Source: Lachnoclostridium sp. Marseille-P6806
GTDB lineage: Bacteria; Bacillota; Clostridia; Lachnospirales; Lachnospiraceae
Reading direction: 5' to 3'
NCBI RefSeq assembly: GCF_900625025.1
Contig: NZ_LR130583.1
Span: 1 to 64,000, forward strand
Length of the DNA stretch: 64,000 nucleotides
Shown here: piece by piece, positions 1 to 64,000 of the stretch
Numbering within the stretch: position 1 is the first letter of the stretch
Layout of the letters: every line of letters begins with the position of its first letter
Notes under the pieces: generated by a model
The model's input: only the letters and a program-made list of their open reading frames with translations
Databases searched by the model: none
Told to the model about the DNA's origin: nothing
Program-made: the position numbers and the translations under genes

Positions 1-124
1 CCGGGTGCGCTGAAAGGTGCATGCCCGGTGTGAGGCGGGGGAAAATCCGGAGATAACCTCAAAGGATTACCTATCGCTCAGCACCTACCGTGCTGACCGT
101 AGCAGGCGGCACGGATGGTGTTCA
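1..124 (+). mobile_element. Group II intron, 3' end (domains V-VI)
   Basis: The first 31 bases fit the last 31 positions of a 34-nt group II intron domain V: CCGGGTGC pairs with GCATGCCCGG around a GAAA tetraloop (TGAAA at 11-15), with the usual two-base bulge on the 3' side. The catalytic AGC triad lies just outside the window. The following stretch, including ACCTATCGCT near 68-80, resembles the domain VI end of bacterial group II introns. Helicase-family protein sequence (LYLHTKMRNV) resumes at about 125, so the intron interrupts that gene. The exact 3' splice site was not fixed. The intron-encoded reverse transcriptase is not in the window. Confidence 0.7.
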
Positions 125-2569
125 TTGTATCTTCATACAAAAATGCGTAATGTTGCAGGAATCGGGCAATCGGAAGCCTTTAAGTCCTCCGATATGTTTA
201 TGAAGTGCAGATATATGGATGAGATGACAAACGGGAAAGGTATTGTCTTTGCCACAGGAACACCAGTAAGTAATTCTATGACGGAGCTTTACACCATGCA
301 GCGTTATCTTCAGTATGAAAACCTAAAGAAGAATCACTTGGAGCATTTTGATGCTTGGGCAAGTACCTTCGGGGAAACTCAGTCCGCCTTTGAACTTGCT
401 CCTGAAGGAACAGGATACCGAGTGAAAACAAGATTTTCAAAGTTTTATAACCTACCTGAATTGATGTCCATGTTTAAGGAAGTCGCTGACATTCAGACCG
501 CAGATATGCTAAATCTTCCAACACCTGAAGCACACTATGAATTAATTAAAACCTTGCCGAGCGAGGAACAAAAAGAAATCCTAAAGGGATTATCTGAAAG
601 AGCGGATAAGGTTAGAAATAGAGTGGTAGAACCTGATGAGGATAATATGTTAAATATTACTAATGATGGTAAGAAACTTGCCCTTGACCAAAGACTGATC
701 AATCCCATACTTCCTGATAATCCTGACAGCAAGGTGAATGTTTGCGTGAAAAATGTCTTTAGTATTTGGGATAAGACCAAAGAAAATAAGTCTACACAGC
801 TTCTATTTTCCGATATGTCCACGCCAAAAGGAGATGGAGAATTTAACATTTATGATGATATTAGGGATAAACTTGTAGCAATGGGCATACCGAAAGAAGA
901 AATAGCATTTATCCACGAAGCGAATTCCGATAAACAAAAGGACGAACTCTTTGCAAAGGTGCGTAAGGGAGATGTGAGGATATTACTTGGTTCAACTCAG
1001 AAAATGGGAGCAGGCACGAATGTGCAGAATAAACTGATTGCACTGCATGATTTGGATGTGCCTTGGCGTCCTGCGGACCTTGAACAGCGTGCGGGTAGAA
1101 TTGTAAGACAGGGTAACGAAAATGAGAAAGTAAATATCTATCGTTATGTTACAGAGAACACATTTGATGCCTATTTGTGGCAGACGATAGAAAACAAACA
1201 GAAATTCATTTCTCAGATTATGACCAGTAAGACTCCTGTTCGTGTGGCGGAAGATGTGGATGAAAATTCCCTTAACTATGCGGAGATTAAAGCTCTTGCA
1301 ACAGGTGATCCGAAGATTAAAGAAAAGATGGATTTGGACAATGAGGTTACAAAACTTAAAATGCTGGAAGCAAACTACAAGTCCAACCGTTACAGATTAG
1401 AGGATAAGGTTGCTAAAAATTATCCGGAAGAAATCACAAGAACGGAAAAACTCATTGAAGCTGTAAAGAAAGATATGGCTGATGTAGAACCACAAGGAGA
1501 AGGCGAAAATAAATTTACTTCCATAACCATAAAAGGCGAGAAAATATTTGATAAAAAGGTTGCAGGCGAGAAGCTACTTGAAGCTATCAAGACTATAAAA
1601 ATCAATGAAAGTAAGATGATAGGCAAGTATAGAAATATGGATTTAGAGGTCAGCTATAACTTCTTTACCAATGAGCATAATTTCAGCTTAAACGGTGCTG
1701 CAAAGCATTCAGGAGAGCTTGGTACAAGTGCGGATGGTAATATTACAAGACTGGATAACGCTCTTGAGAAAATGCCCGAAAAACTGAAAAGATTAGAGGA
1801 AAAGCTCATCAGTACCAAAGAACAGCTTGAAAATGCTAAAGAAGAACTTAAAAAGCCGTTTGAAAAGGCTGATGAGCTGAAAACCAAGGTATTAAGACTT
1901 GCGGAACTGAATAAACTGCTTGATATGGGAGAAGTGGAAGAAAAGAGAAATGATAATCCCCTTGTAGAAGATGTAAAAAGAGCGATTATTAACTTCTGCA
2001 ACAGAGAGTATGAAGAAAACCACAGCTATGATGAGTTTGACACGCTGTATCCTGATTTAAAGCATATCGGGCTCGCCTATACTAATACTCCTGATGAAAG
2101 ACATGGGATTCAGTACGAACTGAATTTAGAAGCCAAAACATGGACGCAGTATATTGATGATACGGTGGTAAAAACAGAGAGCTTTGATTATGAAAACAAG
2201 GGAGAAAATGAAGCTCTAAGGAATATGAAAAATGAGATTGAGCTATCCTCTTTTGAAGATTTGGTCTATGTGGATTCCGAAGATTTAAGAGCAGCAACGG
2301 GACTTGAGATTGATGATGAAGGAAACTTCTATGATCCGCTTGCAAAAGACCTCGATAATGACGGTATCATCGACAGATATGACAATGATTTCAGGGACAG
2401 TGATTACTTTGAATCAACCTATGATGTGGAAGATAATCTTCATACGAAAGAGGAAACTTCTCAAAGAACGGAAGATAAACCGTCTATTTTAGGACAGATC
2501 AGAGCTTATCAAAGTGAAAGCAAAACGGAAGATAAACAAACTACAAAAGAACAGGAATATGCAAGATAA
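125..2569 (+). CDS. SNF2-type helicase/methylase-like conjugation protein, C-terminal part
   Basis: This is the C-terminal part of the very large helicase-type protein (often fused to an N6-adenine methylase domain) found in Firmicutes conjugative elements. Helicase motifs are clear: ATGTPVSNS early on, GAGTNVQNK, then the motif VI-like QRAGRIVRQGN, and ENTFDAYLWQTIENK. The later part is charged and coiled-coil-like, and an acidic tail ends in KPSILGQIRAYQSES. The frame is open back to position 17, but that part is intron sequence. The authentic exon begins around LYLHTKMRNV at 125, so the gene is interrupted by the intron and its 5' exon is outside the window. Intact function would require splicing. 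The stop is followed 45 bp later by the OB-fold gene, suggesting one operon. Confidence 0.8.
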   Translation: MYLHTKMRNVAGIGQSEAFKSSDMFMKCRYMDEMTNGKGIVFATGTPVSNSMTELYTMQRYLQYENLKKNHLEHFDAWASTFGETQSAFELAPEGTGYRVKTRFSKFYNLPELMSMFKEVADIQTADMLNLPTPEAHYELIKTLPSEEQKEILKGLSERADKVRNRVVEPDEDNMLNITNDGKKLALDQRLINPILPDNPDSKVNVCVKNVFSIWDKTKENKSTQLLFSDMSTPKGDGEFNIYDDIRDKLVAMGIPKEEIAFIHEANSDKQKDELFAKVRKGDVRILLGSTQKMGAGTNVQNKLIALHDLDVPWRPADLEQRAGRIVRQGNENEKVNIYRYVTENTFDAYLWQTIENKQKFISQIMTSKTPVRVAEDVDENSLNYAEIKALATGDPKIKEKMDLDNEVTKLKMLEANYKSNRYRLEDKVAKNYPEEITRTEKLIEAVKKDMADVEPQGEGENKFTSITIKGEKIFDKKVAGEKLLEAIKTIKINESKMIGKYRNMDLEVSYNFFTNEHNFSLNGAAKHSGELGTSADGNITRLDNALEKMPEKLKRLEEKLISTKEQLENAKEELKKPFEKADELKTKVLRLAELNKLLDMGEVEEKRNDNPLVEDVKRAIINFCNREYEENHSYDEFDTLYPDLKHIGLAYTNTPDERHGIQYELNLEAKTWTQYIDDTVVKTESFDYENKGENEALRNMKNEIELSSFEDLVYVDSEDLRAATGLEIDDEGNFYDPLAKDLDNDGIIDRYDNDFRDSDYFESTYDVEDNLHTKEETSQRTEDKPSILGQIRAYQSESKTEDKQTTKEQEYAR

Positions 2570-2614
2570 GGGGGCTTATAAGCTCCCTTTTACCATGAAA
2601 GGAGATATAAAAAC

Positions 2615-3433
2615 ATGGATTACAAAACAATAAGGGATAGGATTGAAGATATGGCAAAGGATAACCACAAAGATTTTGTGAAGGCGGTTATCAGTATGGA
2701 AAAAGGCATTAACGATGAGAGTGCATTAGATAAGCTTTATGATGCTTATATGGCAAATGATACCATCAATCTGCTTCATGAAGATTTCGACTATATGATT
2801 GAAGATTTAAGAGAACAGGGGCAGATAAAAGACCTTCCCTATGTTCAGCAGGAGAAAGATAATCTTATAAATATCGTCGGGAATATTGTAGGCAAGGTCG
2901 AACTTATTGAAAGAGAAAACAAGAATGGAGAAGCCTTTAAGGTGGCAAATTTCTCTGTTGTGTCCAAAGATGATGCAGGAAACAAGGTCTATCATAATTG
3001 CTCCGCTTATGGAGAAAAGAGTGATATTCCAAAGGACTTTAAACAGGGAGATTTTGTGAAACTCTTTGGTCAAATCAGAACTTCTATTGATGATAACGGC
3101 AAGGAACACACTAACATCAGGATACTTTCTTCAAAGCTCTTAAAGGCAAAAGAACAGATGAAAGGACAGGATAAGAGTCAAGAGATTGCTAAACTAAAAA
3201 GCGAGATAGAAGAAAGAGAAAAAGACTTATTTTATGCTGATTCTTGGGAGCAATCAGGACAGATTAGAGCAGATATTGAAAAAATGAATGCTAAGTTAAA
3301 TACCTTGCTCAATTCTGAAAAAGGTCAAGAAAACGGTAAAAAATCCATACTTGGTGCGATTAAAGAATATCAGGCGGAAGATAAGCAAAAGCCTAAAGAG
3401 AGTAAAGAAAAGCCAAAAGAAACAGAAAGATAA
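2615..3433 (+). CDS. OB-fold (SSB-like) element protein
   Basis: A 272-aa protein starting at ATG 2615 after a GGAGAT ribosome site. The N-terminal 80 residues are helical and acidic. Residues about 85-190 look like a single-stranded DNA-binding OB fold (NIVGNIVGKVELIE, FKVANFSVVSKD, GDFVKLFGQIRTS). A charged coiled-coil follows, and the end contains KKSILGAIKEYQAED, which resembles the tail of the upstream helicase (KPSILGQIRAYQSES). The shared tail suggests a common partner or docking site. The likely role is in processing conjugative DNA alongside the helicase. A terminator follows directly. The exact family name is not certain. Confidence 0.7.
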   Translation: MDYKTIRDRIEDMAKDNHKDFVKAVISMEKGINDESALDKLYDAYMANDTINLLHEDFDYMIEDLREQGQIKDLPYVQQEKDNLINIVGNIVGKVELIERENKNGEAFKVANFSVVSKDDAGNKVYHNCSAYGEKSDIPKDFKQGDFVKLFGQIRTSIDDNGKEHTNIRILSSKLLKAKEQMKGQDKSQEIAKLKSEIEEREKDLFYADSWEQSGQIRADIEKMNAKLNTLLNSEKGQENGKKSILGAIKEYQAEDKQKPKESKEKPKETER

Positions 3434-3439
3434 GATGAT

Positions 3440-3477
3440 GGTCGGTGTGGTCTTCGGACTGCACCGGCTCTTTTTTT
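3440..3477 (+). terminator. Rho-independent terminator with TTCG loop
   Basis: GGTCGGTGTGGTC and GACTGCACCGGCTC fold around a TTCG tetraloop and are followed by seven T residues. It ends the helicase/OB-fold transcription unit. Confidence 0.85.
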
Positions 3478-3495
3478 ATGGATTTTAGCTCACAA

Positions 3496-3831
3496 TTAAG
3501 TTCGATGTGTTTTATTAAGCTCGGCAATATAATCCAATCCAAAGATTTCTATCTCATCTAACACTCTTTGAAATTTAGTGCCTAATGTACTCAAAGAATA
3601 TTCAACATGGGGAGGAACTTCCGGAAAAACTTTTCTAATGATTAGTTTGTCTTGTTCTAATTGACGAAGCTGTCTTGTTAAAACAGTTCGAGTAACATCA
3701 GGAATTAACCGTTCAAGTTCACTAAACCTTTTCGTGCCTGTACTTAGATGATATAAAACTACAATTGCCCATTTTCCTTGTAAAACTTTTTGAGTCGTAA
3801 CATAGGGACACTTATCATAAACATTTGACAT
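3496..3831 (-). CDS. HxlR-family winged-helix regulator
   Basis: A 111-aa protein of typical HxlR/YodB size. It has the family pattern of a Cys near the N-terminus (KCPY, Cys8), then GKWAIVVLYHLSTGTKRFSEL, the recognition-helix region TRTVLTRQLRQLE, and the wing VPPHVEYSLS. HxlR proteins such as YodB and HypR often sense electrophiles or oxidation through the N-terminal Cys, and Cys8 fits that role by inference. It is transcribed divergently from the SnoaL-like gene at 3969, and a perfect inverted repeat lies between them, so it probably controls itself and that neighbour. Confidence 0.88.
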   Translation of the reverse strand: MSNVYDKCPYVTTQKVLQGKWAIVVLYHLSTGTKRFSELERLIPDVTRTVLTRQLRQLEQDKLIIRKVFPEVPPHVEYSLSTLGTKFQRVLDEIEIFGLDYIAELNKTHRT

Positions 3832-3853
3832 TGTAACCTCCTTAGAAAACTAA

Positions 3854-3873
3854 TAGTATCGTATTAGATACTA
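3854..3873. promoter_or_regulatory. Candidate HxlR operator
   Basis: TAGTATC and GATACTA form a perfect 7-bp inverted repeat with a 6-nt spacer in the divergent gap between the HxlR gene and the SnoaL-like gene. Position and dyad symmetry suit a dimeric winged-helix repressor. Binding is inferred. Confidence 0.55.
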
Positions 3874-3968
3874 TGTATTATAAATGTTCGTACTTCTAAA
3901 ATCAAGACTTAAAAAGTATAATGATAGTAAGAGAAAATCATTTCTCAAAAAATGAAAGGAGATCAGCT

Positions 3969-4361
3969 ATGAAAAATGAAGTTATGAAAGTGTTTCATGC
4001 TTACACAGAAGCATTATCAAAAGGAGATTTTGGAGCGGTTTTTGAAACGATGTCGGACAATATTGTATGGCATATGGGAGGAGAGAGTTCACTTTCCGGT
4101 GTGATAGTGGGAAAACAGGCATTAGGAGAGCGTTTGGGAGAATTTTCAAAAAGAAGTAACGGAACATTTAGGGTGATAACAAATTGGGCTGCAAGCAATG
4201 ACTGTTTTGTGGCTGCCAGTGTTGTTTCTTTAGCGGAAAGAGGAGAAGAAAAACTAAATGATCCGGGGATTGACCTATTCAGAATAGAGAATGGCAAGAT
4301 ACAGGAAGTTTGGACTTTTGCAGAAAAACAAGAGGAAGAAGATAAGTTTTGGGAACAATAA
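3969..4361 (+). CDS. SnoaL/NTF2-like small protein
   Basis: A 130-aa protein. The start at ATG 3969 is chosen because AAAGGAGATCAGCT precedes it; an upstream in-frame ATG at 3921 lacks such a site. The sequence matches the SnoaL-like/ketosteroid isomerase fold: an N-terminal helix (VFHAYTEALSKGDF), the strand region MSDNIVWHMGG and a C-terminal DLFRIENGKIQEVWTF. Such proteins are small enzymes or ligand binders, and the substrate cannot be deduced. Divergence from an HxlR regulator suggests induction by reactive or toxic compounds. A short inverted repeat (GGAGAGA/TCTCTCC, 4367-4386) lies between its stop and the convergent relaxase gene. Confidence 0.75.
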   Translation: MKNEVMKVFHAYTEALSKGDFGAVFETMSDNIVWHMGGESSLSGVIVGKQALGERLGEFSKRSNGTFRVITNWAASNDCFVAASVVSLAERGEEKLNDPGIDLFRIENGKIQEVWTFAEKQEEEDKFWEQ

Positions 4362-4376
4362 AAAGAGGAGAGAACA

Positions 4377-5708
4377 CTATCTCTCCATCTCCTTACCCAT
4401 GTAAATTCCATAGTTTTTGCGTATCTTGTAAAGTTCGTCCATTGTGGATTTTGAGGAAGAATACTCTTTCATCAGGGTATTCTTTTTTTCTTGCAGATTA
4501 TCAAGTCTTTCTAAAATATCTTTTGAATTTGGAAGTTTGGAATAAGACTTTTTAAGCTCGGAAAGAGCATTTTCATAGAGGGTAATCTGAGTTTTGTATT
4601 CTTCAAAGAATGCCTTATCAGATGGATTAGAGCGATATTCTTTGTAGTATCCTCGATATTTTTTAACGGTATGGACTTGCTCCATCGTAGCGGATAACTG
4701 TTCCATTTCCTTATCAATGGATTTGATTTTATCTTGCAGATGTTGTCTTTCATCAGCGGTTTTTTGAATGTATTCGTCAAGCTGCTGAACGGATTTAATC
4801 CCATGTTCTCTGATGAAAATAACGGATTCCGCCATCGTATTCAGATTATGTTTCGTTGCCCAGTATTCATAACCTTTGCTCTCTTTGACCTTGGCATTGG
4901 TCTTCATATCAATGATATTTCCAATGCGTTTTTTAACAGGAGGAGTCTTAATCGTTTCCCTTTCCGCTATGCGTTCTTTTAACCGTTCTTCCGTATAATC
5001 TTCGCCAATCGTCTTCGATCTTGTAAATCTCGGCTTATCTTTCGGCTTAAAAGCGATATGCTTACCGTACTTAATTTCATAACCAAGCTCGGTCATTTTC
5101 TTTAGAAATTCATCCCAATCCTTTGACTGTTTTATCATGCGATCAATATCAAATTGAAGTCTGCTTTTCCAAGAAGTACCTTTCTTTGCCTGCTCATTTT
5201 CATACCAAGACTTTCCGCTCGTCTTGTATTTTTTCTTGTAGCTTTCGTAGTGTTCATCAATGACGGAAAGGTTGTTTTCTTTGCATAGCTTATCACTCTG
5301 ATAACGAATTTTATGGTAGCTTTTTTTGTTTGACTGATAGCATTTACCGGTAACCATATTCACATTGTTGAAGATGATATGATTATGGATATGCCCTTTA
5401 TCTATGTGCGTCGATAACACAAACTCATAGTCATCTTTGAGGATCTTTTTACATAACTCAAGACCGATTTGATGTGCCATTTCAGGGCTTGTTTCTCCCG
5501 GTAAAAATGATTGAATCAGATGTCTTGCAAGGACAATTCCCTTAGTTCCCGCCTCCTCTCTTGTTCGTAAAAACTGAGTATGAGCGGAAGATTCGTGGCA
5601 CTTATGTGTACTGACTAAAAGCTGCTCGTCCGTTTTATCTCCATTAACAATATATGAGATGGCGAGATGAAGGGTTGATTTTATAGGGTGTATTTTTGTA
5701 ATCGCCAT
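4377..5708 (-). CDS. mobA: Relaxase/mobilization nuclease, MOBP-like (MobA)
   Basis: A relaxase of about 443 aa. The N-terminal nuclease domain (about residues 1-150) has the HUH-type histidine cluster in STHIDKGHIHNHIIFNN and a candidate nicking tyrosine near the N-terminus (AISYIVNGDKT). The middle carries a basic segment after FTRSKTIGEDYTEERL, and the C-terminal half is coiled-coil. It would nick one strand at oriT and stay attached to it for transfer. I start it at ATG 5708, seven bases after AAGGGG; ATG 5714 overlaps the MobC stop as ATGA and is also possible. The overlap indicates translational coupling with mobC. Confidence 0.9.
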   Translation of the reverse strand: MAITKIHPIKSTLHLAISYIVNGDKTDEQLLVSTHKCHESSAHTQFLRTREEAGTKGIVLARHLIQSFLPGETSPEMAHQIGLELCKKILKDDYEFVLSTHIDKGHIHNHIIFNNVNMVTGKCYQSNKKSYHKIRYQSDKLCKENNLSVIDEHYESYKKKYKTSGKSWYENEQAKKGTSWKSRLQFDIDRMIKQSKDWDEFLKKMTELGYEIKYGKHIAFKPKDKPRFTRSKTIGEDYTEERLKERIAERETIKTPPVKKRIGNIIDMKTNAKVKESKGYEYWATKHNLNTMAESVIFIREHGIKSVQQLDEYIQKTADERQHLQDKIKSIDKEMEQLSATMEQVHTVKKYRGYYKEYRSNPSDKAFFEEYKTQITLYENALSELKKSYSKLPNSKDILERLDNLQEKKNTLMKEYSSSKSTMDELYKIRKNYGIYMGKEMER

Positions 5709-5710
5709 TG

Positions 5711-6067
5711 TCATTCCCCTTCCGTTTCAGAAGTTCTTTTCAGAAGCAGGGAGTGAATTTGCCACAACTCTTTAGAAAAATATTCAATCTCTTTCTTCAT
5801 ATCTTGGATGTCATCTTTATAGATGATACCTGTCTGATTTACTCTCTTTGCAATCTGATTGATATTATTTGTAGCACCTCTAAGCAAGCCTTGTAAATTC
5901 CGAAAAGGCTCTAAATCTACCTGATAAATCTCCTTTTCTAAAACGCATTTGCGGATAAAATGGCTCATATTTCTGCACTTTGCAAGCTTTCTTTTCTCCT
6001 CAAAAAGAGCCTTTTCTTCTTTGGTCAATTTAATTTCAAGTCGTTCATTTCGTATCCTATTTGCCAT
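5711..6067 (-). CDS. mobC: Mobilization accessory protein MobC
   Basis: A 118-aa protein with a ribbon-helix-helix-like N-terminus (RNERLEIKLTKEEKALFEEK) and the MobC-type conserved region LLRGATNNINQIAKRVNQTG. MobC proteins bind oriT as part of the relaxosome and help the relaxase reach the nick site. The gene is first in a mobC-mobA operon. GGAGGAAATACCT precedes the ATG. The structured region immediately upstream (6101-6195) is the natural place for oriT. Confidence 0.88.
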   Translation of the reverse strand: MANRIRNERLEIKLTKEEKALFEEKRKLAKCRNMSHFIRKCVLEKEIYQVDLEPFRNLQGLLRGATNNINQIAKRVNQTGIIYKDDIQDMKKEIEYFSKELWQIHSLLLKRTSETEGE

Positions 6068-6100
6068 AGGTATTTCCTCCTTTGTATGATTTTCGGGGTC

Positions 6101-6195
6101 TTAGGGTCTCCCTAACAAGCTAAAAATTGATAAAAAAAGAAGCAGATCCCGAAGGGCTGCTTCATCAATTTTTCCGTAAGTGTCCGTACACTTAC
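6101..6195. other. Candidate oriT region (nested inverted repeats)
   Basis: Three dyads lie upstream of mobC. TTAGGG/CCCTAA is separated by TCT (6101-6115). A composite hairpin has outer arms AAAAATTGAT (6122-6131) and ATCAATTTTT (6164-6173) and inner arms GAAGCAG/CTGCTTC around CCCGAAGGG. GTAAGTGT/ACACTTAC lies at 6176-6195. TAAGTGTCC is reminiscent of TAAGTGCGCCCT-type nick regions. On the minus strand the inner hairpin is followed by seven T residues, so it could instead be an attenuator for mobC. The gap 6068-6401 otherwise holds only the TetR promoter and operators. Confidence 0.5.
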
Positions 6196-6344
6196 TGTGC
6201 TTGCTCTTATACTATTAGTATATGAACAGCGTTAAGCATAAATTAGATTTAATAACTTATTATAACATGGAAAAAGATGTGTTGCCACATTTATTGTTAT
6301 TCTTTTAGAAAATGAAAAAATAATTATTTTTACTTGAAATTAAA

Positions 6345-6375
6345 TATAACAAGTGTTATAATATAACAAAGTTAT
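6345..6375. promoter_or_regulatory. Candidate TetR operators
   Basis: TATAACA-AG-TGTTATA (6345-6360) and ATAAC-AAA-GTTAT (6363-6375) sit just before the ribosome site of the TetR gene. The ATAAC/GTTAT half-sites recur downstream of the gene at 7061-7073. This suggests autoregulation and control of the transporter operon. Confidence 0.55.
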
Positions 6376-6401
6376 TTTTGAAGAAAGGAGGTTGAAACAA
6401 G

Positions 6402-7040
6402 GTGGCAAATGGAGATTATGATTTAACTCATAAAAAGATATTGGAGAGTGGCAAGAAGATTTTTAAAGAGCAAGGATTTGAAAAAGCAAATTTAAGAGCT
6501 ATATGCAAAGAAGCGGGGGTTACGACTGGTGCTTTTTATGGTCATTTTGAGGATAAAGAAAGTCTTTTTGCAGAATTAGTAGAACCTCTTATAGCTGAAA
6601 TTAAAAGATATTATGCTATGTATGAGAATAAGAGCTTTGATGCTTATAAAAAGGAAAAAAGAATAGGAAAAGAAACTATTCAAAAGATTTTGGAGTCAAA
6701 AGCACAGGGCACGATTGATACAGTTTTGCATTTTTTTGAAAACAAAGATGTGTTTGAACTTTTAGTGTTTGGATCTTATGGAACTAAATATAGCAGTTTT
6801 TTAGATGAACTTATAGAAATTGAAGATAAAAATCATTTTAAAATATTAAGTATGATTTATGGTGCAAATCATGTTAATGACAGAATAACCAACAGAGGTA
6901 TTCATTTGCTTAATCATGCGTATTTTTATGCCTTGTCTGAGATTGCTGTACATTCTGAAGATAAAGAAGAAGTAAGACAAAACGCAATTCTAATTTCAAA
7001 CTTTTTTAATGAAGGATGGGGGAAAATACGAGGATTATAA
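6402..7040 (+). CDS. TetR-family transcriptional regulator
   Basis: A 212-aa protein starting at GTG 6402, preceded by AAAGGAGG. The N-terminal helix-turn-helix is typical (KILESGKKIFKEQGFEKAN, then ICKEAGVTTGAFYGHFEDKE, residues about 10-60). The remaining 150 residues form an all-helical ligand or dimerization domain without a recognisable specificity. It lies 141 bp upstream of, and on the same strand as, an ECF/ABC/MATE transport operon. Matching palindromes precede both, so it most likely represses the operon until a substrate is sensed. Confidence 0.88.
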   Translation: MANGDYDLTHKKILESGKKIFKEQGFEKANLRAICKEAGVTTGAFYGHFEDKESLFAELVEPLIAEIKRYYAMYENKSFDAYKKEKRIGKETIQKILESKAQGTIDTVLHFFENKDVFELLVFGSYGTKYSSFLDELIEIEDKNHFKILSMIYGANHVNDRITNRGIHLLNHAYFYALSEIAVHSEDKEEVRQNAILISNFFNEGWGKIRGL

Positions 7041-7052
7041 AAAAAATTTTTA

Positions 7053-7081
7053 CTCTAAAAATAACTAAGTTATTTTTAGAG
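7053..7081. promoter_or_regulatory. Palindrome downstream of tetR (operator and/or terminator)
   Basis: CTCTAAAAATAACT and AGTTATTTTTAGAG form a perfect 14-bp inverted repeat around one base. Its core ATAAC-TAA-GTTAT matches the operator core upstream of the TetR gene. It may be the operator of the transport operon, a terminator, or both. Confidence 0.6.
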
Positions 7082-7181
7082 TTCAATAAGACTATATTTT
7101 TTCTTTCAAAAATAAAATAAGAATATTATTTCTGGTGGATAAACAGAAGAATATTAAATAAAAAACTAAGGAGGAAGTATC

Positions 7182-7778
7182 ATGAATTTAAAAGGTATTG
7201 TAAAAATAGCAGTATTCTCTGTTATTGGATTTGTTTTGACGATGGGATTGGGATTTTTGACAGGATCATTTGGTATGATTCCAAGTTTGTATTTGTCATC
7301 TGCATTGCCAACAATTATTGTTGCACCTATTTTTGTAATTATGTGCAAGCAGGTTGGACAGAGAGGAACTGCTTTTTCATACTTTCTGTTGCTGGGTGTA
7401 TTCTATGCTCTTATGGGAATGTGGCCGGTAATTGTTGTTTGTGCTGTTGCAGGAATTTTGGCGGAATTTGTAATTGGTAAAAAAGAGAACTATACAAACA
7501 AAAATATGAAAGTTGGGATTGCTTTTGGAACAGGTATGTTTATCTATTCCTTACATGCTATGTATTTTGCTTTTGTATTTGGTGTCGAAGGACTTACAAA
7601 GCAATTTCCAAAGATGTTTACAGCCGATTACGCAACATTCCTTTACAATTTTTACACACCTAAAAATATCTTGATTTGTTTATTGATTGCAATTGTGGCT
7701 TCATTTATAGGTGCTTATTTTGGAACATATATTTACAATAAATTTTTTAGCGATAGGAAGAAAAAAAGTGTTTTGTAA
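7182..7778 (+). CDS. MptD-family ECF transporter S component
   Basis: A 198-aa membrane protein with about six hydrophobic segments, resembling the Trep_Strep/MptD substrate-binding (S) components of energy-coupling-factor importers. It starts at ATG 7182 after AAGGAGGAAGTATC. Conserved-looking features include GSFGMIPSLYLSSALPT and the central Gly-rich helix MWPVIVVCAVAGILAE. It would bind a small nutrient or cofactor in the membrane and use the adjacent T and A components. The substrate is unknown. The T gene overlaps its 3' end. Confidence 0.8.
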   Translation: MNLKGIVKIAVFSVIGFVLTMGLGFLTGSFGMIPSLYLSSALPTIIVAPIFVIMCKQVGQRGTAFSYFLLLGVFYALMGMWPVIVVCAVAGILAEFVIGKKENYTNKNMKVGIAFGTGMFIYSLHAMYFAFVFGVEGLTKQFPKMFTADYATFLYNFYTPKNILICLLIAIVASFIGAYFGTYIYNKFFSDRKKKSVL

Positions 7779-8481
7779 AAATGATAAAAAGAATATAAAT
7801 CAACACCAACTATCAGACAAAATCAACCCGCTTACTATAGTTGGGTTGATTTTACTATTTTCAGTTATTTTAACAGTAGGAGAACAATCGCAATATTTAT
7901 TTTCACTTATTTTTGTTTTAGGACTGTTATCCTTATTTTCAATTAAAAAAGCATTTAGGACGATATGTTCATTGCTTATAGTATGGGGGCTTATTTATTT
8001 ACTGAAACCTCATTTAGGAAATGTTTTGATTGGCTCTATATATACAATGCTACTTATAGTGTTGAAATTTGCTCCACTTTTCATCTTGGGAAGAGTTCTG
8101 TCTTCATATAGCTCTTCGCATCTAATTGCTGCATTTAGAAAAATTGGAGTTGATGGTGGAATAGGTATAGGAATCACAGTATTTTTTCGTTTTATTCCGG
8201 AAATCTCTATTAGGATGAAGGAAATAAACAACGGCATGAAAATTAGAGGATTTAAAGCAAGCATTTTCAAACCAATTAGAACATTTGAATTATATTTTGT
8301 TCCTCTTATGTATAAGTGCATAGACATAAGCGACACCTTAACTTGTTCAATTATATCAAAAGGAATTGAATACGATGGAAAAAAAACCAGTTTTCATGAG
8401 GTGAAAATTACATTTATTGATATCTCAATGATAGTCGGAGGGATGATTTTGTTGGGGGCGAGTTTATGGAAAATATTTTAG
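7768..8481 (+). CDS. ECF transporter T component (CbiQ-like)
   Basis: A transmembrane coupling protein of about 237 aa, CbiQ/EcfT type. I place the start at GTG 7768, eight bases after AGGAAG. The open frame extends to 7711 but would overlap the S gene deeply. Several hydrophobic helices precede the cytoplasmic region FRFIPEISIRMKEINNGMKI and RGFK, corresponding to the coupling helices that contact the ATPases. It links the S component upstream to the duplicated ATPase downstream, whose start lies inside its 3' end. Confidence 0.82.
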   Translation: MFCKNDKKNINQHQLSDKINPLTIVGLILLFSVILTVGEQSQYLFSLIFVLGLLSLFSIKKAFRTICSLLIVWGLIYLLKPHLGNVLIGSIYTMLLIVLKFAPLFILGRVLSSYSSSHLIAAFRKIGVDGGIGIGITVFFRFIPEISIRMKEINNGMKIRGFKASIFKPIRTFELYFVPLMYKCIDISDTLTCSIISKGIEYDGKKTSFHEVKITFIDISMIVGGMILLGASLWKIF

Positions 8482-9935
8482 AGGCAGAAATCAAATCATT
8501 TCATTATGGAGAGGATTTGATATTAAAAAATTTAAAAATGTCTGTAAAAAAAGGCGAAATTGTAGTCTTAACAGGTCTTTCCGGATGCGGAAAAACGACA
8601 CTTTTAAGATTACTAAACGGGCTTATTCCATACTTTTATGATGGTGATTTGGACGGAGAAATCAAGATTTTAGGGAAAGATATAACGGCATATAAAAAGG
8701 GAGAGTTAGCTAAATATATTGGCAATGTATTTCAAAATCCTAAAGATCAATTTTTTTGTGATGTAGTTGAAGATGAAATTGCTTTAGTGGGTGAAAATTT
8801 GGGCTTAGACAGGGATACATTAAAAGAAAAAGTTGAAAAAGCAATGGACTTGTTAGGAATAAGCCATATTAGCAAAAAATCCATTTTTGAATTATCAGGA
8901 GGAGAAAGGCAAAAGGTAGCTATAGCCGGAACTCTTATCTATGATACGGATATTATTTTTTTTGATGAGCCATCAAGCAGTCTTGATTACGATAGTATAA
9001 AACACTTCAGTGAAATACTTTTAAGATTGAAGGCGATGGGAAAGACAATAATTATAGCAGAACATAGGCTCTATTATTTAAAAGAGATTTTTAGCAGATT
9101 GATTTATATAAAAGACGGTACAATATGTGATATTTTTCCGAATGGGAGTCTTAGTAATGATAAGTGTAAGGAACTTGAGTTAAGAACACTTAATGAAAGA
9201 GAATTGATATCAGAAAAAGAACTTATTGTTGCTAAAAGTTATATCAAAGTAAATAAAGCCTGCATTCATCAAGGTAAAAGAACTTTGATAGAAGAATTAA
9301 CATTTGAGCTTGGAAAGAGTGAAATAATGGGAGTGATTGGTTCTAATGGTATTGGAAAAAGTACCTTAGCAAAAGCATTATGTGGATTATCTGAAAAATA
9401 TTTAGATGTCAGCTATGGACAGAAACAAAGAGAAAGGCTTAAAAATTCATATTGCGTGTTACAAGATGTAGATGCTCAGATTTTTTTAGACACAGTAGAA
9501 AATGAATTGATATTTTGTAAAGATAAAAACTCGGAAAGTGATTTAGAAAAAATACGAGAATATCTAAAAGATACAGATCTGTGGCATAAAAAAACCAATC
9601 ATCCACAGAAATTATCCGGTGGACAAAAACAACGATTGGCGATTATTACTTCGTTTTTATCTGGTCGTAAACTGATAATTTTGGATGAACCAACATCAGG
9701 TCTTGATTATAAAAGTATGAAAATTATGTCCGATTTAATGACAGAAAAAGCAAAGGAGATTCCAATTATAATAATTACTCATGACTTAGAGTTGTTATTT
9801 AAAACCTGTCATTCCGTCTTAATGCTCGGTGATAAGGATTATAAAAAAATATCTGTAAAGGGAAATGAAGCGTTAATCATGGATTTTATGGATAAAAAAG
9901 GAAATTTATTGAAGGAGAAAAACTATGTTAAATAA
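8466..9935 (+). CDS. ECF transporter double ATPase (A components fused)
   Basis: A 489-aa protein with two complete ABC ATPase domains. Domain 1 (about 1-230) has Walker A GLSGCGKTT, signature LSGGERQK and Walker B IIFFDEPSS. Domain 2 (about 255-480) has Walker A GSNGIGKST, signature LSGGQKQR and Walker B LIILDEPTSG. The fusion replaces the usual EcfA1/EcfA2 pair and powers uptake through the S and T proteins. The gene overlaps the T gene by 16 bp and the next exporter gene by 11 bp, so the operon is tightly coupled. Confidence 0.9.
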   Translation: MENILEAEIKSFHYGEDLILKNLKMSVKKGEIVVLTGLSGCGKTTLLRLLNGLIPYFYDGDLDGEIKILGKDITAYKKGELAKYIGNVFQNPKDQFFCDVVEDEIALVGENLGLDRDTLKEKVEKAMDLLGISHISKKSIFELSGGERQKVAIAGTLIYDTDIIFFDEPSSSLDYDSIKHFSEILLRLKAMGKTIIIAEHRLYYLKEIFSRLIYIKDGTICDIFPNGSLSNDKCKELELRTLNERELISEKELIVAKSYIKVNKACIHQGKRTLIEELTFELGKSEIMGVIGSNGIGKSTLAKALCGLSEKYLDVSYGQKQRERLKNSYCVLQDVDAQIFLDTVENELIFCKDKNSESDLEKIREYLKDTDLWHKKTNHPQKLSGGQKQRLAIITSFLSGRKLIILDEPTSGLDYKSMKIMSDLMTEKAKEIPIIIITHDLELLFKTCHSVLMLGDKDYKKISVKGNEALIMDFMDKKGNLLKEKNYVK

Positions 9936-11715
9936 GGTTTTTGAATATGCAGGTTCGCATAAAAAATCAATTCACTTAGCAAGTTTTATTATGCTTATTA
10001 GTGTAATTATGGGTGTGCTACCCTTTCTATTTGCATATCAGATTATCAATCCACTTATTTTAGGTGAGCAATTAGAATTTGAAAGACTTGCTATTTTATT
10101 GATCAGTATTTTAGTTTGTTTAGTGTTGCAAGCTGTCTTAGGAGGTTTAGGTCTTAATGTATCCCATAAAGCAGCATACAACACGCTACTTGGACTTCGA
10201 ACATCCTTACAGAAAAAAATGGAAGATCTGCCATTGGGTGTTGTTGAAGAAAAAGGGACTGGTACAATCAAAAAAATGTTCGTGGATGATATTGGCAGTT
10301 TAGAAGTGCTTTTAGCTCATTCACTTCCTGAAGGAATAGCGAACCTAATTGTACCTATTATGGTTTATATTTCAATGTTTTTTATTGACTGGAGATTAGC
10401 GTTAATGTCATTAGCTTCTATTCCGATTAGCATTCTTGCAATGATGATTATGTACTCTGTAGGTATGAAGCAAATGGGACCATATTATATGGCAAGTGGA
10501 AAAATGAACAATACCATTATTGAGTATGTAAACGGTATGGAAGTTGTAAAAGTATTTAATAAGCAAACAGAGTCTTATGAACGCCTTTCTAAAGATATAA
10601 GTAATTACAGAGATTATGCACTCGCTTGGTATAAGACGGCATGGCCATGGATGGCGTTATATAGTGCCTTACTTCCATGCACGATTATTTTAACATTGCC
10701 TCTTGGTGGTTATTTTGTGTATATGGGCTATGCAAGTCTTTCTAACTTAATATTAGTGTTATGTCTTTCTTTAAGTATAGGATTGCCACTCTTGAAAGCT
10801 CTTGGATTTTTACCAACTATGCCACAATTAAATTATAAGATTTCTGCTTTAGAACAAGCCTTAAATATGGCTCCTTTAAAGCAGGGAGAAAATGATTTTA
10901 AGGGAACAGGACAGACTATTTTATATGATAATGTTACCTTTGGCTATCAGCTAAACAAGATGGGAGAAAATGGACAGCCCGAAACCTATATTAAGAATGT
11001 TATTCATAATGTAAGTTTTACGGCAAGAGTTGGTGAAAAGACAGCGATTGTCGGTGAATCAGGTTCAGGAAAAAGTACTTTAGCTAAACTTTTAATTCAC
11101 TACTATGATGTTTTAGATGGAAGCATAAGTATTGGAGGACAAGACTTACGAGATATAAGATTGGAATCTCTCAATAAGCAAATTTCTTATGTAGCACAAG
11201 ACCAATATTTATTTAATACTTCGCTTTTAGAGAATATTCGTATTGGTAATTTAGCTGCAAGCGATGATGAGGTTATTGAAGCAGCTAAAAAAGCTCAGTG
11301 TATGGAATTCTTAAATAGACTTCCGGATGGTATTTATTCTTTAGCAGGGGAAGCAGGAAAAATGCTTTCAGGTGGAGAAAGACAAAGAATATCGTTAGCG
11401 AGAGCTATTTTGAAGAATGCTCCGATTGTTGTACTTGATGAGGCAACAGCCTATGCAGATCCTGAAAATGAAGAAAAAATGGAAGCAGCTATTCGTGAAC
11501 TTGTAAAAGGGAAAACCTTAATTGTTATTGCACACAAGTTACCATCTATTGTAGATGCAGATCAGATATTAGTTATGGATCATGGTCATTTAGTTGCAAA
11601 TGGAAAGCATAAAAACTTATTAGAATCTTCAGCAGAATATCGCAAATTATGGGATGCGACACTATTTAGTAAAGATTGGAAAATCAGCAGAAAGGAAGGT
11701 GAAATGAATGTTTAG
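9925..11715 (+). CDS. ABC half-transporter (permease-ATPase), first of pair
   Basis: A 596-aa type-IV-fold ABC protein: six transmembrane helices in residues about 15-310, then a nucleotide-binding domain with Walker A GESGSGKST, signature LSGGERQR and Walker B IVVLDEATAYADPENEEK. The segment after Walker B has AYADPENE in place of the common ASVD, as in several IrtA/YbtP-like proteins. It overlaps the next half-transporter by 8 bp, so the two should form a heterodimer. Direction and substrate are uncertain: such pairs export drugs or peptides, but the YbtPQ/IrtAB subgroup imports siderophores. Confidence 0.85.
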   Translation: MLNKVFEYAGSHKKSIHLASFIMLISVIMGVLPFLFAYQIINPLILGEQLEFERLAILLISILVCLVLQAVLGGLGLNVSHKAAYNTLLGLRTSLQKKMEDLPLGVVEEKGTGTIKKMFVDDIGSLEVLLAHSLPEGIANLIVPIMVYISMFFIDWRLALMSLASIPISILAMMIMYSVGMKQMGPYYMASGKMNNTIIEYVNGMEVVKVFNKQTESYERLSKDISNYRDYALAWYKTAWPWMALYSALLPCTIILTLPLGGYFVYMGYASLSNLILVLCLSLSIGLPLLKALGFLPTMPQLNYKISALEQALNMAPLKQGENDFKGTGQTILYDNVTFGYQLNKMGENGQPETYIKNVIHNVSFTARVGEKTAIVGESGSGKSTLAKLLIHYYDVLDGSISIGGQDLRDIRLESLNKQISYVAQDQYLFNTSLLENIRIGNLAASDDEVIEAAKKAQCMEFLNRLPDGIYSLAGEAGKMLSGGERQRISLARAILKNAPIVVLDEATAYADPENEEKMEAAIRELVKGKTLIVIAHKLPSIVDADQILVMDHGHLVANGKHKNLLESSAEYRKLWDATLFSKDWKISRKEGEMNV

Positions 11716-13453
11716 ACTAATTTCAAGAATTTTAAATTTATCAGGTAAATACAAAAACAGAATAAAGTCTGCATTTATATTTGCCTTTGTTGAATCTATA
11801 TTAAGTAAAATGCCGATATTTATTGCATTTACCGTTTTGATTGGATTTTATGAAAAAAGGAATACGTCCCAAACTTTTCTATATGTAGGAATAGGACTTG
11901 TTTTAGTGGTTTTATTACAAGCTGTGGTTCATTTCTTAAGCGATAAATTACAAAGTGCAGCCGGCTTTATGATTTTTGCTGATAAAAGAATGGAGCTTGG
12001 GAATCATCTTAGAAAGCTTCCGATGGGATATTTTACAGCAGGTAATTTAGGAAAAATAAATTCTGTTTTAAGTTCGGACATGGCTTTTATTGAAGAAGTT
12101 TCCATGAGTACGATTGCCAATATGATGAGCTATGTATTATCAACACTTGTACTAACAGTATTCATGTTTGTTTTAGATTACAGAATTGGACTGATTGCGG
12201 TGTGTGTAACACTGGTTGCAACATTACTTGCAAATAGCATGAATAAAATGTCTTTATCTGAAGCGGTTATTAGACAAGAACAAGGTGAAAAACTCACCGA
12301 TGCAGTTTTGTCATTTGCTGAGGGGATCAGTGTTATTAAAAGTTACAACCTTTTAGGCGAAAATTCTAAATCTCTTACAGATAATTTTATATCCTCAAAG
12401 GACACATCTATAAAATTTGAAAATAAAATAACACCATGGACAACCGGTTTAAATATTATTTATGGAATTGGGATTACATTTATTTTAGCAGTGGCTTTAT
12501 ATCTTAATCATCAAGGAACTTTGGGACTTCCATATATGTTGGGGCTTATTTTGTTTGTGTTTGACTTATTCAGCCCTTTAAAAACACTTTATGGTGAAGC
12601 GACAAGGCTTACTGTAATGAACGCTGCATTGGATCGTATTGAAGAAGTGTTAAATGAAACTGAACTGCAAGATGTGGGCAAAAAACATATTTCAAAATCT
12701 GATACCTCAGAACCTGAAATTTGTTTTAATCATGTTAAATTTTCTTATGGTGAAAAAGAGGTCTTGCATGATATGAGTTTCAAAATGAATAAGAATACAA
12801 TGACGGCTTTAGTTGGACAGTCCGGGGGAGGTAAATCCACAGTAGCAAATCTTTTGACAAGATTTTGGGATGTAAACTCCGGTGAAATTTTGATTAGAGG
12901 AGTGAATATAAAGGATGTTTCACTATCTGAATTGATGTCGGAAATCAGTATGGTTTTCCAGAGAGTTTATTTATTTCAAGATACGATTTTTAACAATATT
13001 GCCATGGGGAAAGAAAATGCAACGAAAGAAGAAGTTATAGAAGCAGCCAAGAAAGCAAGATGCTATGATTTTATTATGGCACTTCCTGATGGATTTGACA
13101 CAATGATTGGAGAGGGAGGAGCAACTTTATCCGGTGGTGAAAAACAAAGAATTTCTATTGCCCGTTGCATGTTAAAAGATGCTCCTATTGTAATTCTTGA
13201 CGAGGCAACAGCAAGTGTTGATGTGGACAATGAAAGCTATATACAGGAAGCAATTAGTGAATTAGTAAAGAATAAAACCTTATTAGTTATTGCTCACAGA
13301 TTAAATACGATTAGGGATGCCGACAATATTGTTGTAATCAAGGAAGGGAATATTGCAGAACAAGGAACGCATAATGAGCTAATTGCTTTAAATGGGATTT
13401 ATAAGAATATGGTAGAACTACAAAATAAAAATAATGGCGTAAAAATACTGTAA
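11708..13453 (+). CDS. ABC half-transporter (permease-ATPase), second of pair
   Basis: A 581-aa partner of the preceding protein. The transmembrane domain spans residues about 20-300, and the ATPase has Walker A GQSGGGKST, Q-loop region SMVFQRVYLFQDT, signature LSGGEKQR, Walker B IVILDEATASVD and a switch histidine in IAHRL. All ATP-hydrolysis motifs look intact. Its start overlaps the upstream gene, which supports a heterodimeric transporter. It is co-transcribed with the ECF genes, and the MATE gene begins 31 bp downstream. Confidence 0.86.
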   Translation: MFRLISRILNLSGKYKNRIKSAFIFAFVESILSKMPIFIAFTVLIGFYEKRNTSQTFLYVGIGLVLVVLLQAVVHFLSDKLQSAAGFMIFADKRMELGNHLRKLPMGYFTAGNLGKINSVLSSDMAFIEEVSMSTIANMMSYVLSTLVLTVFMFVLDYRIGLIAVCVTLVATLLANSMNKMSLSEAVIRQEQGEKLTDAVLSFAEGISVIKSYNLLGENSKSLTDNFISSKDTSIKFENKITPWTTGLNIIYGIGITFILAVALYLNHQGTLGLPYMLGLILFVFDLFSPLKTLYGEATRLTVMNAALDRIEEVLNETELQDVGKKHISKSDTSEPEICFNHVKFSYGEKEVLHDMSFKMNKNTMTALVGQSGGGKSTVANLLTRFWDVNSGEILIRGVNIKDVSLSELMSEISMVFQRVYLFQDTIFNNIAMGKENATKEEVIEAAKKARCYDFIMALPDGFDTMIGEGGATLSGGEKQRISIARCMLKDAPIVILDEATASVDVDNESYIQEAISELVKNKTLLVIAHRLNTIRDADNIVVIKEGNIAEQGTHNELIALNGIYKNMVELQNKNNGVKIL

Positions 13454-13484
13454 GAATATATTTGTAATAAATGGAGGTAAGTAC

Positions 13485-14831
13485 TTGAAACAGGATATGA
13501 AAGAACAACTACTAACCAAAAGACCGATAGACTTACTCTTTCAGCTATCTGTTCCGGCAGTTATAGGAATGATAGTCATCGGTCTATATCCCTTGATGGA
13601 CGGAATATTTGCCGGAAAAATTATAGGACAAACAGCAATGACCGCTTGTGGTGTTGCAATGCCGCTCACCTTTTTTAACAGCGGGATTTCAACTCTACTC
13701 GGTGTAGGCTCAGCTTCTGTCCTATCAAGAGCAATTGGAAAAGGAGATCAGAAAACTGTAGATAAAATTATGGGTAACTTAATCTTTTGGGTGATTTTGT
13801 TCTCTGCTATCATCACAGTCGGAGGAATCCTCCTCGCACCGCATTTTTTAGATATGGTCGGTGCAACAGGTGAAATTAAAGCCTATGGTATCAGATACCT
13901 TAGAGTGATTTTTATAGGTTCTCTATTTGTGAACTTTACACAGTCAGCCAATATGGTGATGCGTGGCGAAGGACTGATGAAAAAAGCCATGCTGATTATG
14001 GGTTTTGGTGCTTTGCTTAATATCATACTTGATCCGATACTAATGACCGTTATGGGAGAAAATGCTATTGAAGGTGCTGCACTTGCAACGATCACAGCCC
14101 AATTTGTTCAAGCTGCTGTAACACTACATTATTTCTTGAAAAAGAGTAAGGTCGTTAAAATTCATAAGATACAATCTGATGCGGAAATTAAAAAAGAAAT
14201 GTTTTCTGTCGGTTCATCCGCTATGATGATGCAGCTCTTATTTATGATACAACAAACAATGCTTTATAAAATGGCATTTAAATATGGTGGAGATACGAAC
14301 GGAATTTTGATGGCGGCATCGCTTCGTGTATATGCCTTTTCCTTTATTCCGCTTTGGGGAATGAGTCAGGGGCTGCAACCTGTGGTTGGTACAAACTTCG
14401 GAGCAAAACAGTTTGACAGAGTAAGACAAGGTATGAAGGTGTTTTCTATTGGAGGACTTATCCTTGCAGCAATCTTTTGGCTTCCATCTTTACTGTTTTC
14501 AAGTCAGATCCTTTCCTTGTTCGGTGTAGAGGCAAGCATTATTGCACAGGGAGTAGGAAACTTCAGATTGTTCTATTCTGTATTTATCTTGTACGGCGTG
14601 ATGGTTATGACGATTACATTCTTCCAATCAATCGGAAACGGAAAGAAAGCCGGAACTATTGTTATGCTTAGACAGTTATTCTTATTTGTTCCTGCAATGA
14701 TCTTTTTGCCAATGGTATTTGGAATAAAAGCAGTATGGTTCACACAACCACTGGTAGATTTCATTATGATTACTGTTGGAATACTTATGATGCTTAGTGA
14801 ACTTAATAAAATGGGGAAAGACAAAGCATAA
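13485..14831 (+). CDS. MATE-family efflux transporter
   Basis: A 448-aa protein with about twelve hydrophobic helices in two homologous halves, typical of MATE drug or metabolite antiporters (VPAVIGMIVIGLYPLMDGIF at the N-terminus, SQGLQPVVGTNFGAKQ in the second half). It starts at TTG 13485 after GGAGGT. It would export cationic or amphipathic compounds using a sodium or proton gradient. Its place at the end of the TetR-ECF-ABC operon suggests one regulated transport cargo module. The substrate cannot be inferred. Confidence 0.87.
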   Translation: MKQDMKEQLLTKRPIDLLFQLSVPAVIGMIVIGLYPLMDGIFAGKIIGQTAMTACGVAMPLTFFNSGISTLLGVGSASVLSRAIGKGDQKTVDKIMGNLIFWVILFSAIITVGGILLAPHFLDMVGATGEIKAYGIRYLRVIFIGSLFVNFTQSANMVMRGEGLMKKAMLIMGFGALLNIILDPILMTVMGENAIEGAALATITAQFVQAAVTLHYFLKKSKVVKIHKIQSDAEIKKEMFSVGSSAMMMQLLFMIQQTMLYKMAFKYGGDTNGILMAASLRVYAFSFIPLWGMSQGLQPVVGTNFGAKQFDRVRQGMKVFSIGGLILAAIFWLPSLLFSSQILSLFGVEASIIAQGVGNFRLFYSVFILYGVMVMTITFFQSIGNGKKAGTIVMLRQLFLFVPAMIFLPMVFGIKAVWFTQPLVDFIMITVGILMMLSELNKMGKDKA

Positions 14832-15068
14832 AGATAAAGACATTTGATATAAAAGCGAAAATAATCAAAAGAGGCTGAGGGTATGGATGCTATTTATCAA
14901 TAATGAATGGAGGGAAAGGGAGATGAACAAGTGTATAAGTTTCCTTGTAGAATTGAAATGGAATAAAAATACTCCTTTTTTCTATAATCCTTGTAGTTCT
15001 CTGTGATTACGCATACTCTCTTAAACAATTAAATACATTTCAAAAAAGAACGAAATTTGTTCATTTTA
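14832..15068 (+). other. Leader region before the sigma-like gene
   Basis: This AT-rich gap holds no clear gene. A possible 27-codon frame (14923-15006) follows GGAGGGAAAGGGAG, but nothing else supports it. GAAC-GAAATTT-GTTC at 15048-15062 is an imperfect dyad that could be an operator. A terminator follows at 15069. Confidence 0.35.
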
Positions 15069-15109
15069 GAGGACTTCTTATGCCCGGATGCAGAAGTCCT
15101 CCTTTTTTT
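15069..15109 (+). terminator. Terminator in the leader of the sigma-like gene
   Basis: GAGGACTTCT (15069-15078) pairs with AGAAGTCCTC (15092-15101), followed by CTTTTTTT. It lies 42 bp upstream of the sigma-like gene in the same direction, so it either ends upstream transcription or acts as an attenuator. Confidence 0.85.
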
Positions 15110-15147
15110 GTCTGAAAAACAGTCAGTCAAAAGAAACGGAGGACTTC
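15093..15147 (+). promoter_or_regulatory. Possible terminator/ribosome-site switch
   Basis: The ribosome site GGAGGACTTC (15138-15147) of the sigma-like gene is perfectly complementary over 10 bases to GAAGTCCTCC (15093-15102), which is also the 3' arm of the terminator. Pairing of that arm with the terminator's 5' arm or with the ribosome site is mutually exclusive. The arrangement could couple termination and translation control. This is inference from the sequence alone. Confidence 0.45.
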
Positions 15148-15150
15148 GAA

Positions 15151-15561
15151 ATGAAAAAAGAATTTTATCTATATGTAAACGGACAAAAGGTAAAAGTCAG
15201 TGAGGAGATATACAAAGTCTACTGGCGGGAAAGAGAACATGAAAAGTATTTAGAGCAGGTGGACAGAAAAAACCACTTGCTCTTTTTTTCGTCCTTGGAT
15301 CAGGATGGACATTTTGCAGAGAACATCATTGATGAAAGTGTTGATGTCGAAAAGATTGTGGAAACACAGATGATGATTGAAGCAGTCAGAAATGCCATAT
15401 CAAGACTCAATGCAGAAGAAAGGGACATCATAGAGCGTTTGTACTTTCAGGACGAAACCGTCCGCTCGGTAGCAAGGCTAAAAAGTATCACGCACCCGGC
15501 TTTGATTAAGAAAAGAAACAAAATCTTAGAGAAGCTGAAGAAATTTATCGAAGAAATTTAG
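15151..15561 (+). CDS. Small sigma-70 region-4-like protein
   Basis: A 136-aa protein. The start at ATG 15151 is chosen for GGAGG eight bases upstream. The N-terminal half is charged (FYLYVNGQKVKVSEEIYKVY). The C-terminal half resembles sigma-70 region 4: RNAISRLNAEERDIIERLYF followed by a helix-turn-helix around ETVRSVARLKSITHPALIKKR. Similar small sigma-like proteins sit near the recombination genes of Tn916- and CTn-type elements. It has no region 2, so it probably acts as a regulator rather than a full sigma factor. Its translation may be affected by the leader structure described above. Confidence 0.75.
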   Translation: MKKEFYLYVNGQKVKVSEEIYKVYWREREHEKYLEQVDRKNHLLFFSSLDQDGHFAENIIDESVDVEKIVETQMMIEAVRNAISRLNAEERDIIERLYFQDETVRSVARLKSITHPALIKKRNKILEKLKKFIEEI

Positions 15562-15953
15562 AATTTCGGTAACCAAAGGGGTCAAATTTTCCTTATATAA
15601 AGTGAAGGGGAGTTTGACCTCTTTTACTTTCTTGAAGAAGAGAATGCCGGTTAAGGCAAATTGGAAGATAAAAAGAAAAATCCCTTTCAAATATTTTGTT
15701 CTTTGACAACTGAATAGACCAAGGTAGGACTTTATCTGCTTGTGGAGAATTATGACTTACGCCAAGACCTTTCTGCTAAAAAATATTTTGGTTCAATGAA
15801 TACTGAGAAAATCAAGGAAACAAGGAAGCGAGCGACAAATAAGATTACATAAAAAACAGAGGTGGCAATCTGTTCGTTGAAATAAGCAGTGATAATGATA
15901 CTTCAATAGTTTATGCCGGCTCGTCTGGAATAAGAGGCGGAGGTGAGATTCCT
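15562..15953 (+). other. Non-coding region between sigma-like gene and small peptide gene
   Basis: It begins with a hairpin, AAAGGGGTCAAA (15575-15586) with TTTGACCTCTTT (15613-15624, one G-T pair), probably a terminator for the sigma-like gene. The remaining 320 bp have no convincing gene. They contain TTGTTCTTTGACAACTG and a purine-rich stretch leading to the ribosome site GGAGGTGA at about 15940. No clear promoter was seen. Confidence 0.4.
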
Positions 15954-16007
15954 ATGTTGTCAGCCAAGACACCTACCAATGTCAAAAAACTTAAAGAAAG
16001 AAAATAA
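15954..16007 (+). CDS. 17-residue basic peptide
   Basis: ATG 15954 follows GGCGGAGGTGAGATTCCT, a near-perfect ribosome site at good spacing, and encodes MLSAKTPTNVKKLKERK before TAA. Five lysines and one arginine make it strongly basic. It lies 19 bp upstream of the next small gene and in the same direction. It could be a leader peptide for translational coupling or a small product in its own right. No function is recognised. Confidence 0.5.
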   Translation: MLSAKTPTNVKKLKERK

Positions 16008-16026
16008 CGGTGGAAGGAGCTTTTTT

Positions 16027-16257
16027 ATGGACACAGAAGAATTAACAAGATATAAAAATATGTCAGTGAATGAGATTGATCAAAGACTCGTTCCGGACAT
16101 TGAAGATATAAAGAACAAGAAAAAAATGGATCCGCTTTCCATGTACTTTATGAAAGTCGGAAATGTTATCGTCAAATGCAGTTATGCAGGAAACGGAAGA
16201 AGTTTAGCGGATTGCTTTTTGTCCTATTTAGAAAAGAAAGCGATGCTGCTTGATTAA
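16027..16257 (+). CDS. Small mobile-element protein (DUF6870/TnpW-like)
   Basis: A 76-aa protein starting at ATG 16027, seven bases after AAGGAG. The C-terminal part, FMKVGNVIVKCSYAGNGRSL followed by ADCFLSYLEKK, resembles small conserved proteins of unknown function (DUF6870 or TnpW-like) that accompany integrative elements in Clostridia. The N-terminal part is charged. The family assignment is from memory of the pattern. It lies directly upstream of the recombinase operon, from which a promoter separates it. Confidence 0.55.
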   Translation: MDTEELTRYKNMSVNEIDQRLVPDIEDIKNKKKMDPLSMYFMKVGNVIVKCSYAGNGRSLADCFLSYLEKKAMLLD

Positions 16258-16294
16258 AAATATGATAAAAGGGGCAGACTTTTTTACGAATTTA

Positions 16295-16303
16295 TGGTAT
16301 AAT
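16295..16303 (+). promoter_or_regulatory. Extended -10 promoter for the recombinase operon
   Basis: TGGTATAAT at 16295-16303 is an extended -10 element. The -35 region (about 16275-16280) is poor, as is common with extended -10 promoters. It lies about 100 bp before the first recombinase. Confidence 0.5.
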
Positions 16304-16401
16304 ACGAATCAAATAGGGATACAACTTAAATAAGTGCTTGAAAAGACTCCAAGTTATCATATTTCTCTTGAAAAAGAATATGAAAGTTTGGAGGTTTTGT
16401 T

Positions 16402-18063
16402 ATGTCTAAAAGAATTTCGGATACCTATCGGGTAGCCATGTATCTTCGACTATCTCAGGATGACGAAAAATACGATAAAGATTTCAAGGCGGAAAGCAAC
16501 AGTATTTCCAATCAAAGACTTCAAATCCAAGATTACATTGATAAAAACGAGGAGATGGAGCTTGCAAAGGAATATGTAGATGACGGATATTCAGGAATCA
16601 ATTTTGAGCGACCGGCATTTAAAGAAATGATGGAGGATGTGATTACAGGCAGTATCAACTGCATTGTTGTAAAAGACTTATCCCGTTTCGGCAGAGATTA
16701 TATTGACAGCGGAAGATATTTGCAAAGAGTGTTCCCCTCTCTTGACATCAGGTTCATTGCCTTAAATGACAATTATGACAGTTTCACAGCCAGTGAAACG
16801 GAAAAGAATCTGGTGATTCCTTTTAAGAATTTCATCAACGACAACTATTGCAGGGATACCTCCGCAAAGGTCAGAAGTGTTTGTAAAGTAAAGAGAAAAC
16901 AAGGACAGTTTATATCAAACTATGCTCCTTACGGTTATGAAAAAGATAAGGAAGATAAGCACAAAATAGTAATTGATAAAGAAGTGGAATATGTGGTGCG
17001 AAAAATCTTCTCCATGAAACTGGAAGGATACAGCTCCTATTCGATTGCCAAACACTTAAACGATAATGGAATCCCCTCACCGATGGAGCATAAAAAGACA
17101 AAGGGAATACGGTATAAGACAGGCTTCAGCACAAAGGCGGTTGCCAAGTGGGATACGCCTGCGGTCAATCGCATTTTAATCAATGAGATCTATATTGGAA
17201 CACTTCAACAGGGAAAACGAGAAAAGATCAATTATAAGCTGGATAAAGTGGTTTCCAAAGACAAAAGCGATTGGATTGAAATTGAAGATAACCATGAGGC
17301 GATTATTGATCCCCATGACTTTGAAATCGTCCAAAAACTTTTAAAATGCGATATCAAGGCGAAAACGGTCGGAGAAAAAGCGGATTTGTTTTCCGGACTT
17401 CTCTTTTGCAAAGACTGTAACGCACAGATGACAAAGAAAGTCGATAAACGAGGGAAAACACCGACCGTCTATTATATTTGCTCCTCATACAATAAGGGGC
17501 AAGATTGCAGCAGGCACTCCATAAAGCAGGAAGAATTGCAAAGGACAGTGCTTGAAATGATTCGGCATTATATTCAGTATCTTGGGGAATACGAAAGTGT
17601 TTCAGAGAAAATCAAAGAGATGGAAGTATCCTATGAACTGTTTCAAAAAATAGATAAAAGACAGGAATACACCAAGAAAAGCAAGGCAAAATTTGAACTT
17701 TTAAAATCTTCCCTTTATCAAGATTTGAAGGAAGGCATTATTGCGGAAGAAGAATTTTATGATATGAGGGAGTTTTACACGAATCGTATCGTAGAAAGTG
17801 AGCTGATTTTAGAAAAGCAGAGTAAGGAAATTGCAAGGCTCTACAAAAAGAGTTTGGGCAATCAGAATTTCCTTGCAGATATCAAAAAGTATCAAAACAT
17901 CGGTACTTTAGAAAGAGGACTCCTTGTTCGACTTGTTGATAAAATCTATGTTTTAGAAGATAAGAAAATAGAAATTCAGTTTAACTATGACGAAACGATC
18001 GAGATTCTGGATAAGTTGAGCAGCTATACCTTTCAAACTCCTGAAATCAGGGAGGTGGTATAG
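16402..18063 (+). CDS. Large serine recombinase 1
   Basis: A 553-aa recombinase with the resolvase-type catalytic domain at residues about 8-160. YLRLSQDDE carries the candidate nucleophile Ser, and KDLSRFGRDYIDSGRYL follows near residue 95. The recombinase domain (about 180-300) and a zinc-ribbon (CKDCNAQM and YICSSYNKGQDC) come next, then a C-terminal coiled-coil. It starts at ATG 16402 after TTTGGAGG. Such enzymes cut and rejoin att sites to integrate or excise elements. It is the first of three adjacent homologues, with the second starting immediately after its stop. Confidence 0.93.
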   Translation: MSKRISDTYRVAMYLRLSQDDEKYDKDFKAESNSISNQRLQIQDYIDKNEEMELAKEYVDDGYSGINFERPAFKEMMEDVITGSINCIVVKDLSRFGRDYIDSGRYLQRVFPSLDIRFIALNDNYDSFTASETEKNLVIPFKNFINDNYCRDTSAKVRSVCKVKRKQGQFISNYAPYGYEKDKEDKHKIVIDKEVEYVVRKIFSMKLEGYSSYSIAKHLNDNGIPSPMEHKKTKGIRYKTGFSTKAVAKWDTPAVNRILINEIYIGTLQQGKREKINYKLDKVVSKDKSDWIEIEDNHEAIIDPHDFEIVQKLLKCDIKAKTVGEKADLFSGLLFCKDCNAQMTKKVDKRGKTPTVYYICSSYNKGQDCSRHSIKQEELQRTVLEMIRHYIQYLGEYESVSEKIKEMEVSYELFQKIDKRQEYTKKSKAKFELLKSSLYQDLKEGIIAEEEFYDMREFYTNRIVESELILEKQSKEIARLYKKSLGNQNFLADIKKYQNIGTLERGLLVRLVDKIYVLEDKKIEIQFNYDETIEILDKLSSYTFQTPEIREVV

Positions 18064-19749
18064 ATGGCAAGAACAGCAAATCGAAGAATAAAGTCGGAAG
18101 AAATGCTTAGCAAAGAAAATATAAACAGCTTTCAAACGGCAATCTATGCAAGAATCTCAAGAGATAAAAAAGAAAAACCGAGCGACTCCATTGAAAATCA
18201 AATTGCTCTTTGCGAGAGCTTCATTCAAAAAAGTGAGGATTTCAGTTTAGCAGGAATCTATAAAGATATTGCAAAGACGGGAACGGACTTTGAACGACCG
18301 GACTTTGAAAACTTGATGGATGAAGTACGAATGGGGAAAGTCAACTGCATTGTTGTAAAAGACCTATCAAGGTTTGGAAGAAACTATACGGAACTTGGCA
18401 ATTTCATTGAAAAGATCTTCCCGTTTCTTGGGGTAAGATTTGTGGCAGTCAATGACAATTTAGATACCTTCCACATGGACGATCCCAATAAATCACTGGA
18501 AGTCATTCTAAAAAATATTGTCAATGAAACCTATGCAACGGATATTTCAAAGAAAGTATCAAGCTCTCATCAGATGAGGATCAAACAAGGCGGATTCATC
18601 TGTGGAGCAGCTCCTTATGGATATGTGGCACGAAAAGATGAAGATGGAATCCGACGCTTGTATCCGGATGAAAATACAGCTCCCATTGTTAAAGAAATCT
18701 TTGATGCCTATCTGAAAGGACTGAGTACACTGGGTATATCCAAACTTCTTTTGGAAAAAAGAGTGTATATTGCAACCGATTATCGAAAATTCGGGAAAGT
18801 TGTATCGGATGGGGATGAACCGATTCAGATATGGCAACCGACTACAATTTTACAGGTGCTTAAAAATCGTGCCTATACTGGAACTTTAATACAGGGAAGA
18901 AATCAAAAACATCTTTATGAAGGGAAATCAAGGGAAAGACTCTCTGAAGAACACTGGACAGTAACCGAAAATGCCCATGAAGCCATTATTTCGATGGATA
19001 CCTTTGAAAAGGTGCAGGAGAAGATTTCCGAAAAATCAGCTCCGATAAAAAGAAGCAGAAAGGAAAATGCGACTGCCAAAGACGATACTATCTTTCGAGG
19101 AATGGTTTACTGCAACCTTTGTCAAAAAAGAATGAGCGTTCATCGACAATTAAGCGGGAAAAGAACGGTATTTTACTTTAGCTGTAATCGATTTGGAGAA
19201 TACAAAGCGGAAAAATGCGGAACAGCAATTACAGAGGTGACACTTCAAAATACCGTAAAAGCTGCATTTGATACCATTCTTTTAAACAATAAGAAAAGCT
19301 ATAAGGCATATTTAGACGGGTATGCGGATAAAAAAAGAGAAGTGGAGCAGCAAAAGGAAAAAGAACTGACAGAAATCGGCAGAAGAATCTCAGGACTGAG
19401 CAGGCTTCAAAGTGAGTATTACGAAAAGTATGTCTTGGGAGATTGGAGAAAGGAAGATTTTGAAAGAGAAAAGGAACATCTTCATCAGAAGAAAAAAGAA
19501 CTGGAACACCTAAAAGAAAAGCAAATTGCCATCTTTGAAGAAGAAAAACGAAGGCTCGAAGAAAAGCACAAGTATCTGAAAGCTCTCTTTAAGGGCAAGA
19601 CGAAGAAATGGGACAAAGAGTTTGTGAAAGCCATCATAGATAAGATATTCATCGGAAAAGACCATACGGTAGAAACCCAATTTAACTTTGAAGAAACGCC
19701 TGTCATTACCGAAAAAATCGGAAGAAAGGTAAAAAAGGTGATGCTATGA
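18064..19749 (+). CDS. Large serine recombinase 2
   Basis: A 561-aa homologue of the flanking genes. The catalytic motif is YARISRDKKEK, with KDLSRFGRNYTELGNF at about residue 100. The zinc-ribbon (CNLCQKRM and FSCNRFGEYKAEKCG) and a long coiled-coil are intact. The ATG follows the upstream TAG directly, and the stop overlaps the next start as ATGA, so all three are translated from one message. Motifs are complete, so each is likely active or part of a multi-subunit recombinase. Confidence 0.93.
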   Translation: MARTANRRIKSEEMLSKENINSFQTAIYARISRDKKEKPSDSIENQIALCESFIQKSEDFSLAGIYKDIAKTGTDFERPDFENLMDEVRMGKVNCIVVKDLSRFGRNYTELGNFIEKIFPFLGVRFVAVNDNLDTFHMDDPNKSLEVILKNIVNETYATDISKKVSSSHQMRIKQGGFICGAAPYGYVARKDEDGIRRLYPDENTAPIVKEIFDAYLKGLSTLGISKLLLEKRVYIATDYRKFGKVVSDGDEPIQIWQPTTILQVLKNRAYTGTLIQGRNQKHLYEGKSRERLSEEHWTVTENAHEAIISMDTFEKVQEKISEKSAPIKRSRKENATAKDDTIFRGMVYCNLCQKRMSVHRQLSGKRTVFYFSCNRFGEYKAEKCGTAITEVTLQNTVKAAFDTILLNNKKSYKAYLDGYADKKREVEQQKEKELTEIGRRISGLSRLQSEYYEKYVLGDWRKEDFEREKEHLHQKKKELEHLKEKQIAIFEEEKRRLEEKHKYLKALFKGKTKKWDKEFVKAIIDKIFIGKDHTVETQFNFEETPVITEKIGRKVKKVML

Positions 19750-21290
19750 ATACCGTAGATTTTTATCTAAGACTTTCACTGGAAGATGGCGATCAGCAAG
19801 ACGAAAGCAACAGTATCACTTCCCAAAGAGAAATCTTAAAGGACTATATCCGCTCAAGGGAAGAATTTACAGGTGTTCAAATCAGGGAACACATTGATGA
19901 TGGTTATACCGGAACAAACTTTAATCGCCCCGCATTTCAAAAGATGATCGCTTTGGTCAAGAAAAATGAAATAAAGACCATACTTGTAAAAGACTTATCT
20001 CGTTTTGCCAGAGATTATATCGAATCGGGAGCCTATATCGAGCAGATTTTTCCCTTTATGCAAGTTCGGTTTATTTCTGTGAATGACAATTATGACAGTA
20101 AGAACAACGAGAACGGAATCAGCAGTTTGGAAATTCCTTTTAAGAATCTTGTCTATGACTACTATTCCAAGGATATTTCACAAAAAATTCGTTCTTCCGT
20201 TAAAATCAGACAAGAGAAAGGCTATTACTTCGGTTCAAAAGCACCCTATGGATATGTAAAAGACGAAAAAGACCATCATCAACTCAATGTCGATGAAGAA
20301 GTAAGACCGATCGTAAAAGAAGTGTTTACGAGGTATTTAAGTGGCGAAAGTATGCTTGCGATTGCCAAATATTTTAACGAGAGAGAAGTTTTAACCCCTG
20401 CCAAGCACATAGGACTGAAAAGAGGAAGCGGAATTTGGACAGGACAGATTGTTCGCTATCTCTTAACCCAACGAGTTTATACCGGAGCAATCGTTGGCGG
20501 AAAGACAAGAGTGTATGAAGTCGGATCAGATCATCGACAATGGATGGATAGCGAGGACTGGATTATACGGGAAAATATGCACGAAGCCATCATCTCCCAA
20601 GAGGATTTTGCGGAAGTTCAAAACCGATTAAGCAGCAATGCAAAACATATCAGCCGAGAACGGAAGCATTTTCATATTCTTCAGGATAAAGTCTATTGCG
20701 GGAAATGCCATCATAAGATGAGCTATACCGTTTACTCCGGAAAAAGTGACGGATATTATTGTCCATATCGGTATAAGGCAAAAGACTGTGGCTGCATGAA
20801 AGGAAAGATACAAGCCTCGGTACTGAAAGAAATCGTATTAAAGGAAATTCAGCTTTACACCGAGAGCTTTCTTGAAAAAGAACAGACGAGGATGATTGAG
20901 CAAAAAGTTAGAGAAAGTATTTGTGAGAGCCTGCTTGAGCGAAAGAAAAAGCTGGAAGCGGAACAACAAAAGAATCAAATTTCCAAAATGCAGTGTTATG
21001 AAAGGCATAAACAAGGTATCATAGAGAAAGAAGAATATATTTCAAAACGAGAAACCCTGACACAAAGAACGAGGGATATCAAACAGGAAATATCGGTCAT
21101 AGAGGATAAGATACAAGAAAATGCAGCTTTAAGGCATCATATGAATGTCGATAAGCTAAGAGAAGCGGTAGCAGAAGGAGAACTTGTTTTAGACTGGATC
21201 AACGAAGTGATAGACAGAATCTATGTTTATGACAAGGACAAGGTAGAGATTGTTTGGAAATTTGAGGAAGGTGGTCGACTTGAGGTGTAA
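19746..21290 (+). CDS. Large serine recombinase 3
   Basis: A 514-aa third homologue. The catalytic domain has YLRLSLEDGDQ and KDLSRFARDYIESGAY. The recombinase domain contains RQEKGYYFGSKAPYGYVK, the zinc-ribbon is CGKCHHKM with YYCPYRYKAKDCGC, and a C-terminal coiled-coil follows. It starts at ATG 19746, overlapping the stop of recombinase 2. The stop codon lies in a hairpin (TTGAGGTG/CACCTCAA, 21280-21304). Recombinase genes usually sit next to an element end, so the attachment site is probably near here. Confidence 0.93.
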   Translation: MNTVDFYLRLSLEDGDQQDESNSITSQREILKDYIRSREEFTGVQIREHIDDGYTGTNFNRPAFQKMIALVKKNEIKTILVKDLSRFARDYIESGAYIEQIFPFMQVRFISVNDNYDSKNNENGISSLEIPFKNLVYDYYSKDISQKIRSSVKIRQEKGYYFGSKAPYGYVKDEKDHHQLNVDEEVRPIVKEVFTRYLSGESMLAIAKYFNEREVLTPAKHIGLKRGSGIWTGQIVRYLLTQRVYTGAIVGGKTRVYEVGSDHRQWMDSEDWIIRENMHEAIISQEDFAEVQNRLSSNAKHISRERKHFHILQDKVYCGKCHHKMSYTVYSGKSDGYYCPYRYKAKDCGCMKGKIQASVLKEIVLKEIQLYTESFLEKEQTRMIEQKVRESICESLLERKKKLEAEQQKNQISKMQCYERHKQGIIEKEEYISKRETLTQRTRDIKQEISVIEDKIQENAALRHHMNVDKLREAVAEGELVLDWINEVIDRIYVYDKDKVEIVWKFEEGGRLEV

Positions 21291-21300
21291 TAATTTCACC
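21282..21300 (+). repeat. Copy 1 of a 19-bp direct repeat flanking the toxin-antitoxin locus
   Basis: GAGGTGTAATAATTTCACC matches the sequence at 22092-22110 in 16 of 19 positions. The two copies bracket the type III toxin-antitoxin locus. Copy 1 overlaps the end of recombinase 3. Confidence 0.45.
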
Positions 21301-21352
21301 TCAAACTTCGGGAAATACTTTTTGTGCCAGTCTTATTTTAATAACTTGGGTG

Positions 21353-21381
21353 TTGTAAAAAAACGAATCATATGCTATAAT
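21353..21381 (+). promoter_or_regulatory. Promoter of the type III antitoxin RNA
   Basis: TTGTAA (21353-21358) and TATAAT (21376-21381) are spaced by 17 bp, with an extended TGC before the -10. Transcription would begin near 21388, just ahead of the first RNA repeat. Confidence 0.8.
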
Positions 21382-21393
21382 TTAGGCAAGCAA

Positions 21394-21535
21394 ATGTTAG
21401 CCGTTTCTCATAGGACGGGATATAAAATTATGAGGTGTAATTTAGCCACTTGCCGATGGTGTGGGATATAAATAATTCGGTGCGTAAATGTAGCCACTTA
21501 CTATATGGGTGGGGTATAAATAATATAGTGCGTAA
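21394..21535 (+). ncRNA. Type III antitoxin RNA: three tandem 47-48-nt repeats
   Basis: Three imperfect tandem repeats occupy 21394-21440, 21441-21487 and 21488-21535. Each contains a TAGCC motif near the start, GGGATATAAA or GGGGTATAAA in the middle, and ends in GTGTAA or GTGCGTAA. A strong promoter precedes them and a rho-independent terminator follows, then the toxin gene. This order (promoter, RNA repeats, terminator, toxin) is the hallmark of type III systems, in which the toxin cuts the RNA into repeat units that bind and inhibit it. The repeat length is closest to that recalled for CptI. Repeat 1 differs most. Confidence 0.82.
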
Positions 21536-21569
21536 ATCCCTCTAATCAAAATGATAGAGGGATTTTTTT
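21536..21569 (+). terminator. Terminator between antitoxin RNA and toxin gene
   Basis: ATCCCTCT (21536-21543) pairs with AGAGGGAT (21556-21563), extended by ATCA/TGAT, and is followed by a run of seven T. In type III systems this terminator keeps the RNA in excess and allows limited read-through into the toxin. Confidence 0.9.
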
Positions 21570-21579
21570 GGAGGTTTGT

Positions 21580-22053
21580 ATGGAGGTAAAACAAGGATAT
21601 TCTTATCATATAAAGGATCGTTTCTTTTCTGATGTGTCAGATTCCTCTCTAATGAGCAACAAGGAAAATGGAAATTATCGACCGCATTACTATGCAATTG
21701 AGGATTCAAAGAATAAAGATATTTTTTGGATGATACCGATTAGCTCGAAAGTAGAAAAATACAAAAAGATTGTTGCTTCTAAAATAAAGAGAAACGGAAA
21801 GTGTAGCACGATTGTAATTGGGACATTTGCCGGGGAAGAAAATGCGTTTTTGATACAAAATGCCTTTCCGGTTAAAGCGGTTTATTTGGATCATGTGCAT
21901 ACGATTCAAGGGAATCCGATTACGGTACACAAAAAATTGGATAAAGAACTTCGGACAAAGCTGAAGGAAGTCATCGCTATGAAGAAAAGAGGAATCAATC
22001 TGTTTTTTACAGATGTAGATATGATTTTAGAGCTTATGAACAGGTTGAAATAG
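21580..22053 (+). CDS. Type III toxin, ToxN/CptN/TenpN-like endoribonuclease
   Basis: A 157-aa protein. ATG 21580 is chosen because GGAGG lies five bases upstream and the frame before it enters the terminator. The sequence matches the ToxN/AbiQ superfamily as recalled for CptN/TenpN members: N-terminal GYSYHIKDRFFSDV, the core RPHYYAIEDSKNKDIFWMIP, ISSKVEKYKKI, TIVIGTFAG, FLIQNAFPVKAVYLDH, and the C-terminal RGINLFFTDVDMILELMNRL. These toxins are endoribonucleases held inactive by their repeat RNA. The locus could stabilise the element or abort phage infection. Which named family (CptN, TenpN or ToxN) fits best is not settled. Confidence 0.87.
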   Translation: MEVKQGYSYHIKDRFFSDVSDSSLMSNKENGNYRPHYYAIEDSKNKDIFWMIPISSKVEKYKKIVASKIKRNGKCSTIVIGTFAGEENAFLIQNAFPVKAVYLDHVHTIQGNPITVHKKLDKELRTKLKEVIAMKKRGINLFFTDVDMILELMNRLK

Positions 22054-22091
22054 GTAGTAAATTTTAGAACTTGATTGCTATGCTAAGTTTC

Positions 22092-22110
22092 AAGGTGCAA
22101 AAATTTCACC
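22092..22110 (+). repeat. Copy 2 of a 19-bp direct repeat flanking the toxin-antitoxin locus
   Basis: AAGGTGCAAAAATTTCACC, a near copy of 21282-21300. It lies 39 bp after the toxin stop and may mark the end of a captured or inserted module. The rest of the gap to 22191 has no gene. Confidence 0.45.
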
Positions 22111-22191
22111 ATGAATAAGTGTAAAGCAAGCGCGATCAAAAATCTTGACCTTAAAAAAGCAATTTCTGAAAGAAAAAAATGTATCCAATAC

Positions 22192-22220
22192 TTGACACAA
22201 GGGTGAGAATGAAGTTGATA
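22192..22220 (+). promoter_or_regulatory. Promoter candidate for the His-Xaa-Ser gene
   Basis: TTGACA (22192-22197) and TTGATA (22215-22220) are 17 bp apart. A start near 22227 would give a message beginning upstream of ATG 22262 but downstream of the alternative ATG 22209. Confidence 0.45.
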
Positions 22221-22261
22221 AAAAAGTATTTCCGGCGCTAAAAAAGGCGCTGGGTGATTAT

Positions 22262-23047
22262 ATGACAGATGAAGAGGGAAATATTACACGAAATAAGATC
22301 ATTACAGTTGGTGCTATGGCTATTATTTTGGGTATGTTTTACACGATGAATGTGTATGCCGCACATCGATCACATAGCTCCCATCGATCGCATAGCTCTC
22401 ATCGGTCACATAGCTCACATTCGTCGGGAAGTTCGGGGACAACTTATTATAATCATTCTAATCATTCAAGCCATGCCAGTTCCAGTGTTTCGACGAATAC
22501 ACAGCTAATTAACACACCATCAAGAGGAGTAACGTATACAGCGCCGGCTTACACGGCTCAGTCGGCTGTTCGGCGGGCATATGCGCTATATGTTCAGAAT
22601 GGAATGGATTCGGACACAGCCATGAACCGGGTTCAAACTAAAATGTCAGAACTGATGAGTCAGCCTGATTCTGTAGACGATATTGTTCAAGAGGACTTAA
22701 ACTCTTTACGCGTTGCAGCAACAACGGCAGCAATCGGTCTTACATTAGAGCAGGCAGTGCAATTGGCATACCAGCTATATATTCAGGCTGGGTTTGACTC
22801 GGCGACGGCTTTGGCTAGAATCAATATCATCATGCCGCAATTAACTGCAAATCCTGAGGCATATAGTTTTATTGTTCAAACGGATATTATGGCATTAGGC
22901 TCCGCGGCAGTGGGCGCAACTACTCTTCAATTAACGCAAGAGCAGTTGGTCCAACAGGCATATGCGCAGTATATAGCGCAGGGGATGACGTCAGAACAGG
23001 CATTCGCTATGGTGAATGCCAATTTATCAACCATTATAGGAAATTAG
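22262..23047 (+). CDS. His-Xaa-Ser repeat protein (HxsA-like), secreted
   Basis: A 261-aa protein. Residues 13-33 form a hydrophobic signal or anchor ending in NVYA. Residues 35-53 are a run of His-Xaa-Ser triplets (HRSHSS repeated), followed by a Ser/His-rich stretch to about 75. The rest contains three imperfect helical repeats of about 50 residues (102-150, 163-212, 227-260) with the pattern AY-x2-Y-x3-G-x5-A-x4-V. HxsA-type peptides are modified by radical SAM proteins HxsB and HxsC; neither is adjacent here. ATG 22262 has GGTGA five bases upstream. The frame is open for 22 further codons upstream but without a start codon. Composition is intermediate between the element and the host. Confidence 0.72.
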   Translation: MTDEEGNITRNKIITVGAMAIILGMFYTMNVYAAHRSHSSHRSHSSHRSHSSHSSGSSGTTYYNHSNHSSHASSSVSTNTQLINTPSRGVTYTAPAYTAQSAVRRAYALYVQNGMDSDTAMNRVQTKMSELMSQPDSVDDIVQEDLNSLRVAATTAAIGLTLEQAVQLAYQLYIQAGFDSATALARINIIMPQLTANPEAYSFIVQTDIMALGSAAVGATTLQLTQEQLVQQAYAQYIAQGMTSEQAFAMVNANLSTIIGN

Positions 23048-23071
23048 AAAATAAGATCTGGTGAATAATGG

Positions 23072-23110
23072 AAGACTCCCCAAGGTAATGTGCTTTGAGG
23101 AGTCTTTATA
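23072..23110. terminator. Terminator after the His-Xaa-Ser gene
   Basis: AAGACTCC and GGAGTCTT, with further pairing of CAA/TTG inside, form a hairpin followed by TTTATA. It sits close to the AT-rich to GC-rich transition and can serve genes on both sides. Confidence 0.7.
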
Positions 23111-23132
23111 CTATACATAGAATTCAGCTGCC

Positions 23133-23708
23133 TCACCCTCCCCTCATCACCGTTTGCACAATCAGCTGCGCTGCGCCGCAGCCGGCCATGACCGCGATGG
23201 GGTTCACTTTCTTTTTCAGCCGCAGGATGAGCAGCGCGCCGAGGAAGTAGGCGGCCATGAGGGGCTGAAAATTCCCCGGGGCGAAAGAAACCGAGCCGGA
23301 GCGGAAAAGCGCGGGGATCAGGATGTTCAGGCCGGCGGAAAAAATCATGGCGACCACGGCGGGGCGGAGCGATTTCAGGATTCCCTGTATCAGGGCGAGC
23401 TTTTGGTATTTATTGTAGAGATAAGCTAAGGCGGTGACAAGGAGGCAGGAGGGCAGAATGACGCCGACGGTCGCCGCGAGCGCGCCGGGGATGCCGGCTA
23501 CCTGATTGCCGGCGAAGGTGGCGGCATTGATGGCGATCGGGCCGGGGGTCATCTCCGCAATCGTGACGAGCGCCGTGAAATCCTCGATGCTGAGCCATGC
23601 GTACCGATCGATCACCTGCGATTGGATCAGCGGCATGGCGGCATACCCGCCGCCGAAGCTGAAAGCGCCGATCTGCAGAAAGGCAAAAAACAGCTGCCAG
23701 TAAATCAT
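23133..23708 (-). CDS. Chromate transporter family subunit, second
   Basis: A 191-aa half-size ChrA-family membrane protein. It has the family motifs FSFGGGYAAMPLI near the N-terminus and MTPGPIAINAATFAGNQVAG, with about six hydrophobic segments. Half-size chromate transporters work as pairs of oppositely oriented subunits. In many anaerobes their physiological substrate is not established. The start overlaps the stop of the preceding subunit gene by four bases (ATGA), so the pair is translationally coupled. It is the first clearly GC-rich gene of the host region. Confidence 0.88.
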   Translation of the reverse strand: MIYWQLFFAFLQIGAFSFGGGYAAMPLIQSQVIDRYAWLSIEDFTALVTIAEMTPGPIAINAATFAGNQVAGIPGALAATVGVILPSCLLVTALAYLYNKYQKLALIQGILKSLRPAVVAMIFSAGLNILIPALFRSGSVSFAPGNFQPLMAAYFLGALLILRLKKKVNPIAVMAGCGAAQLIVQTVMRGG

Positions 23709-24343
23709 TTCCGTTCTCCTCCGTCTGTCTCTTCTTTTTTCTTCTTTCGTTCACGCAGGATGGTTCTTGCGGCGCCGATTCCGGCGGCAGTCAGGATAAT
23801 GCAGATGACGTTGACGCCCAGAAAATAATTGGCCGCAAAGGCGGCGATCATCGTGCCGATCAGAATGATATCCCGCGACCTTGCGATGCCGCCCGCCATG
23901 TCGAGAACAACCGAGATGATGACGGCCGAGACGCCGGCTTTCATGCCGGACAGGAGGGACTGAATTACAAAATTGCTCCGGAACGCATTGTAAAAGAACG
24001 AGACGGCGGTAAGGATCACGAACGGGGGGAGGACGGCGCCGACGACGGAGCACAGAATGCCGGGGACGCCGGCCAGCTTATAGGCGAGGACAATGGCGCC
24101 GTTTACGGCGATGGGACCCGGGGAGGACTGGGCGATCGCCACAAGATCCAGCATTTCATCCTCATCCAGCCAGTGGAGCTCATCGACAAATTTTTCTTTC
24201 ATCAGCGTGATGATGACGTAGCCGCCGCCAAAGGTAAACGCGCTCAGATACAGCGTTGAGAAGAACAGCTTTTTGAGAATCGCGCCTCTGGATTCCGGAA
24301 GACCGGGGGCGCGGCCTTTTACGTCTGGGACGGAACCTGCCAT
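23705..24343 (-). CDS. Chromate transporter family subunit, first
   Basis: A half-size ChrA-family protein of about 212 aa. The start is ATG 24343, five bases after GGAGG; an ATG four codons upstream overlaps that ribosome site. Motifs are FTFGGGYVIITLMKEKF and SSPGPIAVNGAIVLAYKLAG, mirrored in the downstream subunit. It is transcribed divergently from the LysR-type gene at 24539, which probably regulates it. The 195-bp divergent gap is AT-rich, as expected for promoters and a LysR binding site. Confidence 0.87.
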   Translation of the reverse strand: MAGSVPDVKGRAPGLPESRGAILKKLFFSTLYLSAFTFGGGYVIITLMKEKFVDELHWLDEDEMLDLVAIAQSSPGPIAVNGAIVLAYKLAGVPGILCSVVGAVLPPFVILTAVSFFYNAFRSNFVIQSLLSGMKAGVSAVIISVVLDMAGGIARSRDIILIGTMIAAFAANYFLGVNVICIILTAAGIGAARTILRERKKKKEETDGGERK

Positions 24344-24538
24344 GAGAACCTCCATATGGATAGAAAGATGGATAGAAAGTTAAATCGGGAAATGAAATCG
24401 AAAAGGGCAATGGATTTACCAGGCGCCCTTGTTATCACTATAAGCTTGAAAACATCCCATGTAAAATTATATATTTTTATATGAGTCATATCGGAAAAGA
24501 TATATGAAAAAGGATATACGGGTACGGGGGCCGAACGT

Positions 24539-25435
24539 ATGACGATCAGACATATGAAAATATTTGCAGCCGTCTGCCGAAACGGCAATAATCTGAGCCG
24601 GGCGGCAAGGGAGCTCTGCACCACGCAGCCGGCGGTGTCCCTCGCCGTTCGTGAGCTGGAAGAGCATTACAGCGTACTGCTTTTTGACCGGATCGGGCGG
24701 CGGCTTTTCCTGACGGAGGCGGGGAAGCGGTTTTTGCAGTATGCTGTCCGGGTGCTCGAGCTTCTGGAGGAAATGGAAGCGGGGATGCTGTCATGGAATC
24801 AGAGCGGGGTGATACGGATCGGCGGAAGCATCACGACCGGCTATCAGCTCATGCCGGAGCTCGTGGAGGATTTCAGACACGATCATCCGGAGCTTCATAT
24901 AGAGGTCGTGATTCAGCCATCAAGAATTTTGGGGCGGAAAATCGCGTCGAACGAGCTGGAGCTCGCCATCGTTGAGACGCCGTCGATCGAGGGCGCGGAA
25001 GAAATGCTGGTCAGGGAGGAGCTGTTTCAGAGTACGCTGGTTCCCGTCGCGCCGCCGGTCGGGAAGTATGCCGGCCGGGAAATGTATACGGCGGCCGAGT
25101 TTGCGGCCCTTCCCTTTCTCTTAAGAGAAAAGGGGAGCGGGACGCGTCATATTTTCGACAGCGTCATGTTTTCCGCGGGCTATGAAATCCATCCTGTCTG
25201 GGAATCGGAGAGTTCCATGGCGCTGATCAACGCGGTCAGGAGAGGCGTCGGCGTCACGGTGCTGCCGGTGAGCCTTGCGGAGGCCCCGCTGCAAAGGGGC
25301 GAGATCATAAGGATTTACCCGGAGGGGCTCGTGTTTTTGCAGAAATTCTATCTTATTTATCATAAGGATAAAGTAATTACCGGAGTTCTGCGCGATTTTG
25401 CGGATGTCCTGAAAGAGAAGACGAAAGCCCTGTGA
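24539..25435 (+). CDS. LysR-family transcriptional regulator
   Basis: A 298-aa LysR protein. The helix-turn-helix occupies residues about 1-60 (MTIRHMKIFAAVCRNGNN, then RAARELCTTQPAVSLAVREL). The periplasmic-binding-like effector domain spans 90-295. It starts at ATG 24539 and lies divergently from the chromate-transporter operon, the usual layout for a LysR regulator and its target. The effector is unknown. The radical SAM gene begins 24 bp after its stop and may be co-transcribed. Confidence 0.9.
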   Translation: MTIRHMKIFAAVCRNGNNLSRAARELCTTQPAVSLAVRELEEHYSVLLFDRIGRRLFLTEAGKRFLQYAVRVLELLEEMEAGMLSWNQSGVIRIGGSITTGYQLMPELVEDFRHDHPELHIEVVIQPSRILGRKIASNELELAIVETPSIEGAEEMLVREELFQSTLVPVAPPVGKYAGREMYTAAEFAALPFLLREKGSGTRHIFDSVMFSAGYEIHPVWESESSMALINAVRRGVGVTVLPVSLAEAPLQRGEIIRIYPEGLVFLQKFYLIYHKDKVITGVLRDFADVLKEKTKAL

Positions 25436-25459
25436 GGAAGAGAGGAAAAATTTGCTGCC

Positions 25460-26593
25460 ATGCCTGCCATCAGCGTTTTAATCAAACCGGTCTCGGGGGC
25501 CTGCAACCTGCACTGCGATTACTGCTTTTACTGCGATGAGATGAATAAAAGGCAGCAGGGCTCCTATGGGCGGATGACAAAAGAAACCCTGAGAAACGTC
25601 ATCAAGCGCACGCTGATGCGCGCGGAGGGTACCTATTCGCTGGCATTTCAGGGCGGGGAGCCGACCTTGTCCGGGCTCGATTTTTTTCGGAGCGCGGTCG
25701 AATATGTCGGGAAATACAACCGCAATCATGCGGAAATTCATCTTGCGCTGCAGACCAACGGCTATGCGGTGGATGAGGAGTGGTGCCGCTTTTTTGCAGA
25801 ACATCATTTTCTGCTCGGCGTCTCGGTCGACGGTCTGCCGGAAATTCACAACAAATACCGGCACGCGGGCGACGGAGGAGATACGTACCGGCACGCGGTG
25901 CGCGCGGCCCGGCACATGGAGGAAGCGGGCGTCGACTACAACATCCTGACGGTGGTGCACAGAGAGACGGCGGAGCATATCCGCGAAATTTATGAGGCGT
26001 ACCGGGCAAACGGCTGGCACTATCAGCAATACATCAGCTGTCTGGACCCGCTGAACGAGGAGAGAGGCAGGCGGGAATATTCTCTCCTCCCGGATCAGTA
26101 CGGACGGTTTCTGATCGAACTTTTCGAGCTGTGGTACGGGGATTTTCTGAAGCAGCAGGAGCCGTACATCCGGCAGTTCGACAATTACATCATGCTTCTT
26201 CTGGGCAGGATGCCGGAGGCCTGCGAGCAGCGGGGAAGCTGCGGCATCCAGTATGTGGTGGAGGCGGACGGAAGCGTCTATCCCTGTGATTTTTATGCGC
26301 TGGATGAATACCGTCTCGGGAATTTCAATGAAGACTTCCTTCCCGCCATCGGCGCAAGAAGAGAGGAGATCGGTTTTTTAAGAAGATCCTCCGTTCTCCC
26401 GCAGGAATGTCTCGGCTGCCGGTGGCGGCATCTGTGCCGCTGCGGCTGTTACAGAAACCGGACAGAGGGGCCGGGGGGCGCGGCCGGGCCCAATTATTTC
26501 TGTAAGGGATATCAGATGTTTTTTGAGGCTTGCGGAGAGCGGCTGTATCACGCAGCCGAAACCGTGCGGGAACGGCTGCGGCTGCGCGGGTAA
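25460..26593 (+). CDS. Radical SAM/SPASM protein, anaerobic sulfatase maturase-like
   Basis: A 377-aa protein. The radical SAM cluster motif is CNLHCDYCFYC at residues 14-24. The core contains FQGGEPTLSG and ALQTNGYAVDEEW. The C-terminal SPASM domain has the expected cysteines (CGIQYVVEADGSVYPCDFY, then CLGCRWRHLCRCGC and YFCKGYQ). Anaerobic sulfatase-maturating enzymes convert a Cys or Ser of sulfatases to formylglycine, and this protein matches them in length and motifs. No sulfatase gene is in the window. Another substrate is possible, including the nearby His-Xaa-Ser protein, but the link is speculative. Confidence 0.82.
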   Translation: MPAISVLIKPVSGACNLHCDYCFYCDEMNKRQQGSYGRMTKETLRNVIKRTLMRAEGTYSLAFQGGEPTLSGLDFFRSAVEYVGKYNRNHAEIHLALQTNGYAVDEEWCRFFAEHHFLLGVSVDGLPEIHNKYRHAGDGGDTYRHAVRAARHMEEAGVDYNILTVVHRETAEHIREIYEAYRANGWHYQQYISCLDPLNEERGRREYSLLPDQYGRFLIELFELWYGDFLKQQEPYIRQFDNYIMLLLGRMPEACEQRGSCGIQYVVEADGSVYPCDFYALDEYRLGNFNEDFLPAIGARREEIGFLRRSSVLPQECLGCRWRHLCRCGCYRNRTEGPGGAAGPNYFCKGYQMFFEACGERLYHAAETVRERLRLRG

Positions 26594-26806
26594 TTCCGGC
26601 GGCATCTGTGCCGCATATCCATTGTAATCTCCTGCCGTTCTTTTTCCCGGTCATGTCATTATTCTTTATAAAAATACGCAAACTCCTTGAAGCGCGGAGC
26701 ATTTCGTGACATGCTGTTAGGGGCAAATAACCAAATGCCTGCCTGCCCGCCTGTACAGCCTCAGGCTGCACGCGGGCAGCAGGAGACGACAGGACAGAGA
26801 AGCGAT

Positions 26807-27349
26807 ATGAAACAGGAACAGTACAGGAATCATGAAAAAAACAGGAGCGGACCCTCTGCAGGGAATGCTCCTCAAAAAAGCAGAGCCCGGGGCGGCCGCG
26901 CCGTCCTGATCATTCCGGGCATCCTCTGCACGGCGCTGGGCGCTTTGGGGGCGGCACTGCCGATACTGCCGGCGACGCCCTTTCTTCTTGCCGCAGCATT
27001 CTGCTTTGCGAGAAGCTCGGAAAGGCTCAGCCGGTGGCTCTGCTCTACCAAACTGTATCAGAGCCATCTCGAGACGGTGCGCTGCGGAGAGGGGATGACC
27101 CGGTCCGCGAAAATCCATATTCTGGCGGCGGTGACGGCGGTCATGGGGCTGTCGGAATTCTTCATGCTGCGGGCGTATCTTGTGAAAGGCTCGCAGGGCG
27201 CGCGGATCGGCGGCATTGTCATGGCGGTCGTGTGGGCGGCGCACGTCGTCGCATTCGGCTTTGTCATGAAGACCTGCCCGGAGGAGCGGGCGGAGGAAAT
27301 CGCGCGGGAGCGCAGGATAAAGGGGGAAACAGCGCATGATGCTGAATAA
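26807..27349 (+). CDS. DUF454 (YbaN-like) inner-membrane protein
   Basis: A protein of about 180 aa. The start at ATG 26807 gives a basic hydrophilic N-terminus; the frame is open to TTG 26687, so a longer form is possible. The core GALGAALPILPATPFLLAAA followed by FCFARSSERLSRWL is the DUF454 signature, with three to four membrane helices. The function of the family is unknown. The gene overlaps the start of the CydDC-like exporter by 14 bp, an association that suggests a role with that transporter. Confidence 0.75.
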   Translation: MKQEQYRNHEKNRSGPSAGNAPQKSRARGGRAVLIIPGILCTALGALGAALPILPATPFLLAAAFCFARSSERLSRWLCSTKLYQSHLETVRCGEGMTRSAKIHILAAVTAVMGLSEFFMLRAYLVKGSQGARIGGIVMAVVWAAHVVAFGFVMKTCPEERAEEIARERRIKGETAHDAE

Positions 27350-29060
27350 GCGGCTTCTTGGTCTGGTGCCGGAGGCCATGAAGTATATCATCCAAAAGGT
27401 CATTCTGAGCTGGGCGAGCCTCGTCGCCGGCATTGTGCTGTGGTTTTCCGTCGGCAGCCAGCTCCAGAGCCTGAAAGACGGGGGCGGACTGCTCCCCGCT
27501 GTATTTATCACGGCGTTGCTGTGCATTGCTGTCCGCTTCGCGCTGACGCGCCTCGTCGCCGGCGCGTCGCACCGCGCCGCAGCCTGCGTGAAAGCAAGAA
27601 TGCGCGGCGGCATCTACGACAAGCTTCGCAGGCTCGGCGGAGACTATACGGACAGCTTTCCCACGGCGGAGGTCGTGCAGCTTGCGGGAGAGGGCGTGGA
27701 GCAGCTCGAGAGCTGCTTTGCCAATTATATCCCGCAGTTTTTCTTCGCCATGCTTGCGCCCCTGACGCTCCTGCTTGTGTTTCTGCCGCTTTCGCCGCTC
27801 ACGGGGATCGTGCTGTTTCTCTGCGTGCCGCTGATTCCGATGACCATCGTAAAGGTTCAGCGCTTTGCAAAGCGGCTTCTTGCAAAATACTGGGACGCCT
27901 ACGCGAATCTGAGCGACAGCTTTCTCGAAAATCTGCAGGGGCTCACGACGCTTAAGGTATATGGCGCGGATGCGCAGAGGCACAGGGATATGAACGCGGA
28001 GGCGGAGCACTTCCGCAGGGTTACGATGAAAGTGCTGACCATGCAGCTCAATTCCGTTGCGGTCATGGATTTCGTCGCCTACGGCGGAAGCGCGGCGGGC
28101 TGCATCCTCACGGCGCGGGAGTATCTGCGCGGCGGCGTGAGCTTCGGGCAGGCGTTCGCAATGGTGATGCTCTCGGCGGAGTTCTTTCTCGCTATGCGCG
28201 CGCTGGGAAGCTATTTCCATACCGCCATGAACGGCGTGGCGGCCTCGGAACGGATGTTCCGGCTCATGGATCTGCCGGAGCGGAAGAACGGCGCGGAGAC
28301 GGCGGAGAACGGAGACATTGCGGCACGTCATCTGTCATTTTCGTATGACGGGGAAAAGCAGGTCCTGAAAGACCTCTGCTTCACCGTTCCCCGGGGCTCC
28401 CTCTTTGCGGTGGCGGGAGAGTCCGGCTGCGGCAAATCCACACTGGGCCTCATCCTCTCCGGCATCCGGACCGGCTATGAGGGGAGCGCCGCGATCGGCG
28501 GAACAGAGCTGAAAAACGCCTCGGCAGAGAGCCTGCGCAGGCTCATTACCGTCGTGTCCGACGGCAGCTATCTTTTTGCCGGAACGGTGCGGGACTGCCT
28601 GCGGGAGGGAAAAGAGGACGCCTCCGACGAGGAGATGATCGAGGCGCTGCAAAAGGTCGCGCTGTGGGACTTTGTCAGGGCGCAGGGCGGCCTCGGCTTT
28701 CTTCTCGGGGACCGCGCCGAAAATCTCTCGGGCGGTCAGAGACAGCGGCTCGCTCTCGCACGGGCGCTCTTGAAAGACAGTCCGGTGTATCTCTTCGACG
28801 AGGCGACGTCGAATATCGACGCGGAGAGCGAGGCCGCCATCATGGAGGCGGTTTACGCCATGAAAGGAAAGCACACCGTTCTTCTTATCTCGCATCGTCT
28901 CGCCAATATCACCGGCTTTGACACGATCGCCTATCTCGAGCGCGGGGAGCTGAGAGAGCTGGGAACGCATGCGGAGCTGACGGCGCGAAACGGCGGCTAT
29001 GCCGCCTTATACAAGGCGCAGGCGGCCTTGGAGCAGTTCGGAAAGAGGGAGGCGGTATGA
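27336..29060 (+). CDS. ABC exporter half, CydD-like
   Basis: A 574-aa fused permease-ATPase. The membrane domain spans residues about 20-310, with the CydD-like GVEQLESCFANYIPQFFFAM. The ATPase has Walker A GESGCGKST, signature LSGGQRQRLALARALL and Walker B VYLFDEATSNID. CydDC exports cysteine and glutathione for cytochrome bd assembly, but no cydAB is present here, so the role may be general thiol or peptide export. The stop overlaps the start of the partner gene by four bases. Confidence 0.82.
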   Translation: MMLNKRLLGLVPEAMKYIIQKVILSWASLVAGIVLWFSVGSQLQSLKDGGGLLPAVFITALLCIAVRFALTRLVAGASHRAAACVKARMRGGIYDKLRRLGGDYTDSFPTAEVVQLAGEGVEQLESCFANYIPQFFFAMLAPLTLLLVFLPLSPLTGIVLFLCVPLIPMTIVKVQRFAKRLLAKYWDAYANLSDSFLENLQGLTTLKVYGADAQRHRDMNAEAEHFRRVTMKVLTMQLNSVAVMDFVAYGGSAAGCILTAREYLRGGVSFGQAFAMVMLSAEFFLAMRALGSYFHTAMNGVAASERMFRLMDLPERKNGAETAENGDIAARHLSFSYDGEKQVLKDLCFTVPRGSLFAVAGESGCGKSTLGLILSGIRTGYEGSAAIGGTELKNASAESLRRLITVVSDGSYLFAGTVRDCLREGKEDASDEEMIEALQKVALWDFVRAQGGLGFLLGDRAENLSGGQRQRLALARALLKDSPVYLFDEATSNIDAESEAAIMEAVYAMKGKHTVLLISHRLANITGFDTIAYLERGELRELGTHAELTARNGGYAALYKAQAALEQFGKREAV

Positions 29061-30712
29061 AGCGGAGAAGCGGAATAAAAATTATGGGCGGACTGATCCG
29101 GCTTCTTACGCCGCTCCTCCATGTGATGCTGGCCTGCATTACGCTCGGCACGCTGGGATATCTCTGCGCGATCTTTATTACGGTGCTGGCCGCGCATCTT
29201 CTTCTTTCGGCGGCGGGCGTCTCGCCGTGGAGACTCAGTTTCGCCGCAGCGGTGGTTATCATGATCCTTATTGCGGCCGCGCGGGCGGGGCTCCGCTACG
29301 GCGAGCAGACCTGCGGGCATTACATTGCGTTCCGTCTGCTGGCGGTCATACGGGACAGGGTATTCGGCGCGCTCCGAACGCTTGCCCCCGCAAAGCTCGA
29401 GGGCAGGGGCCGCGGCGATCTCATTGCGGTGATCACCGGCGACATCGAGCTTCTCGAGGTGTTTTACGCGCATACGATCGCGCCGGTGTGCATCGCCGCC
29501 GTCGTCTCTCTCGTCATGACGCTGCTGATCGGCGCCTTTCATCCGCTGCTCGGGCTGCTTGCCGCGGTGAGCTATGCGATGATCGGCATCGCCGTGCCGC
29601 TGATGACAAGCAGAATGGGACGCGCCCGGGGAATGGAGGCGAGGGCGCGGCTGGGCGGTCTGAACAACGTGTTTCTGGAGAGTCTCCGGGGGATCCGCGA
29701 GGTGCTGCAGTTTTCTCAGGGGCAGAAGAAAGCGGAGGAGATCAGGGAAAAAACCGCGGCGCTTAATGAAGTGCAGGCGGGAATCAGAAGACATGAGAGC
29801 GCGGCGGCCTCGTGGTCCGGCGCGCTGGTGCAGCTTCTTCCGCTCTGCATGCTGGGAGCGGGAATGACGCTGCGGGTCGGCTTTCCCGCTGTGGTGATGA
29901 CGACGGTGATGCTATCCGCATCCTTCGGCCCCGTGCTGGCGCTGGCCAATCTCAGTGCCGCCATGGACGCGACGCTGGCGGCCGGGGAGCGCGTGCTTTC
30001 GCTTCTGGAGGAGGAGCCGGAGACGCCGGATGTCACAGACGGCGAGAGGCCGGATTTCACCGGCGCGTCCGTGCAGAGCCTTACGTTTGCCTATGACAGG
30101 GAGACGATTCTCCATGATCTCAGCGCGGACTTCCGAAGAGGCGAGATCGTTGCCGTCACGGGCCGGAGCGGCAGCGGCAAGAGCACGCTGCTGAAGCTCC
30201 TGATGCGCTTCTGGAGAGCGCCGGGAGGCAGCGTGAAGATCTCCGGTACCGACGTGGGCCGGATCGACACGGCGCACCTGCGGACGCTGGAGAGCTATAT
30301 GACGCAGGACACCGATTTATTTAATGTCAGCATCCGCGACAATATCCGCATCGGGAAGCCGGACGCCACGGACAGAGAAGTGGAGGAGGCGGCAAAAAAG
30401 GCCAGCATCCATGACTTTATCCGGACGCTGCCCCGCGGCTACGAGACAAGGGCCGGCGAGCTCGGCGATGTCCTTTCCAGCGGCGAAAAGCAGCGCATCG
30501 GTCTGGCCCGCGCATTTCTGCACGACGCGCCGTTTCTGCTGCTCGATGAACCGACCAGCAATCTGGACAGCCTGAACGAGGGCATCATTCTCAAAGCGCT
30601 GCGGAACGAGGCGGAGGAATCCGGCCGCACGGTGGTTCTGGTGTCGCACCGCAGGAGCACCCTCTCCGTTGCGGACAGGGGGTATGCTATTGAGAGCGGG
30701 CGCCTTTGCTGA
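29057..30712 (+). CDS. ABC exporter half, CydC-like
   Basis: A 551-aa partner of the preceding protein, with six membrane helices up to about residue 310. The ATPase has Walker A GRSGSGKST, Q-loop YMTQDTDLFNVS and Walker B FLLLDEPTSNLD. The signature motif is LSSGEKQR instead of LSGGE, a mild deviation also known in other active transporters. The tight overlap with the upstream gene indicates a heterodimer. The 3' end overlaps the convergent YczE/YitT-like gene by 26 bp. Confidence 0.82.
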   Translation: MKRRSGIKIMGGLIRLLTPLLHVMLACITLGTLGYLCAIFITVLAAHLLLSAAGVSPWRLSFAAAVVIMILIAAARAGLRYGEQTCGHYIAFRLLAVIRDRVFGALRTLAPAKLEGRGRGDLIAVITGDIELLEVFYAHTIAPVCIAAVVSLVMTLLIGAFHPLLGLLAAVSYAMIGIAVPLMTSRMGRARGMEARARLGGLNNVFLESLRGIREVLQFSQGQKKAEEIREKTAALNEVQAGIRRHESAAASWSGALVQLLPLCMLGAGMTLRVGFPAVVMTTVMLSASFGPVLALANLSAAMDATLAAGERVLSLLEEEPETPDVTDGERPDFTGASVQSLTFAYDRETILHDLSADFRRGEIVAVTGRSGSGKSTLLKLLMRFWRAPGGSVKISGTDVGRIDTAHLRTLESYMTQDTDLFNVSIRDNIRIGKPDATDREVEEAAKKASIHDFIRTLPRGYETRAGELGDVLSSGEKQRIGLARAFLHDAPFLLLDEPTSNLDSLNEGIILKALRNEAEESGRTVVLVSHRRSTLSVADRGYAIESGRLC

Positions 30713-31355
30713 CGGGGGCCTCGCTTTTTCTTACCAGCTTCCTTGAAAAATGCAGATCAAAAAAGTGGATGAACGGGCCGAAGCCGAATGCGGAGAAGAG
30801 CGTGCCGAGGCCGACAATGCCGCCGAAGAGAAAGCACAGGAGGGCGCAGACCGCGTCGGTCGCGAGACGGCACCAGAAGTAGGGCAGCCTGTGCTGCCGT
30901 TCACCGATGATCATCGAAAGCGCGTCGTAGGGCGCGACGCCGAGGTCAGCCGTCTGGTAGAGCGACAGACCGAACGCGACGGAAAGCACGCCTCCGGCCA
31001 TGATGACAAGCCGGAGAAGAAAGCTCTGCGGCGCGCCGAACTGCAGGAAAAATTCATAGAAAAACGTGACGATATATCCCAGCAGGAACGCGTTGAGCAC
31101 AGTGCCGAGGCCCAGGAGATGCCGCCCCAGCCAGAGCTGGAACGCGAACAGAAAAAGGTTGACGATAATCTGCAGGAGCGGGTAAGGGATCCCGAGCACC
31201 TCGGCTATCGCCATGTTCATTCCGTCAAAGGGCGGGCTTCCGAGACGCGAGAGCTTGAACACGCCGACGCCGAGGCCGACAAAGAGGTTGCCGACAAGGG
31301 TCATGGCGATCCGGAGTCTGCCGGCATTCTGAAAATAAGCGATGATTTTGTTCAT
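30687..31355 (-). CDS. YczE/YyaS/YitT-family membrane protein
   Basis: A protein of 222 aa starting at ATG 31355 (MNKIIAYFQNAGRL), preceded by GAGGA; the open frame extends further upstream but without support. About six membrane helices are visible. GVGVFKLSRLGSPPFDGMNM and GLSLYQTADLGVAPYDALSM form two similar halves, the hallmark of this COG2364-type family. The function is unknown. A hairpin-forming repeat lies immediately upstream (31381-31425). Confidence 0.8.
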   Translation of the reverse strand: MNKIIAYFQNAGRLRIAMTLVGNLFVGLGVGVFKLSRLGSPPFDGMNMAIAEVLGIPYPLLQIIVNLFLFAFQLWLGRHLLGLGTVLNAFLLGYIVTFFYEFFLQFGAPQSFLLRLVIMAGGVLSVAFGLSLYQTADLGVAPYDALSMIIGERQHRLPYFWCRLATDAVCALLCFLFGGIVGLGTLFSAFGFGPFIHFFDLHFSRKLVRKSEAPVSKGARSQ

Positions 31356-31380
31356 GTCATGATTCCTCGGCGCGGTATAT

Positions 31381-31425
31381 GTGAAAAACACGCGGATGCG
31401 CTGATTTTTTGCACTGCGGTCTGTG
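31381..31425. repeat. Structured dispersed repeat, copy A (5' part)
   Basis: GTGAAAAACACGC and GCGCTGATTTTTTGCAC form a hairpin. About 30 bases match 50927-50961 with few differences. It lies in the gap upstream of the YczE/YitT-like gene. See the full copy at 50925. Confidence 0.5.
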
Positions 31426-31538
31426 TCGGAGCACGTGCCGCTTTCCGGCGCGGCCGCGGGCGGCCTGTACAGCAATTTCTATTTACGGACTTTATCATAA
31501 TTTATGTCCGCTGAAAACAGCACGCGACAGGAAAATAG

Positions 31539-31544
31539 TATAAT
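31539..31544 (+). promoter_or_regulatory. -10 element for the serine dehydratase operon
   Basis: A perfect TATAAT lies 37 bp upstream of the beta-subunit start. No convincing -35 hexamer was seen at the normal spacing. Confidence 0.45.
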
Positions 31545-31580
31545 AGTTGGAAACATATTTAGGAGACGGGATCACAGGCG

Positions 31581-32249
31581 ATGGATGCACTGGATATGAT
31601 CGGACCGATTATGATCGGGCCCTCAAGCTCTCACACGGCGGGGGCCGTGCGGCTCGGCTGCACGGCAAGGCTCCTTTTGCAGGAGGAGCCGGCAGAGGCG
31701 GATATTACGCTGTATAATTCGTTTGCGGATACCGGGCGGGGGCACGGCACCGACCGGGCGATTGTGGCGGGACTTCTCGGGGTGCAGCCGGATGACACGG
31801 GGATTCCGGACAGCTTCGAGACCGCGCGGGAGCGAGGCCTGCAGGACCGCTTTCAATGCGCGAGAGACCCGGAGTATCACCCCAACACGGCCCGAATTTC
31901 CCTCGTCGGCAGCCGGGGAGGGCGGATGGAGCTTCTGGGCGCCTCGGTCGGGGGCGGGAGCATCTGTGTGAGAGCGCTGGACGGCCTCGAGACGGCGCTC
32001 GGCAACGAGCTGGAAACGCTGGTCGTCATGCACCGGGATCAGGTGGGCGTCATTCTCGAGCTGGCGGGGATATTGTCCGAGCATGGAATCAATATCGCGG
32101 CATTCCGCACCTCGCGAAGCGGAAGAGGGGAGAAGGCCGTGACCGTGATCGAGGTGGACGGTGAAATCCCCGGGAGCTGCATGGAGCGGCTGTGCCGGGC
32201 CGCCGGGGTAAGGCGCTGCGTCCGGCTGCCGAAGAGGGGGGACTTCTGA
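31581..32249 (+). CDS. sdaAB: L-serine ammonia-lyase, beta subunit
   Basis: A 222-aa beta chain of the iron-sulfur L-serine dehydratase, which deaminates serine to pyruvate and ammonia. The N-terminal domain begins DMIGPIMIGPSSSHTAGAVR, a signature of the family. A C-terminal ACT domain (about residues 150-215) contains HRDQVGVILELAGILSEHGI, probably sensing serine. The alpha subunit starts within its stop codon, so the two are coupled. Confidence 0.93.
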   Translation: MDALDMIGPIMIGPSSSHTAGAVRLGCTARLLLQEEPAEADITLYNSFADTGRGHGTDRAIVAGLLGVQPDDTGIPDSFETARERGLQDRFQCARDPEYHPNTARISLVGSRGGRMELLGASVGGGSICVRALDGLETALGNELETLVVMHRDQVGVILELAGILSEHGINIAAFRTSRSGRGEKAVTVIEVDGEIPGSCMERLCRAAGVRRCVRLPKRGDF

Positions 32250-33136
32250 TGGAAGAGATTCGATACACTTCGCTCTGCCAGCTCGCGGAGCTGGCAGAGC
32301 GGGAGGAGACGCGGATCAGTGATATTGTGCTCCGGCAGCAGGCGGCAGAATCCGGCCGGAGCAGAGATGAGCTGCTTGAGGGGATGCGCCTGCGCTATGC
32401 GGTTATGCGCGAGTCGGCGGCGGAGGGCTGCCGCTGCGGGGATCTGTCGTCCAGCGGCCTCTCCGGCGGCGATGCCGTCCGGATGCGGAAGCATGCGGAG
32501 CGGACGGCGTCGCTTCTGGGCGCGGGAGGAAGAAAGGTTCTGATGCGCGCGCTTGCCGTCTCGGAGCAGAACGCAAGAATGGGACGCATCTGCGCCGCGC
32601 CGACGGCGGGCGCGGCGGGGATTCTTCCGGCGGTTCTTTTAAGCGCCGAGGAGGAATTTGAGATCCCGGAAATGCAGATTCTGGAATCCATGTTCACGGC
32701 CTCCGCGATCGGGATGGTGATCGCGACCGTGTCCAGCGTATCCGGAGCGATGGGAGGCTGTCAGGCGGAGTGCGGGAGCGCCTCGGCGATGGCGGCCGGC
32801 GCGCTGACAGAGCTCATGGAAGGAAGTCCTCGGCAGGTTCTGCACGCGGTTTCCTTTGCGATCAAAAGTGTGCTGGGGCTGGTCTGCGATCCGGTCGCCG
32901 GTCTTGTCGAGGTGCCCTGTGTCAAGCGCAACGGCATTCTGGCGGTGGAGGCGCTTGCCGCCGCGGAGATGGCGCTGGCCGGTATCGAAAGCCGGATCCC
33001 TGCGGACGAGGTTGTTGAAGCCATGAAAGCCGTCGGAGACATGATTCCGGGAGCTCTTCGGGAGACGGCGGCGGGAGGATTGGCGGCGACCCGGACGGCG
33101 GCCGGCTATAAGGAGAAGAACCTCTGGCAGGGATGA
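32249..33136 (+). CDS. sdaAA: L-serine ammonia-lyase, alpha subunit (Fe-S)
   Basis: A 295-aa alpha chain, starting at ATG 32249 and sharing one base with the upstream stop. The catalytic subunit carries an oxygen-sensitive 4Fe-4S cluster. Candidate ligands are the cysteines in MGGCQAECGSASAMAAG and VCDPVAGLVEVPCVKRNG. The substrate loop GRICAAPTAGAAGILPAVL is also present. The gene is full length. The enzyme fits amino-acid fermentation in an anaerobe. Confidence 0.93.
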   Translation: MEEIRYTSLCQLAELAEREETRISDIVLRQQAAESGRSRDELLEGMRLRYAVMRESAAEGCRCGDLSSSGLSGGDAVRMRKHAERTASLLGAGGRKVLMRALAVSEQNARMGRICAAPTAGAAGILPAVLLSAEEEFEIPEMQILESMFTASAIGMVIATVSSVSGAMGGCQAECGSASAMAAGALTELMEGSPRQVLHAVSFAIKSVLGLVCDPVAGLVEVPCVKRNGILAVEALAAAEMALAGIESRIPADEVVEAMKAVGDMIPGALRETAAGGLAATRTAAGYKEKNLWQG

Positions 33137-33171
33137 GGGGAGAGCCGGACAGAACGGCGAGGCGAGAGGAA

Positions 33172-33199
33172 TTTACATGGATTTTACACAGCTTTAACA
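33172..33199 (+). promoter_or_regulatory. Pho-box-like triple repeat
   Basis: TTTACA (33172-33177), TTTACA (33183-33188) and TTAACA (33194-33199) are spaced exactly 11 bp apart, the layout of Gram-positive PhoP binding sites (TTAACA-type direct repeats). They lie upstream of a Na/Pi transporter gene and close to a PhoB/PhoR-like pair. TAGGAT at 33233-33238 may be the -10 element. Confidence 0.65.
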
Positions 33200-33310
33200 T
33201 TTTTTTGCTATCGGGACGGCGCCCGGCTCCATTAGGATGATAGTTGCAGAAAATGGATCAATGCGGCGATTACAGAGCTTGGGGCGGGCGTCCCGGAACG
33301 GAGATCATCC

Positions 33311-34743
33311 ATGACAATTCGTGAAACCATCACAGTGCTGTTCGGTCTGTTCGGCGGGCTCGCGCTGTTTCTGTTCGGGATGAACAGTATGAGTGAGGCG
33401 CTTCAGAAAGCGGCGGGCGAGAAGATGCGGGCCATCCTCGGCTTCCTCACCAGAAATCCGATCATGGGGGCGCTGGCCGGCGCGCTGGTCACGGCGATTC
33501 TCCAGTCGGGCTCCGCTACGACGGTGATGGCGATCGGCTTTGTCAGCGCGGGGCTCATGGGACTGCCGCAGGCGATTTCCGTGATCTTCGGCGCCAATAT
33601 CGGAACCACCATGACGGCGCAGCTCATTGCCTTTGACATTTCCAATTATATTTACCCGATTATTTTCATCGGTTTTCTTATTCATTTCGTCTCGAAGAAT
33701 GAAAAAATCAAAAACATCGGCATGGTTATTTTCTCATTCGGTCTGCTGTTCGAGGGAATTGAAATCATGGGCAGCGTCATGAAGCCGCTCGCCGTGAGCC
33801 CTGTCTTTACGGAGCTGATGGCGAAGGTGTCGGATATCCCGGTTTTCGGCGTCCTGCTGGGACTCGGTATGACGCTTGTCGTGCAGTCGAGCTCCGCGAC
33901 CATCGCGGTGCTGCAGAGCTTTGCGTCGCAGGCGGGGCCGGACGGCGTGACGAGTGTCATCGGTCTTACCGGCGCGATTCCGATTCTTCTCGGCGACAAT
34001 ATCGGCACAACGATCACGGCGCTCCTCGCTTCGATCGGACAGAGCCGGGATGCCAAGCGGACCGCCATATGGTCGCGCAGCCTGCCGCGGCGCTGTATCT
34101 GGTCTCGGAGGAGATCGAGAATCTGACCAAGGTCGCGTCGAAGCTCTTTCCTCTGCTGACGGAGGAGGTGCGCGGGAACGCCGTGCTTCAGAGTGTGTCG
34201 GGGCCCCGCGGAAAGAAGATGGTAAACGCCTTTGATTCCGCCTATGAAAATGCAAAGAGCATTCAGACGGGACTCATCAACTACATCTCTGAGATGTTTT
34301 CAAGCGGTTCTCTCTCGCAGGAGCAGTCAGAGGAGGCGGCGGGGTACCTCGCGGTCGTGAACGACGTGGACCGCGTGTCGGAGCGATGTCGGGAGATCGC
34401 CGCGTCTGCGCGGACGGTCATAGCCGGCGGGCAGAGCTTTTCCAGAGATGCCGTTGACGAGATCAAGGGGTGTATCGACGTTTGCTCCGATATGTTTGCG
34501 CAGGCGTTCGGGCTGATGTATAAAGGTTCAACGGTCGATCCGGCGGCCATCATGAAGTCCAAGCGGAAAATGCGCAAGGCGGTAAAGCAGTTCGGCAAGG
34601 CGCATCTCGCGCGGGTCAAGGCGGGGAAATGCGCGGAGAGCATGACCGGCGTCTATGCCGGGATTCTCTACAATCTCGACCGTATCAGTGATAACTGCGT
34701 CAGTGTTGCCGAGGAGGCGCTGAACGACGTAAATTTTGCATGA
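33311..34743 (+). pseudogene. Na/Pi-cotransporter family gene with internal deletion and frameshift
   Basis: The 5' frame (33311-34126) encodes two Na/Pi-cotransporter repeats with the QSGSATT and QSSSAT motifs (VTAILQSGSATTVMAIGFVS; TLVVQSSSATIAV) and ends normally at GQSRDAKRTA. A foreign-frame tail follows. The 3' part is in another frame (ATG 34069 to 34743, 224 aa) and encodes the PhoU-like helical tail, starting QPAAALYLVSEEIENLT. The family normally has about 100 more residues of membrane sequence between these points. The simplest reading is an internal deletion of roughly 300 bp that also shifted the frame, near 34065. Two separate products could still be made. Confidence 0.75.
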
Positions 34744-34853
34744 TTCCTGCGGACATGCAGGGCATTGCGGCGTTTCCGGGGGCTGCCGCCAGCGCGCGGT
34801 GCGGCGGCGTGTATAAAGAGAATCTGTGAGCGTGCTTCGGGGCGGGTGGCGCT

Positions 34854-35345
34854 ATGATTTATTACGTGGAAGATGACAATAATATCCGGGATCTTGTGGT
34901 GTACACGCTGGAAAGCACCGGTCTTCCGGCAAAAGGCTTTCCGGAGCGCACCGCAGAACGGCTTTCGGAACGGGCGTCGGAACGCGGCGCAGAGAGCGCT
35001 GCGGAGCGGAAGTCGGAGCGCGTGCCGGGACGGGTGCTTTCGCCCGATGAATTTCTTTCCGTCGGCGCGATCACGATGGACAGTCTGCGCCATATTGTCA
35101 CCGCGGGGGGAGAAGAGGTTCCGCTGACGCTGAAAGAATACGAATTTCTCCGCAAGCTCATGCTGAATCCGGAGATCGTGCTCTCCCGCGATCAGATTCT
35201 TGCCGACGTCTGGGGCTATGAATTTGACGGGGAGACACGGACGGTGGACGTCCATGTGCGGACGCTCCGCCAGAAGCTCGGTGCGGCCGGGAGCCAGATT
35301 GAGACGATACGGGGGGGCGGCTACCGCATCCGGAGCAGGGAGTGA
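34854..35345 (+). pseudogene. PhoB-like response regulator lacking most of the receiver domain
   Basis: This 163-aa frame has the first 28 residues of a receiver (MIYYVEDDNNIRDLVVYTLE) but then a low-complexity Glu/Arg/Ser stretch (residues about 30-60, with repeated SER and AER units). The phospho-acceptor aspartate, Thr/Ser and Lys positions are missing. The winged-helix DNA-binding domain is complete (LTLKEYEFLRKLMLNPEIVL; DVWGYEFDGETRTVDVHVRT; GGGYRIRS). About 90 residues are lost relative to the family. It could still bind DNA without phosphorylation control. The reading frame itself is open. Confidence 0.75.
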
Positions 35346-35348
35346 GTA

Positions 35349-35570
35349 TTGCGCAGAAAAATTCAGAAAAGCATGATCGTCATCACCATGGCGGCCCTGA
35401 TGGTGGCATACGCCATCCTGCTGGTCTTTGAATACCGGCAGGTGCGGGATATCGCCATGGGGAGGCTGACGGACGAGGCGGAGTATATCGCTGAAATTAA
35501 TCATGCGCAGATCATGGTGAGGAGCCGTCTCGGGGAGGGTACGCAGATGGAGATCGCGTTCGAGAGCTGA
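35349..35570 (+). pseudogene. PhoR-like histidine kinase remnant (73 aa)
   Basis: A frame starting at TTG 35349, four bases after the upstream stop. It has an N-terminal membrane helix (MIVITMAALMVAYAILLVFE) and a short linker (DEAEYIAEI). It then jumps to the extreme C-terminus of a kinase ATPase domain, NHAQIMVRSRLGEGTQMEIA. The HAMP, histidine and nearly all ATP-binding regions are absent, so several hundred residues are missing in frame. It cannot be a kinase; a small membrane protein is the only conceivable product. It is the third neighbouring gene with an internal loss. Confidence 0.72.
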
Positions 35571-35691
35571 ATCCGAAGCCTAATTCTGCTATACTGTTCA
35601 CGTGACGAAAGAAACCCCTCTGACGGCGGCGTATGGCGTTTTTGCCGCTGCTGCGGGCAGGCATTCGCCCGGAAAGTGAACAGAAATTTTC

Positions 35692-37248
35692 ATGGAGTTT
35701 TATTCTCTCGCGTTTGCGGCATTTCTTGCGCTTAGTCTTTTCTGCTATTATACGATTTTCCGGGGGCACCAGTGGCAGTGCCTCCTTGTCGTGTCGCTGC
35801 TGTTTTACCTCTGGATCGGCAGAGCTCAGCTTCTTTACGTTCTGGCGACGGCGCTTTCCGTCTGGGGCGCGGGCCTTGCAATGGAGCGGACGGCCTCTCG
35901 GCGGGGCGCGCTTCATGAGGACAGAAAAACGGCAAAGCGTCGTGTGCGGCGCAGGAAGCGGCTCCTCCTCGGCACGGGGCTTGCTCTTAATCTGGGGGTC
36001 CTTGCCGCCCTGAAATACCGGAACGTCTTCGTTCCCGGGGAGGGGCTGCTGCTCCCGCTCGGCATTTCTTTTTATACGTTCCAGTCACTCTCCTATCTCA
36101 TTGATATTTATAACGAAAAATATGAAGCGGAGCGCAGCTTTTTGCGTTTCCTGCTGTTTGTGTCATGGTTCCCGCAGCTTCTGCAGGGACCGATCAACCG
36201 CTATGACCGTCTCCGGCCGCAGTTTTTCGGGGAGCGGCACCGCATAAGCCGGGAGCAGGCGGGCCGTGCGGCGCTGCTCATTCTGTTCGGGTTTATGAAA
36301 AAATATGCGGTGGCGGACATGCTCAGCCCGAACATTTCCGTTATTTTTGACGGGGGCATTTCTGCGGTGGAGGGGCTCCCGGGCTCGGTGATCGCGTTCG
36401 GGATTCTTCTCTACTCGGCGCAGCAGTACTGTGATTTTTCCGGCGGCATCGACATGGTGCTCGGGATCTCCTCCCTGTTCGGCATCGACATGATGCAGAA
36501 CTTCCGGCAGCCCTATTTTGCCGTTTCGCTGGGAGATTTCTGGCGGCGCTGGCACATTTCGCTGGGGGCGTGGATGCGGGACTATGTGTTCTATCCGTTT
36601 GCACTGCTCCGGCCGATGCAGCGCTTCGGGAAGTGGGCGTCGAAGCATTTGGGCCGTCATGCGGGGCGAGCGCTGCCGGCGGCCGTGGCCAATCTCGTGG
36701 TGTTTTTTCTCGTGGGGATCTGGCACGGTGCGGAGCTGCATTATATTCTCTGGGGCCTCTACAACGGCGCGGTGATCGCGCTGAGCGACCTTCTTGCACC
36801 CGGCTTTGCCCGGCTGGCGGGATTCTTGAGGCTCCGCACAAAGTCGCGGGGCTTTCACGTGTTCCGTGTGCTGCGCACGTTTTTTATCGTGAATATCGGG
36901 TGGTATTTTGACCGGATCGGGGACGTGCCGACCGCGCTTGTGTGCCTGCGCAACACATTTCTGCGCTTCCGTGCCGGGAGCTTTGGCTGGGGCTTCGGCA
37001 ATACGGTGCTGAACCAGACCGGGACAACGCCCGCCTATGCGCTGGGGGCGCTGGCGGTCGCGGGGGCGGTGCTGGTACCGGTGGCCCTGTGCAGCGTGCT
37101 CCGGGAGCGGGGTGTCGATGTCTGCGGTCGTCTGCTTGAGGGCCCGGCGCTTCTTCGCTGGTCGGTCTGCGGCGTAATGCTGTTTCTGACGCTGGGATCC
37201 TTTATGTTTGTTCAGAATGCGGGAGGCTTCCTGTATGCGAATTTCTGA
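35692..37248 (+). CDS. MBOAT-family membrane O-acyltransferase
   Basis: A 518-aa polytopic membrane protein of the AlgI/DltB type. It has the conserved LPLGISFYTFQSLSYLIDIY, QLLQGPINRYDRL, DFSGGIDMVLGISSLFGI, FWRRWHISLGAWMRDYV and the catalytic histidine in GIWHGAELHYILWGLYNG. These enzymes transfer acyl groups, often acetyl or D-alanyl, to exported polymers. The start at ATG 35692 has only a weak ribosome site. The following gene overlaps it by 14 bp and encodes the typical partner, so they probably O-acylate a surface polysaccharide. Confidence 0.88.
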   Translation: MEFYSLAFAAFLALSLFCYYTIFRGHQWQCLLVVSLLFYLWIGRAQLLYVLATALSVWGAGLAMERTASRRGALHEDRKTAKRRVRRRKRLLLGTGLALNLGVLAALKYRNVFVPGEGLLLPLGISFYTFQSLSYLIDIYNEKYEAERSFLRFLLFVSWFPQLLQGPINRYDRLRPQFFGERHRISREQAGRAALLILFGFMKKYAVADMLSPNISVIFDGGISAVEGLPGSVIAFGILLYSAQQYCDFSGGIDMVLGISSLFGIDMMQNFRQPYFAVSLGDFWRRWHISLGAWMRDYVFYPFALLRPMQRFGKWASKHLGRHAGRALPAAVANLVVFFLVGIWHGAELHYILWGLYNGAVIALSDLLAPGFARLAGFLRLRTKSRGFHVFRVLRTFFIVNIGWYFDRIGDVPTALVCLRNTFLRFRAGSFGWGFGNTVLNQTGTTPAYALGALAVAGAVLVPVALCSVLRERGVDVCGRLLEGPALLRWSVCGVMLFLTLGSFMFVQNAGGFLYANF

Positions 37249-38338
37249 GGAAAAAAACAGAGAGAGCGGCGCGGAAGGAAAGCGCGGGGCCGGGAAAAAG
37301 CGGCATGCCGCCGCGCTGTGCTTTCTTTTGGCCTTTCTTCTCCTGAATCGGTTTCTGTCCTTTGCGCTGGAGCCCTTTCACGGTTCCAGCGAGGAGATGT
37401 GGAGAGGGTTTCGTGCAAAGCCGGAGCTCACCATGGTGTATGCGGGCTCCTCGCAGTGCATTGCGGGAATCGATCCCTCCGTGATCGACGGGAAGCTCGG
37501 TTCAGTATCTTATAATATGGGGACAAATATGCAGTCCTTTCGCAATTCGCGGACGGCGATCGAGGCGGCAGCCGCCCGGTATTCCATTCGGTGCGCCGTT
37601 CTGGTGCTGGACGATGAGCTGCTTGGGACGGAGCGTTATGAAAATTTCCGGGCGGAGGCAAGCTTTGCCCGGGGAAAAGCCGTGACGGCGGGATTTCCGG
37701 AGCGCATCGCGGGGGACGCGGCGTTTGTCACGGACCCGACCTTTGCGGGGAAGCCGATCTCGCTGAATTATTTTTTTCCATGGGTGTATAACCGGAGCAT
37801 GGACGTGCGTCGGAATATAAAGGAAAAGCTGGCGGGGCGGCCGCTCTCCGAAGAGGGACGCCGGGACGCGAACGGTTATGTGCATACGGAGGAGGTCATG
37901 GTGCCGGACGCACATTATGTCACGCCGGAGGACGCGGCGGAGTGGGACAGGGGGCATTCGCTTGAGGAGCTGCGGCTCCTTCCCGGGAACCGCAGGGAGC
38001 TCCGGCGGATCGCGGCATTCTGCAGGGAGCGGGGGATTCGGCTGGTCGCGGTCTGCCCGCCCTATCCGAATTATCTCACGGTCTATACGGCGAAGAGCTA
38101 TGCAGCCATGCAGGAGGAGCTCGGGGCGTTGTTCGCGGAGTACGGTTTCCCGTACTATAATTTCAATTTGGTGAAGCCGGAATATTATGTGAGCGAGCTC
38201 TCGCATTATCAGGATAACGGCCATATGAACTCCGCCGGTGCCGCCGCATTCTCCGCTTTTCTGGCAGAGCTGCTGGAGAGGGAGGATGCAAAGGAGATGT
38301 TTCATGCGTTGACGGTGGCGGAGAGCGGCGGAGCATAA
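37235..38338 (+). CDS. SGNH/AlgJ-like acylation partner protein
   Basis: A 367-aa protein starting at ATG 37235 after GGGAGG. A short basic cytoplasmic N-terminus precedes one membrane helix (AALCFLLAFLLLNRFLSFAL), with the rest outside the cell. YAGSSQCIAG carries the candidate nucleophile Ser of an SGNH hydrolase, and DNGHMNSAGAAAFSAFL near the C-terminus supplies the Asp-x-x-His pair. AlgJ/AlgX/DltD-like proteins work with MBOAT acyltransferases to acylate extracellular polymers, which matches the overlap with the upstream gene. A strong terminator follows. Confidence 0.78.
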   Translation: MRISEEKNRESGAEGKRGAGKKRHAAALCFLLAFLLLNRFLSFALEPFHGSSEEMWRGFRAKPELTMVYAGSSQCIAGIDPSVIDGKLGSVSYNMGTNMQSFRNSRTAIEAAAARYSIRCAVLVLDDELLGTERYENFRAEASFARGKAVTAGFPERIAGDAAFVTDPTFAGKPISLNYFFPWVYNRSMDVRRNIKEKLAGRPLSEEGRRDANGYVHTEEVMVPDAHYVTPEDAAEWDRGHSLEELRLLPGNRRELRRIAAFCRERGIRLVAVCPPYPNYLTVYTAKSYAAMQEELGALFAEYGFPYYNFNLVKPEYYVSELSHYQDNGHMNSAGAAAFSAFLAELLEREDAKEMFHALTVAESGGA

Positions 38339-38361
38339 ACCGGCAGAGTATGAAGAAACAT

Positions 38362-38414
38362 ATGCAAAAACGGGCAGAGACGAAAGGAAACCGCGTCTCT
38401 GCCCGTTTTTGCAT
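38362..38414. terminator. Bidirectional terminator, 21-bp perfect stem
   Basis: Arms 38362-38382 and 38394-38414 are perfectly complementary over 21 bp (core CGGGCAGAGACG/CGTCTCTGCCCG), flanked by A5 and T5. It separates the acylation genes from the first sugar importer. The gap to 38623 has no further recognisable feature apart from the ribosome site. Confidence 0.9.
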
Positions 38415-38623
38415 AAAATGACGGAAATTTCGGCCGCAAGATGAAAGAAGGAAGGGATAATAAATATAAAGAATGGATACATTTATATAAAACATGAGCA
38501 TATTTCACGGAATGCAAAACAAGTAAACTTATAAGTGATAGGATTGTGCTGCATTTTGTGGCAGCACATACCATAGGAGCTTATACAGTAAAAACAATTG
38601 TGTTTTCAAAAAGGGAGGGAATT

Positions 38624-39988
38624 ATGAAAAAACGGTATGTTTGTTCCTTTATTGCTGTATCGGCAGCTGCAGCGCTGTTTGCGGGCTGCGGGACGGCCTC
38701 CCCGGGGACAGAGGCCGGGACGCCGGAGACGACCTCGGAGCAGGCGGTCCCGGAGCAGGGGGCTTCGGAAAAGACCGTGATCCGGTTTCAGACGTGGAAT
38801 CCCGGAGAGGGGGATCCGGCAAAGGATCTCGAAGCGGCGTTTGAAGAGGCGCATCCGGACATCGACGTACAGTTTGTGTACATGCCATATACCGATCATG
38901 TGGAGAAGCTGAAAGTTGATCTGGCGGCAGGGGACGCGGCGGATGTCTACGGCGTCCAGACCGGCGCCATGTATAAGGAATTTCGCGACTTTGAGGAGGA
39001 CCTCACGCCGTATATGCAGAAAGAATACGGAGAGGACTGGACATCGGCCTTTAATGAATATGCCATGACGCTGCTGAAAGCAGAGGACGGGAAGTATTAC
39101 GGCCTGCCTCTGGGGCTGACCTATTCCGGAACGGCATGGGCGAATATGAAGATCATGGACAAATACGGCCTTGGCGTACCCGCGAGCTACGATGATCTGC
39201 TGAAAGCGTCTGCCGTGCTTCGCGAGAACGGGGAATATCCTCTGGCTATCGGCGCAAAGGACGACTGGATCAACATTGATACGTTCTTCAACATTGCAAC
39301 AGACATCAACAGCGAAAAATTCTACGCGGCCCTTGAGGGGCAGGCCTCCTTTACGGATCCGGAGATTGTGCAGGCGCTGCAGATCTGGCAGAGCTGCTTC
39401 ACGGAGGGGATTTTTCAGGACGGAGCGCTGGGTGTCGGAATGTACAACGATACCACGGACATGTATCAGAAAGAGGGCTCCATTCCCATGATTCTGAACG
39501 GCTCATGGGCGTGCGGCGCGTTCACGGAAAAGGATGAACAGACATACGCGGTCTATAACAGCGAGGATTCTCATCATGAGGTATTTCTGATCGACTGGAA
39601 CGGCGATGGAAAGCGTGCTCCGGTCGGAGAAGCGGTCGATGTTTCTCTCGCCATCAATTCCCAGTCGCCGAATAAGGATGCCGCATGGAGCTTTGTCGAC
39701 TGGATGATTCATGACGGAGCAGAAATTCTGGTGAACAAATATCTTGCGTATTGCCCGGCGAGAACGGATATGAAGCTGAATGTAGAGGGTCTCAGCGAGA
39801 ACGGGCAGGCCTGCCTTGACTATATTGTGGAGAACGGAGCGACGAATGTGGCCGGTTATCGCGAGATGGCGTATCCCGAGCTCAAGGAGGAGATACAGAC
39901 CGAATTAAAAGAGCTCGCCATCGGCGATATCACGCCGGAGGCCGCGGCAGAGGCTATCGAGGCGGCATCCAGGGCGCAGGAAAGATAA
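38624..39988 (+). CDS. Sugar ABC transporter substrate-binding lipoprotein (system 1)
   Basis: A 454-aa extracellular solute-binding protein. ATG 38624 follows AAAGGGAGGGAATT. The lipoprotein signal has the lipobox LFAGC (Cys at about residue 22), followed by a Thr/Glu/Pro-rich linker. The mature part matches family-1 solute-binding proteins (VIRFQTWNPGEGDPAKDLEA; GLPLGLTYSGTAWANMKIMD). It would capture an oligosaccharide and pass it to the two permeases encoded downstream. The substrate is not identifiable. Confidence 0.88.
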   Translation: MKKRYVCSFIAVSAAAALFAGCGTASPGTEAGTPETTSEQAVPEQGASEKTVIRFQTWNPGEGDPAKDLEAAFEEAHPDIDVQFVYMPYTDHVEKLKVDLAAGDAADVYGVQTGAMYKEFRDFEEDLTPYMQKEYGEDWTSAFNEYAMTLLKAEDGKYYGLPLGLTYSGTAWANMKIMDKYGLGVPASYDDLLKASAVLRENGEYPLAIGAKDDWINIDTFFNIATDINSEKFYAALEGQASFTDPEIVQALQIWQSCFTEGIFQDGALGVGMYNDTTDMYQKEGSIPMILNGSWACGAFTEKDEQTYAVYNSEDSHHEVFLIDWNGDGKRAPVGEAVDVSLAINSQSPNKDAAWSFVDWMIHDGAEILVNKYLAYCPARTDMKLNVEGLSENGQACLDYIVENGATNVAGYREMAYPELKEEIQTELKELAIGDITPEAAAEAIEAASRAQER

Positions 39989-40022
39989 AAAAGAACGCGG
40001 TGTACAGGAGAGGAAAGTGGTT

Positions 40023-40934
40023 ATGAAGAAACGTGAATCTGCGGGGAAAAGAATGGAAACACTGACAAACTATCTGTTTATCCTCCCGCTTCTCATTCTT
40101 TTTCTGACCTTTTTTGCTTATCCGATCCTGTACAATTTTATCATCAGCTTCTATGACTGGAACGGGATCAGCGTCACAAAGAGCTTTGCCGGGCTGGCGA
40201 ATTACCGGACGGTGATGAGCGACAGGGTCATGAAAGCCGTCCTGAAAAATTTTGTGATCATTGCGCTGGGAACGACCCTGCCGCAGGCGTTTTTCGGAAT
40301 CATTTTCGCGTCCTTTTTCCGACGGCATATCCGGTTTGCGGGATTTTACAGGATCGCCTTTTATCTTCCGGCCATCTGCACGGTGACGATTGTCGGCAAT
40401 GTCTTTTCCAAAATATTTGAGACGAACCGCGGCTATCTGAACGTCATGCTCAGGTCCGCGCATCTGGATTTTCTGTGTCAGCCGTGGCTGGCGGCGCCGC
40501 ATACGGCGCTGCTCTGCATTCTTTTCGTCAATATCTGGCAGTGGACGGGATACAGCATGCTGATGTATTATGCCGGCATGCTGAACATCCCGGACGACCT
40601 GTATGAGGCCGCTGCGATCGACGGTGCCGGCCCGGTGCAGCAGTTCCGGCACATCACCTTTCCCCTGCTTCGCGGGACGCACTATACGCTGGTGATACTC
40701 GGAGTGCTCGGCGCGCTGAAATGCTTCGATCTTCCGTATGTTCTCACGGACGGCGGGCCGGCGCATGCCACGGAAACATTTTCCACGTACATTTACACGA
40801 AGTCCTTCAACACCTTTAAGCAGGGACAGGCCTCCGCGATTGTGGTGCTGATGTTTATGATCGCGATGGCAATTACGGTAATTCAGCTGAAGATGTATTA
40901 TAAAGAGGACAGAGACAAGGAGCTGGCGGAATGA
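40023..40934 (+). CDS. Sugar ABC transporter permease, MalF-like (system 1)
   Basis: A 303-aa permease with six membrane helices. The start is ATG 40023; a GTG two codons upstream is less likely. The EAA loop that docks the ATPase is YEAAAIDGAGPVQQFRHIT. The C-terminus extends into the cytoplasm. It pairs with the MalG-like permease, whose ATG overlaps its stop (ATGA). No ATPase gene follows. Confidence 0.88.
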   Translation: MKKRESAGKRMETLTNYLFILPLLILFLTFFAYPILYNFIISFYDWNGISVTKSFAGLANYRTVMSDRVMKAVLKNFVIIALGTTLPQAFFGIIFASFFRRHIRFAGFYRIAFYLPAICTVTIVGNVFSKIFETNRGYLNVMLRSAHLDFLCQPWLAAPHTALLCILFVNIWQWTGYSMLMYYAGMLNIPDDLYEAAAIDGAGPVQQFRHITFPLLRGTHYTLVILGVLGALKCFDLPYVLTDGGPAHATETFSTYIYTKSFNTFKQGQASAIVVLMFMIAMAITVIQLKMYYKEDRDKELAE

Positions 40935-41725
40935 AAAATTCATTGCTTTATCGGTGTCTGGCTCAGCTTGTCTGCATACCGGCGCTTGTGGTTTTTCTGT
41001 ATCCGCTCGCGCTCATGATACAGAAATCGTTCGGAGTAAACGGCATCGCAAATTACAGGCTGGTTTTTGACTACTATGATCTGCGGCCGAATTTCGCAAC
41101 CAGCCTGATTGTCGTGGGCGGCACCCTGGTGGTCATGGCGGCCGTGGTATCCATGGCGGCGTATGCCTTTTCCAAGCTGCAGTTTCCGTTTAAGAAAGGA
41201 ATCTATTACCTGCTCCTGACGGCGATGATGATTCCTACCTCGGCGGTCATTTTCCCGCTGTATCAGATTGTGAGAGTATTTCGGCTGAACAACACCGGAT
41301 TTTCCCTGATTTTTCCATACGCGACCGGGAGCTGCTGCTTTAATCTCATGTTTTTGAAAAACTATTATGATGCGCTCCCGAATGAACTGCTCGATTCGGC
41401 CCGGATCGACGGCGCCGGGAAATGGAAAACATTTCTTCTGATTATGCTTCCCATTGCAAAGCCGGGGCTGGTGTTTGCACTGATGCAGACGTTCCTGTCC
41501 TCGTGGAATGAGCTGCAGATGGGCATGATTTTCATCAATGACACGTCCAGACAGCCGCTCTCCGTGGTGCCGCTGCGTTTTGCGCAGACGACGTCCGCGA
41601 CCGGCTTCACGGTGAACCACCTGTTTGCGGCATGTATCATATGCCTGCTTCCCATCGGTATTTTTTATGTATTTGCTTCACGCTATATGGTAGAGGGGCT
41701 GACGCAGGGGGCGGTCAAGGGCTGA
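40931..41725 (+). CDS. Sugar ABC transporter permease, MalG-like (system 1)
   Basis: A 264-aa permease with six membrane helices. The EAA loop is present in the variant DSARIDGAGKWKTFLLI, and the MalG-type C-terminus ends YMVEGLTQGAVKG. Overlap with the upstream gene supports a heterodimeric channel. The sensor kinase gene starts four bases after its stop, so transport and sensing are co-transcribed. Confidence 0.88.
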   Translation: MKNSLLYRCLAQLVCIPALVVFLYPLALMIQKSFGVNGIANYRLVFDYYDLRPNFATSLIVVGGTLVVMAAVVSMAAYAFSKLQFPFKKGIYYLLLTAMMIPTSAVIFPLYQIVRVFRLNNTGFSLIFPYATGSCCFNLMFLKNYYDALPNELLDSARIDGAGKWKTFLLIMLPIAKPGLVFALMQTFLSSWNELQMGMIFINDTSRQPLSVVPLRFAQTTSATGFTVNHLFAACIICLLPIGIFYVFASRYMVEGLTQGAVKG

Positions 41726-41728
41726 TGA

Positions 41729-43630
41729 ATGAGAGCGCGCTTCGGACATAAAAAGCAGAGCATCGTCCATAAGGTATGCAGAGGAAATACGCTGGTTTTT
41801 CTGGCGGTATCGCTCCTTACGCTGATTATCACGCTGACCGAAAATGTCCTGTACCATGCGCAGAAAGACATTCATTCCATGGATATTTACAATTCCAACG
41901 CGATCAGCTCCATGGACAATATGCTGAAGGATATGGGACGGATTTCCTTGATATGTTTTTCGGATCAGCGGACGCAGGAGGCGCTGACAGAGAGCGGGCA
42001 TTACGATTACAGACAGCGCCTCGCGCTGCAGGACTATCTGGACAGCATGTATGTGAATCTGATTTCGATCAGGGGTGATGTCAAGGGCGTCTATATTTTT
42101 GATGCGGACAAGCTGATTTTCATGCACGATCAGGCAGGCCCCGGAGCAAGAAAGGGCACGGACGAGTCAGCCTTTCTTTCCCATATTGTCGAGATTCAGG
42201 ATCGGGGCAGGCAGATATCGGGATGCCGGATGTATGTGGGGACGCTGCCGGACTTCCGAATATACAGCGATATTTATGCAAAGGATCTGTATTATCGGAA
42301 CAATATTTATCTGGTCCGGCCGATCCGGCGCTTTTCTCCGCTCAGTACCGTGGGATATATTGCGCTGCGCGCGCCGGTCGGCCGGGTGCGCCGGATTATG
42401 GAGGAGAGGCTTGAGGAGGGAACATCCTATATTCTGTTTGACGAATTCGGGTATGTCGTATGCAGCAGCGATGCAGGGCTGATCGGAGTCGTCTTTCCGG
42501 AGAAAGAGCGTCTCCTGCGCTCCGGACTTTCCGGGGAGAGCGGCAGCCATATTGTGAAGTATAACGGCAGCTTCCAGCTGGTCGCAGGCTATGTTTCCGA
42601 TTACAGCGGCATGTCTCTGATCACCATGAAGCCTGTCGGCCTCGTGGTCAGAGAGCTGTTGCCGGCCGCGGGCATCAGCTTCCTGATCAGTCTTCTGATT
42701 TTTGTGATGGCGACCGTCAGCACTTTTCTGGTGACACGGAATCATCTGAAAAGGGTTTCTGATTTTGTCGCCGAGATGGGGAATTTCTCGCAGGAGAGTC
42801 TGACGAGGCATTACCGGATAGACAGGGATGACGAGGTCGGGACGCTGCAGCGCGCCTACAACCGAATGGTCGATCTGATCAACCATCTGATCGAGACGGA
42901 ATATGAGGAAAAGGCCCGCATGCAGGAGGCGGAGATATCCGAGCAGAGAATGGCGATGGAATATCTGAAAAATCAGATCAATCCCCATTTCCTCTACAAT
43001 ACACTGGATATGATTCAGATATGCGCCTCCCTGAACGGCGATGCCAAGGTGGCGGACATGCTGCAGCAGATGGTCAAGTTTTACCGTCTCGGCACCAGAG
43101 TGGACAGGGATCTGGTCTCTGTCGATCAGGAGCTGCAGATGCTCCGCGCGTACATGAAGCTGATGATGTACCGCTATCCGGAGCTGAAGTTTGAGACGGA
43201 AATCGACAGCGATCTGCAAAACATCGAGGTGCCGAGCTTTATTTTGCAGCCGCTGGTGGAAAACAGCCTGCTGCATGGTCTGAAAGACCGGCATTATCAG
43301 GGGACGATCCGTCTTCGTGTTTATGCGGTTTATGAGGAGAGCTGCGATCTTCGGATCGTCATTGCGGACGACGGAACCGGCGTGTCAGAGGACAAACTGC
43401 GGGAGATGAACGGATGGAACGACGGGGATGTTGTGTACCGAAAGGAGCAGGTGGTAAACAGCAGGGATATGCATATCGGGATACGGAACGTCATAGCAAG
43501 ACTGCAGTTATATTACGGCAAAGAGAGCAGAGTGCTCTTTGAAAACCGCCCGGAGGGCGGCCTGACAGTGACGCTGTATATGAAGTTGTTCAATCGCAGG
43601 AGGAAAACGTATGAAAACGCTGGATTTTGA
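41729..43630 (+). CDS. YesM-like sensor histidine kinase (system 1)
   Basis: A 633-aa kinase. Membrane helices lie at about residues 20-40 and 314-336 and enclose an extracellular sensor domain. HAMP follows, then the His-kinase motif NQINPHFLYNTLDMIQICAS (about residue 415) and an ATPase domain with the N-box LVENSLLHGLK and a G-box (VIADDGTGVSEDKL). This is the LytS/YesM class that controls sugar uptake operons. Its partner is probably the short AraC-type regulator at 45186. The downstream ADP-ribosylglycohydrolase gene begins 20 bp before its stop. Confidence 0.9.
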   Translation: MRARFGHKKQSIVHKVCRGNTLVFLAVSLLTLIITLTENVLYHAQKDIHSMDIYNSNAISSMDNMLKDMGRISLICFSDQRTQEALTESGHYDYRQRLALQDYLDSMYVNLISIRGDVKGVYIFDADKLIFMHDQAGPGARKGTDESAFLSHIVEIQDRGRQISGCRMYVGTLPDFRIYSDIYAKDLYYRNNIYLVRPIRRFSPLSTVGYIALRAPVGRVRRIMEERLEEGTSYILFDEFGYVVCSSDAGLIGVVFPEKERLLRSGLSGESGSHIVKYNGSFQLVAGYVSDYSGMSLITMKPVGLVVRELLPAAGISFLISLLIFVMATVSTFLVTRNHLKRVSDFVAEMGNFSQESLTRHYRIDRDDEVGTLQRAYNRMVDLINHLIETEYEEKARMQEAEISEQRMAMEYLKNQINPHFLYNTLDMIQICASLNGDAKVADMLQQMVKFYRLGTRVDRDLVSVDQELQMLRAYMKLMMYRYPELKFETEIDSDLQNIEVPSFILQPLVENSLLHGLKDRHYQGTIRLRVYAVYEESCDLRIVIADDGTGVSEDKLREMNGWNDGDVVYRKEQVVNSRDMHIGIRNVIARLQLYYGKESRVLFENRPEGGLTVTLYMKLFNRRRKTYENAGF

Positions 43631-45176
43631 AACCTACAAGGATAAGGTCAGGGGCTGCTGGGTCGGGAAAAATATCGGGGGCGTGCTCGGCGCGCCGTTC
43701 GAGGGCCTGCGGCAGATGAATCATGTGGATTTCTATACGCAGGATCTGACCATGGGGCCTCCGCCGAATGATGATCTGGATCTTCAGATCGTATGGCTGG
43801 CGGCCGTGGAGCGCTATGGGCGCAATGTGAACGCGTCTGTTCTGGGCGAGTACTGGCTGTCCTTTGTCATCCCCAACTGGGTGGAGTACGGGACCGGCAA
43901 GGCAAATCTGCGCGCCGGTCTTCAGCCGCCGCTTTCGGGTCTGATCGACAACACCTACAAGGACAGCTGCGGCTGTTTTATCCGCTCAGAGCTCTGGGCG
44001 TGCCTGGCGCCGGGACAGCCTGAAATCGCGGCAAAATATGCCTATGAGGACGGGATCGTCGATCATGAGGGGGAGGGCGTTTATGGAGAAATGTTCTGCG
44101 CGGCGCTGCAGAGCGCGGCGTTTGTCGAGTCGGATCAGAGAAAGCTGATTGAGATCGGCCTCTCTTACATACCGGAGACCTCTGCCATGGCAAGGGGAAT
44201 CCGCAAGGCCTGCGAGTGCTATGACGGCGGGCTGTCCGTTCCGGAGGCAAGAGAACAGATTCACAATGAGGTTCCGGGAACGTTCGGCGTACAGTCGACT
44301 CGCCTCAGTGAAATCAGCCGGGAGGGGGAGAATGCCGGCCTTGCGGTCGGAGCGCCCGGCTTTGATGCGGCGGAGAACGTCGCGTTTACGATGGCGGGAT
44401 GGCTGTACGGCGAGGGTGATTTCGGGAGAAGCCTCTGCATTGCCGTCAGCTTTGGCGAAGATACGGACTGTACTGCGGCAACGCTCGGCGCGCTGATGGG
44501 GATCATTGCGGGGGAAACCGGTCTTCCCGAGCGGTGGAAAGCGCCCCTTGACGACAAAATCGCAACGCTGTGCATCGATAAGACGAGCCGCGGCATCTGG
44601 GTCCCCGAGACGGCATCGGAGCTGACGGAGCGGGTCATCCGCACCATGCCGGCGTTTCTGGGGCAGGAGCTGGTCGATATTTTTGCGGAGGGCGGCATGA
44701 CGATTCTCTGCCGGGACGGAGACGAGCTGCTTTGCAGGGACGCGGGGGACTATCTGCCTCATATCAACGGGAACGGCAAGAGTGAGGAGCTCTCCGTGCG
44801 GGAGCTTGCCGTGCTGTCGCCGTATATCGTGCGGTATTCATTCCCGGCATTCCGGATGAGCGTGGATTATGACGGCTCTGTCTGTTACCGCTATGGCGAA
44901 CCCCGGAAAGTGCGGGTGACGGTTCGGAACTCGGCGTCCATGAGACAGCAGCAGTGGGCGAAAATCACCTGTTATATGCCGGCCGGCGTGGAGATGCTTT
45001 CCGGAAAATCCGTGGAGCTTCCGCTGAATAATCTGTATCAGTCAAAGGCAGAGGCGGAATTTGAATTTCTGACAGATCAGTATCAGGGAGCCAGACTGGA
45101 GTTCGTGATCGACGTTTCCATAGAGGGGAGACATTCCTCCGGCGCGGTTAAGGTGACGATGATGAGAGAGCGGTGA
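43611..45176 (+). CDS. ADP-ribosylglycohydrolase-family protein
   Basis: A 521-aa protein starting at ATG 43611 after AGGAGG. Residues 1-345 form the ADP-ribosylglycohydrolase fold: RGCWVGKNIGGVLGAPFEG at the start, the metal-ligand motifs PNDDLDLQIVW and FGEDTDCTAATLGALMG. Residues about 360-521 form an additional beta-rich domain not needed for the fold. Classical members remove ADP-ribose from proteins such as nitrogenase reductase. This one is embedded between a sugar-sensing kinase and its regulator, so it may act on a glycoside or nucleoside-like substrate imported by the operon. Confidence 0.82.
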   Translation: MKTLDFETYKDKVRGCWVGKNIGGVLGAPFEGLRQMNHVDFYTQDLTMGPPPNDDLDLQIVWLAAVERYGRNVNASVLGEYWLSFVIPNWVEYGTGKANLRAGLQPPLSGLIDNTYKDSCGCFIRSELWACLAPGQPEIAAKYAYEDGIVDHEGEGVYGEMFCAALQSAAFVESDQRKLIEIGLSYIPETSAMARGIRKACECYDGGLSVPEAREQIHNEVPGTFGVQSTRLSEISREGENAGLAVGAPGFDAAENVAFTMAGWLYGEGDFGRSLCIAVSFGEDTDCTAATLGALMGIIAGETGLPERWKAPLDDKIATLCIDKTSRGIWVPETASELTERVIRTMPAFLGQELVDIFAEGGMTILCRDGDELLCRDAGDYLPHINGNGKSEELSVRELAVLSPYIVRYSFPAFRMSVDYDGSVCYRYGEPRKVRVTVRNSASMRQQQWAKITCYMPAGVEMLSGKSVELPLNNLYQSKAEAEFEFLTDQYQGARLEFVIDVSIEGRHSSGAVKVTMMRER

Positions 45177-45185
45177 TCGGAGACG

Positions 45186-45893
45186 ATGAGACACCGAAAG
45201 GTACTTCTGGTGGATGATGAAAAAATAGTTCTGGAGGGCTTCCGGAGGCTGGTTGCATGGGACCGGTATGGCTGTGAGGTGGTCGGCGAGGCGATGGATG
45301 GCCGCGAGGCCGTCATGAAAGCAAAGCAGCTAAGTCCCGATCTCATTGTCATGGACATCAATCTGCCGGTAATGAACGGCATTGACTGTGTCAGGGCCAT
45401 ACAGGATGGCGGAAGCGCGGCGCAGTTCATTATGGTGACGGGCTATGACTCCATCAATTACTGTCAGGAGGCGCTGCGCCTGCGCGTGTATGACTACATT
45501 CTGAAGCCGATTGATTTTGAGGAATTTTCCGAGGTGCTCTCGAAGCTTGGGGGCGCCGGGGGGCAGGGCGGTTCATACAGCAGCATGGAGCAGATTCTGC
45601 AGTGGATCGACCGGCATCTGGGGGAGGAGGTCAGCCTGAACAGACTGTCGCACGAATGTCATCTGAATTCCAGCTATATCAGTCAGCTCTTCCGCAAGGA
45701 AATGGGTATCAATTTTCAGACGTATCTGACGCGTTCCCGCGTCCGGCGGGCAGAGAAGCTGCTGATGGAAACGGAGCACAGCGTGACGGAGATTTCGGGG
45801 ATGGTCGGTTTTCATGACTACCGGGCGTTCATCCGGATGTTCCGCAATGAGACGGGAGAAACGCCGGCGGTTTTCCGGAAGAACAGGAGCTGA
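45186..45893 (+). CDS. Short YesN-like response regulator with AraC domain (system 1)
   Basis: A 235-aa regulator. The receiver is complete (LLVDDEKIVLEGF; phospho-acceptor Asp in DLIVMDINLPVMNG; Lys in DYILKPIDFEEF). It is joined almost directly to an AraC-type double helix-turn-helix (residues about 140-235: LSHECHLNSSYISQLFRKE; ISGMVGFHDYRAFIRMFRNE). Many YesN proteins have about 250 extra residues between these domains. It most likely pairs with the kinase at 41729 and controls the system-1 operon. It is convergent with the next gene, four bases apart. Confidence 0.9.
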   Translation: MRHRKVLLVDDEKIVLEGFRRLVAWDRYGCEVVGEAMDGREAVMKAKQLSPDLIVMDINLPVMNGIDCVRAIQDGGSAAQFIMVTGYDSINYCQEALRLRVYDYILKPIDFEEFSEVLSKLGGAGGQGGSYSSMEQILQWIDRHLGEEVSLNRLSHECHLNSSYISQLFRKEMGINFQTYLTRSRVRRAEKLLMETEHSVTEISGMVGFHDYRAFIRMFRNETGETPAVFRKNRS

Positions 45894-45896
45894 GCC

Positions 45897-47399
45897 TCAG
45901 GGGAGCTCCCGGTCGATATAGTCGCTGGGACAGAGGCCGGTGCAGCTCCGGAATATACGGCTGAAATAAAACTGATCATGATACCCGACCATGGCGGCGA
46001 TATCCTTGATGAGAAGCTGCGGATCGCTGTCCATCAGCGCCCTTGCCTGCTCCATCCGCACGGAGGTGAGGTACTGACTGTAAGAGCAGCCGGTGTACTT
46101 GCGGAACAGTCTCGACAGATAGGTCTGCGAGATGGCAAAGTGATCGGCGATCAGCGGCAGAGTGAGGTCTTTGCTGAGATTTTTCCGGATAAAACTTTTT
46201 ACTCCGGAAAAATATTCTTCGGAATCGATCTTGGGCGGGAGGCACTGATCGCAGGAGCAGAAGAAGATGGGGGAGAGATTTTCCCACAGCATTTCCATGG
46301 ACACGGAGTCATAAAACGCTCTCCCCAGCATGGCCTCGCATTCCCAGAGCGATGTCGCGTCGTGCGTTTCCTGGCGGATCAGGCTATACAGCTGCTCGGA
46401 GGCGGCCTCGACGAGAAGCTGCGGCCGTTCCTCGGTCTCCCAGCGCGCGTACATGCGGCGGAGCTTTTCTCTCAGCAGCTCGGTCTGTCGGGTTTCCAGG
46501 AGCTGCTGCACGTTCGGGAGTTCGCCCAGCATTCCGGATATTTCGTCCTGGCAGGGCGGACTCAGTTTCGGTCTGGTTTTTGTCAGATCGACGGAGCGGC
46601 TGCGCCCGATGGTCAGGACGGCGTTCAGGGCCGCGTAGAGCTCCTGCGTCTTTTCGCGGATGGCCGCGGCGGGGAAAGGCGCGGAGCAGTACACCGCGGT
46701 CAGATATCCGTCCCCGGCCGGCCAGCTTTGACGGACGCGGTCGATATACCGGTGCATAGGAAGATCTCCGAGAATCTCTTCGGGAATTAAGAACAATTCC
46801 TCCTGTTCATCTCTTCCGTATACGGAATACAGCTCGTCGATACTTTCAAAAACCTCGCGGGATTTCAGACTGGCATGCCGGTTGGGAAGTCCGTTCCGTC
46901 GGATGATGCCGCAGAAGTAGTTCTTATACGGAAAATAGCGCGCAAGCTCCTGCTCTGTCGTGGTTTCTCCGAGGCAGAGGCTGCGCAGGATCCGGTTGCG
47001 TGTGTCGTAATGAAGCTGCTTTAACTGCTTCCGGACGCGCTGCATGGCTGCGGTCAGAGCGGAGGGCACGACCGGCTTGGCGATGTAATCCAGCACGCCG
47101 CTCTGTATTGCGCTGCGCATATATTCAAAATTCTGGTAGCCGCTGATGATGACGAAGCGGATCTCCGGAAGAATATCCTTTATTTTCTGCGCAAGCTCCG
47201 TGCCCTCCATCAGCGGCATGGAGATATCGGTGATGACAAGATCCGGAAGATGCTTCCGGATTTTTTTATAGGCGTCCTCCCCGTCGCAGGCGGTGGCGAC
47301 GACTTCAAACTCCGGGCAGCTTTTCTGCAGGATCAGACAGATGGCCTTTACGGCGGCCGGCTCGTCGTCTGCGACAAGAACCTTGAATGCTGCAATCAT
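45897..47399 (-). CDS. YesN-like response regulator with AraC domain (system 2)
   Basis: A regulator of about 500 aa. The start at ATG 47399 is eight bases after AGGAG; the longer frame to 47477 lacks a ribosome site. Receiver residues 1-120 (VLVADDEPAAVKAICLILQK; Asp in LVITDISMPLMEG; DYIAKPVVPSAL), a central linker domain, and a C-terminal AraC helix-turn-helix (FAISQTYLSRLFRKYTGCSY; IAAMVGYHDQFYFSRIFRS). It is divergent from the system-2 binding-protein gene and presumably activates it, with the kinase at 51067 as partner. Confidence 0.9.
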   Translation of the reverse strand: MIAAFKVLVADDEPAAVKAICLILQKSCPEFEVVATACDGEDAYKKIRKHLPDLVITDISMPLMEGTELAQKIKDILPEIRFVIISGYQNFEYMRSAIQSGVLDYIAKPVVPSALTAAMQRVRKQLKQLHYDTRNRILRSLCLGETTTEQELARYFPYKNYFCGIIRRNGLPNRHASLKSREVFESIDELYSVYGRDEQEELFLIPEEILGDLPMHRYIDRVRQSWPAGDGYLTAVYCSAPFPAAAIREKTQELYAALNAVLTIGRSRSVDLTKTRPKLSPPCQDEISGMLGELPNVQQLLETRQTELLREKLRRMYARWETEERPQLLVEAASEQLYSLIRQETHDATSLWECEAMLGRAFYDSVSMEMLWENLSPIFFCSCDQCLPPKIDSEEYFSGVKSFIRKNLSKDLTLPLIADHFAISQTYLSRLFRKYTGCSYSQYLTSVRMEQARALMDSDPQLLIKDIAAMVGYHDQFYFSRIFRSCTGLCPSDYIDRELP

Positions 47400-47486
47400 A
47401 GTGTTCGCTCCTGTTGTGTGTTGTGATGAAAATCTGTGTCTATGAATGTAACACGGAATTCTGTCTAAATTCGACACGATTTTTCA

Positions 47487-47500
47487 TGAAAACGATTACG
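47487..47500. promoter_or_regulatory. Candidate CcpA cre site
   Basis: TGAAAACGATTACG matches the consensus TGWAANCGNTNWCA at 13 of 14 positions. It lies in the divergent gap between the YesN-like regulator and the binding-protein gene, suggesting catabolite repression of system 2. The rest of the gap (47400-47660) contains no gene. Confidence 0.45.
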
Positions 47501-47660
47501 GCAGAAAACTTCATGTATCATGGCCGGATTTTCTATGGAGTGAAAGAAAGAAGAGAAATATAGTAAAGGCACACACTACGGGGAGACAGCCGGAAAAGGC
47601 GGGTCGCTCCGGAATAAAACATGGAAGCAGAATGGACTGCAATATCAGAGGAGGTCGGTT

Positions 47661-49037
47661 ATGAAAAAGAGAATTGCTGGGTTGGTTCTGTCTGCCGCTA
47701 TGGCGGCCGGCCTGCTGGCGGGCTGCGGCGGCGCGGCCTCATCCGGCGGAATGTCGGGAGAGGAGGGCAAGGACGCGGAGCCGGAGACGACGGGGGAGAA
47801 TACGGAGAGCGCTTCTTCCGATACGGCGAAAAAGCCGTATGAGGGCGTGACGATTACGCTCTGGGGAGGAACTACGGAATTTAATGAAGGCTTTCAGGCA
47901 GTCATTGAGAGAGCCACCGAGGAGCTGGGGATCAAGTTTGAAACAGAGATTAATCCGGGCGGAACAGAGGGCGACAACATCATCAAGACCCGCTGCGCGT
48001 CAGGCGATCTGCCGGATCTCTCCGCATATAATTCCGGCTCTCTGCTGACGGCTCTGAATCCGAAGGAGCATTTCCTTGATCTGACGGACGAGGGATTTAT
48101 GCAGAATGTCGACGACACATTCAAGAGTGTAGTGAGCCAGGACGGCAGAGTGTACGGTGCGCCGTTTCCGACAACGCAGGGAGGCTGCGTGATTTACTGG
48201 AAGCCGGACTATGAGGAGCTGGGGCTCACGGTTCCGACGACGTGGGAGGATTTTGTCGCAAACTGCAGAAAGCTGAAGGACGCCGGGAAGACACCGGTCG
48301 AGCTGACCTGCGGAGACACATGGACGACGCAGGTGCTGTTTCTCGGGGACAATTATAATCTCATCAGCGCAGAACCGGAGTTCGCGCAGAACTTTACGGA
48401 GGGGACGGCCAAATTTGCGGAGACGGAGGCGGCGGTCAGGAGCTGGAACAAATATGCAGATATTCGGGACTTTTACAATGCCGATGCCTCGGCGGCGACC
48501 TACAATGACGGCATAACGGCGATGGCGAACGGAGAAGCGACGCACTGGTTCATGCTGACGCAGGTTATTCCGATGATGGTAGCGGAGAATCCGGACTGTG
48601 CGGACAAGGTCGGCGTTTTTGCCATCCCGGGGGACGATCCCGATCGCTGTGGTCTGACGGTGTGGGAACCCGGCGCATGGTATGTGAACAGGGATTCCGA
48701 AAATAAAGAAGCCTGCCTGGCGTTTCTGGAGTTCTGGCTCCGAAAGGATAACATGGATCTTTATATCAATACCTTTGGGGCCAGCGGGCCGTCCTGCGTC
48801 AAGGGCTATACGCTTCCGGAGACGGTGGTTCCGGCCATACGCGTGGACATGCAGCAATACTTCGATGCGGGCAAAACCATCCCGGCGCTGGAGTTCCTGA
48901 CGACGATTAAGGGCGCAAGCTGCGAGCAGATCACCACGGCGGCAGCGCTGGGGCAGATCAGCGGCGCGGAGGCGGCGAAGCAGTATGATGATGACTGCAA
49001 GAAATCCGCCATGCAGCAGGGACTGAACTGGAATTGA
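47661..49037 (+). CDS. Sugar ABC transporter substrate-binding lipoprotein (system 2)
   Basis: A 458-aa solute-binding lipoprotein. ATG 47661 follows AGAGGAGGTCGGTT. The signal peptide ends in the lipobox LLAGC, with a Ser/Gly/Glu-rich linker after it. The mature protein has ITLWGGTTEFNEGFQAVIER and a C-terminal region typical of family-1 sugar-binding proteins. The context with GH78 and L-rhamnose isomerase suggests a rhamnose-containing oligosaccharide or glycoside as ligand. A strong hairpin separates it from the permeases. Confidence 0.88.
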   Translation: MKKRIAGLVLSAAMAAGLLAGCGGAASSGGMSGEEGKDAEPETTGENTESASSDTAKKPYEGVTITLWGGTTEFNEGFQAVIERATEELGIKFETEINPGGTEGDNIIKTRCASGDLPDLSAYNSGSLLTALNPKEHFLDLTDEGFMQNVDDTFKSVVSQDGRVYGAPFPTTQGGCVIYWKPDYEELGLTVPTTWEDFVANCRKLKDAGKTPVELTCGDTWTTQVLFLGDNYNLISAEPEFAQNFTEGTAKFAETEAAVRSWNKYADIRDFYNADASAATYNDGITAMANGEATHWFMLTQVIPMMVAENPDCADKVGVFAIPGDDPDRCGLTVWEPGAWYVNRDSENKEACLAFLEFWLRKDNMDLYINTFGASGPSCVKGYTLPETVVPAIRVDMQQYFDAGKTIPALEFLTTIKGASCEQITTAAALGQISGAEAAKQYDDDCKKSAMQQGLNWN

Positions 49038-49073
49038 GTAAACAAGGAGGAACGCGCAGGCGGGAGCTGCGCA

Positions 49074-49110
49074 GAGCGCCGGCCGGCATGTGAGTGTAGG
49101 GCCGGCGCTC
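49074..49110 (+). terminator. Intra-operon hairpin after the binding-protein gene
   Basis: GAGCGCCGGCC and GGCCGGCGCTC are perfectly complementary over 11 bp. Only a short T stretch follows. Hairpins at this place commonly stabilise the binding-protein message or partly end transcription, giving more binding protein than permease. Confidence 0.65.
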
Positions 49111-49159
49111 CGTTTCTGCCGCGCGCCCCTCGTGTAGCGCTTTGACATGGGGCCTTGCG

Positions 49160-50038
49160 ATGCAAAAAGGAAAAAGAAGAAAAATATCATTATATCCGAT
49201 CTGGTTCGTTCTGCCGGCGCTGACGATTTTCGGCATTTTCTTTCTGTACCCGATCGTGACGTCATTCTATTATTCCATGACGGTGTGGAACTTTGATTCC
49301 GCCATATTCTGCGGTCTTGAAAATTACAGAATGTTCTTCTCAGAGAACGAGCTCTCCTCCGCCGTGGTTCATACGCTGATCTATGCTTTTTCTACGAGTA
49401 TGCTGAAAGTTATCATCGCCTTTTTCATCGCGGTGTTTCTGTGCAGCAGAATACGGACAAAGGATTTTATCCGCTCGGCGGTATTTTTCCCTAATCTGGT
49501 ATCCATGATGGCAGTGGGACTGACATTTTCGTATCTGATGCATCCGACCAAGGGACTGTTCAATGCCGTGCTGACGGGGCTCGGCTTCGCCCCGGTTGAT
49601 TTTCTGGGAGATGTGAGGCTTGCGCTTGGCAGCATTATTGCAACCGATGTCTGGAAGGGCCTGAGCGTTTCCGTCGTGATCTATATTGCGGGGATTCAGT
49701 CGATAGACCGGAACTATTATGAAGCGGCGGAAATCGACGGCGCGAGCCGGGGCCAGTGTCTCCGGCACATCACGCTCCCGCTGGTCGCTCCCTCGCAGAA
49801 CACCATTATCATCCTTTCTCTGATCGGCGGGCTTCGCTCCTTCGATCTGATCTGGGCGATGACCAGCGGCGGACCGGGCTTTGCGACTGACGTGATGGCG
49901 TCCGTGATCTACAAGCAGTACGCCTATGGCTTCTACGGGCTGTCCACTGCCGGCAATGTGATCATGCTGCTGCTGATCTCGGTGATCGCGTTTCCGCTGC
50001 AGCACATCCTGCGCAGACGGGAGGAGGCGATCGTATGA
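49160..50038 (+). CDS. Sugar ABC transporter permease, MalF-like (system 2)
   Basis: A 292-aa permease with six membrane helices. I use ATG 49160 (MQKGKRRKISLYPIWFVLPA); TTG 49142 is the alternative, and neither has a strong ribosome site. The EAA loop is EAAEIDGASRGQCLRHITL. A four-base overlap joins it to the next permease gene. Confidence 0.87.
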   Translation: MQKGKRRKISLYPIWFVLPALTIFGIFFLYPIVTSFYYSMTVWNFDSAIFCGLENYRMFFSENELSSAVVHTLIYAFSTSMLKVIIAFFIAVFLCSRIRTKDFIRSAVFFPNLVSMMAVGLTFSYLMHPTKGLFNAVLTGLGFAPVDFLGDVRLALGSIIATDVWKGLSVSVVIYIAGIQSIDRNYYEAAEIDGASRGQCLRHITLPLVAPSQNTIIILSLIGGLRSFDLIWAMTSGGPGFATDVMASVIYKQYAYGFYGLSTAGNVIMLLLISVIAFPLQHILRRREEAIV

Positions 50039-50865
50039 AGGGAGAAAGACGGAGACTCCTTCTTGGAGATATCATCGGCTGCATCGTCACGGTCATTGTT
50101 TTTGTCGTTCCGTTTTACTATATGTTTGTAAACTCGATCAAAACGGCAAAGGAAGCGAACCGGATGACGATACACTGGCCCGCGGAGCCGCACTTCGAAA
50201 ACTACCTCGAGGTGTTCCGCAAGCAGAATTACCAGCTGGTGACGGCGTTTCGCAACAGTTTTACGCTTACGGTGTTCACGGTCGCGGGACTCCTTGTGGT
50301 CGCGGCGATGGCGGGCTACGTGATTCAGAGAAGAAATGACAGGCTCATGAGAGGCATTCAGTGGGTCATCATGCTCGGGCTTATGATACCGGCATCGATT
50401 CTCCCGACCATTCATATGCTGCAGCAGATGCGGATCTACAAGACGATGTTCAGTATGGTCATGATTGAAATCGCCATGCAGATTCCGTTTTCCATCATGC
50501 TGTTCCGCGGCTATATGGCGTCCATCCCGACGGAGCTGGAGGAGGCGGCAAGAATAGACGGCTGTTCGGGTTGGGGGATTTTTCTGTACGTCATCAATCC
50601 TCTGCTTAAACCGATCCGCGCCACCGTCATTATTCTGACGGCCGTGACGACGTTCAACGATTTTACCAATCCGCTGTATTTTCTTCCCGGAGCAAAGAAT
50701 ACCACGGTGCAGCTGACTCTGTATAATTACAAGGGACAGTTCAGCAGCAGTTATAATCTTCTGTTTGCGGATATCATGCTGATTACGTTTCCGATGTTGC
50801 TTCTGTTTCTGATTTTCAACCGGAGAATCGTGGACGGCATGGTGGCAGGCTCTGTGAAAGGCTGA
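50035..50865 (+). CDS. Sugar ABC transporter permease, MalG-like (system 2)
   Basis: A 276-aa permease with six membrane helices. The EAA loop is LEEAARIDGCSGWGIFLYVI, and the C-terminus RRIVDGMVAGSVKG is typical for MalG-like partners. Its ATG overlaps the upstream stop. About 200 bp of structured non-coding sequence separates it from the kinase gene. Confidence 0.88.
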   Translation: MKGERRRLLLGDIIGCIVTVIVFVVPFYYMFVNSIKTAKEANRMTIHWPAEPHFENYLEVFRKQNYQLVTAFRNSFTLTVFTVAGLLVVAAMAGYVIQRRNDRLMRGIQWVIMLGLMIPASILPTIHMLQQMRIYKTMFSMVMIEIAMQIPFSIMLFRGYMASIPTELEEAARIDGCSGWGIFLYVINPLLKPIRATVIILTAVTTFNDFTNPLYFLPGAKNTTVQLTLYNYKGQFSSSYNLLFADIMLITFPMLLLFLIFNRRIVDGMVAGSVKG

Positions 50866-50924
50866 GCGCTGCCGCAGGTTTCCCCGTGGGATCGAAGGGC
50901 GCGGCAAAAAGAGAAATAGAGCGA

Positions 50925-51062
50925 GTGTGAAAAATCACGCTGATGCGCTGATTTTTCGCACGGCTATTTGTGCCGAAGCCCAAATAGCCCCCTGTCGCAG
51001 CCGTAAAACCGCATACGCGGATTTTACGGCGCGTGCCTCGCATAAAGTGCTTCGGCATGGTG
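50925..51062 (+). repeat. Structured intercistronic element / dispersed repeat, full copy B
   Basis: Three hairpins follow one another: 50925-50961 (GTGTGAAAAATCA with TGATTTTTCGCAC), 50962-50989 (GGCTATTTG/CAAATAGCC, perfect) and 51000-51030 (GCCGTAAAACCGC with GCGGATTTTACGGC). The loop of the second, TGCCGAAGC (50971-50979), is perfectly complementary to GCTTCGGCA (51049-51057), just before the kinase ribosome site, so a pseudoknot or larger stem could form. Its 5' part resembles 31381-31425, and its 3' part (CTCGCATAAAGTGCTTCGGC) resembles sequences near 49130 and 57705. It may be a mobile palindromic repeat, a regulatory RNA, or both. Confidence 0.55.
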
Positions 51063-51066
51063 ATTC

Positions 51067-52899
51067 ATGAAATACCTGAATAAAATGATTCTGTATTTTG
51101 CCACCATTGCCATCCTGCTCAGCGCCGGCTTTGGCGTCATGATGTTTCGCATCAGCGCCGAATATGAGCTGCACCGCCAGAGGAGCAGCCTTTCTGTAAA
51201 TACGAGGTCGCTGATCACACAGACGGAAAGCTGCCTCGCCGTCATGGATGCGATTCTGAACTATATTCTCTCGGATCCATCGATGCTGGGGAGTATTACG
51301 ATGCTTGGCATGACGAAAAAACGGCAGATTCCCGTCACTATGGTGCAGGAAGCGGAAAGTACGGTCAAGGTAGGGCTTAATACGGAATACATCATCCGCA
51401 ACTCGTACCGGACGGTCTTTTTTAATCAGAACGGCTTTCTCAGCTCCAGCTTTCTCAAGGGAAGCGTCAACAGCCGTCTGGTTGAAACGGCGGAGCCGGG
51501 GGCCATTCCCTATCTGCGGCAGGCAGAGGCGGCCAGGGGAAAGACGGTTCTGGTCGGACCGCACCCGGACAAATGGAGCGCAGTTTCAGCAGAGGTGGAG
51601 GTATACTCCCTGATGAAAGCGGTGCAGGGATACCGCATGGGCTACCTTGAGGTCGAGAATACGGTCGCGAGCCTCGGGGATCTGGAGCAGTCGGATGAAG
51701 GGGCGGAATATGTCATTTTATGCAATGGGACAGAGCTTTTGTACCAGAGCGATCCGGAGCTTTCCGCAGAGCGCATCCGGAGCCTGCTGGATGCGGCGGA
51801 GCCGGGAACGGTCATGCAGGAGGGAAATCTGATTTTTACGAAGCTGGATTCCGGGAAGTATCATTTTTCTGTTCTCTGCTATAAAGATGACGCCAGTTCG
51901 AACACGAGGGCAATGCTCATCATGTCTGCGCTGGCCGCGGCTGTCGTTTTCGGGGTGAGCCTGGCGATCATTATTTTCTGGGCGAACATTCTGGTCCGCC
52001 CGCTAAATGATCTCCGGAGGGTCATCGAACGGACCACGCTTTCAAACCTGAAAGAAAACCGGGTGCAGCCGCTCGCCGGAAAAAATACGACGGACGAGTT
52101 CAAGGCGCTCGCCAATGCCTATGGCTCGATGATCAACCGGCTTGATACGGCGCTTCGCAATGAAAAACGGGCGTCGCTTCTGCAGCTTCAGGCCCAGTTC
52201 GATGTTCTTCAGGCGCAGGTGGATCCGCATTTTCTCTACAATGTATTGAACATTATTTCGGCGCGGGGCGTGATCGACGAGGATGAGTCGATCAGCGAAA
52301 TATGCGGCGCGCTGGCCAATATGCTCCGGTATTCGACCAATAACCGGGAGCGCTATGCGACGCTGGGACAGGAGCTGGAATACCTCGGAAATTATTTTTT
52401 CCTGCTGAAAGCGCGCTATGAGGACCGACTGGAATATCTGATCCGGGTGGAGGACGATATCCGGGGGCAGATTCTGCCGAAACTGTCGCTGCAGCAGATT
52501 GTGGAGAATGCGGTGAAGCACGGTTTCGCGGGCCGGAACGGAATCATGCGGATCCGGGTCATCGGAGAGAAGAGGGACGGCCGGTTTTTGATTTCGGTGG
52601 AGGACAACGGCTGCGGCTTTGCCGAGGACAAGCTGGAGAGCCTGCGGGAGCGCCTTGCCGAGGCGAAGAAGAACCTTGTGACGGGACAGGCTGCGCCGGA
52701 AATGGAAATCGGTGAGATGGGACTTGTGAATACCTATCTTCGCTGTTATCTGTTATATTCAGAGCAGATGGAGTTTCGGATACGAAACACCGGCGGGGGC
52801 GCCGAGGTTTTATTCGGCTCCGTCATGCAGGAAACCGCGTTCGCGGATTTCTCTTTGCAGAGCCTGCCCGGGGAGCGCAGGCAGAAAGGAAAGACATGA
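51067..52899 (+). CDS. YesM-like sensor histidine kinase (system 2)
   Basis: A 610-aa kinase starting at ATG 51067. Membrane helices lie at about residues 8-26 and 281-304 and flank an extracellular sensor domain. HAMP is followed by the motif QVDPHFLYNVLNIISARGV (near residue 387) and an ATPase domain with IVENAVKHGF and VEDNGCGFAEDKL. Its partner is probably the YesN-like regulator at 45897. The start lies directly downstream of a structured element that could affect translation. The stop overlaps the GH78 gene by four bases. Confidence 0.9.
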   Translation: MKYLNKMILYFATIAILLSAGFGVMMFRISAEYELHRQRSSLSVNTRSLITQTESCLAVMDAILNYILSDPSMLGSITMLGMTKKRQIPVTMVQEAESTVKVGLNTEYIIRNSYRTVFFNQNGFLSSSFLKGSVNSRLVETAEPGAIPYLRQAEAARGKTVLVGPHPDKWSAVSAEVEVYSLMKAVQGYRMGYLEVENTVASLGDLEQSDEGAEYVILCNGTELLYQSDPELSAERIRSLLDAAEPGTVMQEGNLIFTKLDSGKYHFSVLCYKDDASSNTRAMLIMSALAAAVVFGVSLAIIIFWANILVRPLNDLRRVIERTTLSNLKENRVQPLAGKNTTDEFKALANAYGSMINRLDTALRNEKRASLLQLQAQFDVLQAQVDPHFLYNVLNIISARGVIDEDESISEICGALANMLRYSTNNRERYATLGQELEYLGNYFFLLKARYEDRLEYLIRVEDDIRGQILPKLSLQQIVENAVKHGFAGRNGIMRIRVIGEKRDGRFLISVEDNGCGFAEDKLESLRERLAEAKKNLVTGQAAPEMEIGEMGLVNTYLRCYLLYSEQMEFRIRNTGGGAEVLFGSVMQETAFADFSLQSLPGERRQKGKT

Positions 52900-55127
52900 A
52901 GCAGAAGAGGTCGTGGATCCGTCCGGCAGAGGACATGGGGGATATCGTTCCGGAATTTCTCGGCGTATTCCGGCCGCAGGACAAGGCGGTGGAGAGCGCG
53001 CAGCTCTCCATTACCGGCATGGGAGTGTATGCCGCGAAACTGAATGACCGGCGCGTCGGAGACTTTATTCTTGCGCCGGGCTGGACGGTTTACGAGAAGA
53101 GGCTCCAGTATCAGAGCTATGATATTGCCGGGCTGCTGCGCCGGGGAGAGGAAAACCGTCTGTCGGTGCTTCTGGGGAAAGGCTGGTATCGGGGACGACT
53201 GGTCGGCTGGCAGGGGAGCGCGGTGCAGGAGTCCCGCCGGAGTATGCCGGCGGGACTGTGGGCCTGTGTCCGCATCGACTATGAGGACGGCAGCTTTGAT
53301 GAATTCTGTACGGATGAGACGTGGAGGGTCCGGGAGAGCCGCGTCCGTCTTTCGGAAATCTATGACGGCGAAATCTACGACGCCTCTCTCACCCTGACCG
53401 GGGCCGCGGAGGCGGAGCCCGCCGTGGTATTCGACGGTCCGGATGATACTCTCATCGAGCAGGAGGGGGAGGAGATCCGTGAGCAGGAGCAGCTTACCGT
53501 ACGGCGCATCATCACGACGCCGAAAGGAGAGACGGTGCTCGACTTCGGTCAGGAGATTACCGGTTATGTCAGGATCAGTCTCACGGCAGAGAACGGGGAC
53601 GCTGTGGACCTCTCGTTCGGTGAGATGCTGGACGCGGAGGGAAATTTCTACCGGGACAATTACCGCAGCGCCAGGGCGCAGTACCGCTATATCTGCCGCG
53701 GCGGCCAGCAGGAATATCAGACGCTTCTTACGTTCTACGGCTTCCGCTATGTGAGGGTGAATGCGTTTCCGGGCGGTCCGGCGGCCGCAAAGCCGGAGAA
53801 TTTCACCGGCATCGTCATCCATTCCGACATGGAGCGGATCGGAGAGCTCGTGACCGGCTGCGCCCCATTGAACCGCCTTGTCAGCAATGCGGTCTGGTCG
53901 CAGAAGTGCAATTTTGTCGATGTGCCCACGGACTGTCCGCAGAGGGATGAACGCCTTGGCTGGACCGGCGACGCACAGGTCTTTATCCGCACGGCGTGCT
54001 ACAACTATGATGCGGAGCGTTTTTATGGAAAGTGGCTTGCCGATCTTGCGGCGGATCAACGGGAGGACGGAGCGGTTCCGCATGTCTCTCCGGATCTTCT
54101 GCGGGCGGAGCGCCCCAGCGCCGCTTGGGGCGACGCGATGACGATCTGCCCGTGGGAGGTCTATCAGGCGTACGGAAATGCGGAAATTCTGAGCCGTTTC
54201 TTTGACAATATGAAGCGCTGGGTCGACTACATCACCGGAGCGACGGCAAAGTCCGGCCTCTGGGCGGGAGGAGAGCACTACGGCGACTGGCTCGGGCTGG
54301 ATGCGCCAGCGGGGAGCTACAAGGGCTCCAGCCGTGAGGAACTGATCGCGACCGCATTCTACGCGCGGTCGACGGAGCTTGTCGTGAAAGCGGCCAGGGT
54401 GCTGCAGAAAGCTCCGGAGCTGATCCGGGAATATGAGCAGCTCTGGCAGAGGATCCGCGCGGCGTTCCAGGAGGCTTATCCGGTCTATGAGACACAGACG
54501 GAGTGCTGCGTGGCGGTGGAATTCGGCCTGGCTGCCGATTTGCAGGGGACGGCGGATCAGCTCGCGCGGATGGTGCGGGAGGTCGGCGTACAGCTTCGCA
54601 CCGGGTTTGTCGGAACGCCGTATCTTCTTCGTGTGCTCAGCCGCTATGGGTACTGTGATCTGGCGTATTCGCTCCTTTTAAGGAGAGAGTATCCGTCATG
54701 GCTGTATCCGGTGGAGCACGGAGCGACTACGATCTGGGAGCACTGGGACGGCGTGATGGAGGACGGCGGCTTCTGGAGCACCGACATGAATTCTTTCAAT
54801 CACTACGCTTACGGCGCGGTACTCGACTGGCTGTACGGAGAGGCAGCGGGCATCCGCACGGCGGAGACTGCGCCGGGCTATGAGAGGGCGGTCATCGAGC
54901 CGCATCCGGACGAGAGGCTCGGCTTCCTGAAAGGCCGGCTGATGACGGCGCGGGGCGAGATCGTATCGGAGTGGGAGTACGTGCGGGACACCACGGAGAG
55001 CGAGCCTGCCGTCCGCTACGTCATCACGACGCCGGTGCCGGCGACGATCGTGATCGACGGCACGACATATGAAAGGGGCCCGGGGAGCTATCTGTTTTTC
55101 AGGGATGCTGCGGCGGGGAGGATTTGA
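52896..55127 (+). CDS. GH78 alpha-L-rhamnosidase
   Basis: A 743-aa glycoside hydrolase releasing terminal L-rhamnose from glycosides or polysaccharides. Residues about 35-165 form the N-terminal beta domain (TGMGVYAAKLNDRRVGDFIL; LQYQSYDIAGLLRRGEENRL). A second beta domain (PKGETVLDFGQEITGYVRI) follows, and the catalytic (alpha/alpha)6 barrel carries the GH78 signature DCPQRDERLGWTGDAQ (about 345-361) and YPVEHGATTIWEHWDG. No signal peptide is visible, so it probably acts in the cytoplasm on imported rhamnosides. It is translationally coupled to the kinase gene. Confidence 0.92.
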   Translation: MKQKRSWIRPAEDMGDIVPEFLGVFRPQDKAVESAQLSITGMGVYAAKLNDRRVGDFILAPGWTVYEKRLQYQSYDIAGLLRRGEENRLSVLLGKGWYRGRLVGWQGSAVQESRRSMPAGLWACVRIDYEDGSFDEFCTDETWRVRESRVRLSEIYDGEIYDASLTLTGAAEAEPAVVFDGPDDTLIEQEGEEIREQEQLTVRRIITTPKGETVLDFGQEITGYVRISLTAENGDAVDLSFGEMLDAEGNFYRDNYRSARAQYRYICRGGQQEYQTLLTFYGFRYVRVNAFPGGPAAAKPENFTGIVIHSDMERIGELVTGCAPLNRLVSNAVWSQKCNFVDVPTDCPQRDERLGWTGDAQVFIRTACYNYDAERFYGKWLADLAADQREDGAVPHVSPDLLRAERPSAAWGDAMTICPWEVYQAYGNAEILSRFFDNMKRWVDYITGATAKSGLWAGGEHYGDWLGLDAPAGSYKGSSREELIATAFYARSTELVVKAARVLQKAPELIREYEQLWQRIRAAFQEAYPVYETQTECCVAVEFGLAADLQGTADQLARMVREVGVQLRTGFVGTPYLLRVLSRYGYCDLAYSLLLRREYPSWLYPVEHGATTIWEHWDGVMEDGGFWSTDMNSFNHYAYGAVLDWLYGEAAGIRTAETAPGYERAVIEPHPDERLGFLKGRLMTARGEIVSEWEYVRDTTESEPAVRYVITTPVPATIVIDGTTYERGPGSYLFFRDAAAGRI

Positions 55128-55138
55128 GAGCAGGAGCT

Positions 55139-56122
55139 TCATTCCGTAAATGGAAACCGTCGGTATTCCCTCGGCGACATTCCATAATTGCGCCGGAACA
55201 GCCGGTGGAAGAAGCTGGTGTTCTCGTATCCCACAGCGGCGGAGATCTCATCGACGGAGAGCATGGTGTTCCGGAGCAGGAAGCAGGCCTGTGAGAGCCG
55301 CTTTTCCTGCAGCAGCAGGCGGAACGTGCTGCCGGTTTCCGCCCGGACGAGACGGCTCAGCGAGCTCAGATCCATGCGGTTTTCGGCGGCAAAGCCGGAC
55401 AGGGAGGCCTCCCGGTATTCCGTCTCGATGTAGGAGAGGAGGCGGATGATGAGCTGCTGCTCATAGGAGGCCTCCGGCGTCCGTATCTCGCCCGCGCAGT
55501 TCATGAGGTACAGAAACAGGAGCCCCATGCCGGTTTGCGAGAGCGTCCGCCGGTTGGGGACGTCGTTCAGCATGGTCCAGATGAGGTTTTCCATCAGATT
55601 TTGTACGGGCAGGTTTTCCGCGACGCGGAAATACAGATAATTTCCGCCCCGATCCGTGTCGGTCAGACAGCCGATGATGAAGTCGCGGAGCGGGCTCTCC
55701 TCCCTCGCGATCATGCGCAGGGAGGAATCAAAAAAAGACGGGCGAATCATGAAGTTCACGGCGATGTCATGCCGGCCGGCGGGGAGGATCTCCTGAACGG
55801 CGTGCCGGTTCAGAAAAAGGAGATCCCCCTCTTTCAGAATAATGCGGCTGCCGTCGATGATGTGCGTGGTCGCGCCGCGGCACATGTAGACGAACTCGAT
55901 GAAATTATGCGTGTGCTTTGGAAAATGCAGAAAGCGCACATGAGGGCGGATGTCGATCTGCCGTCCGTTGGCGAGCACGATGGAGGAATCGATTTCATTT
56001 TCGGACGCGCCCGCAGAATCGGCGCGGTAGTAGAGCGTCCGGTCGACCTCCGTTTTTCCCTGAAGTATCTTCCTCTCTTCTTCGGTGATCCGGCTGAGCC
56101 GGTTCAGCAGGTCACGGTTCAT
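55139..56122 (-). CDS. AraC-family regulator with cupin sensor domain
   Basis: A 327-aa regulator. ATG 56122 has GGAGG nine bases upstream. The N-terminal cupin-like domain (FLHFPKHTHNFIEFVYMCRG; GDLLFLNRHAVQEI) probably binds a sugar. The C-terminal AraC DNA-binding domain shows ENRMDLSSLSRLVRAETG and ISAAVGYENTSFFHRLFRRN. It lies between the GH78 and rhaA genes and is divergent from rhaA, so control of rhamnose catabolism, as with RhaS/RhaR, is likely by inference. Confidence 0.88.
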   Translation of the reverse strand: MNRDLLNRLSRITEEERKILQGKTEVDRTLYYRADSAGASENEIDSSIVLANGRQIDIRPHVRFLHFPKHTHNFIEFVYMCRGATTHIIDGSRIILKEGDLLFLNRHAVQEILPAGRHDIAVNFMIRPSFFDSSLRMIAREESPLRDFIIGCLTDTDRGGNYLYFRVAENLPVQNLMENLIWTMLNDVPNRRTLSQTGMGLLFLYLMNCAGEIRTPEASYEQQLIIRLLSYIETEYREASLSGFAAENRMDLSSLSRLVRAETGSTFRLLLQEKRLSQACFLLRNTMLSVDEISAAVGYENTSFFHRLFRRNYGMSPREYRRFPFTE

Positions 56123-56377
56123 TTTCGGACTCCTCCTTAGCGGAACGCGCAAACGCCCGCCGCTTCTGTTCTTTTCCTTGATTGTATTTATGATTATATT
56201 ATACGATATGCCGCTCGCGGATTCTCTATCGGGAATTTCAAAAACGGACGCTTTTTATTGTGAGTGCGGACCTTATCAGGAACGCTTTTTTCTGGAATAA
56301 TGATGTCATGGTGCAGAAGTCCGGCACAGGGCCGGCGCTGCGGGTAAATGCTTTCAGGGGATGCAGGAGGTTGCGCA
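56123..56377. promoter_or_regulatory. Divergent promoter region, AraC regulator / rhaA
   Basis: This gap is more AT-rich than its surroundings. On the minus strand TATAAT occurs near 56201, suited to the AraC gene. On the plus strand TTGATT and TATACG near 56178-56205 are weak candidates. GGAGG at 56366 serves rhaA. No clear operator was resolved. Confidence 0.35.
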
Positions 56378-57628
56378 ATGACATTACAGGAACGCTATGA
56401 AGAGGCGAAGCGCCGCTATGCGGAGCTCGGCGTCGACACGGACAGGGCCATCGGGGCGGCGGAGGGGATCCGTCTTTCGATGCACTGCTGGCAGGGCGAC
56501 GATGTGGTCGGCTTTGACCAGAAAGGGCCGCTGTCGGGCGGCATTCAGACGACCGGGAATTATCCGTACAAGGCGACGACGCCGGAGCAGCTGATGCAGG
56601 ACATGGACAAGGTTCTGTCCTATGTGCCGGGGCATCATAAGATCAATCTGCACGCGAGCTATGCGATTTTTGAGGAGGGGGAGTGGGCCGACCGCAACAG
56701 GCTCGAGCCGAAGCACTTTGCCCGCTGGGTCGAGTACGCAAAGGCGCACGGTCTCGGCATCGATTTCAATCCCACGCTGTTCTCGCATCCGCTGGCGGCG
56801 GATGCGACGCTCTCGTCGGAGAATGAGGAGGTGCGGCGATTCTGGATCGAGCACTGTATCGCCTGTCTTAAAATCACGGAATATTTTGCCCGGGAGACCG
56901 ACCAGCCGAGCCTCATGAACATCTGGATCCCGGACGGCTTCAAGGATATTCCGGCGGATCGGAAAGGACCGAGAGCGAGGCTGAAAAATTCCCTCGACCA
57001 GATCATCTCGGTTCCGTATGATCACGATGCGGTCTATATTTCGGTCGAATCCAAGGTGTTCGGCATCGGCCTTGAGTCCATGACGGTCGGCTCGCACGAG
57101 TTCTACATGAATTATGCGGCGAAAAACAACCTGCTGTGCCTCATCGACACAGGGCATTTCCATCCGACGGAGAATGTGGCGGATAAGCTCTCCTCGCTGC
57201 TGCTGTTCGGCGACCGGATGGCGTTGCATGTCTCGCGCCCGGTGCGCTGGGACTCGGATCATGTCGTTCTGTTTAATGACGATCTGAGGGAGCTTGCGCA
57301 GGAAATCGTGCGCAACGATCCGCAGAGATTCTTTATCGGAATGGATTACTTCGACGCTTCGATCAACCGCGTCGCGGCATGGACCAACGGGATGCGGAGC
57401 ATGGAAAAGGCTCTGCTGTACGCGGAGCTCACGCCGAACGCCGAGCTGGCAAGGCTTCAGGAGGAGCGCAGCTTCACGAAGCTGATGAGCCTGCGCGAGG
57501 CGGTCAAGGTCATGCCGTTCGGTGATGTGTGGGATTATTACTGTGCTAAAAACGGCGTCCCGCAGGAAACGGAGTGGTTTGCCGACTGCGAGGCATATGA
57601 AAAGGAGATCGCGGCGGTCAGAGGCTGA
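56378..57628 (+). CDS. rhaA: L-rhamnose isomerase
   Basis: A 416-aa enzyme converting L-rhamnose to L-rhamnulose in the cytoplasm, using divalent metal. ATG 56378 is placed seven bases after CAGGAGG. The family sequences are clear: LSMHCWQGDDVVGFD, the metal-site regions HKINLHASYAIFEE and IDFNPTLFSHPLA, LCLIDTGHFHPTENVADKLS, and ALHVSRPVRWDSDHVV. Length is normal. No rhamnulokinase or rhamnulose-phosphate aldolase is in the window. A terminator follows. Confidence 0.96.
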   Translation: MTLQERYEEAKRRYAELGVDTDRAIGAAEGIRLSMHCWQGDDVVGFDQKGPLSGGIQTTGNYPYKATTPEQLMQDMDKVLSYVPGHHKINLHASYAIFEEGEWADRNRLEPKHFARWVEYAKAHGLGIDFNPTLFSHPLAADATLSSENEEVRRFWIEHCIACLKITEYFARETDQPSLMNIWIPDGFKDIPADRKGPRARLKNSLDQIISVPYDHDAVYISVESKVFGIGLESMTVGSHEFYMNYAAKNNLLCLIDTGHFHPTENVADKLSSLLLFGDRMALHVSRPVRWDSDHVVLFNDDLRELAQEIVRNDPQRFFIGMDYFDASINRVAAWTNGMRSMEKALLYAELTPNAELARLQEERSFTKLMSLREAVKVMPFGDVWDYYCAKNGVPQETEWFADCEAYEKEIAAVRG

Positions 57629-57659
57629 GCTTTTGTCCCGGCCGTGCGATGAATATGGT

Positions 57660-57697
57660 CAGCGTCTTCCCGGAGAGCGGGGAGGCGCTGATTTTTT
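57660..57697 (+). terminator. Terminator after rhaA
   Basis: CAGCGTCTTCCC (57660-57671) pairs with GGGGAGGCGCTG (57679-57690) with two G-T pairs, followed by ATTTTTT. rhaA is therefore probably transcribed alone. Confidence 0.85.
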
Positions 57698-57769
57698 ATG
57701 CGGGCTTGCATAGAGTGTGGCACGGAAGTACACAAAAGAAGGGGACGTTTTTTGTGAAGAATCCCACTA

Positions 57770-57814
57770 TTGACGGAGAACGGTGCGATATTATAATAAA
57801 TGCAAACGGTTGCA
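57770..57814 (+). promoter_or_regulatory. Promoter and LacI-type operator for the GH13/importer operon
   Basis: TTGACG (57770-57775) and TATAAT (57792-57797) are 16 bp apart. TGCAAACGGTTGCA (57801-57814), a palindrome with the central CG typical of LacI-family operators, covers the likely transcription start. It lies 75 bp before the LacI-family gene, so autoregulation of the whole operon is likely. Confidence 0.75.
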
Positions 57815-57888
57815 TAAGAAATAAATGCATTAAATGCGGGATATAAAGAAAAATAACGCATACGATTGCAAAGGCGGGAGGCGTGATT

Positions 57889-58941
57889 ATGTCGGCGACG
57901 ATCAAGGACATTGCAAAGCTTGTCGGGGTATCTCCGTCCACGGTATCCAGAGCGCTGAACGGGAGCTCTCTCATCTCCGGGGAGACGAGGAACAGGATAC
58001 AGAAAGCAATGAAGCAGCTCGATTATCACCCCAACAGTCTGGCCAAGAGCTTTGCGACGGGCAGCACCGGCACGATTGCCCTGATCATCGACGCGGACAA
58101 CGAAAAGGACTTTGCCAATAATTTTTTCAACCGCAGCATGTTTGCGATGGAGCGCATCGCGCAGGCAAACGGCTACAATCTGCTCATCACAAACGACAAT
58201 GAGAAGCGCCGGGTGATCAGCTCTCTGGTGTATGAGAAAAAGGCGGACGGCCTCATCATCCCCTCGTCCAGCGTCAATCTGCATCTGATGGCCATGCTGG
58301 ATAAGGAGCGCTTTCCGTATGTCGTCATGGGAAGCCCCGCGATACTGAGCGATCAGCTCGCATGGGTCGATGTGGACAATGAGCAGGGAAGCGGCATCGC
58401 GGTGCGGCATCTGGCGGAGGAGGGGTACAGACGTCCCGCGCTGGTCATTGAGAATGAGGAAACGGTCTTTGCAAAGAGCCGTGTGCAGGGCTTTCGAAAG
58501 GCGGTAAGAGAGCTGGAGGGCGGAGGAAGCGCCGTGATCTGCTGCACGCCGGACGAAGCGGCGCTCGGGGAGGAGCTTGCGGCCGCTCTGGAGGGAGGCC
58601 GGTGCGACGCGTTTCTCTGCGCCAACAATGAGCTGGCGTTCCGGACGCTGCAGCTGCTTCGGGCGCGCGGGCTCCGGGTTCCGGAGGATATCGGGCTGGT
58701 GACCTTTGACAATTATCCGTTTGCCGAATATATGGATCCGCCGGTCACCGCGGTGGATGTGGACACGTATGAGCTGGGACGGATGGCGGCGGAGTATCTG
58801 TTTTTCAGGATCAAAAACAGGGAGCAGAGGCCGGAGAGACGGCTCCTCAGGACAGAACTGATCCCGCGCGCCTCCTCCGGCCGGAGGGGAGAAAAAGCAG
58901 ACAGCGCCTGCGCAGAGCGGCAGGCAGGAGGGAAGCGTTGA
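57889..58941 (+). CDS. LacI-family transcriptional regulator
   Basis: A 350-aa repressor. ATG 57889 lies seven bases after GGGAGG; a GTG two codons upstream is less likely. The helix-turn-helix and hinge (TIKDIAKLVGVSPSTVSRAL; NGSSLISGETRNRIQKAM; LDYHPNSLAKSFATG) occupy residues 1-60, followed by a periplasmic-binding-like sensor domain. As the first gene of the operon, with a palindromic operator at its promoter, it probably represses the GH13 and importer genes until the sugar is present. Its 3' end overlaps the GH13 start. Confidence 0.92.
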   Translation: MSATIKDIAKLVGVSPSTVSRALNGSSLISGETRNRIQKAMKQLDYHPNSLAKSFATGSTGTIALIIDADNEKDFANNFFNRSMFAMERIAQANGYNLLITNDNEKRRVISSLVYEKKADGLIIPSSSVNLHLMAMLDKERFPYVVMGSPAILSDQLAWVDVDNEQGSGIAVRHLAEEGYRRPALVIENEETVFAKSRVQGFRKAVRELEGGGSAVICCTPDEAALGEELAAALEGGRCDAFLCANNELAFRTLQLLRARGLRVPEDIGLVTFDNYPFAEYMDPPVTAVDVDTYELGRMAAEYLFFRIKNREQRPERRLLRTELIPRASSGRRGEKADSACAERQAGGKR

Positions 58942-60722
58942 ACAGAGAAGCGCTGCAGCATACCGGAGCCTATCCGGACATTTATCTGACAGAGCGGAAC
59001 CGGCTCAGGGTCCGGCTTCATACCGCGGCCGGCGAGGCGGTGCGGTGCCGGCTTCATTATTTTTCGAGAACCGATCCGGAAGAGCTCCGGACAGCCGAGC
59101 TGCAGCGGATATACCGGGATGCACGGCAGGATCATTTTGAGACGGAAATAACGTTCCGGGAGGTGGCGAGATATCAGAAATATTATTTCGAGATCTCGGA
59201 AAACGGAGAGAGCGTCTATCTGACGGCGTGGGGACTTTCCGGGGAAAGGCCGGAGGACGGATATTTCGAGTTTCTGTACGCGAATACGACAGATGTTGTG
59301 CACGTGCCGGAGTGGAGCCGGGGCGTCATTTATTATCAGATCTTTCCGGAGCGCTTCTGCAATGGCGACCCGTCGAATGATCCTCCGGGAGCGGAGGCGT
59401 GGGGGAGCCGCCCGACGCGCGACAATCACACGGGAGGAGACATCCGGGGGATTGCGGAGAGGCTGGACTATCTTGAACAGCTCGGGGCGGAATGCCTGTA
59501 TCTGACCCCGATTTTTGAGGCGGATTACAACCATAAATATGCGACGACGGATTATTACCGCATCGATCCGCAGTTCGGGACGAAGGAGGACCTGAGAGAG
59601 CTCGTTCAAAAAGCGCATGCCAGAGGCATCCGCGTGATTCTGGACGGGGTGTTCAATCACACCGGCATTCATTTCCGGGCGTTTGAGGATATCCTTGCGC
59701 GGCAGGAGCAATCGCCATTTTGCGGCTGGTACCATATCACACAATTTCCGGTGACGGTTTCGAGCCGCTCCTATGAATGTGTGGGCGCCTACAAATATAT
59801 GCCGAAGCTCAATACGGGAAACCCCGAGGTGCGGAAATTCATCCTTGACGTGATGACGTACTGGGTGGAGGAAAGCGGGATCGACGGCTGGCGGCTCGAT
59901 GTGGCGGACGAGGTCGACGCGGGCGTCTGGACGGAGGCGAGGCTCCTTTTCAAGGACAGATATCCGGACTGCATTCTTCTCGGCGAGACATGGGGCAGCG
60001 GCCTGCGGCTGATGGACGGGATGCAGATGGACAGTATCATGAACTACGGCTTCCGGGATGCGGTCCGCGATTATATCGCATGCGGGAGCATCGGGGCAAA
60101 GGAATTGGCGGAGCGCATGGGGGGCCTGTTGTCCCGTTTCCCGGAGGCGATGAATCAGGCGCTGTTCAATCTGCTGGACAGTCATGATACCGGGCGTTTC
60201 CTTTTTCTTGCGGACAACCGCGTGGAAAGGCTCCGTCTGGCGGCCGTCCTGCAGATGATGTTTGTGGGGGCGCCGTCCATCTATTACGGGGACGAGATCG
60301 GTCTGAGCGGAGATAACGATCCGGACTGCCGCGGCTGCATGATTTGGGAAAAGGAGGGGCAAAACCTCGCGCTCCTTGCGGATTATCAGAGGCTCGCCGC
60401 GATCCGGAAGCAGAATTCCTGTGTCAGGACCGGCGCGTTTCATGTCAACGTCGCGGAGGGGAGGGTGTTCGGCTTCCTCCGCAGCGGGAAAGGAGGAGAC
60501 ATCGCGGTTCTCATCAATGCGGGAGCAGAGAAGAGAACGCTGCGGGTGCCGGTGCTCCGGGCGGCGCTCTACCGCGGGATTTTCGGAGGCGGCGCCGCGT
60601 ACGATACGGACAGGTCCGTATCCGGAGCGCTCTATGGCGCGGACATGCAGCGCTACGAGGGGACGCTCACCGTGGAAATCGAAGCGATGCAGGCAAAAAT
60701 ACTGAAAGAAGAAACAAGCTGA
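58938..60722 (+). CDS. GH13 alpha-glucosidase/neopullulanase-like enzyme
   Basis: A 594-aa GH13 enzyme. Residues 1-120 are a CBM34-like N-terminal domain, as in neopullulanases, cyclomaltodextrinases and maltogenic amylases. The barrel begins at VIYYQIFPERFCNGDPSN. DGVFNHTG, the nucleophile Asp321 in GWRLDVADE, acid Glu350 in LLGETWG and Asp417 in SHDTGR complete the active site. No signal peptide is seen, so it should hydrolyse imported maltodextrins or related glucans in the cytoplasm. It sits between its repressor and the importer genes. Confidence 0.92.
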   Translation: MNREALQHTGAYPDIYLTERNRLRVRLHTAAGEAVRCRLHYFSRTDPEELRTAELQRIYRDARQDHFETEITFREVARYQKYYFEISENGESVYLTAWGLSGERPEDGYFEFLYANTTDVVHVPEWSRGVIYYQIFPERFCNGDPSNDPPGAEAWGSRPTRDNHTGGDIRGIAERLDYLEQLGAECLYLTPIFEADYNHKYATTDYYRIDPQFGTKEDLRELVQKAHARGIRVILDGVFNHTGIHFRAFEDILARQEQSPFCGWYHITQFPVTVSSRSYECVGAYKYMPKLNTGNPEVRKFILDVMTYWVEESGIDGWRLDVADEVDAGVWTEARLLFKDRYPDCILLGETWGSGLRLMDGMQMDSIMNYGFRDAVRDYIACGSIGAKELAERMGGLLSRFPEAMNQALFNLLDSHDTGRFLFLADNRVERLRLAAVLQMMFVGAPSIYYGDEIGLSGDNDPDCRGCMIWEKEGQNLALLADYQRLAAIRKQNSCVRTGAFHVNVAEGRVFGFLRSGKGGDIAVLINAGAEKRTLRVPVLRAALYRGIFGGGAAYDTDRSVSGALYGADMQRYEGTLTVEIEAMQAKILKEETS

Positions 60723-60749
60723 CGCACACAATTTTAAGGAGGAAACCAA

Positions 60750-62114
60750 ATGAGGAGAGAAAAGATCAAAAAAATACCGGCGCTGCTGCTTGCGTCTGCG
60801 ATAGGCTTGGCGGCGACAGCAGGCTGCGGGAGCAGCGCACCGGCAGGTTCTGAAACCGCTGCACGCAGCGAAGAATCAGCGAAAGAATCGGAAAAGAAAA
60901 CGGAGACCGGAACCGGGACGCCGGAAGAGGCGGCAGAGGAGCCGGCCGGAACGGTCACCATCAGCTTCTGGCATCATTATAGCGCACAGTCTGAGGAAAA
61001 TAAAACGCTGACGGAGATTCTGATTCCGGAATTTGAAAAGGAAAATCCCGGCATCCAAGTCAATGCGGTTTCACATGAATGGGCCGATCTGCACGATAAG
61101 CTCCTGATCAGCGCCCGCTCGGACACGCTGCCGGATGTGGCGAGACTCGACAGCGCGTGGGTTCCGGAATTTCAGAAAATGGGGATTCTGGTTCCGTTGA
61201 ATCAGGAAATCGACGGCTTTGAGGAGGCGGCGGATGCGCTGCTTGAGAGCGCGATGTCGACGGCCGCGATCGGGGGAGACCAGTACGGGCTTGCGCTGAA
61301 CACGAATACGAAAATTCTGTATTACAACAAGGAAGCGTTTGAAAAAGCGGGACTTGCCGTTCCGGAGACGATGGAGGATTTTGCTGCGGCCTGCCGCGCG
61401 CTTGCCGGAGCCAATGAAAACGGGCAGCAGGTCTGGGGCTATGATGAGCCGGCTCTGTCGGGCTGGAACCTGTGTCCCTTTATCTGGAGCATGGGAGGCG
61501 CGCTGACGGACGAGACGCAGACAAAAGCGACGGGCTATATCAACAGCCCCGAGACCGTCGCGGCGATCGAAATGCTTGCGGAGCTGTATCAGGAAAATGC
61601 GATCACCGGCTGGAACAGCGGCGATATCCCGATGACGGACGGCTTCGGAACCGGACGCTACATGATGCTGCTGGAGGGGCCGTGGAAGGTGGCGGAGCTC
61701 GCCGGGGCGTACCCGGATTTCGCGTATGGGACGGCCGCGGTGCCCGCAGGAAAGGACGGCTCGGTTTCGGTGCTTGGCGGCGAGGACATCGCGATGTTCC
61801 GCACGGCAAACCGGGATGCGGCGTGGAAATTCATGACCTTTATGACGGGAGCCTATGCGCAGGAGGAGATGGCGAAATGCGGACAGATCCCCTGCAATAA
61901 GGAAGCGCTCCGGAGCGATACGGTGAAGAATGCGGATTTTGCGCCTTATATCGAGCAGCTGAAAACAGCAAAGTCGCGCCCCACGGTGGCGGCGTGGTCG
62001 GAGATTGACACCGAGCTTGCGACAGCGGTCACGGCGGTGGTGAACGGTGAGAAGACGGCGCAGGAGGCGATGGACGAGCTGGCGCCGAAGGTGGATCAGC
62101 TGCTTTCGGAATAA
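60750..62114 (+). CDS. Sugar ABC transporter substrate-binding lipoprotein (system 3)
   Basis: A 454-aa lipoprotein. ATG 60750 follows AAGGAGGAAACCAA. The lipobox is TAGC near residue 26, followed by a long Ser/Glu/Thr-rich linker. The mature part is a maltose-type binding protein (TISFWHHYSAQSEENKTLTE; YGLALNTNTKILYYNKEAFE; GTGRYMMLLEGPWKVAEL). It follows the GH13 gene by 27 bp. Malto-oligosaccharide is the likely ligand by context. Confidence 0.9.
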   Translation: MRREKIKKIPALLLASAIGLAATAGCGSSAPAGSETAARSEESAKESEKKTETGTGTPEEAAEEPAGTVTISFWHHYSAQSEENKTLTEILIPEFEKENPGIQVNAVSHEWADLHDKLLISARSDTLPDVARLDSAWVPEFQKMGILVPLNQEIDGFEEAADALLESAMSTAAIGGDQYGLALNTNTKILYYNKEAFEKAGLAVPETMEDFAAACRALAGANENGQQVWGYDEPALSGWNLCPFIWSMGGALTDETQTKATGYINSPETVAAIEMLAELYQENAITGWNSGDIPMTDGFGTGRYMMLLEGPWKVAELAGAYPDFAYGTAAVPAGKDGSVSVLGGEDIAMFRTANRDAAWKFMTFMTGAYAQEEMAKCGQIPCNKEALRSDTVKNADFAPYIEQLKTAKSRPTVAAWSEIDTELATAVTAVVNGEKTAQEAMDELAPKVDQLLSE

Positions 62115-62153
62115 GATCGTCCGATCCGAAAGAGGCCGGGCGCGGAGGTGACA

Positions 62154-63032
62154 ATGAAACTGAAAGGAAAAAGCAGGGCGGAAATCGCGATGCTCCTCCT
62201 GCCGGGGCTTCTGATCTTCGGGACGTTCACGATTTATCCGATTGTGAGGCTGTTCTGGATGAGCTTCTGCGGATGGGATTTCGGTTCTTTCCTGAAGCAG
62301 GAGTTCATCGGCCTGTCCAATTACAGGGAGGTCGTGACGGACGGGTATTTCCGGACGGCGTTTGCAAATACGCTGGCGTACACGGCCGTCACGGTGCCGG
62401 CCCAGATGCTGCTGGGACTTTTTGTGGCGATGCTGATTCATTCTCTGCCGAGGGGGCAGATCGGCTTCCGGGTGGCTTATTATCTTCCCGTGATCACCTC
62501 GTGGGTGATCTGCTCGCTGGTGTTCCGCTATGTTTTTAATACCGAGGGACTTCTCAACTATTTTCTCACGCAGGTCGTTCATGCGGCGCCGCAGAACATC
62601 CGCTGGCTCGATTCGCGCTGGGGCGGCATGTCTGTGGCGATGCTTCTGGGAATATGGAAAGGGATAGGCTGGAATATGGTCGTGTTTCTGGCGGCCCTGC
62701 AGACGGTCCCCCGGGAGCTGTACGAGTCCGCCTCTCTGGACGGCGCGGGAGCGTGGAAGAAATTTGTGTATGTCACGCTTCCGGGGATACGGGGAACGCT
62801 GCTGTTTGCCCTTGTCATGCTCACGATCGGCGGCTTCAATGTCTACACCTCGACGAAGCTCATCACGGACGGAAAGCCGGGGCACGAGACGGAGGTCGTG
62901 CTGACGTGGATGTATTACAAGGCGTTCAGCACCGGAAAATTCGGCTATGCTGCGGCGCTGTCCTTTATCATTGCGCTGGTGCTCGCCGTGCTGGCGGTTC
63001 TGCAGTTTCGGCTTATGAGGGAAAAAACTTGA
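62154..63032 (+). CDS. Sugar ABC transporter permease, MalF-like (system 3)
   Basis: A 292-aa permease with six membrane helices. ATG 62154 is close behind GCGGAGGTG; GTG 62148 is an alternative. The EAA loop reads YESASLDGAGAWKKFVYVTL. The next permease gene overlaps its stop, indicating coupled synthesis. Confidence 0.88.
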   Translation: MKLKGKSRAEIAMLLLPGLLIFGTFTIYPIVRLFWMSFCGWDFGSFLKQEFIGLSNYREVVTDGYFRTAFANTLAYTAVTVPAQMLLGLFVAMLIHSLPRGQIGFRVAYYLPVITSWVICSLVFRYVFNTEGLLNYFLTQVVHAAPQNIRWLDSRWGGMSVAMLLGIWKGIGWNMVVFLAALQTVPRELYESASLDGAGAWKKFVYVTLPGIRGTLLFALVMLTIGGFNVYTSTKLITDGKPGHETEVVLTWMYYKAFSTGKFGYAAALSFIIALVLAVLAVLQFRLMREKT

Positions 63033-63895
63033 AAAGGATGAGACAGGCTGCGAATATCGGCAGCCGGAAGTGGATGATGCTGCTTGCGGGGGCAATTCTG
63101 GCGGCGGGCGTCGCAGTGGTTGTTCTGCCCATGGTTTATATGATCAGCACGGCGCTGAAGCCGAACGGGGCGCTGTATGAATATCCGCCGCGCTTTTTCC
63201 CCTCGCGGCAGGAAATCACGCTGGAAAATTTCCGGTATATTCTGGGGCAGAAAAAGTTCATCACAAATTTCTTCAACAGCGCCGTCGTGTCGGTGACGAC
63301 GGTGCTCGGCTCGGCGGCCGTGGCCTCTGCGCTTGCGTTCTGCATCGCGAGGTTCCGATTTCCGGGGAGAACGTTTCTCTTTTCCTTTATCATTCTGACC
63401 ATGATCATTCCGGGAACCACCATGATCGTCCCGCAGTATGAGCTGGCGGTAAGGCTCCGCGCCGTGAACCGGCTGTGGGGACTGATTCCGTTTTACATCG
63501 CGTGGGTGATCCCCTACTCAACCTTTATGATCAAGGGCTTTGTGGAGAGCGTGCCGAAAGAGCTGGATGAGGCGACGTATATCGACGGAGGGGGCGTCCT
63601 CACGGTTTACCGGCATGTGATCCTGCCGCTTTCCAAGCCCGGGATCGCTTCGGTGTCCATTTTTAACTTCCTGACGGCATGGGAGGAGTTTCCATGGGCG
63701 AATACCGTGATCAATGACGATGCGAAGCGGACGCTTCCCATTGCGATATCCGGTTTTTTCGGCCAGCATCAGTTTACGCAGTGGGGTTATGTCTTTGCGC
63801 TGTCCGTGCTCAGTCTGATTCCGATTCTGGCGGTCTTTCTCTCCTGTCAGCGCTTCTTTGTCGAGGGGCTGACGGCGGGGAGCGTCAAGGGGTGA
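63029..63895 (+). CDS. Sugar ABC transporter permease, MalG-like (system 3)
   Basis: A 288-aa permease. I choose TTG 63029, which overlaps the upstream stop as TTGA and has GAGGG seven bases before it; ATG 63038 is the alternative. Six membrane helices and the EAA loop LDEATYIDGGGVLTVYRHVI are present, and the C-terminus is FFVEGLTAGSVKG. An ATPase gene does not follow within the window. Confidence 0.88.
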   Translation: MKRMRQAANIGSRKWMMLLAGAILAAGVAVVVLPMVYMISTALKPNGALYEYPPRFFPSRQEITLENFRYILGQKKFITNFFNSAVVSVTTVLGSAAVASALAFCIARFRFPGRTFLFSFIILTMIIPGTTMIVPQYELAVRLRAVNRLWGLIPFYIAWVIPYSTFMIKGFVESVPKELDEATYIDGGGVLTVYRHVILPLSKPGIASVSIFNFLTAWEEFPWANTVINDDAKRTLPIAISGFFGQHQFTQWGYVFALSVLSLIPILAVFLSCQRFFVEGLTAGSVKG

Positions 63896-63937
63896 GAAGC
63901 GTGAAAAGGCTGAGGAGCGTCAGGGGATGAGGCGCGC

Positions 63938-64000
63938 TCATTTCAGCTTCATATCCCCCTCCCTGACCCAGCCGATCCGGAGAAGAACAAGATGGAACAG
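63938..64000 (-). CDS. Possible 3' end of a convergent gene (partial)
   Basis: On the minus strand the last 63 bases read in frame to a TGA as LFHLVLLRIGWVREGDMKLK. The length is far too short for identification. It is listed because the permease operon has just ended and the frame is open to the window edge. Confidence 0.3.
   Translation of the reverse strand: MFHLVLLRIGWVREGDMKLK

Follow-up and report, generated by a model that had tools for sequence, protein, structure and literature searches.

The stretch of DNA analysed here (the window, the first 64,000 nucleotides of contig NZ_LR130583.1 of Lachnoclostridium sp. Marseille-P6806) carries at 21353-22053, on the forward strand, a promoter-like site, three repeats, a terminator hairpin with a T tract, a ribosome binding site and a gene of 157 aa, in that order from 5' to 3'. 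There is little doubt that this is a CptIN type III toxin-antitoxin locus, an additional member of a known family. Its upstream neighbours, outside the toxin-antitoxin locus, are three tandem large serine recombinases recognized by Pfam (16402-21290, forward strand), the third gene ending at 21290.

The promoter-like site, TTGTAA-17-TATAAT at 21353-21381, is of the extended -10 type with a TG ahead of the -10 hexamer. By count, chance alone would give as many such sites here (5.1 expected in 21000-22400, six found), and the hexamer varies in relatives (TATAGT, TAAAAT, TACAAT and CATAAT in L001-L004). The repeats follow at 21393-21534. Between antitoxin and toxin lies a Rho-independent terminator (21534-21565) with a folding energy of -15.7 kcal/mol (z -5.4), equalled by none of 200 shuffles; a simple terminator scan detected none at the locus, probably because the stem is bulged. 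The ribosome binding site GGAGG (21570-21574) precedes cptN, which starts with ATG at 21580 and whose stop codon ends at 22053, with its reading frame intact. Against Rfam, the interval 21200-22200 gave at E up to 1 only two sub-threshold matches (24.9 and 20.6 bits), taken as chance because the gathering score is 60. A first-pass annotation made from the letters alone had described the promoter sequence, three tandem repeats (given there as 47-48 nt, measured here as 46-48 nt), the strong terminator and the gene with its ribosome site, and all are present, the promoter with the reservation about its frequency. Its assignment to a type III system agrees with the toxin family and with the order of repeat array and terminator, which fit CptIN.

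The protein matches the NCBIfam model for CptIN toxins (NF047359) with E 2.2e-59 and 199.6 bits against a cut-off of 90, and a PDB search gave a single strong match, the crystallised CptN of Eubacterium rectale (4rmo, E 2.1e-32, residues 5-148). The TenpIN model remains below threshold (E 0.061, 13.5 bits, cut-off 90). No ToxN/AbiQ model occurs among the Pfam, NCBIfam and PADLOC matches up to E 1, in libraries that may not all hold one. Pfam assigns the toxin to no toxin family, and its weak DUF620 and Fumerase matches, below cut-off, were discarded. The earlier placing of the protein among CptN/TenpN-like members of the ToxN/AbiQ superfamily is supported by the CptIN model and by the solved CptN structure.

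A CptN match is present in 60 loci, of which 56 were aligned, four being dropped because their proteins fall short of 131 aa (L007, L008, L029, L033); two of the 56, L071 and L074, probably duplicate the genomes of L001 and L003. In window numbering, R34, P53 and S55 never vary among the 56 proteins, and 55 of them have Ser or Thr at position 56. The active site of E. rectale CptN is a Ser-Ser/Thr-Arg triad (PMC4627078), with whose two serines S55 and position 56 agree; R34 is at most a candidate for its arginine. Arg53 of E. rectale, which adjoins the catalytic serines, is Lys in the window and in 36 of the 56 proteins. Three residues reported to hold the scissile adenine in the E. rectale enzyme (PMC4627078) are also changed in the window, Asp81 to Ala, Ser85 to Asn and Tyr104 to His, His being the commonest residue at the last site (32/56, against Tyr in 23/56).

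The three repeats can each form an H-type pseudoknot of the CptI kind, a folding potential rather than a solved fold. Repeat 1 (21393-21438) would pair CCGUU with GACGG as stem 1 (21401-21405/21414-21418) and CUCAUA with UAUGAG as stem 2 (21407-21412/21429-21434). In repeat 2 (21439-21486) the stems are CCAC/GUGG (21446-21449/21461-21464) and GCCGA/UCGGU (21452-21456/21477-21481), only four and five pairs, the outer pairs being unpaired in repeats of this type. Repeat 3 (21487-21534) has CCACU/GGUGG (21494-21498/21508-21512) and ACUAUAU/AUAUAGU (21500-21506/21523-21529). In all three the first loop is a single base and the second contains UAUAAA, a stretch that holds the equivalents of A29 and U30 of E. 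rectale CptI, where change or loss abolished antitoxicity (PMC4627078).

Standard repeat finders see this array poorly: Tandem Repeats Finder did not report it and a separate repeat search caught only pieces of it. The argument for the array is instead that eight loci conserve it and that its stems pair; the pairing was counted in two ways. The first used 19 of the 24 distinct repeats in an alignment fitted manually to the structure, and hence leaning towards it: 202 of 222 pair cells were standard, whereas shuffled data averaged 162 and none of 2000 shuffles scored as high. This count left out repeat 2 of L001, L004 and L008, the second repeat of L006 and the first of L076; the hand alignment was used because MAFFT misplaced the 5' half of repeat 1 by one base. 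A pair-counting tool, run on the MAFFT alignment with 17 of the 24 distinct repeats (six repeat-1 rows and repeat 2 of L004 excluded), found 85.8% of cells paired against 75.7% when shuffled, and a covariation of 0.353 against 0.171 (0.038-0.093 in slid registers). Doubly changed cells numbered 28, compared with 10.1 in shuffled data, and no shuffle out of 500 reached any of these three values. Other measures did not rise clearly above the shuffled level: pairs changed on both sides numbered 7 of 12 by hand, reached by 1498 of 2000 shuffles, and 5 against 3.5 with the tool, reached by 51 of 500. Pair types were fewer than in shuffled data (6 against 8.5, reached by 500/500). The pseudoknot for which covariance folding had been proposed can thus form in each of the three repeats, the stems staying paired as their sequence changes.

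Repeat 1 had been singled out beforehand as especially divergent, and its identities of 0.68 to repeat 2 and 0.67 to repeat 3, against 0.80 between repeats 2 and 3, agree. The wider claim that the repeats diverge more than usual holds only in part: other members of the family also have heterogeneous repeats, and the divergence seen in the window is conserved position by position across eight loci. A family-wide search for repeat chains covered 58 loci and found a chain in 52, the six without being L018, L029, L033, L073, L080 and L085; identities between repeats ran from 0.65 to 1.00 in 48 of the 52 detected pairs, with L004, L005 and L027 (misplaced chains) and L088 (doubtful first start) left out. 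In the rest of the window's clade the chain begins at repeat 2, and the junctions of the clade were therefore read separately. Inspection also showed in L080 two CptI repeats with an extra stretch of about 70 bases between them, unlike the other arrays inspected.

The nearest system of known structure is E. rectale CptIN (PDB 4RMO; PMC4627078), which shares with the window the locus order, the toxin family, the catalytic serines and pseudoknot repeats of 45-48 nt whose first loop is a single base and whose second is rich in A. It differs in having two repeats where the window has three divergent ones, and the window lacks the AAA core at the repeat 1/2 junction, has the altered adenine pocket and probably sits at the end of a mobile element. 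With ToxIN/AbiQ and TenpIN the locus has in common the type III principle of repeat RNA, terminator and endoribonuclease, but the toxin family is another one, and ToxI-type repeats are given as 34-36 nt (PMC5086642) against 46-48 nt here.

A scan with one genome per species yielded 29 loci, and across the order 44 of 392 genomes had a match over the cut-off. Eight relatives are close. Toxin identity is 88-98% in L001-L005, 92 and 94% over the matched part in L007 and L008, which are fragmentary in their records, and 71% in L006. The window's three repeats are present in all seven of L001-L005, L007 and L008, whereas L006 carries a pair of a different type. Three of the closest copies (L001-L003, 97-98% toxin identity, the same three repeats and terminator) are in Lachnoanaerobaculum, also of the Lachnospiraceae. 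By blastn of the eight loci against the window, a conserved block extends over 21326-22211. L001 has all of it and L003 nearly all, starting at 21330, both at 97-98% DNA identity, while L002 and L004-L008 share parts; the flanks are common in full to L001 and L003 and in part to L002. The window's own genome has one CptIN copy, and a search of 36 further genomes of the genus, many of them incomplete, gave no match in any; from these two observations the locus was probably acquired from elsewhere. No relative was found among viral contigs.

The surroundings of the block are not conserved. Neighbours differ among the six loci inspected (L001-L005 and L007), and no recombinase was seen within 3 kb in any of them when ORF lists were read by eye. 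By such reading L002 lies by pectin-type genes, L004 by a DNA polymerase gene, L005 by hydrolase and flavodoxin-like genes and L007 by genes for Lon and a small GTPase; CRISPR repeats adjoin L001 and L003. In L001 (570-6471) there are 46 copies of a CRISPR repeat of about 30 bases, mostly 64-68 bases apart, three degenerate ones preceding the block, and in L003 (3617-3900) one near-match, besides a few degenerate copies picked out by eye. In Clostridioides difficile, type I toxin-antitoxin pairs have been reported next to CRISPR arrays (PMC6563280). Also in L001, a gene for a 576-aa DDE transposase (840-2570, Pfam) stands between identical 91-base duplications (647-737 and 2712-2802). As the duplication includes the cptI promoter, this insertion leaves the locus its promoter. 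IS1634 is known for long target duplications of this sort.

In the window itself, on balance, a serine-recombinase element probably carries the locus as cargo at its right end, its left end lying beyond the start of the contig. This reading is drawn from the right edge of the block (22181-22211), which recurs after other cargo genes, and from the step in G+C, which goes from 0.35 through about 0.45 to 0.57 past the edge. The first 25 bases of the edge, with up to three mismatches, were found at eight places in 6 of the 392 genomes, three with CptIN and five without; a reversed-edge control had none among the matches listed. The five are after an ORF6N gene (Pfam E 4.9e-31) in G057, after a gene with the same tail in G397 and G402:C5, after a short tail-like piece in G118:C126 and after another gene in G118:C81. 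The 25 bases are possibly a recombination site. The edge, shared by CptIN and other cargo (window, L094 and L097-L100), is followed by a GGAATG(T/C)AAA-like sequence at five of the eight places.

Further genes that are probable parts of the mobile element and its cargo lie at 4377-14831: a relaxase (PF03432), a TetR regulator and an ABC transporter, followed by transporter-like genes recognized by eye. Just past the edge, at 22262-23047, is a gene for a 261-aa secreted-looking protein with 9/18-base tandem repeats that code for His-Ser-rich sequence and no Pfam family over the cut-off. An empty site was not found: a comparison of 22150-23157 with 60 other genomes of the genus gave one 72-base match (74%, G073). 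A near search of plasmids with 15600-22260 gave no match, and a distant search of phage records gave four with weak matches, all inside the recombinase genes.

It is also possible, if not our preferred account, that the block is a free-moving passenger unrelated to the adjoining recombinases, the element having been inserted alongside by chance. The loci of L002, L004, L005 and L007, which stand alone amid chromosomal-looking genes, favour this, and such standalone copies speak against a fixed link between locus and recombinases. As the six inspected relatives have none within 3 kb, the link in the window is not general. In G057, however, the same right edge follows an ORF6N gene directly behind recombinase genes 93-97% identical to the window's, and in L003 pieces matching window 15697-15793 (82%) and 16109-16264 (90%) stop 25 bases before the block. 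One recombinase gene of G057 (L065 7663-9237) is a natural chimera, its start matching window recombinase 2 and the remainder recombinase 3. The idea that the block is a self-contained transposable unit was dropped, as no clear terminal inverted repeats or flanking duplications were seen by eye; the 11-base TGGAATGTAAA that flanks it on both sides in L001 is part of the CRISPR repeat. The relatives of this complete and well-conserved locus hint at how such modules travel: they occupy varied places, share an edge with other cargo and, in two genomes of oral Lachnoanaerobaculum, adjoin CRISPR repeats.

The analysis shows directly that the locus belongs to the CptIN family, has the expected order of parts, could form the pseudoknots, is conserved and occurs in varied genomic places; its working can be sketched by analogy. 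A single transcript from 21353-21381 would carry the three pseudoknot RNAs. Most transcripts would end at the terminator and some continue into cptN, and since most stop there, antitoxin would outnumber toxin mRNA. CptN, a ribonuclease of the ToxN/Kid fold, would cut the repeat RNA and then be locked by its own products; cleavage, 2:2 assembly and inhibition are inferred here from E. rectale CptIN. Were the locus lost, the labile RNA would no longer be renewed and free CptN would cut cellular RNA. The locus is most likely an addiction module, and its context makes it more likely that it helps to keep its element than that it stops phages. Maintenance is favoured because plasmids carrying the E. 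rectale system were retained at 100% instead of about 50%, while a panel of more than 200 coliphages met no resistance from it (PMC4627078), and because, according to a review (PMC5086642), anti-phage activity was seen for neither of the two CptIN systems tested.

These results also weigh against the unlikely case that the same locus is chiefly an abortive-infection module, as ToxIN and AbiQ are. Type III relatives do abort infection (PMC5086642) and the L001 and L003 blocks adjoin CRISPR repeats, but, besides the negative phage results for the two CptIN systems, PADLOC returned no match and no relative was found in viral contigs.

One odd feature of the locus is the junction of repeats 1 and 2 (21438-21439), GUGU/AAUUU, with AA where the other three junctions have AAA. 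E. rectale CptN cuts after A45, ahead of AAG (PMC4627078). In the window's clade of eight loci (the window, L001-L005, L007 and L008), three of the four junctions (ahead of repeat 1, from repeat 2 to repeat 3 and behind repeat 3) show A/AA in 24 of 24 cases, whereas at the repeat 1/2 junction U precedes the repeat start in eight of eight and the AAA core is absent. This junction and the divergence of repeat 1 might be signs of decay, repeat 1 dying and its junction being a broken processing site. Such an account is improbable. Repeat 1 averages 93% identity over the eight loci (minimum 0.85), a position-by-position conservation that argues against decay; its stems stay paired through changes, apart from single mismatches in L003 and L005, and the window's cptN frame is intact. 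That the repeats arose by chance ahead of an unrelated gene, as their poor detection by standard finders might suggest, is refuted for practical purposes by the CptIN model and 4rmo matches, by the pair-count test and by the recurrence of the array in eight loci, where its stems pair and a toxin of the corresponding family follows.

The same core is missing elsewhere. In a separate clade of Bacilli/Tenericutes metagenome-assembled genomes (L009-L017, L019 and L020), several rows of which are near-duplicates, the internal junction has C in 11 of 11 loci and the outer junctions A in 22 of 22; L021 has G at its internal junction. On a CptN tree of 54 proteins without support values (L071 and L074 left out, L007 and L008 absent), the nearest kin of the window's clade (L006, L075, L076) have A at the junction, as does L023, the neighbour of the Bacilli clade. 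If A is ancestral, these positions imply that the AAA core was lost at least twice. A tentative proposal is that in some CptIN lineages the loss of the core, behind which the toxin would be expected to cut, leaves two pseudoknots joined as one RNA, an arrangement that would have arisen independently at least two times. Two features bear on this. The window junction GUGUAAUUU can also be read with the A kept and one base of repeat 2 missing, and a shifted cut is then possible; in L004 and L005, with a single A there, it is less likely. Furthermore, L084 and L088 have U at both internal and 3' junctions, so that A may not be strictly needed.

For ToxIN in cells, mostly full-length and intermediate RNA has been reported, with the suggestion that ToxN binds uncut ToxI across both of its RNA-binding faces (PMC5772629), and multi-repeat forms as such are therefore already known. 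In the available portions of that report and of PMC8860590 no statement of a lost internal cleavage site was found. The junction without an AAA core may be a new feature. If the proposal is true, the uncut RNA would correspond to both RNAs of the CptIN 2:2 ring, already joined; in the window repeats 1 and 2 would be linked and repeat 3 free. Textbook accounts of type III systems include self-processing of the repeat RNA into single units; should the internal junction truly stay uncut, it would follow that this step can be given up at chosen sites.
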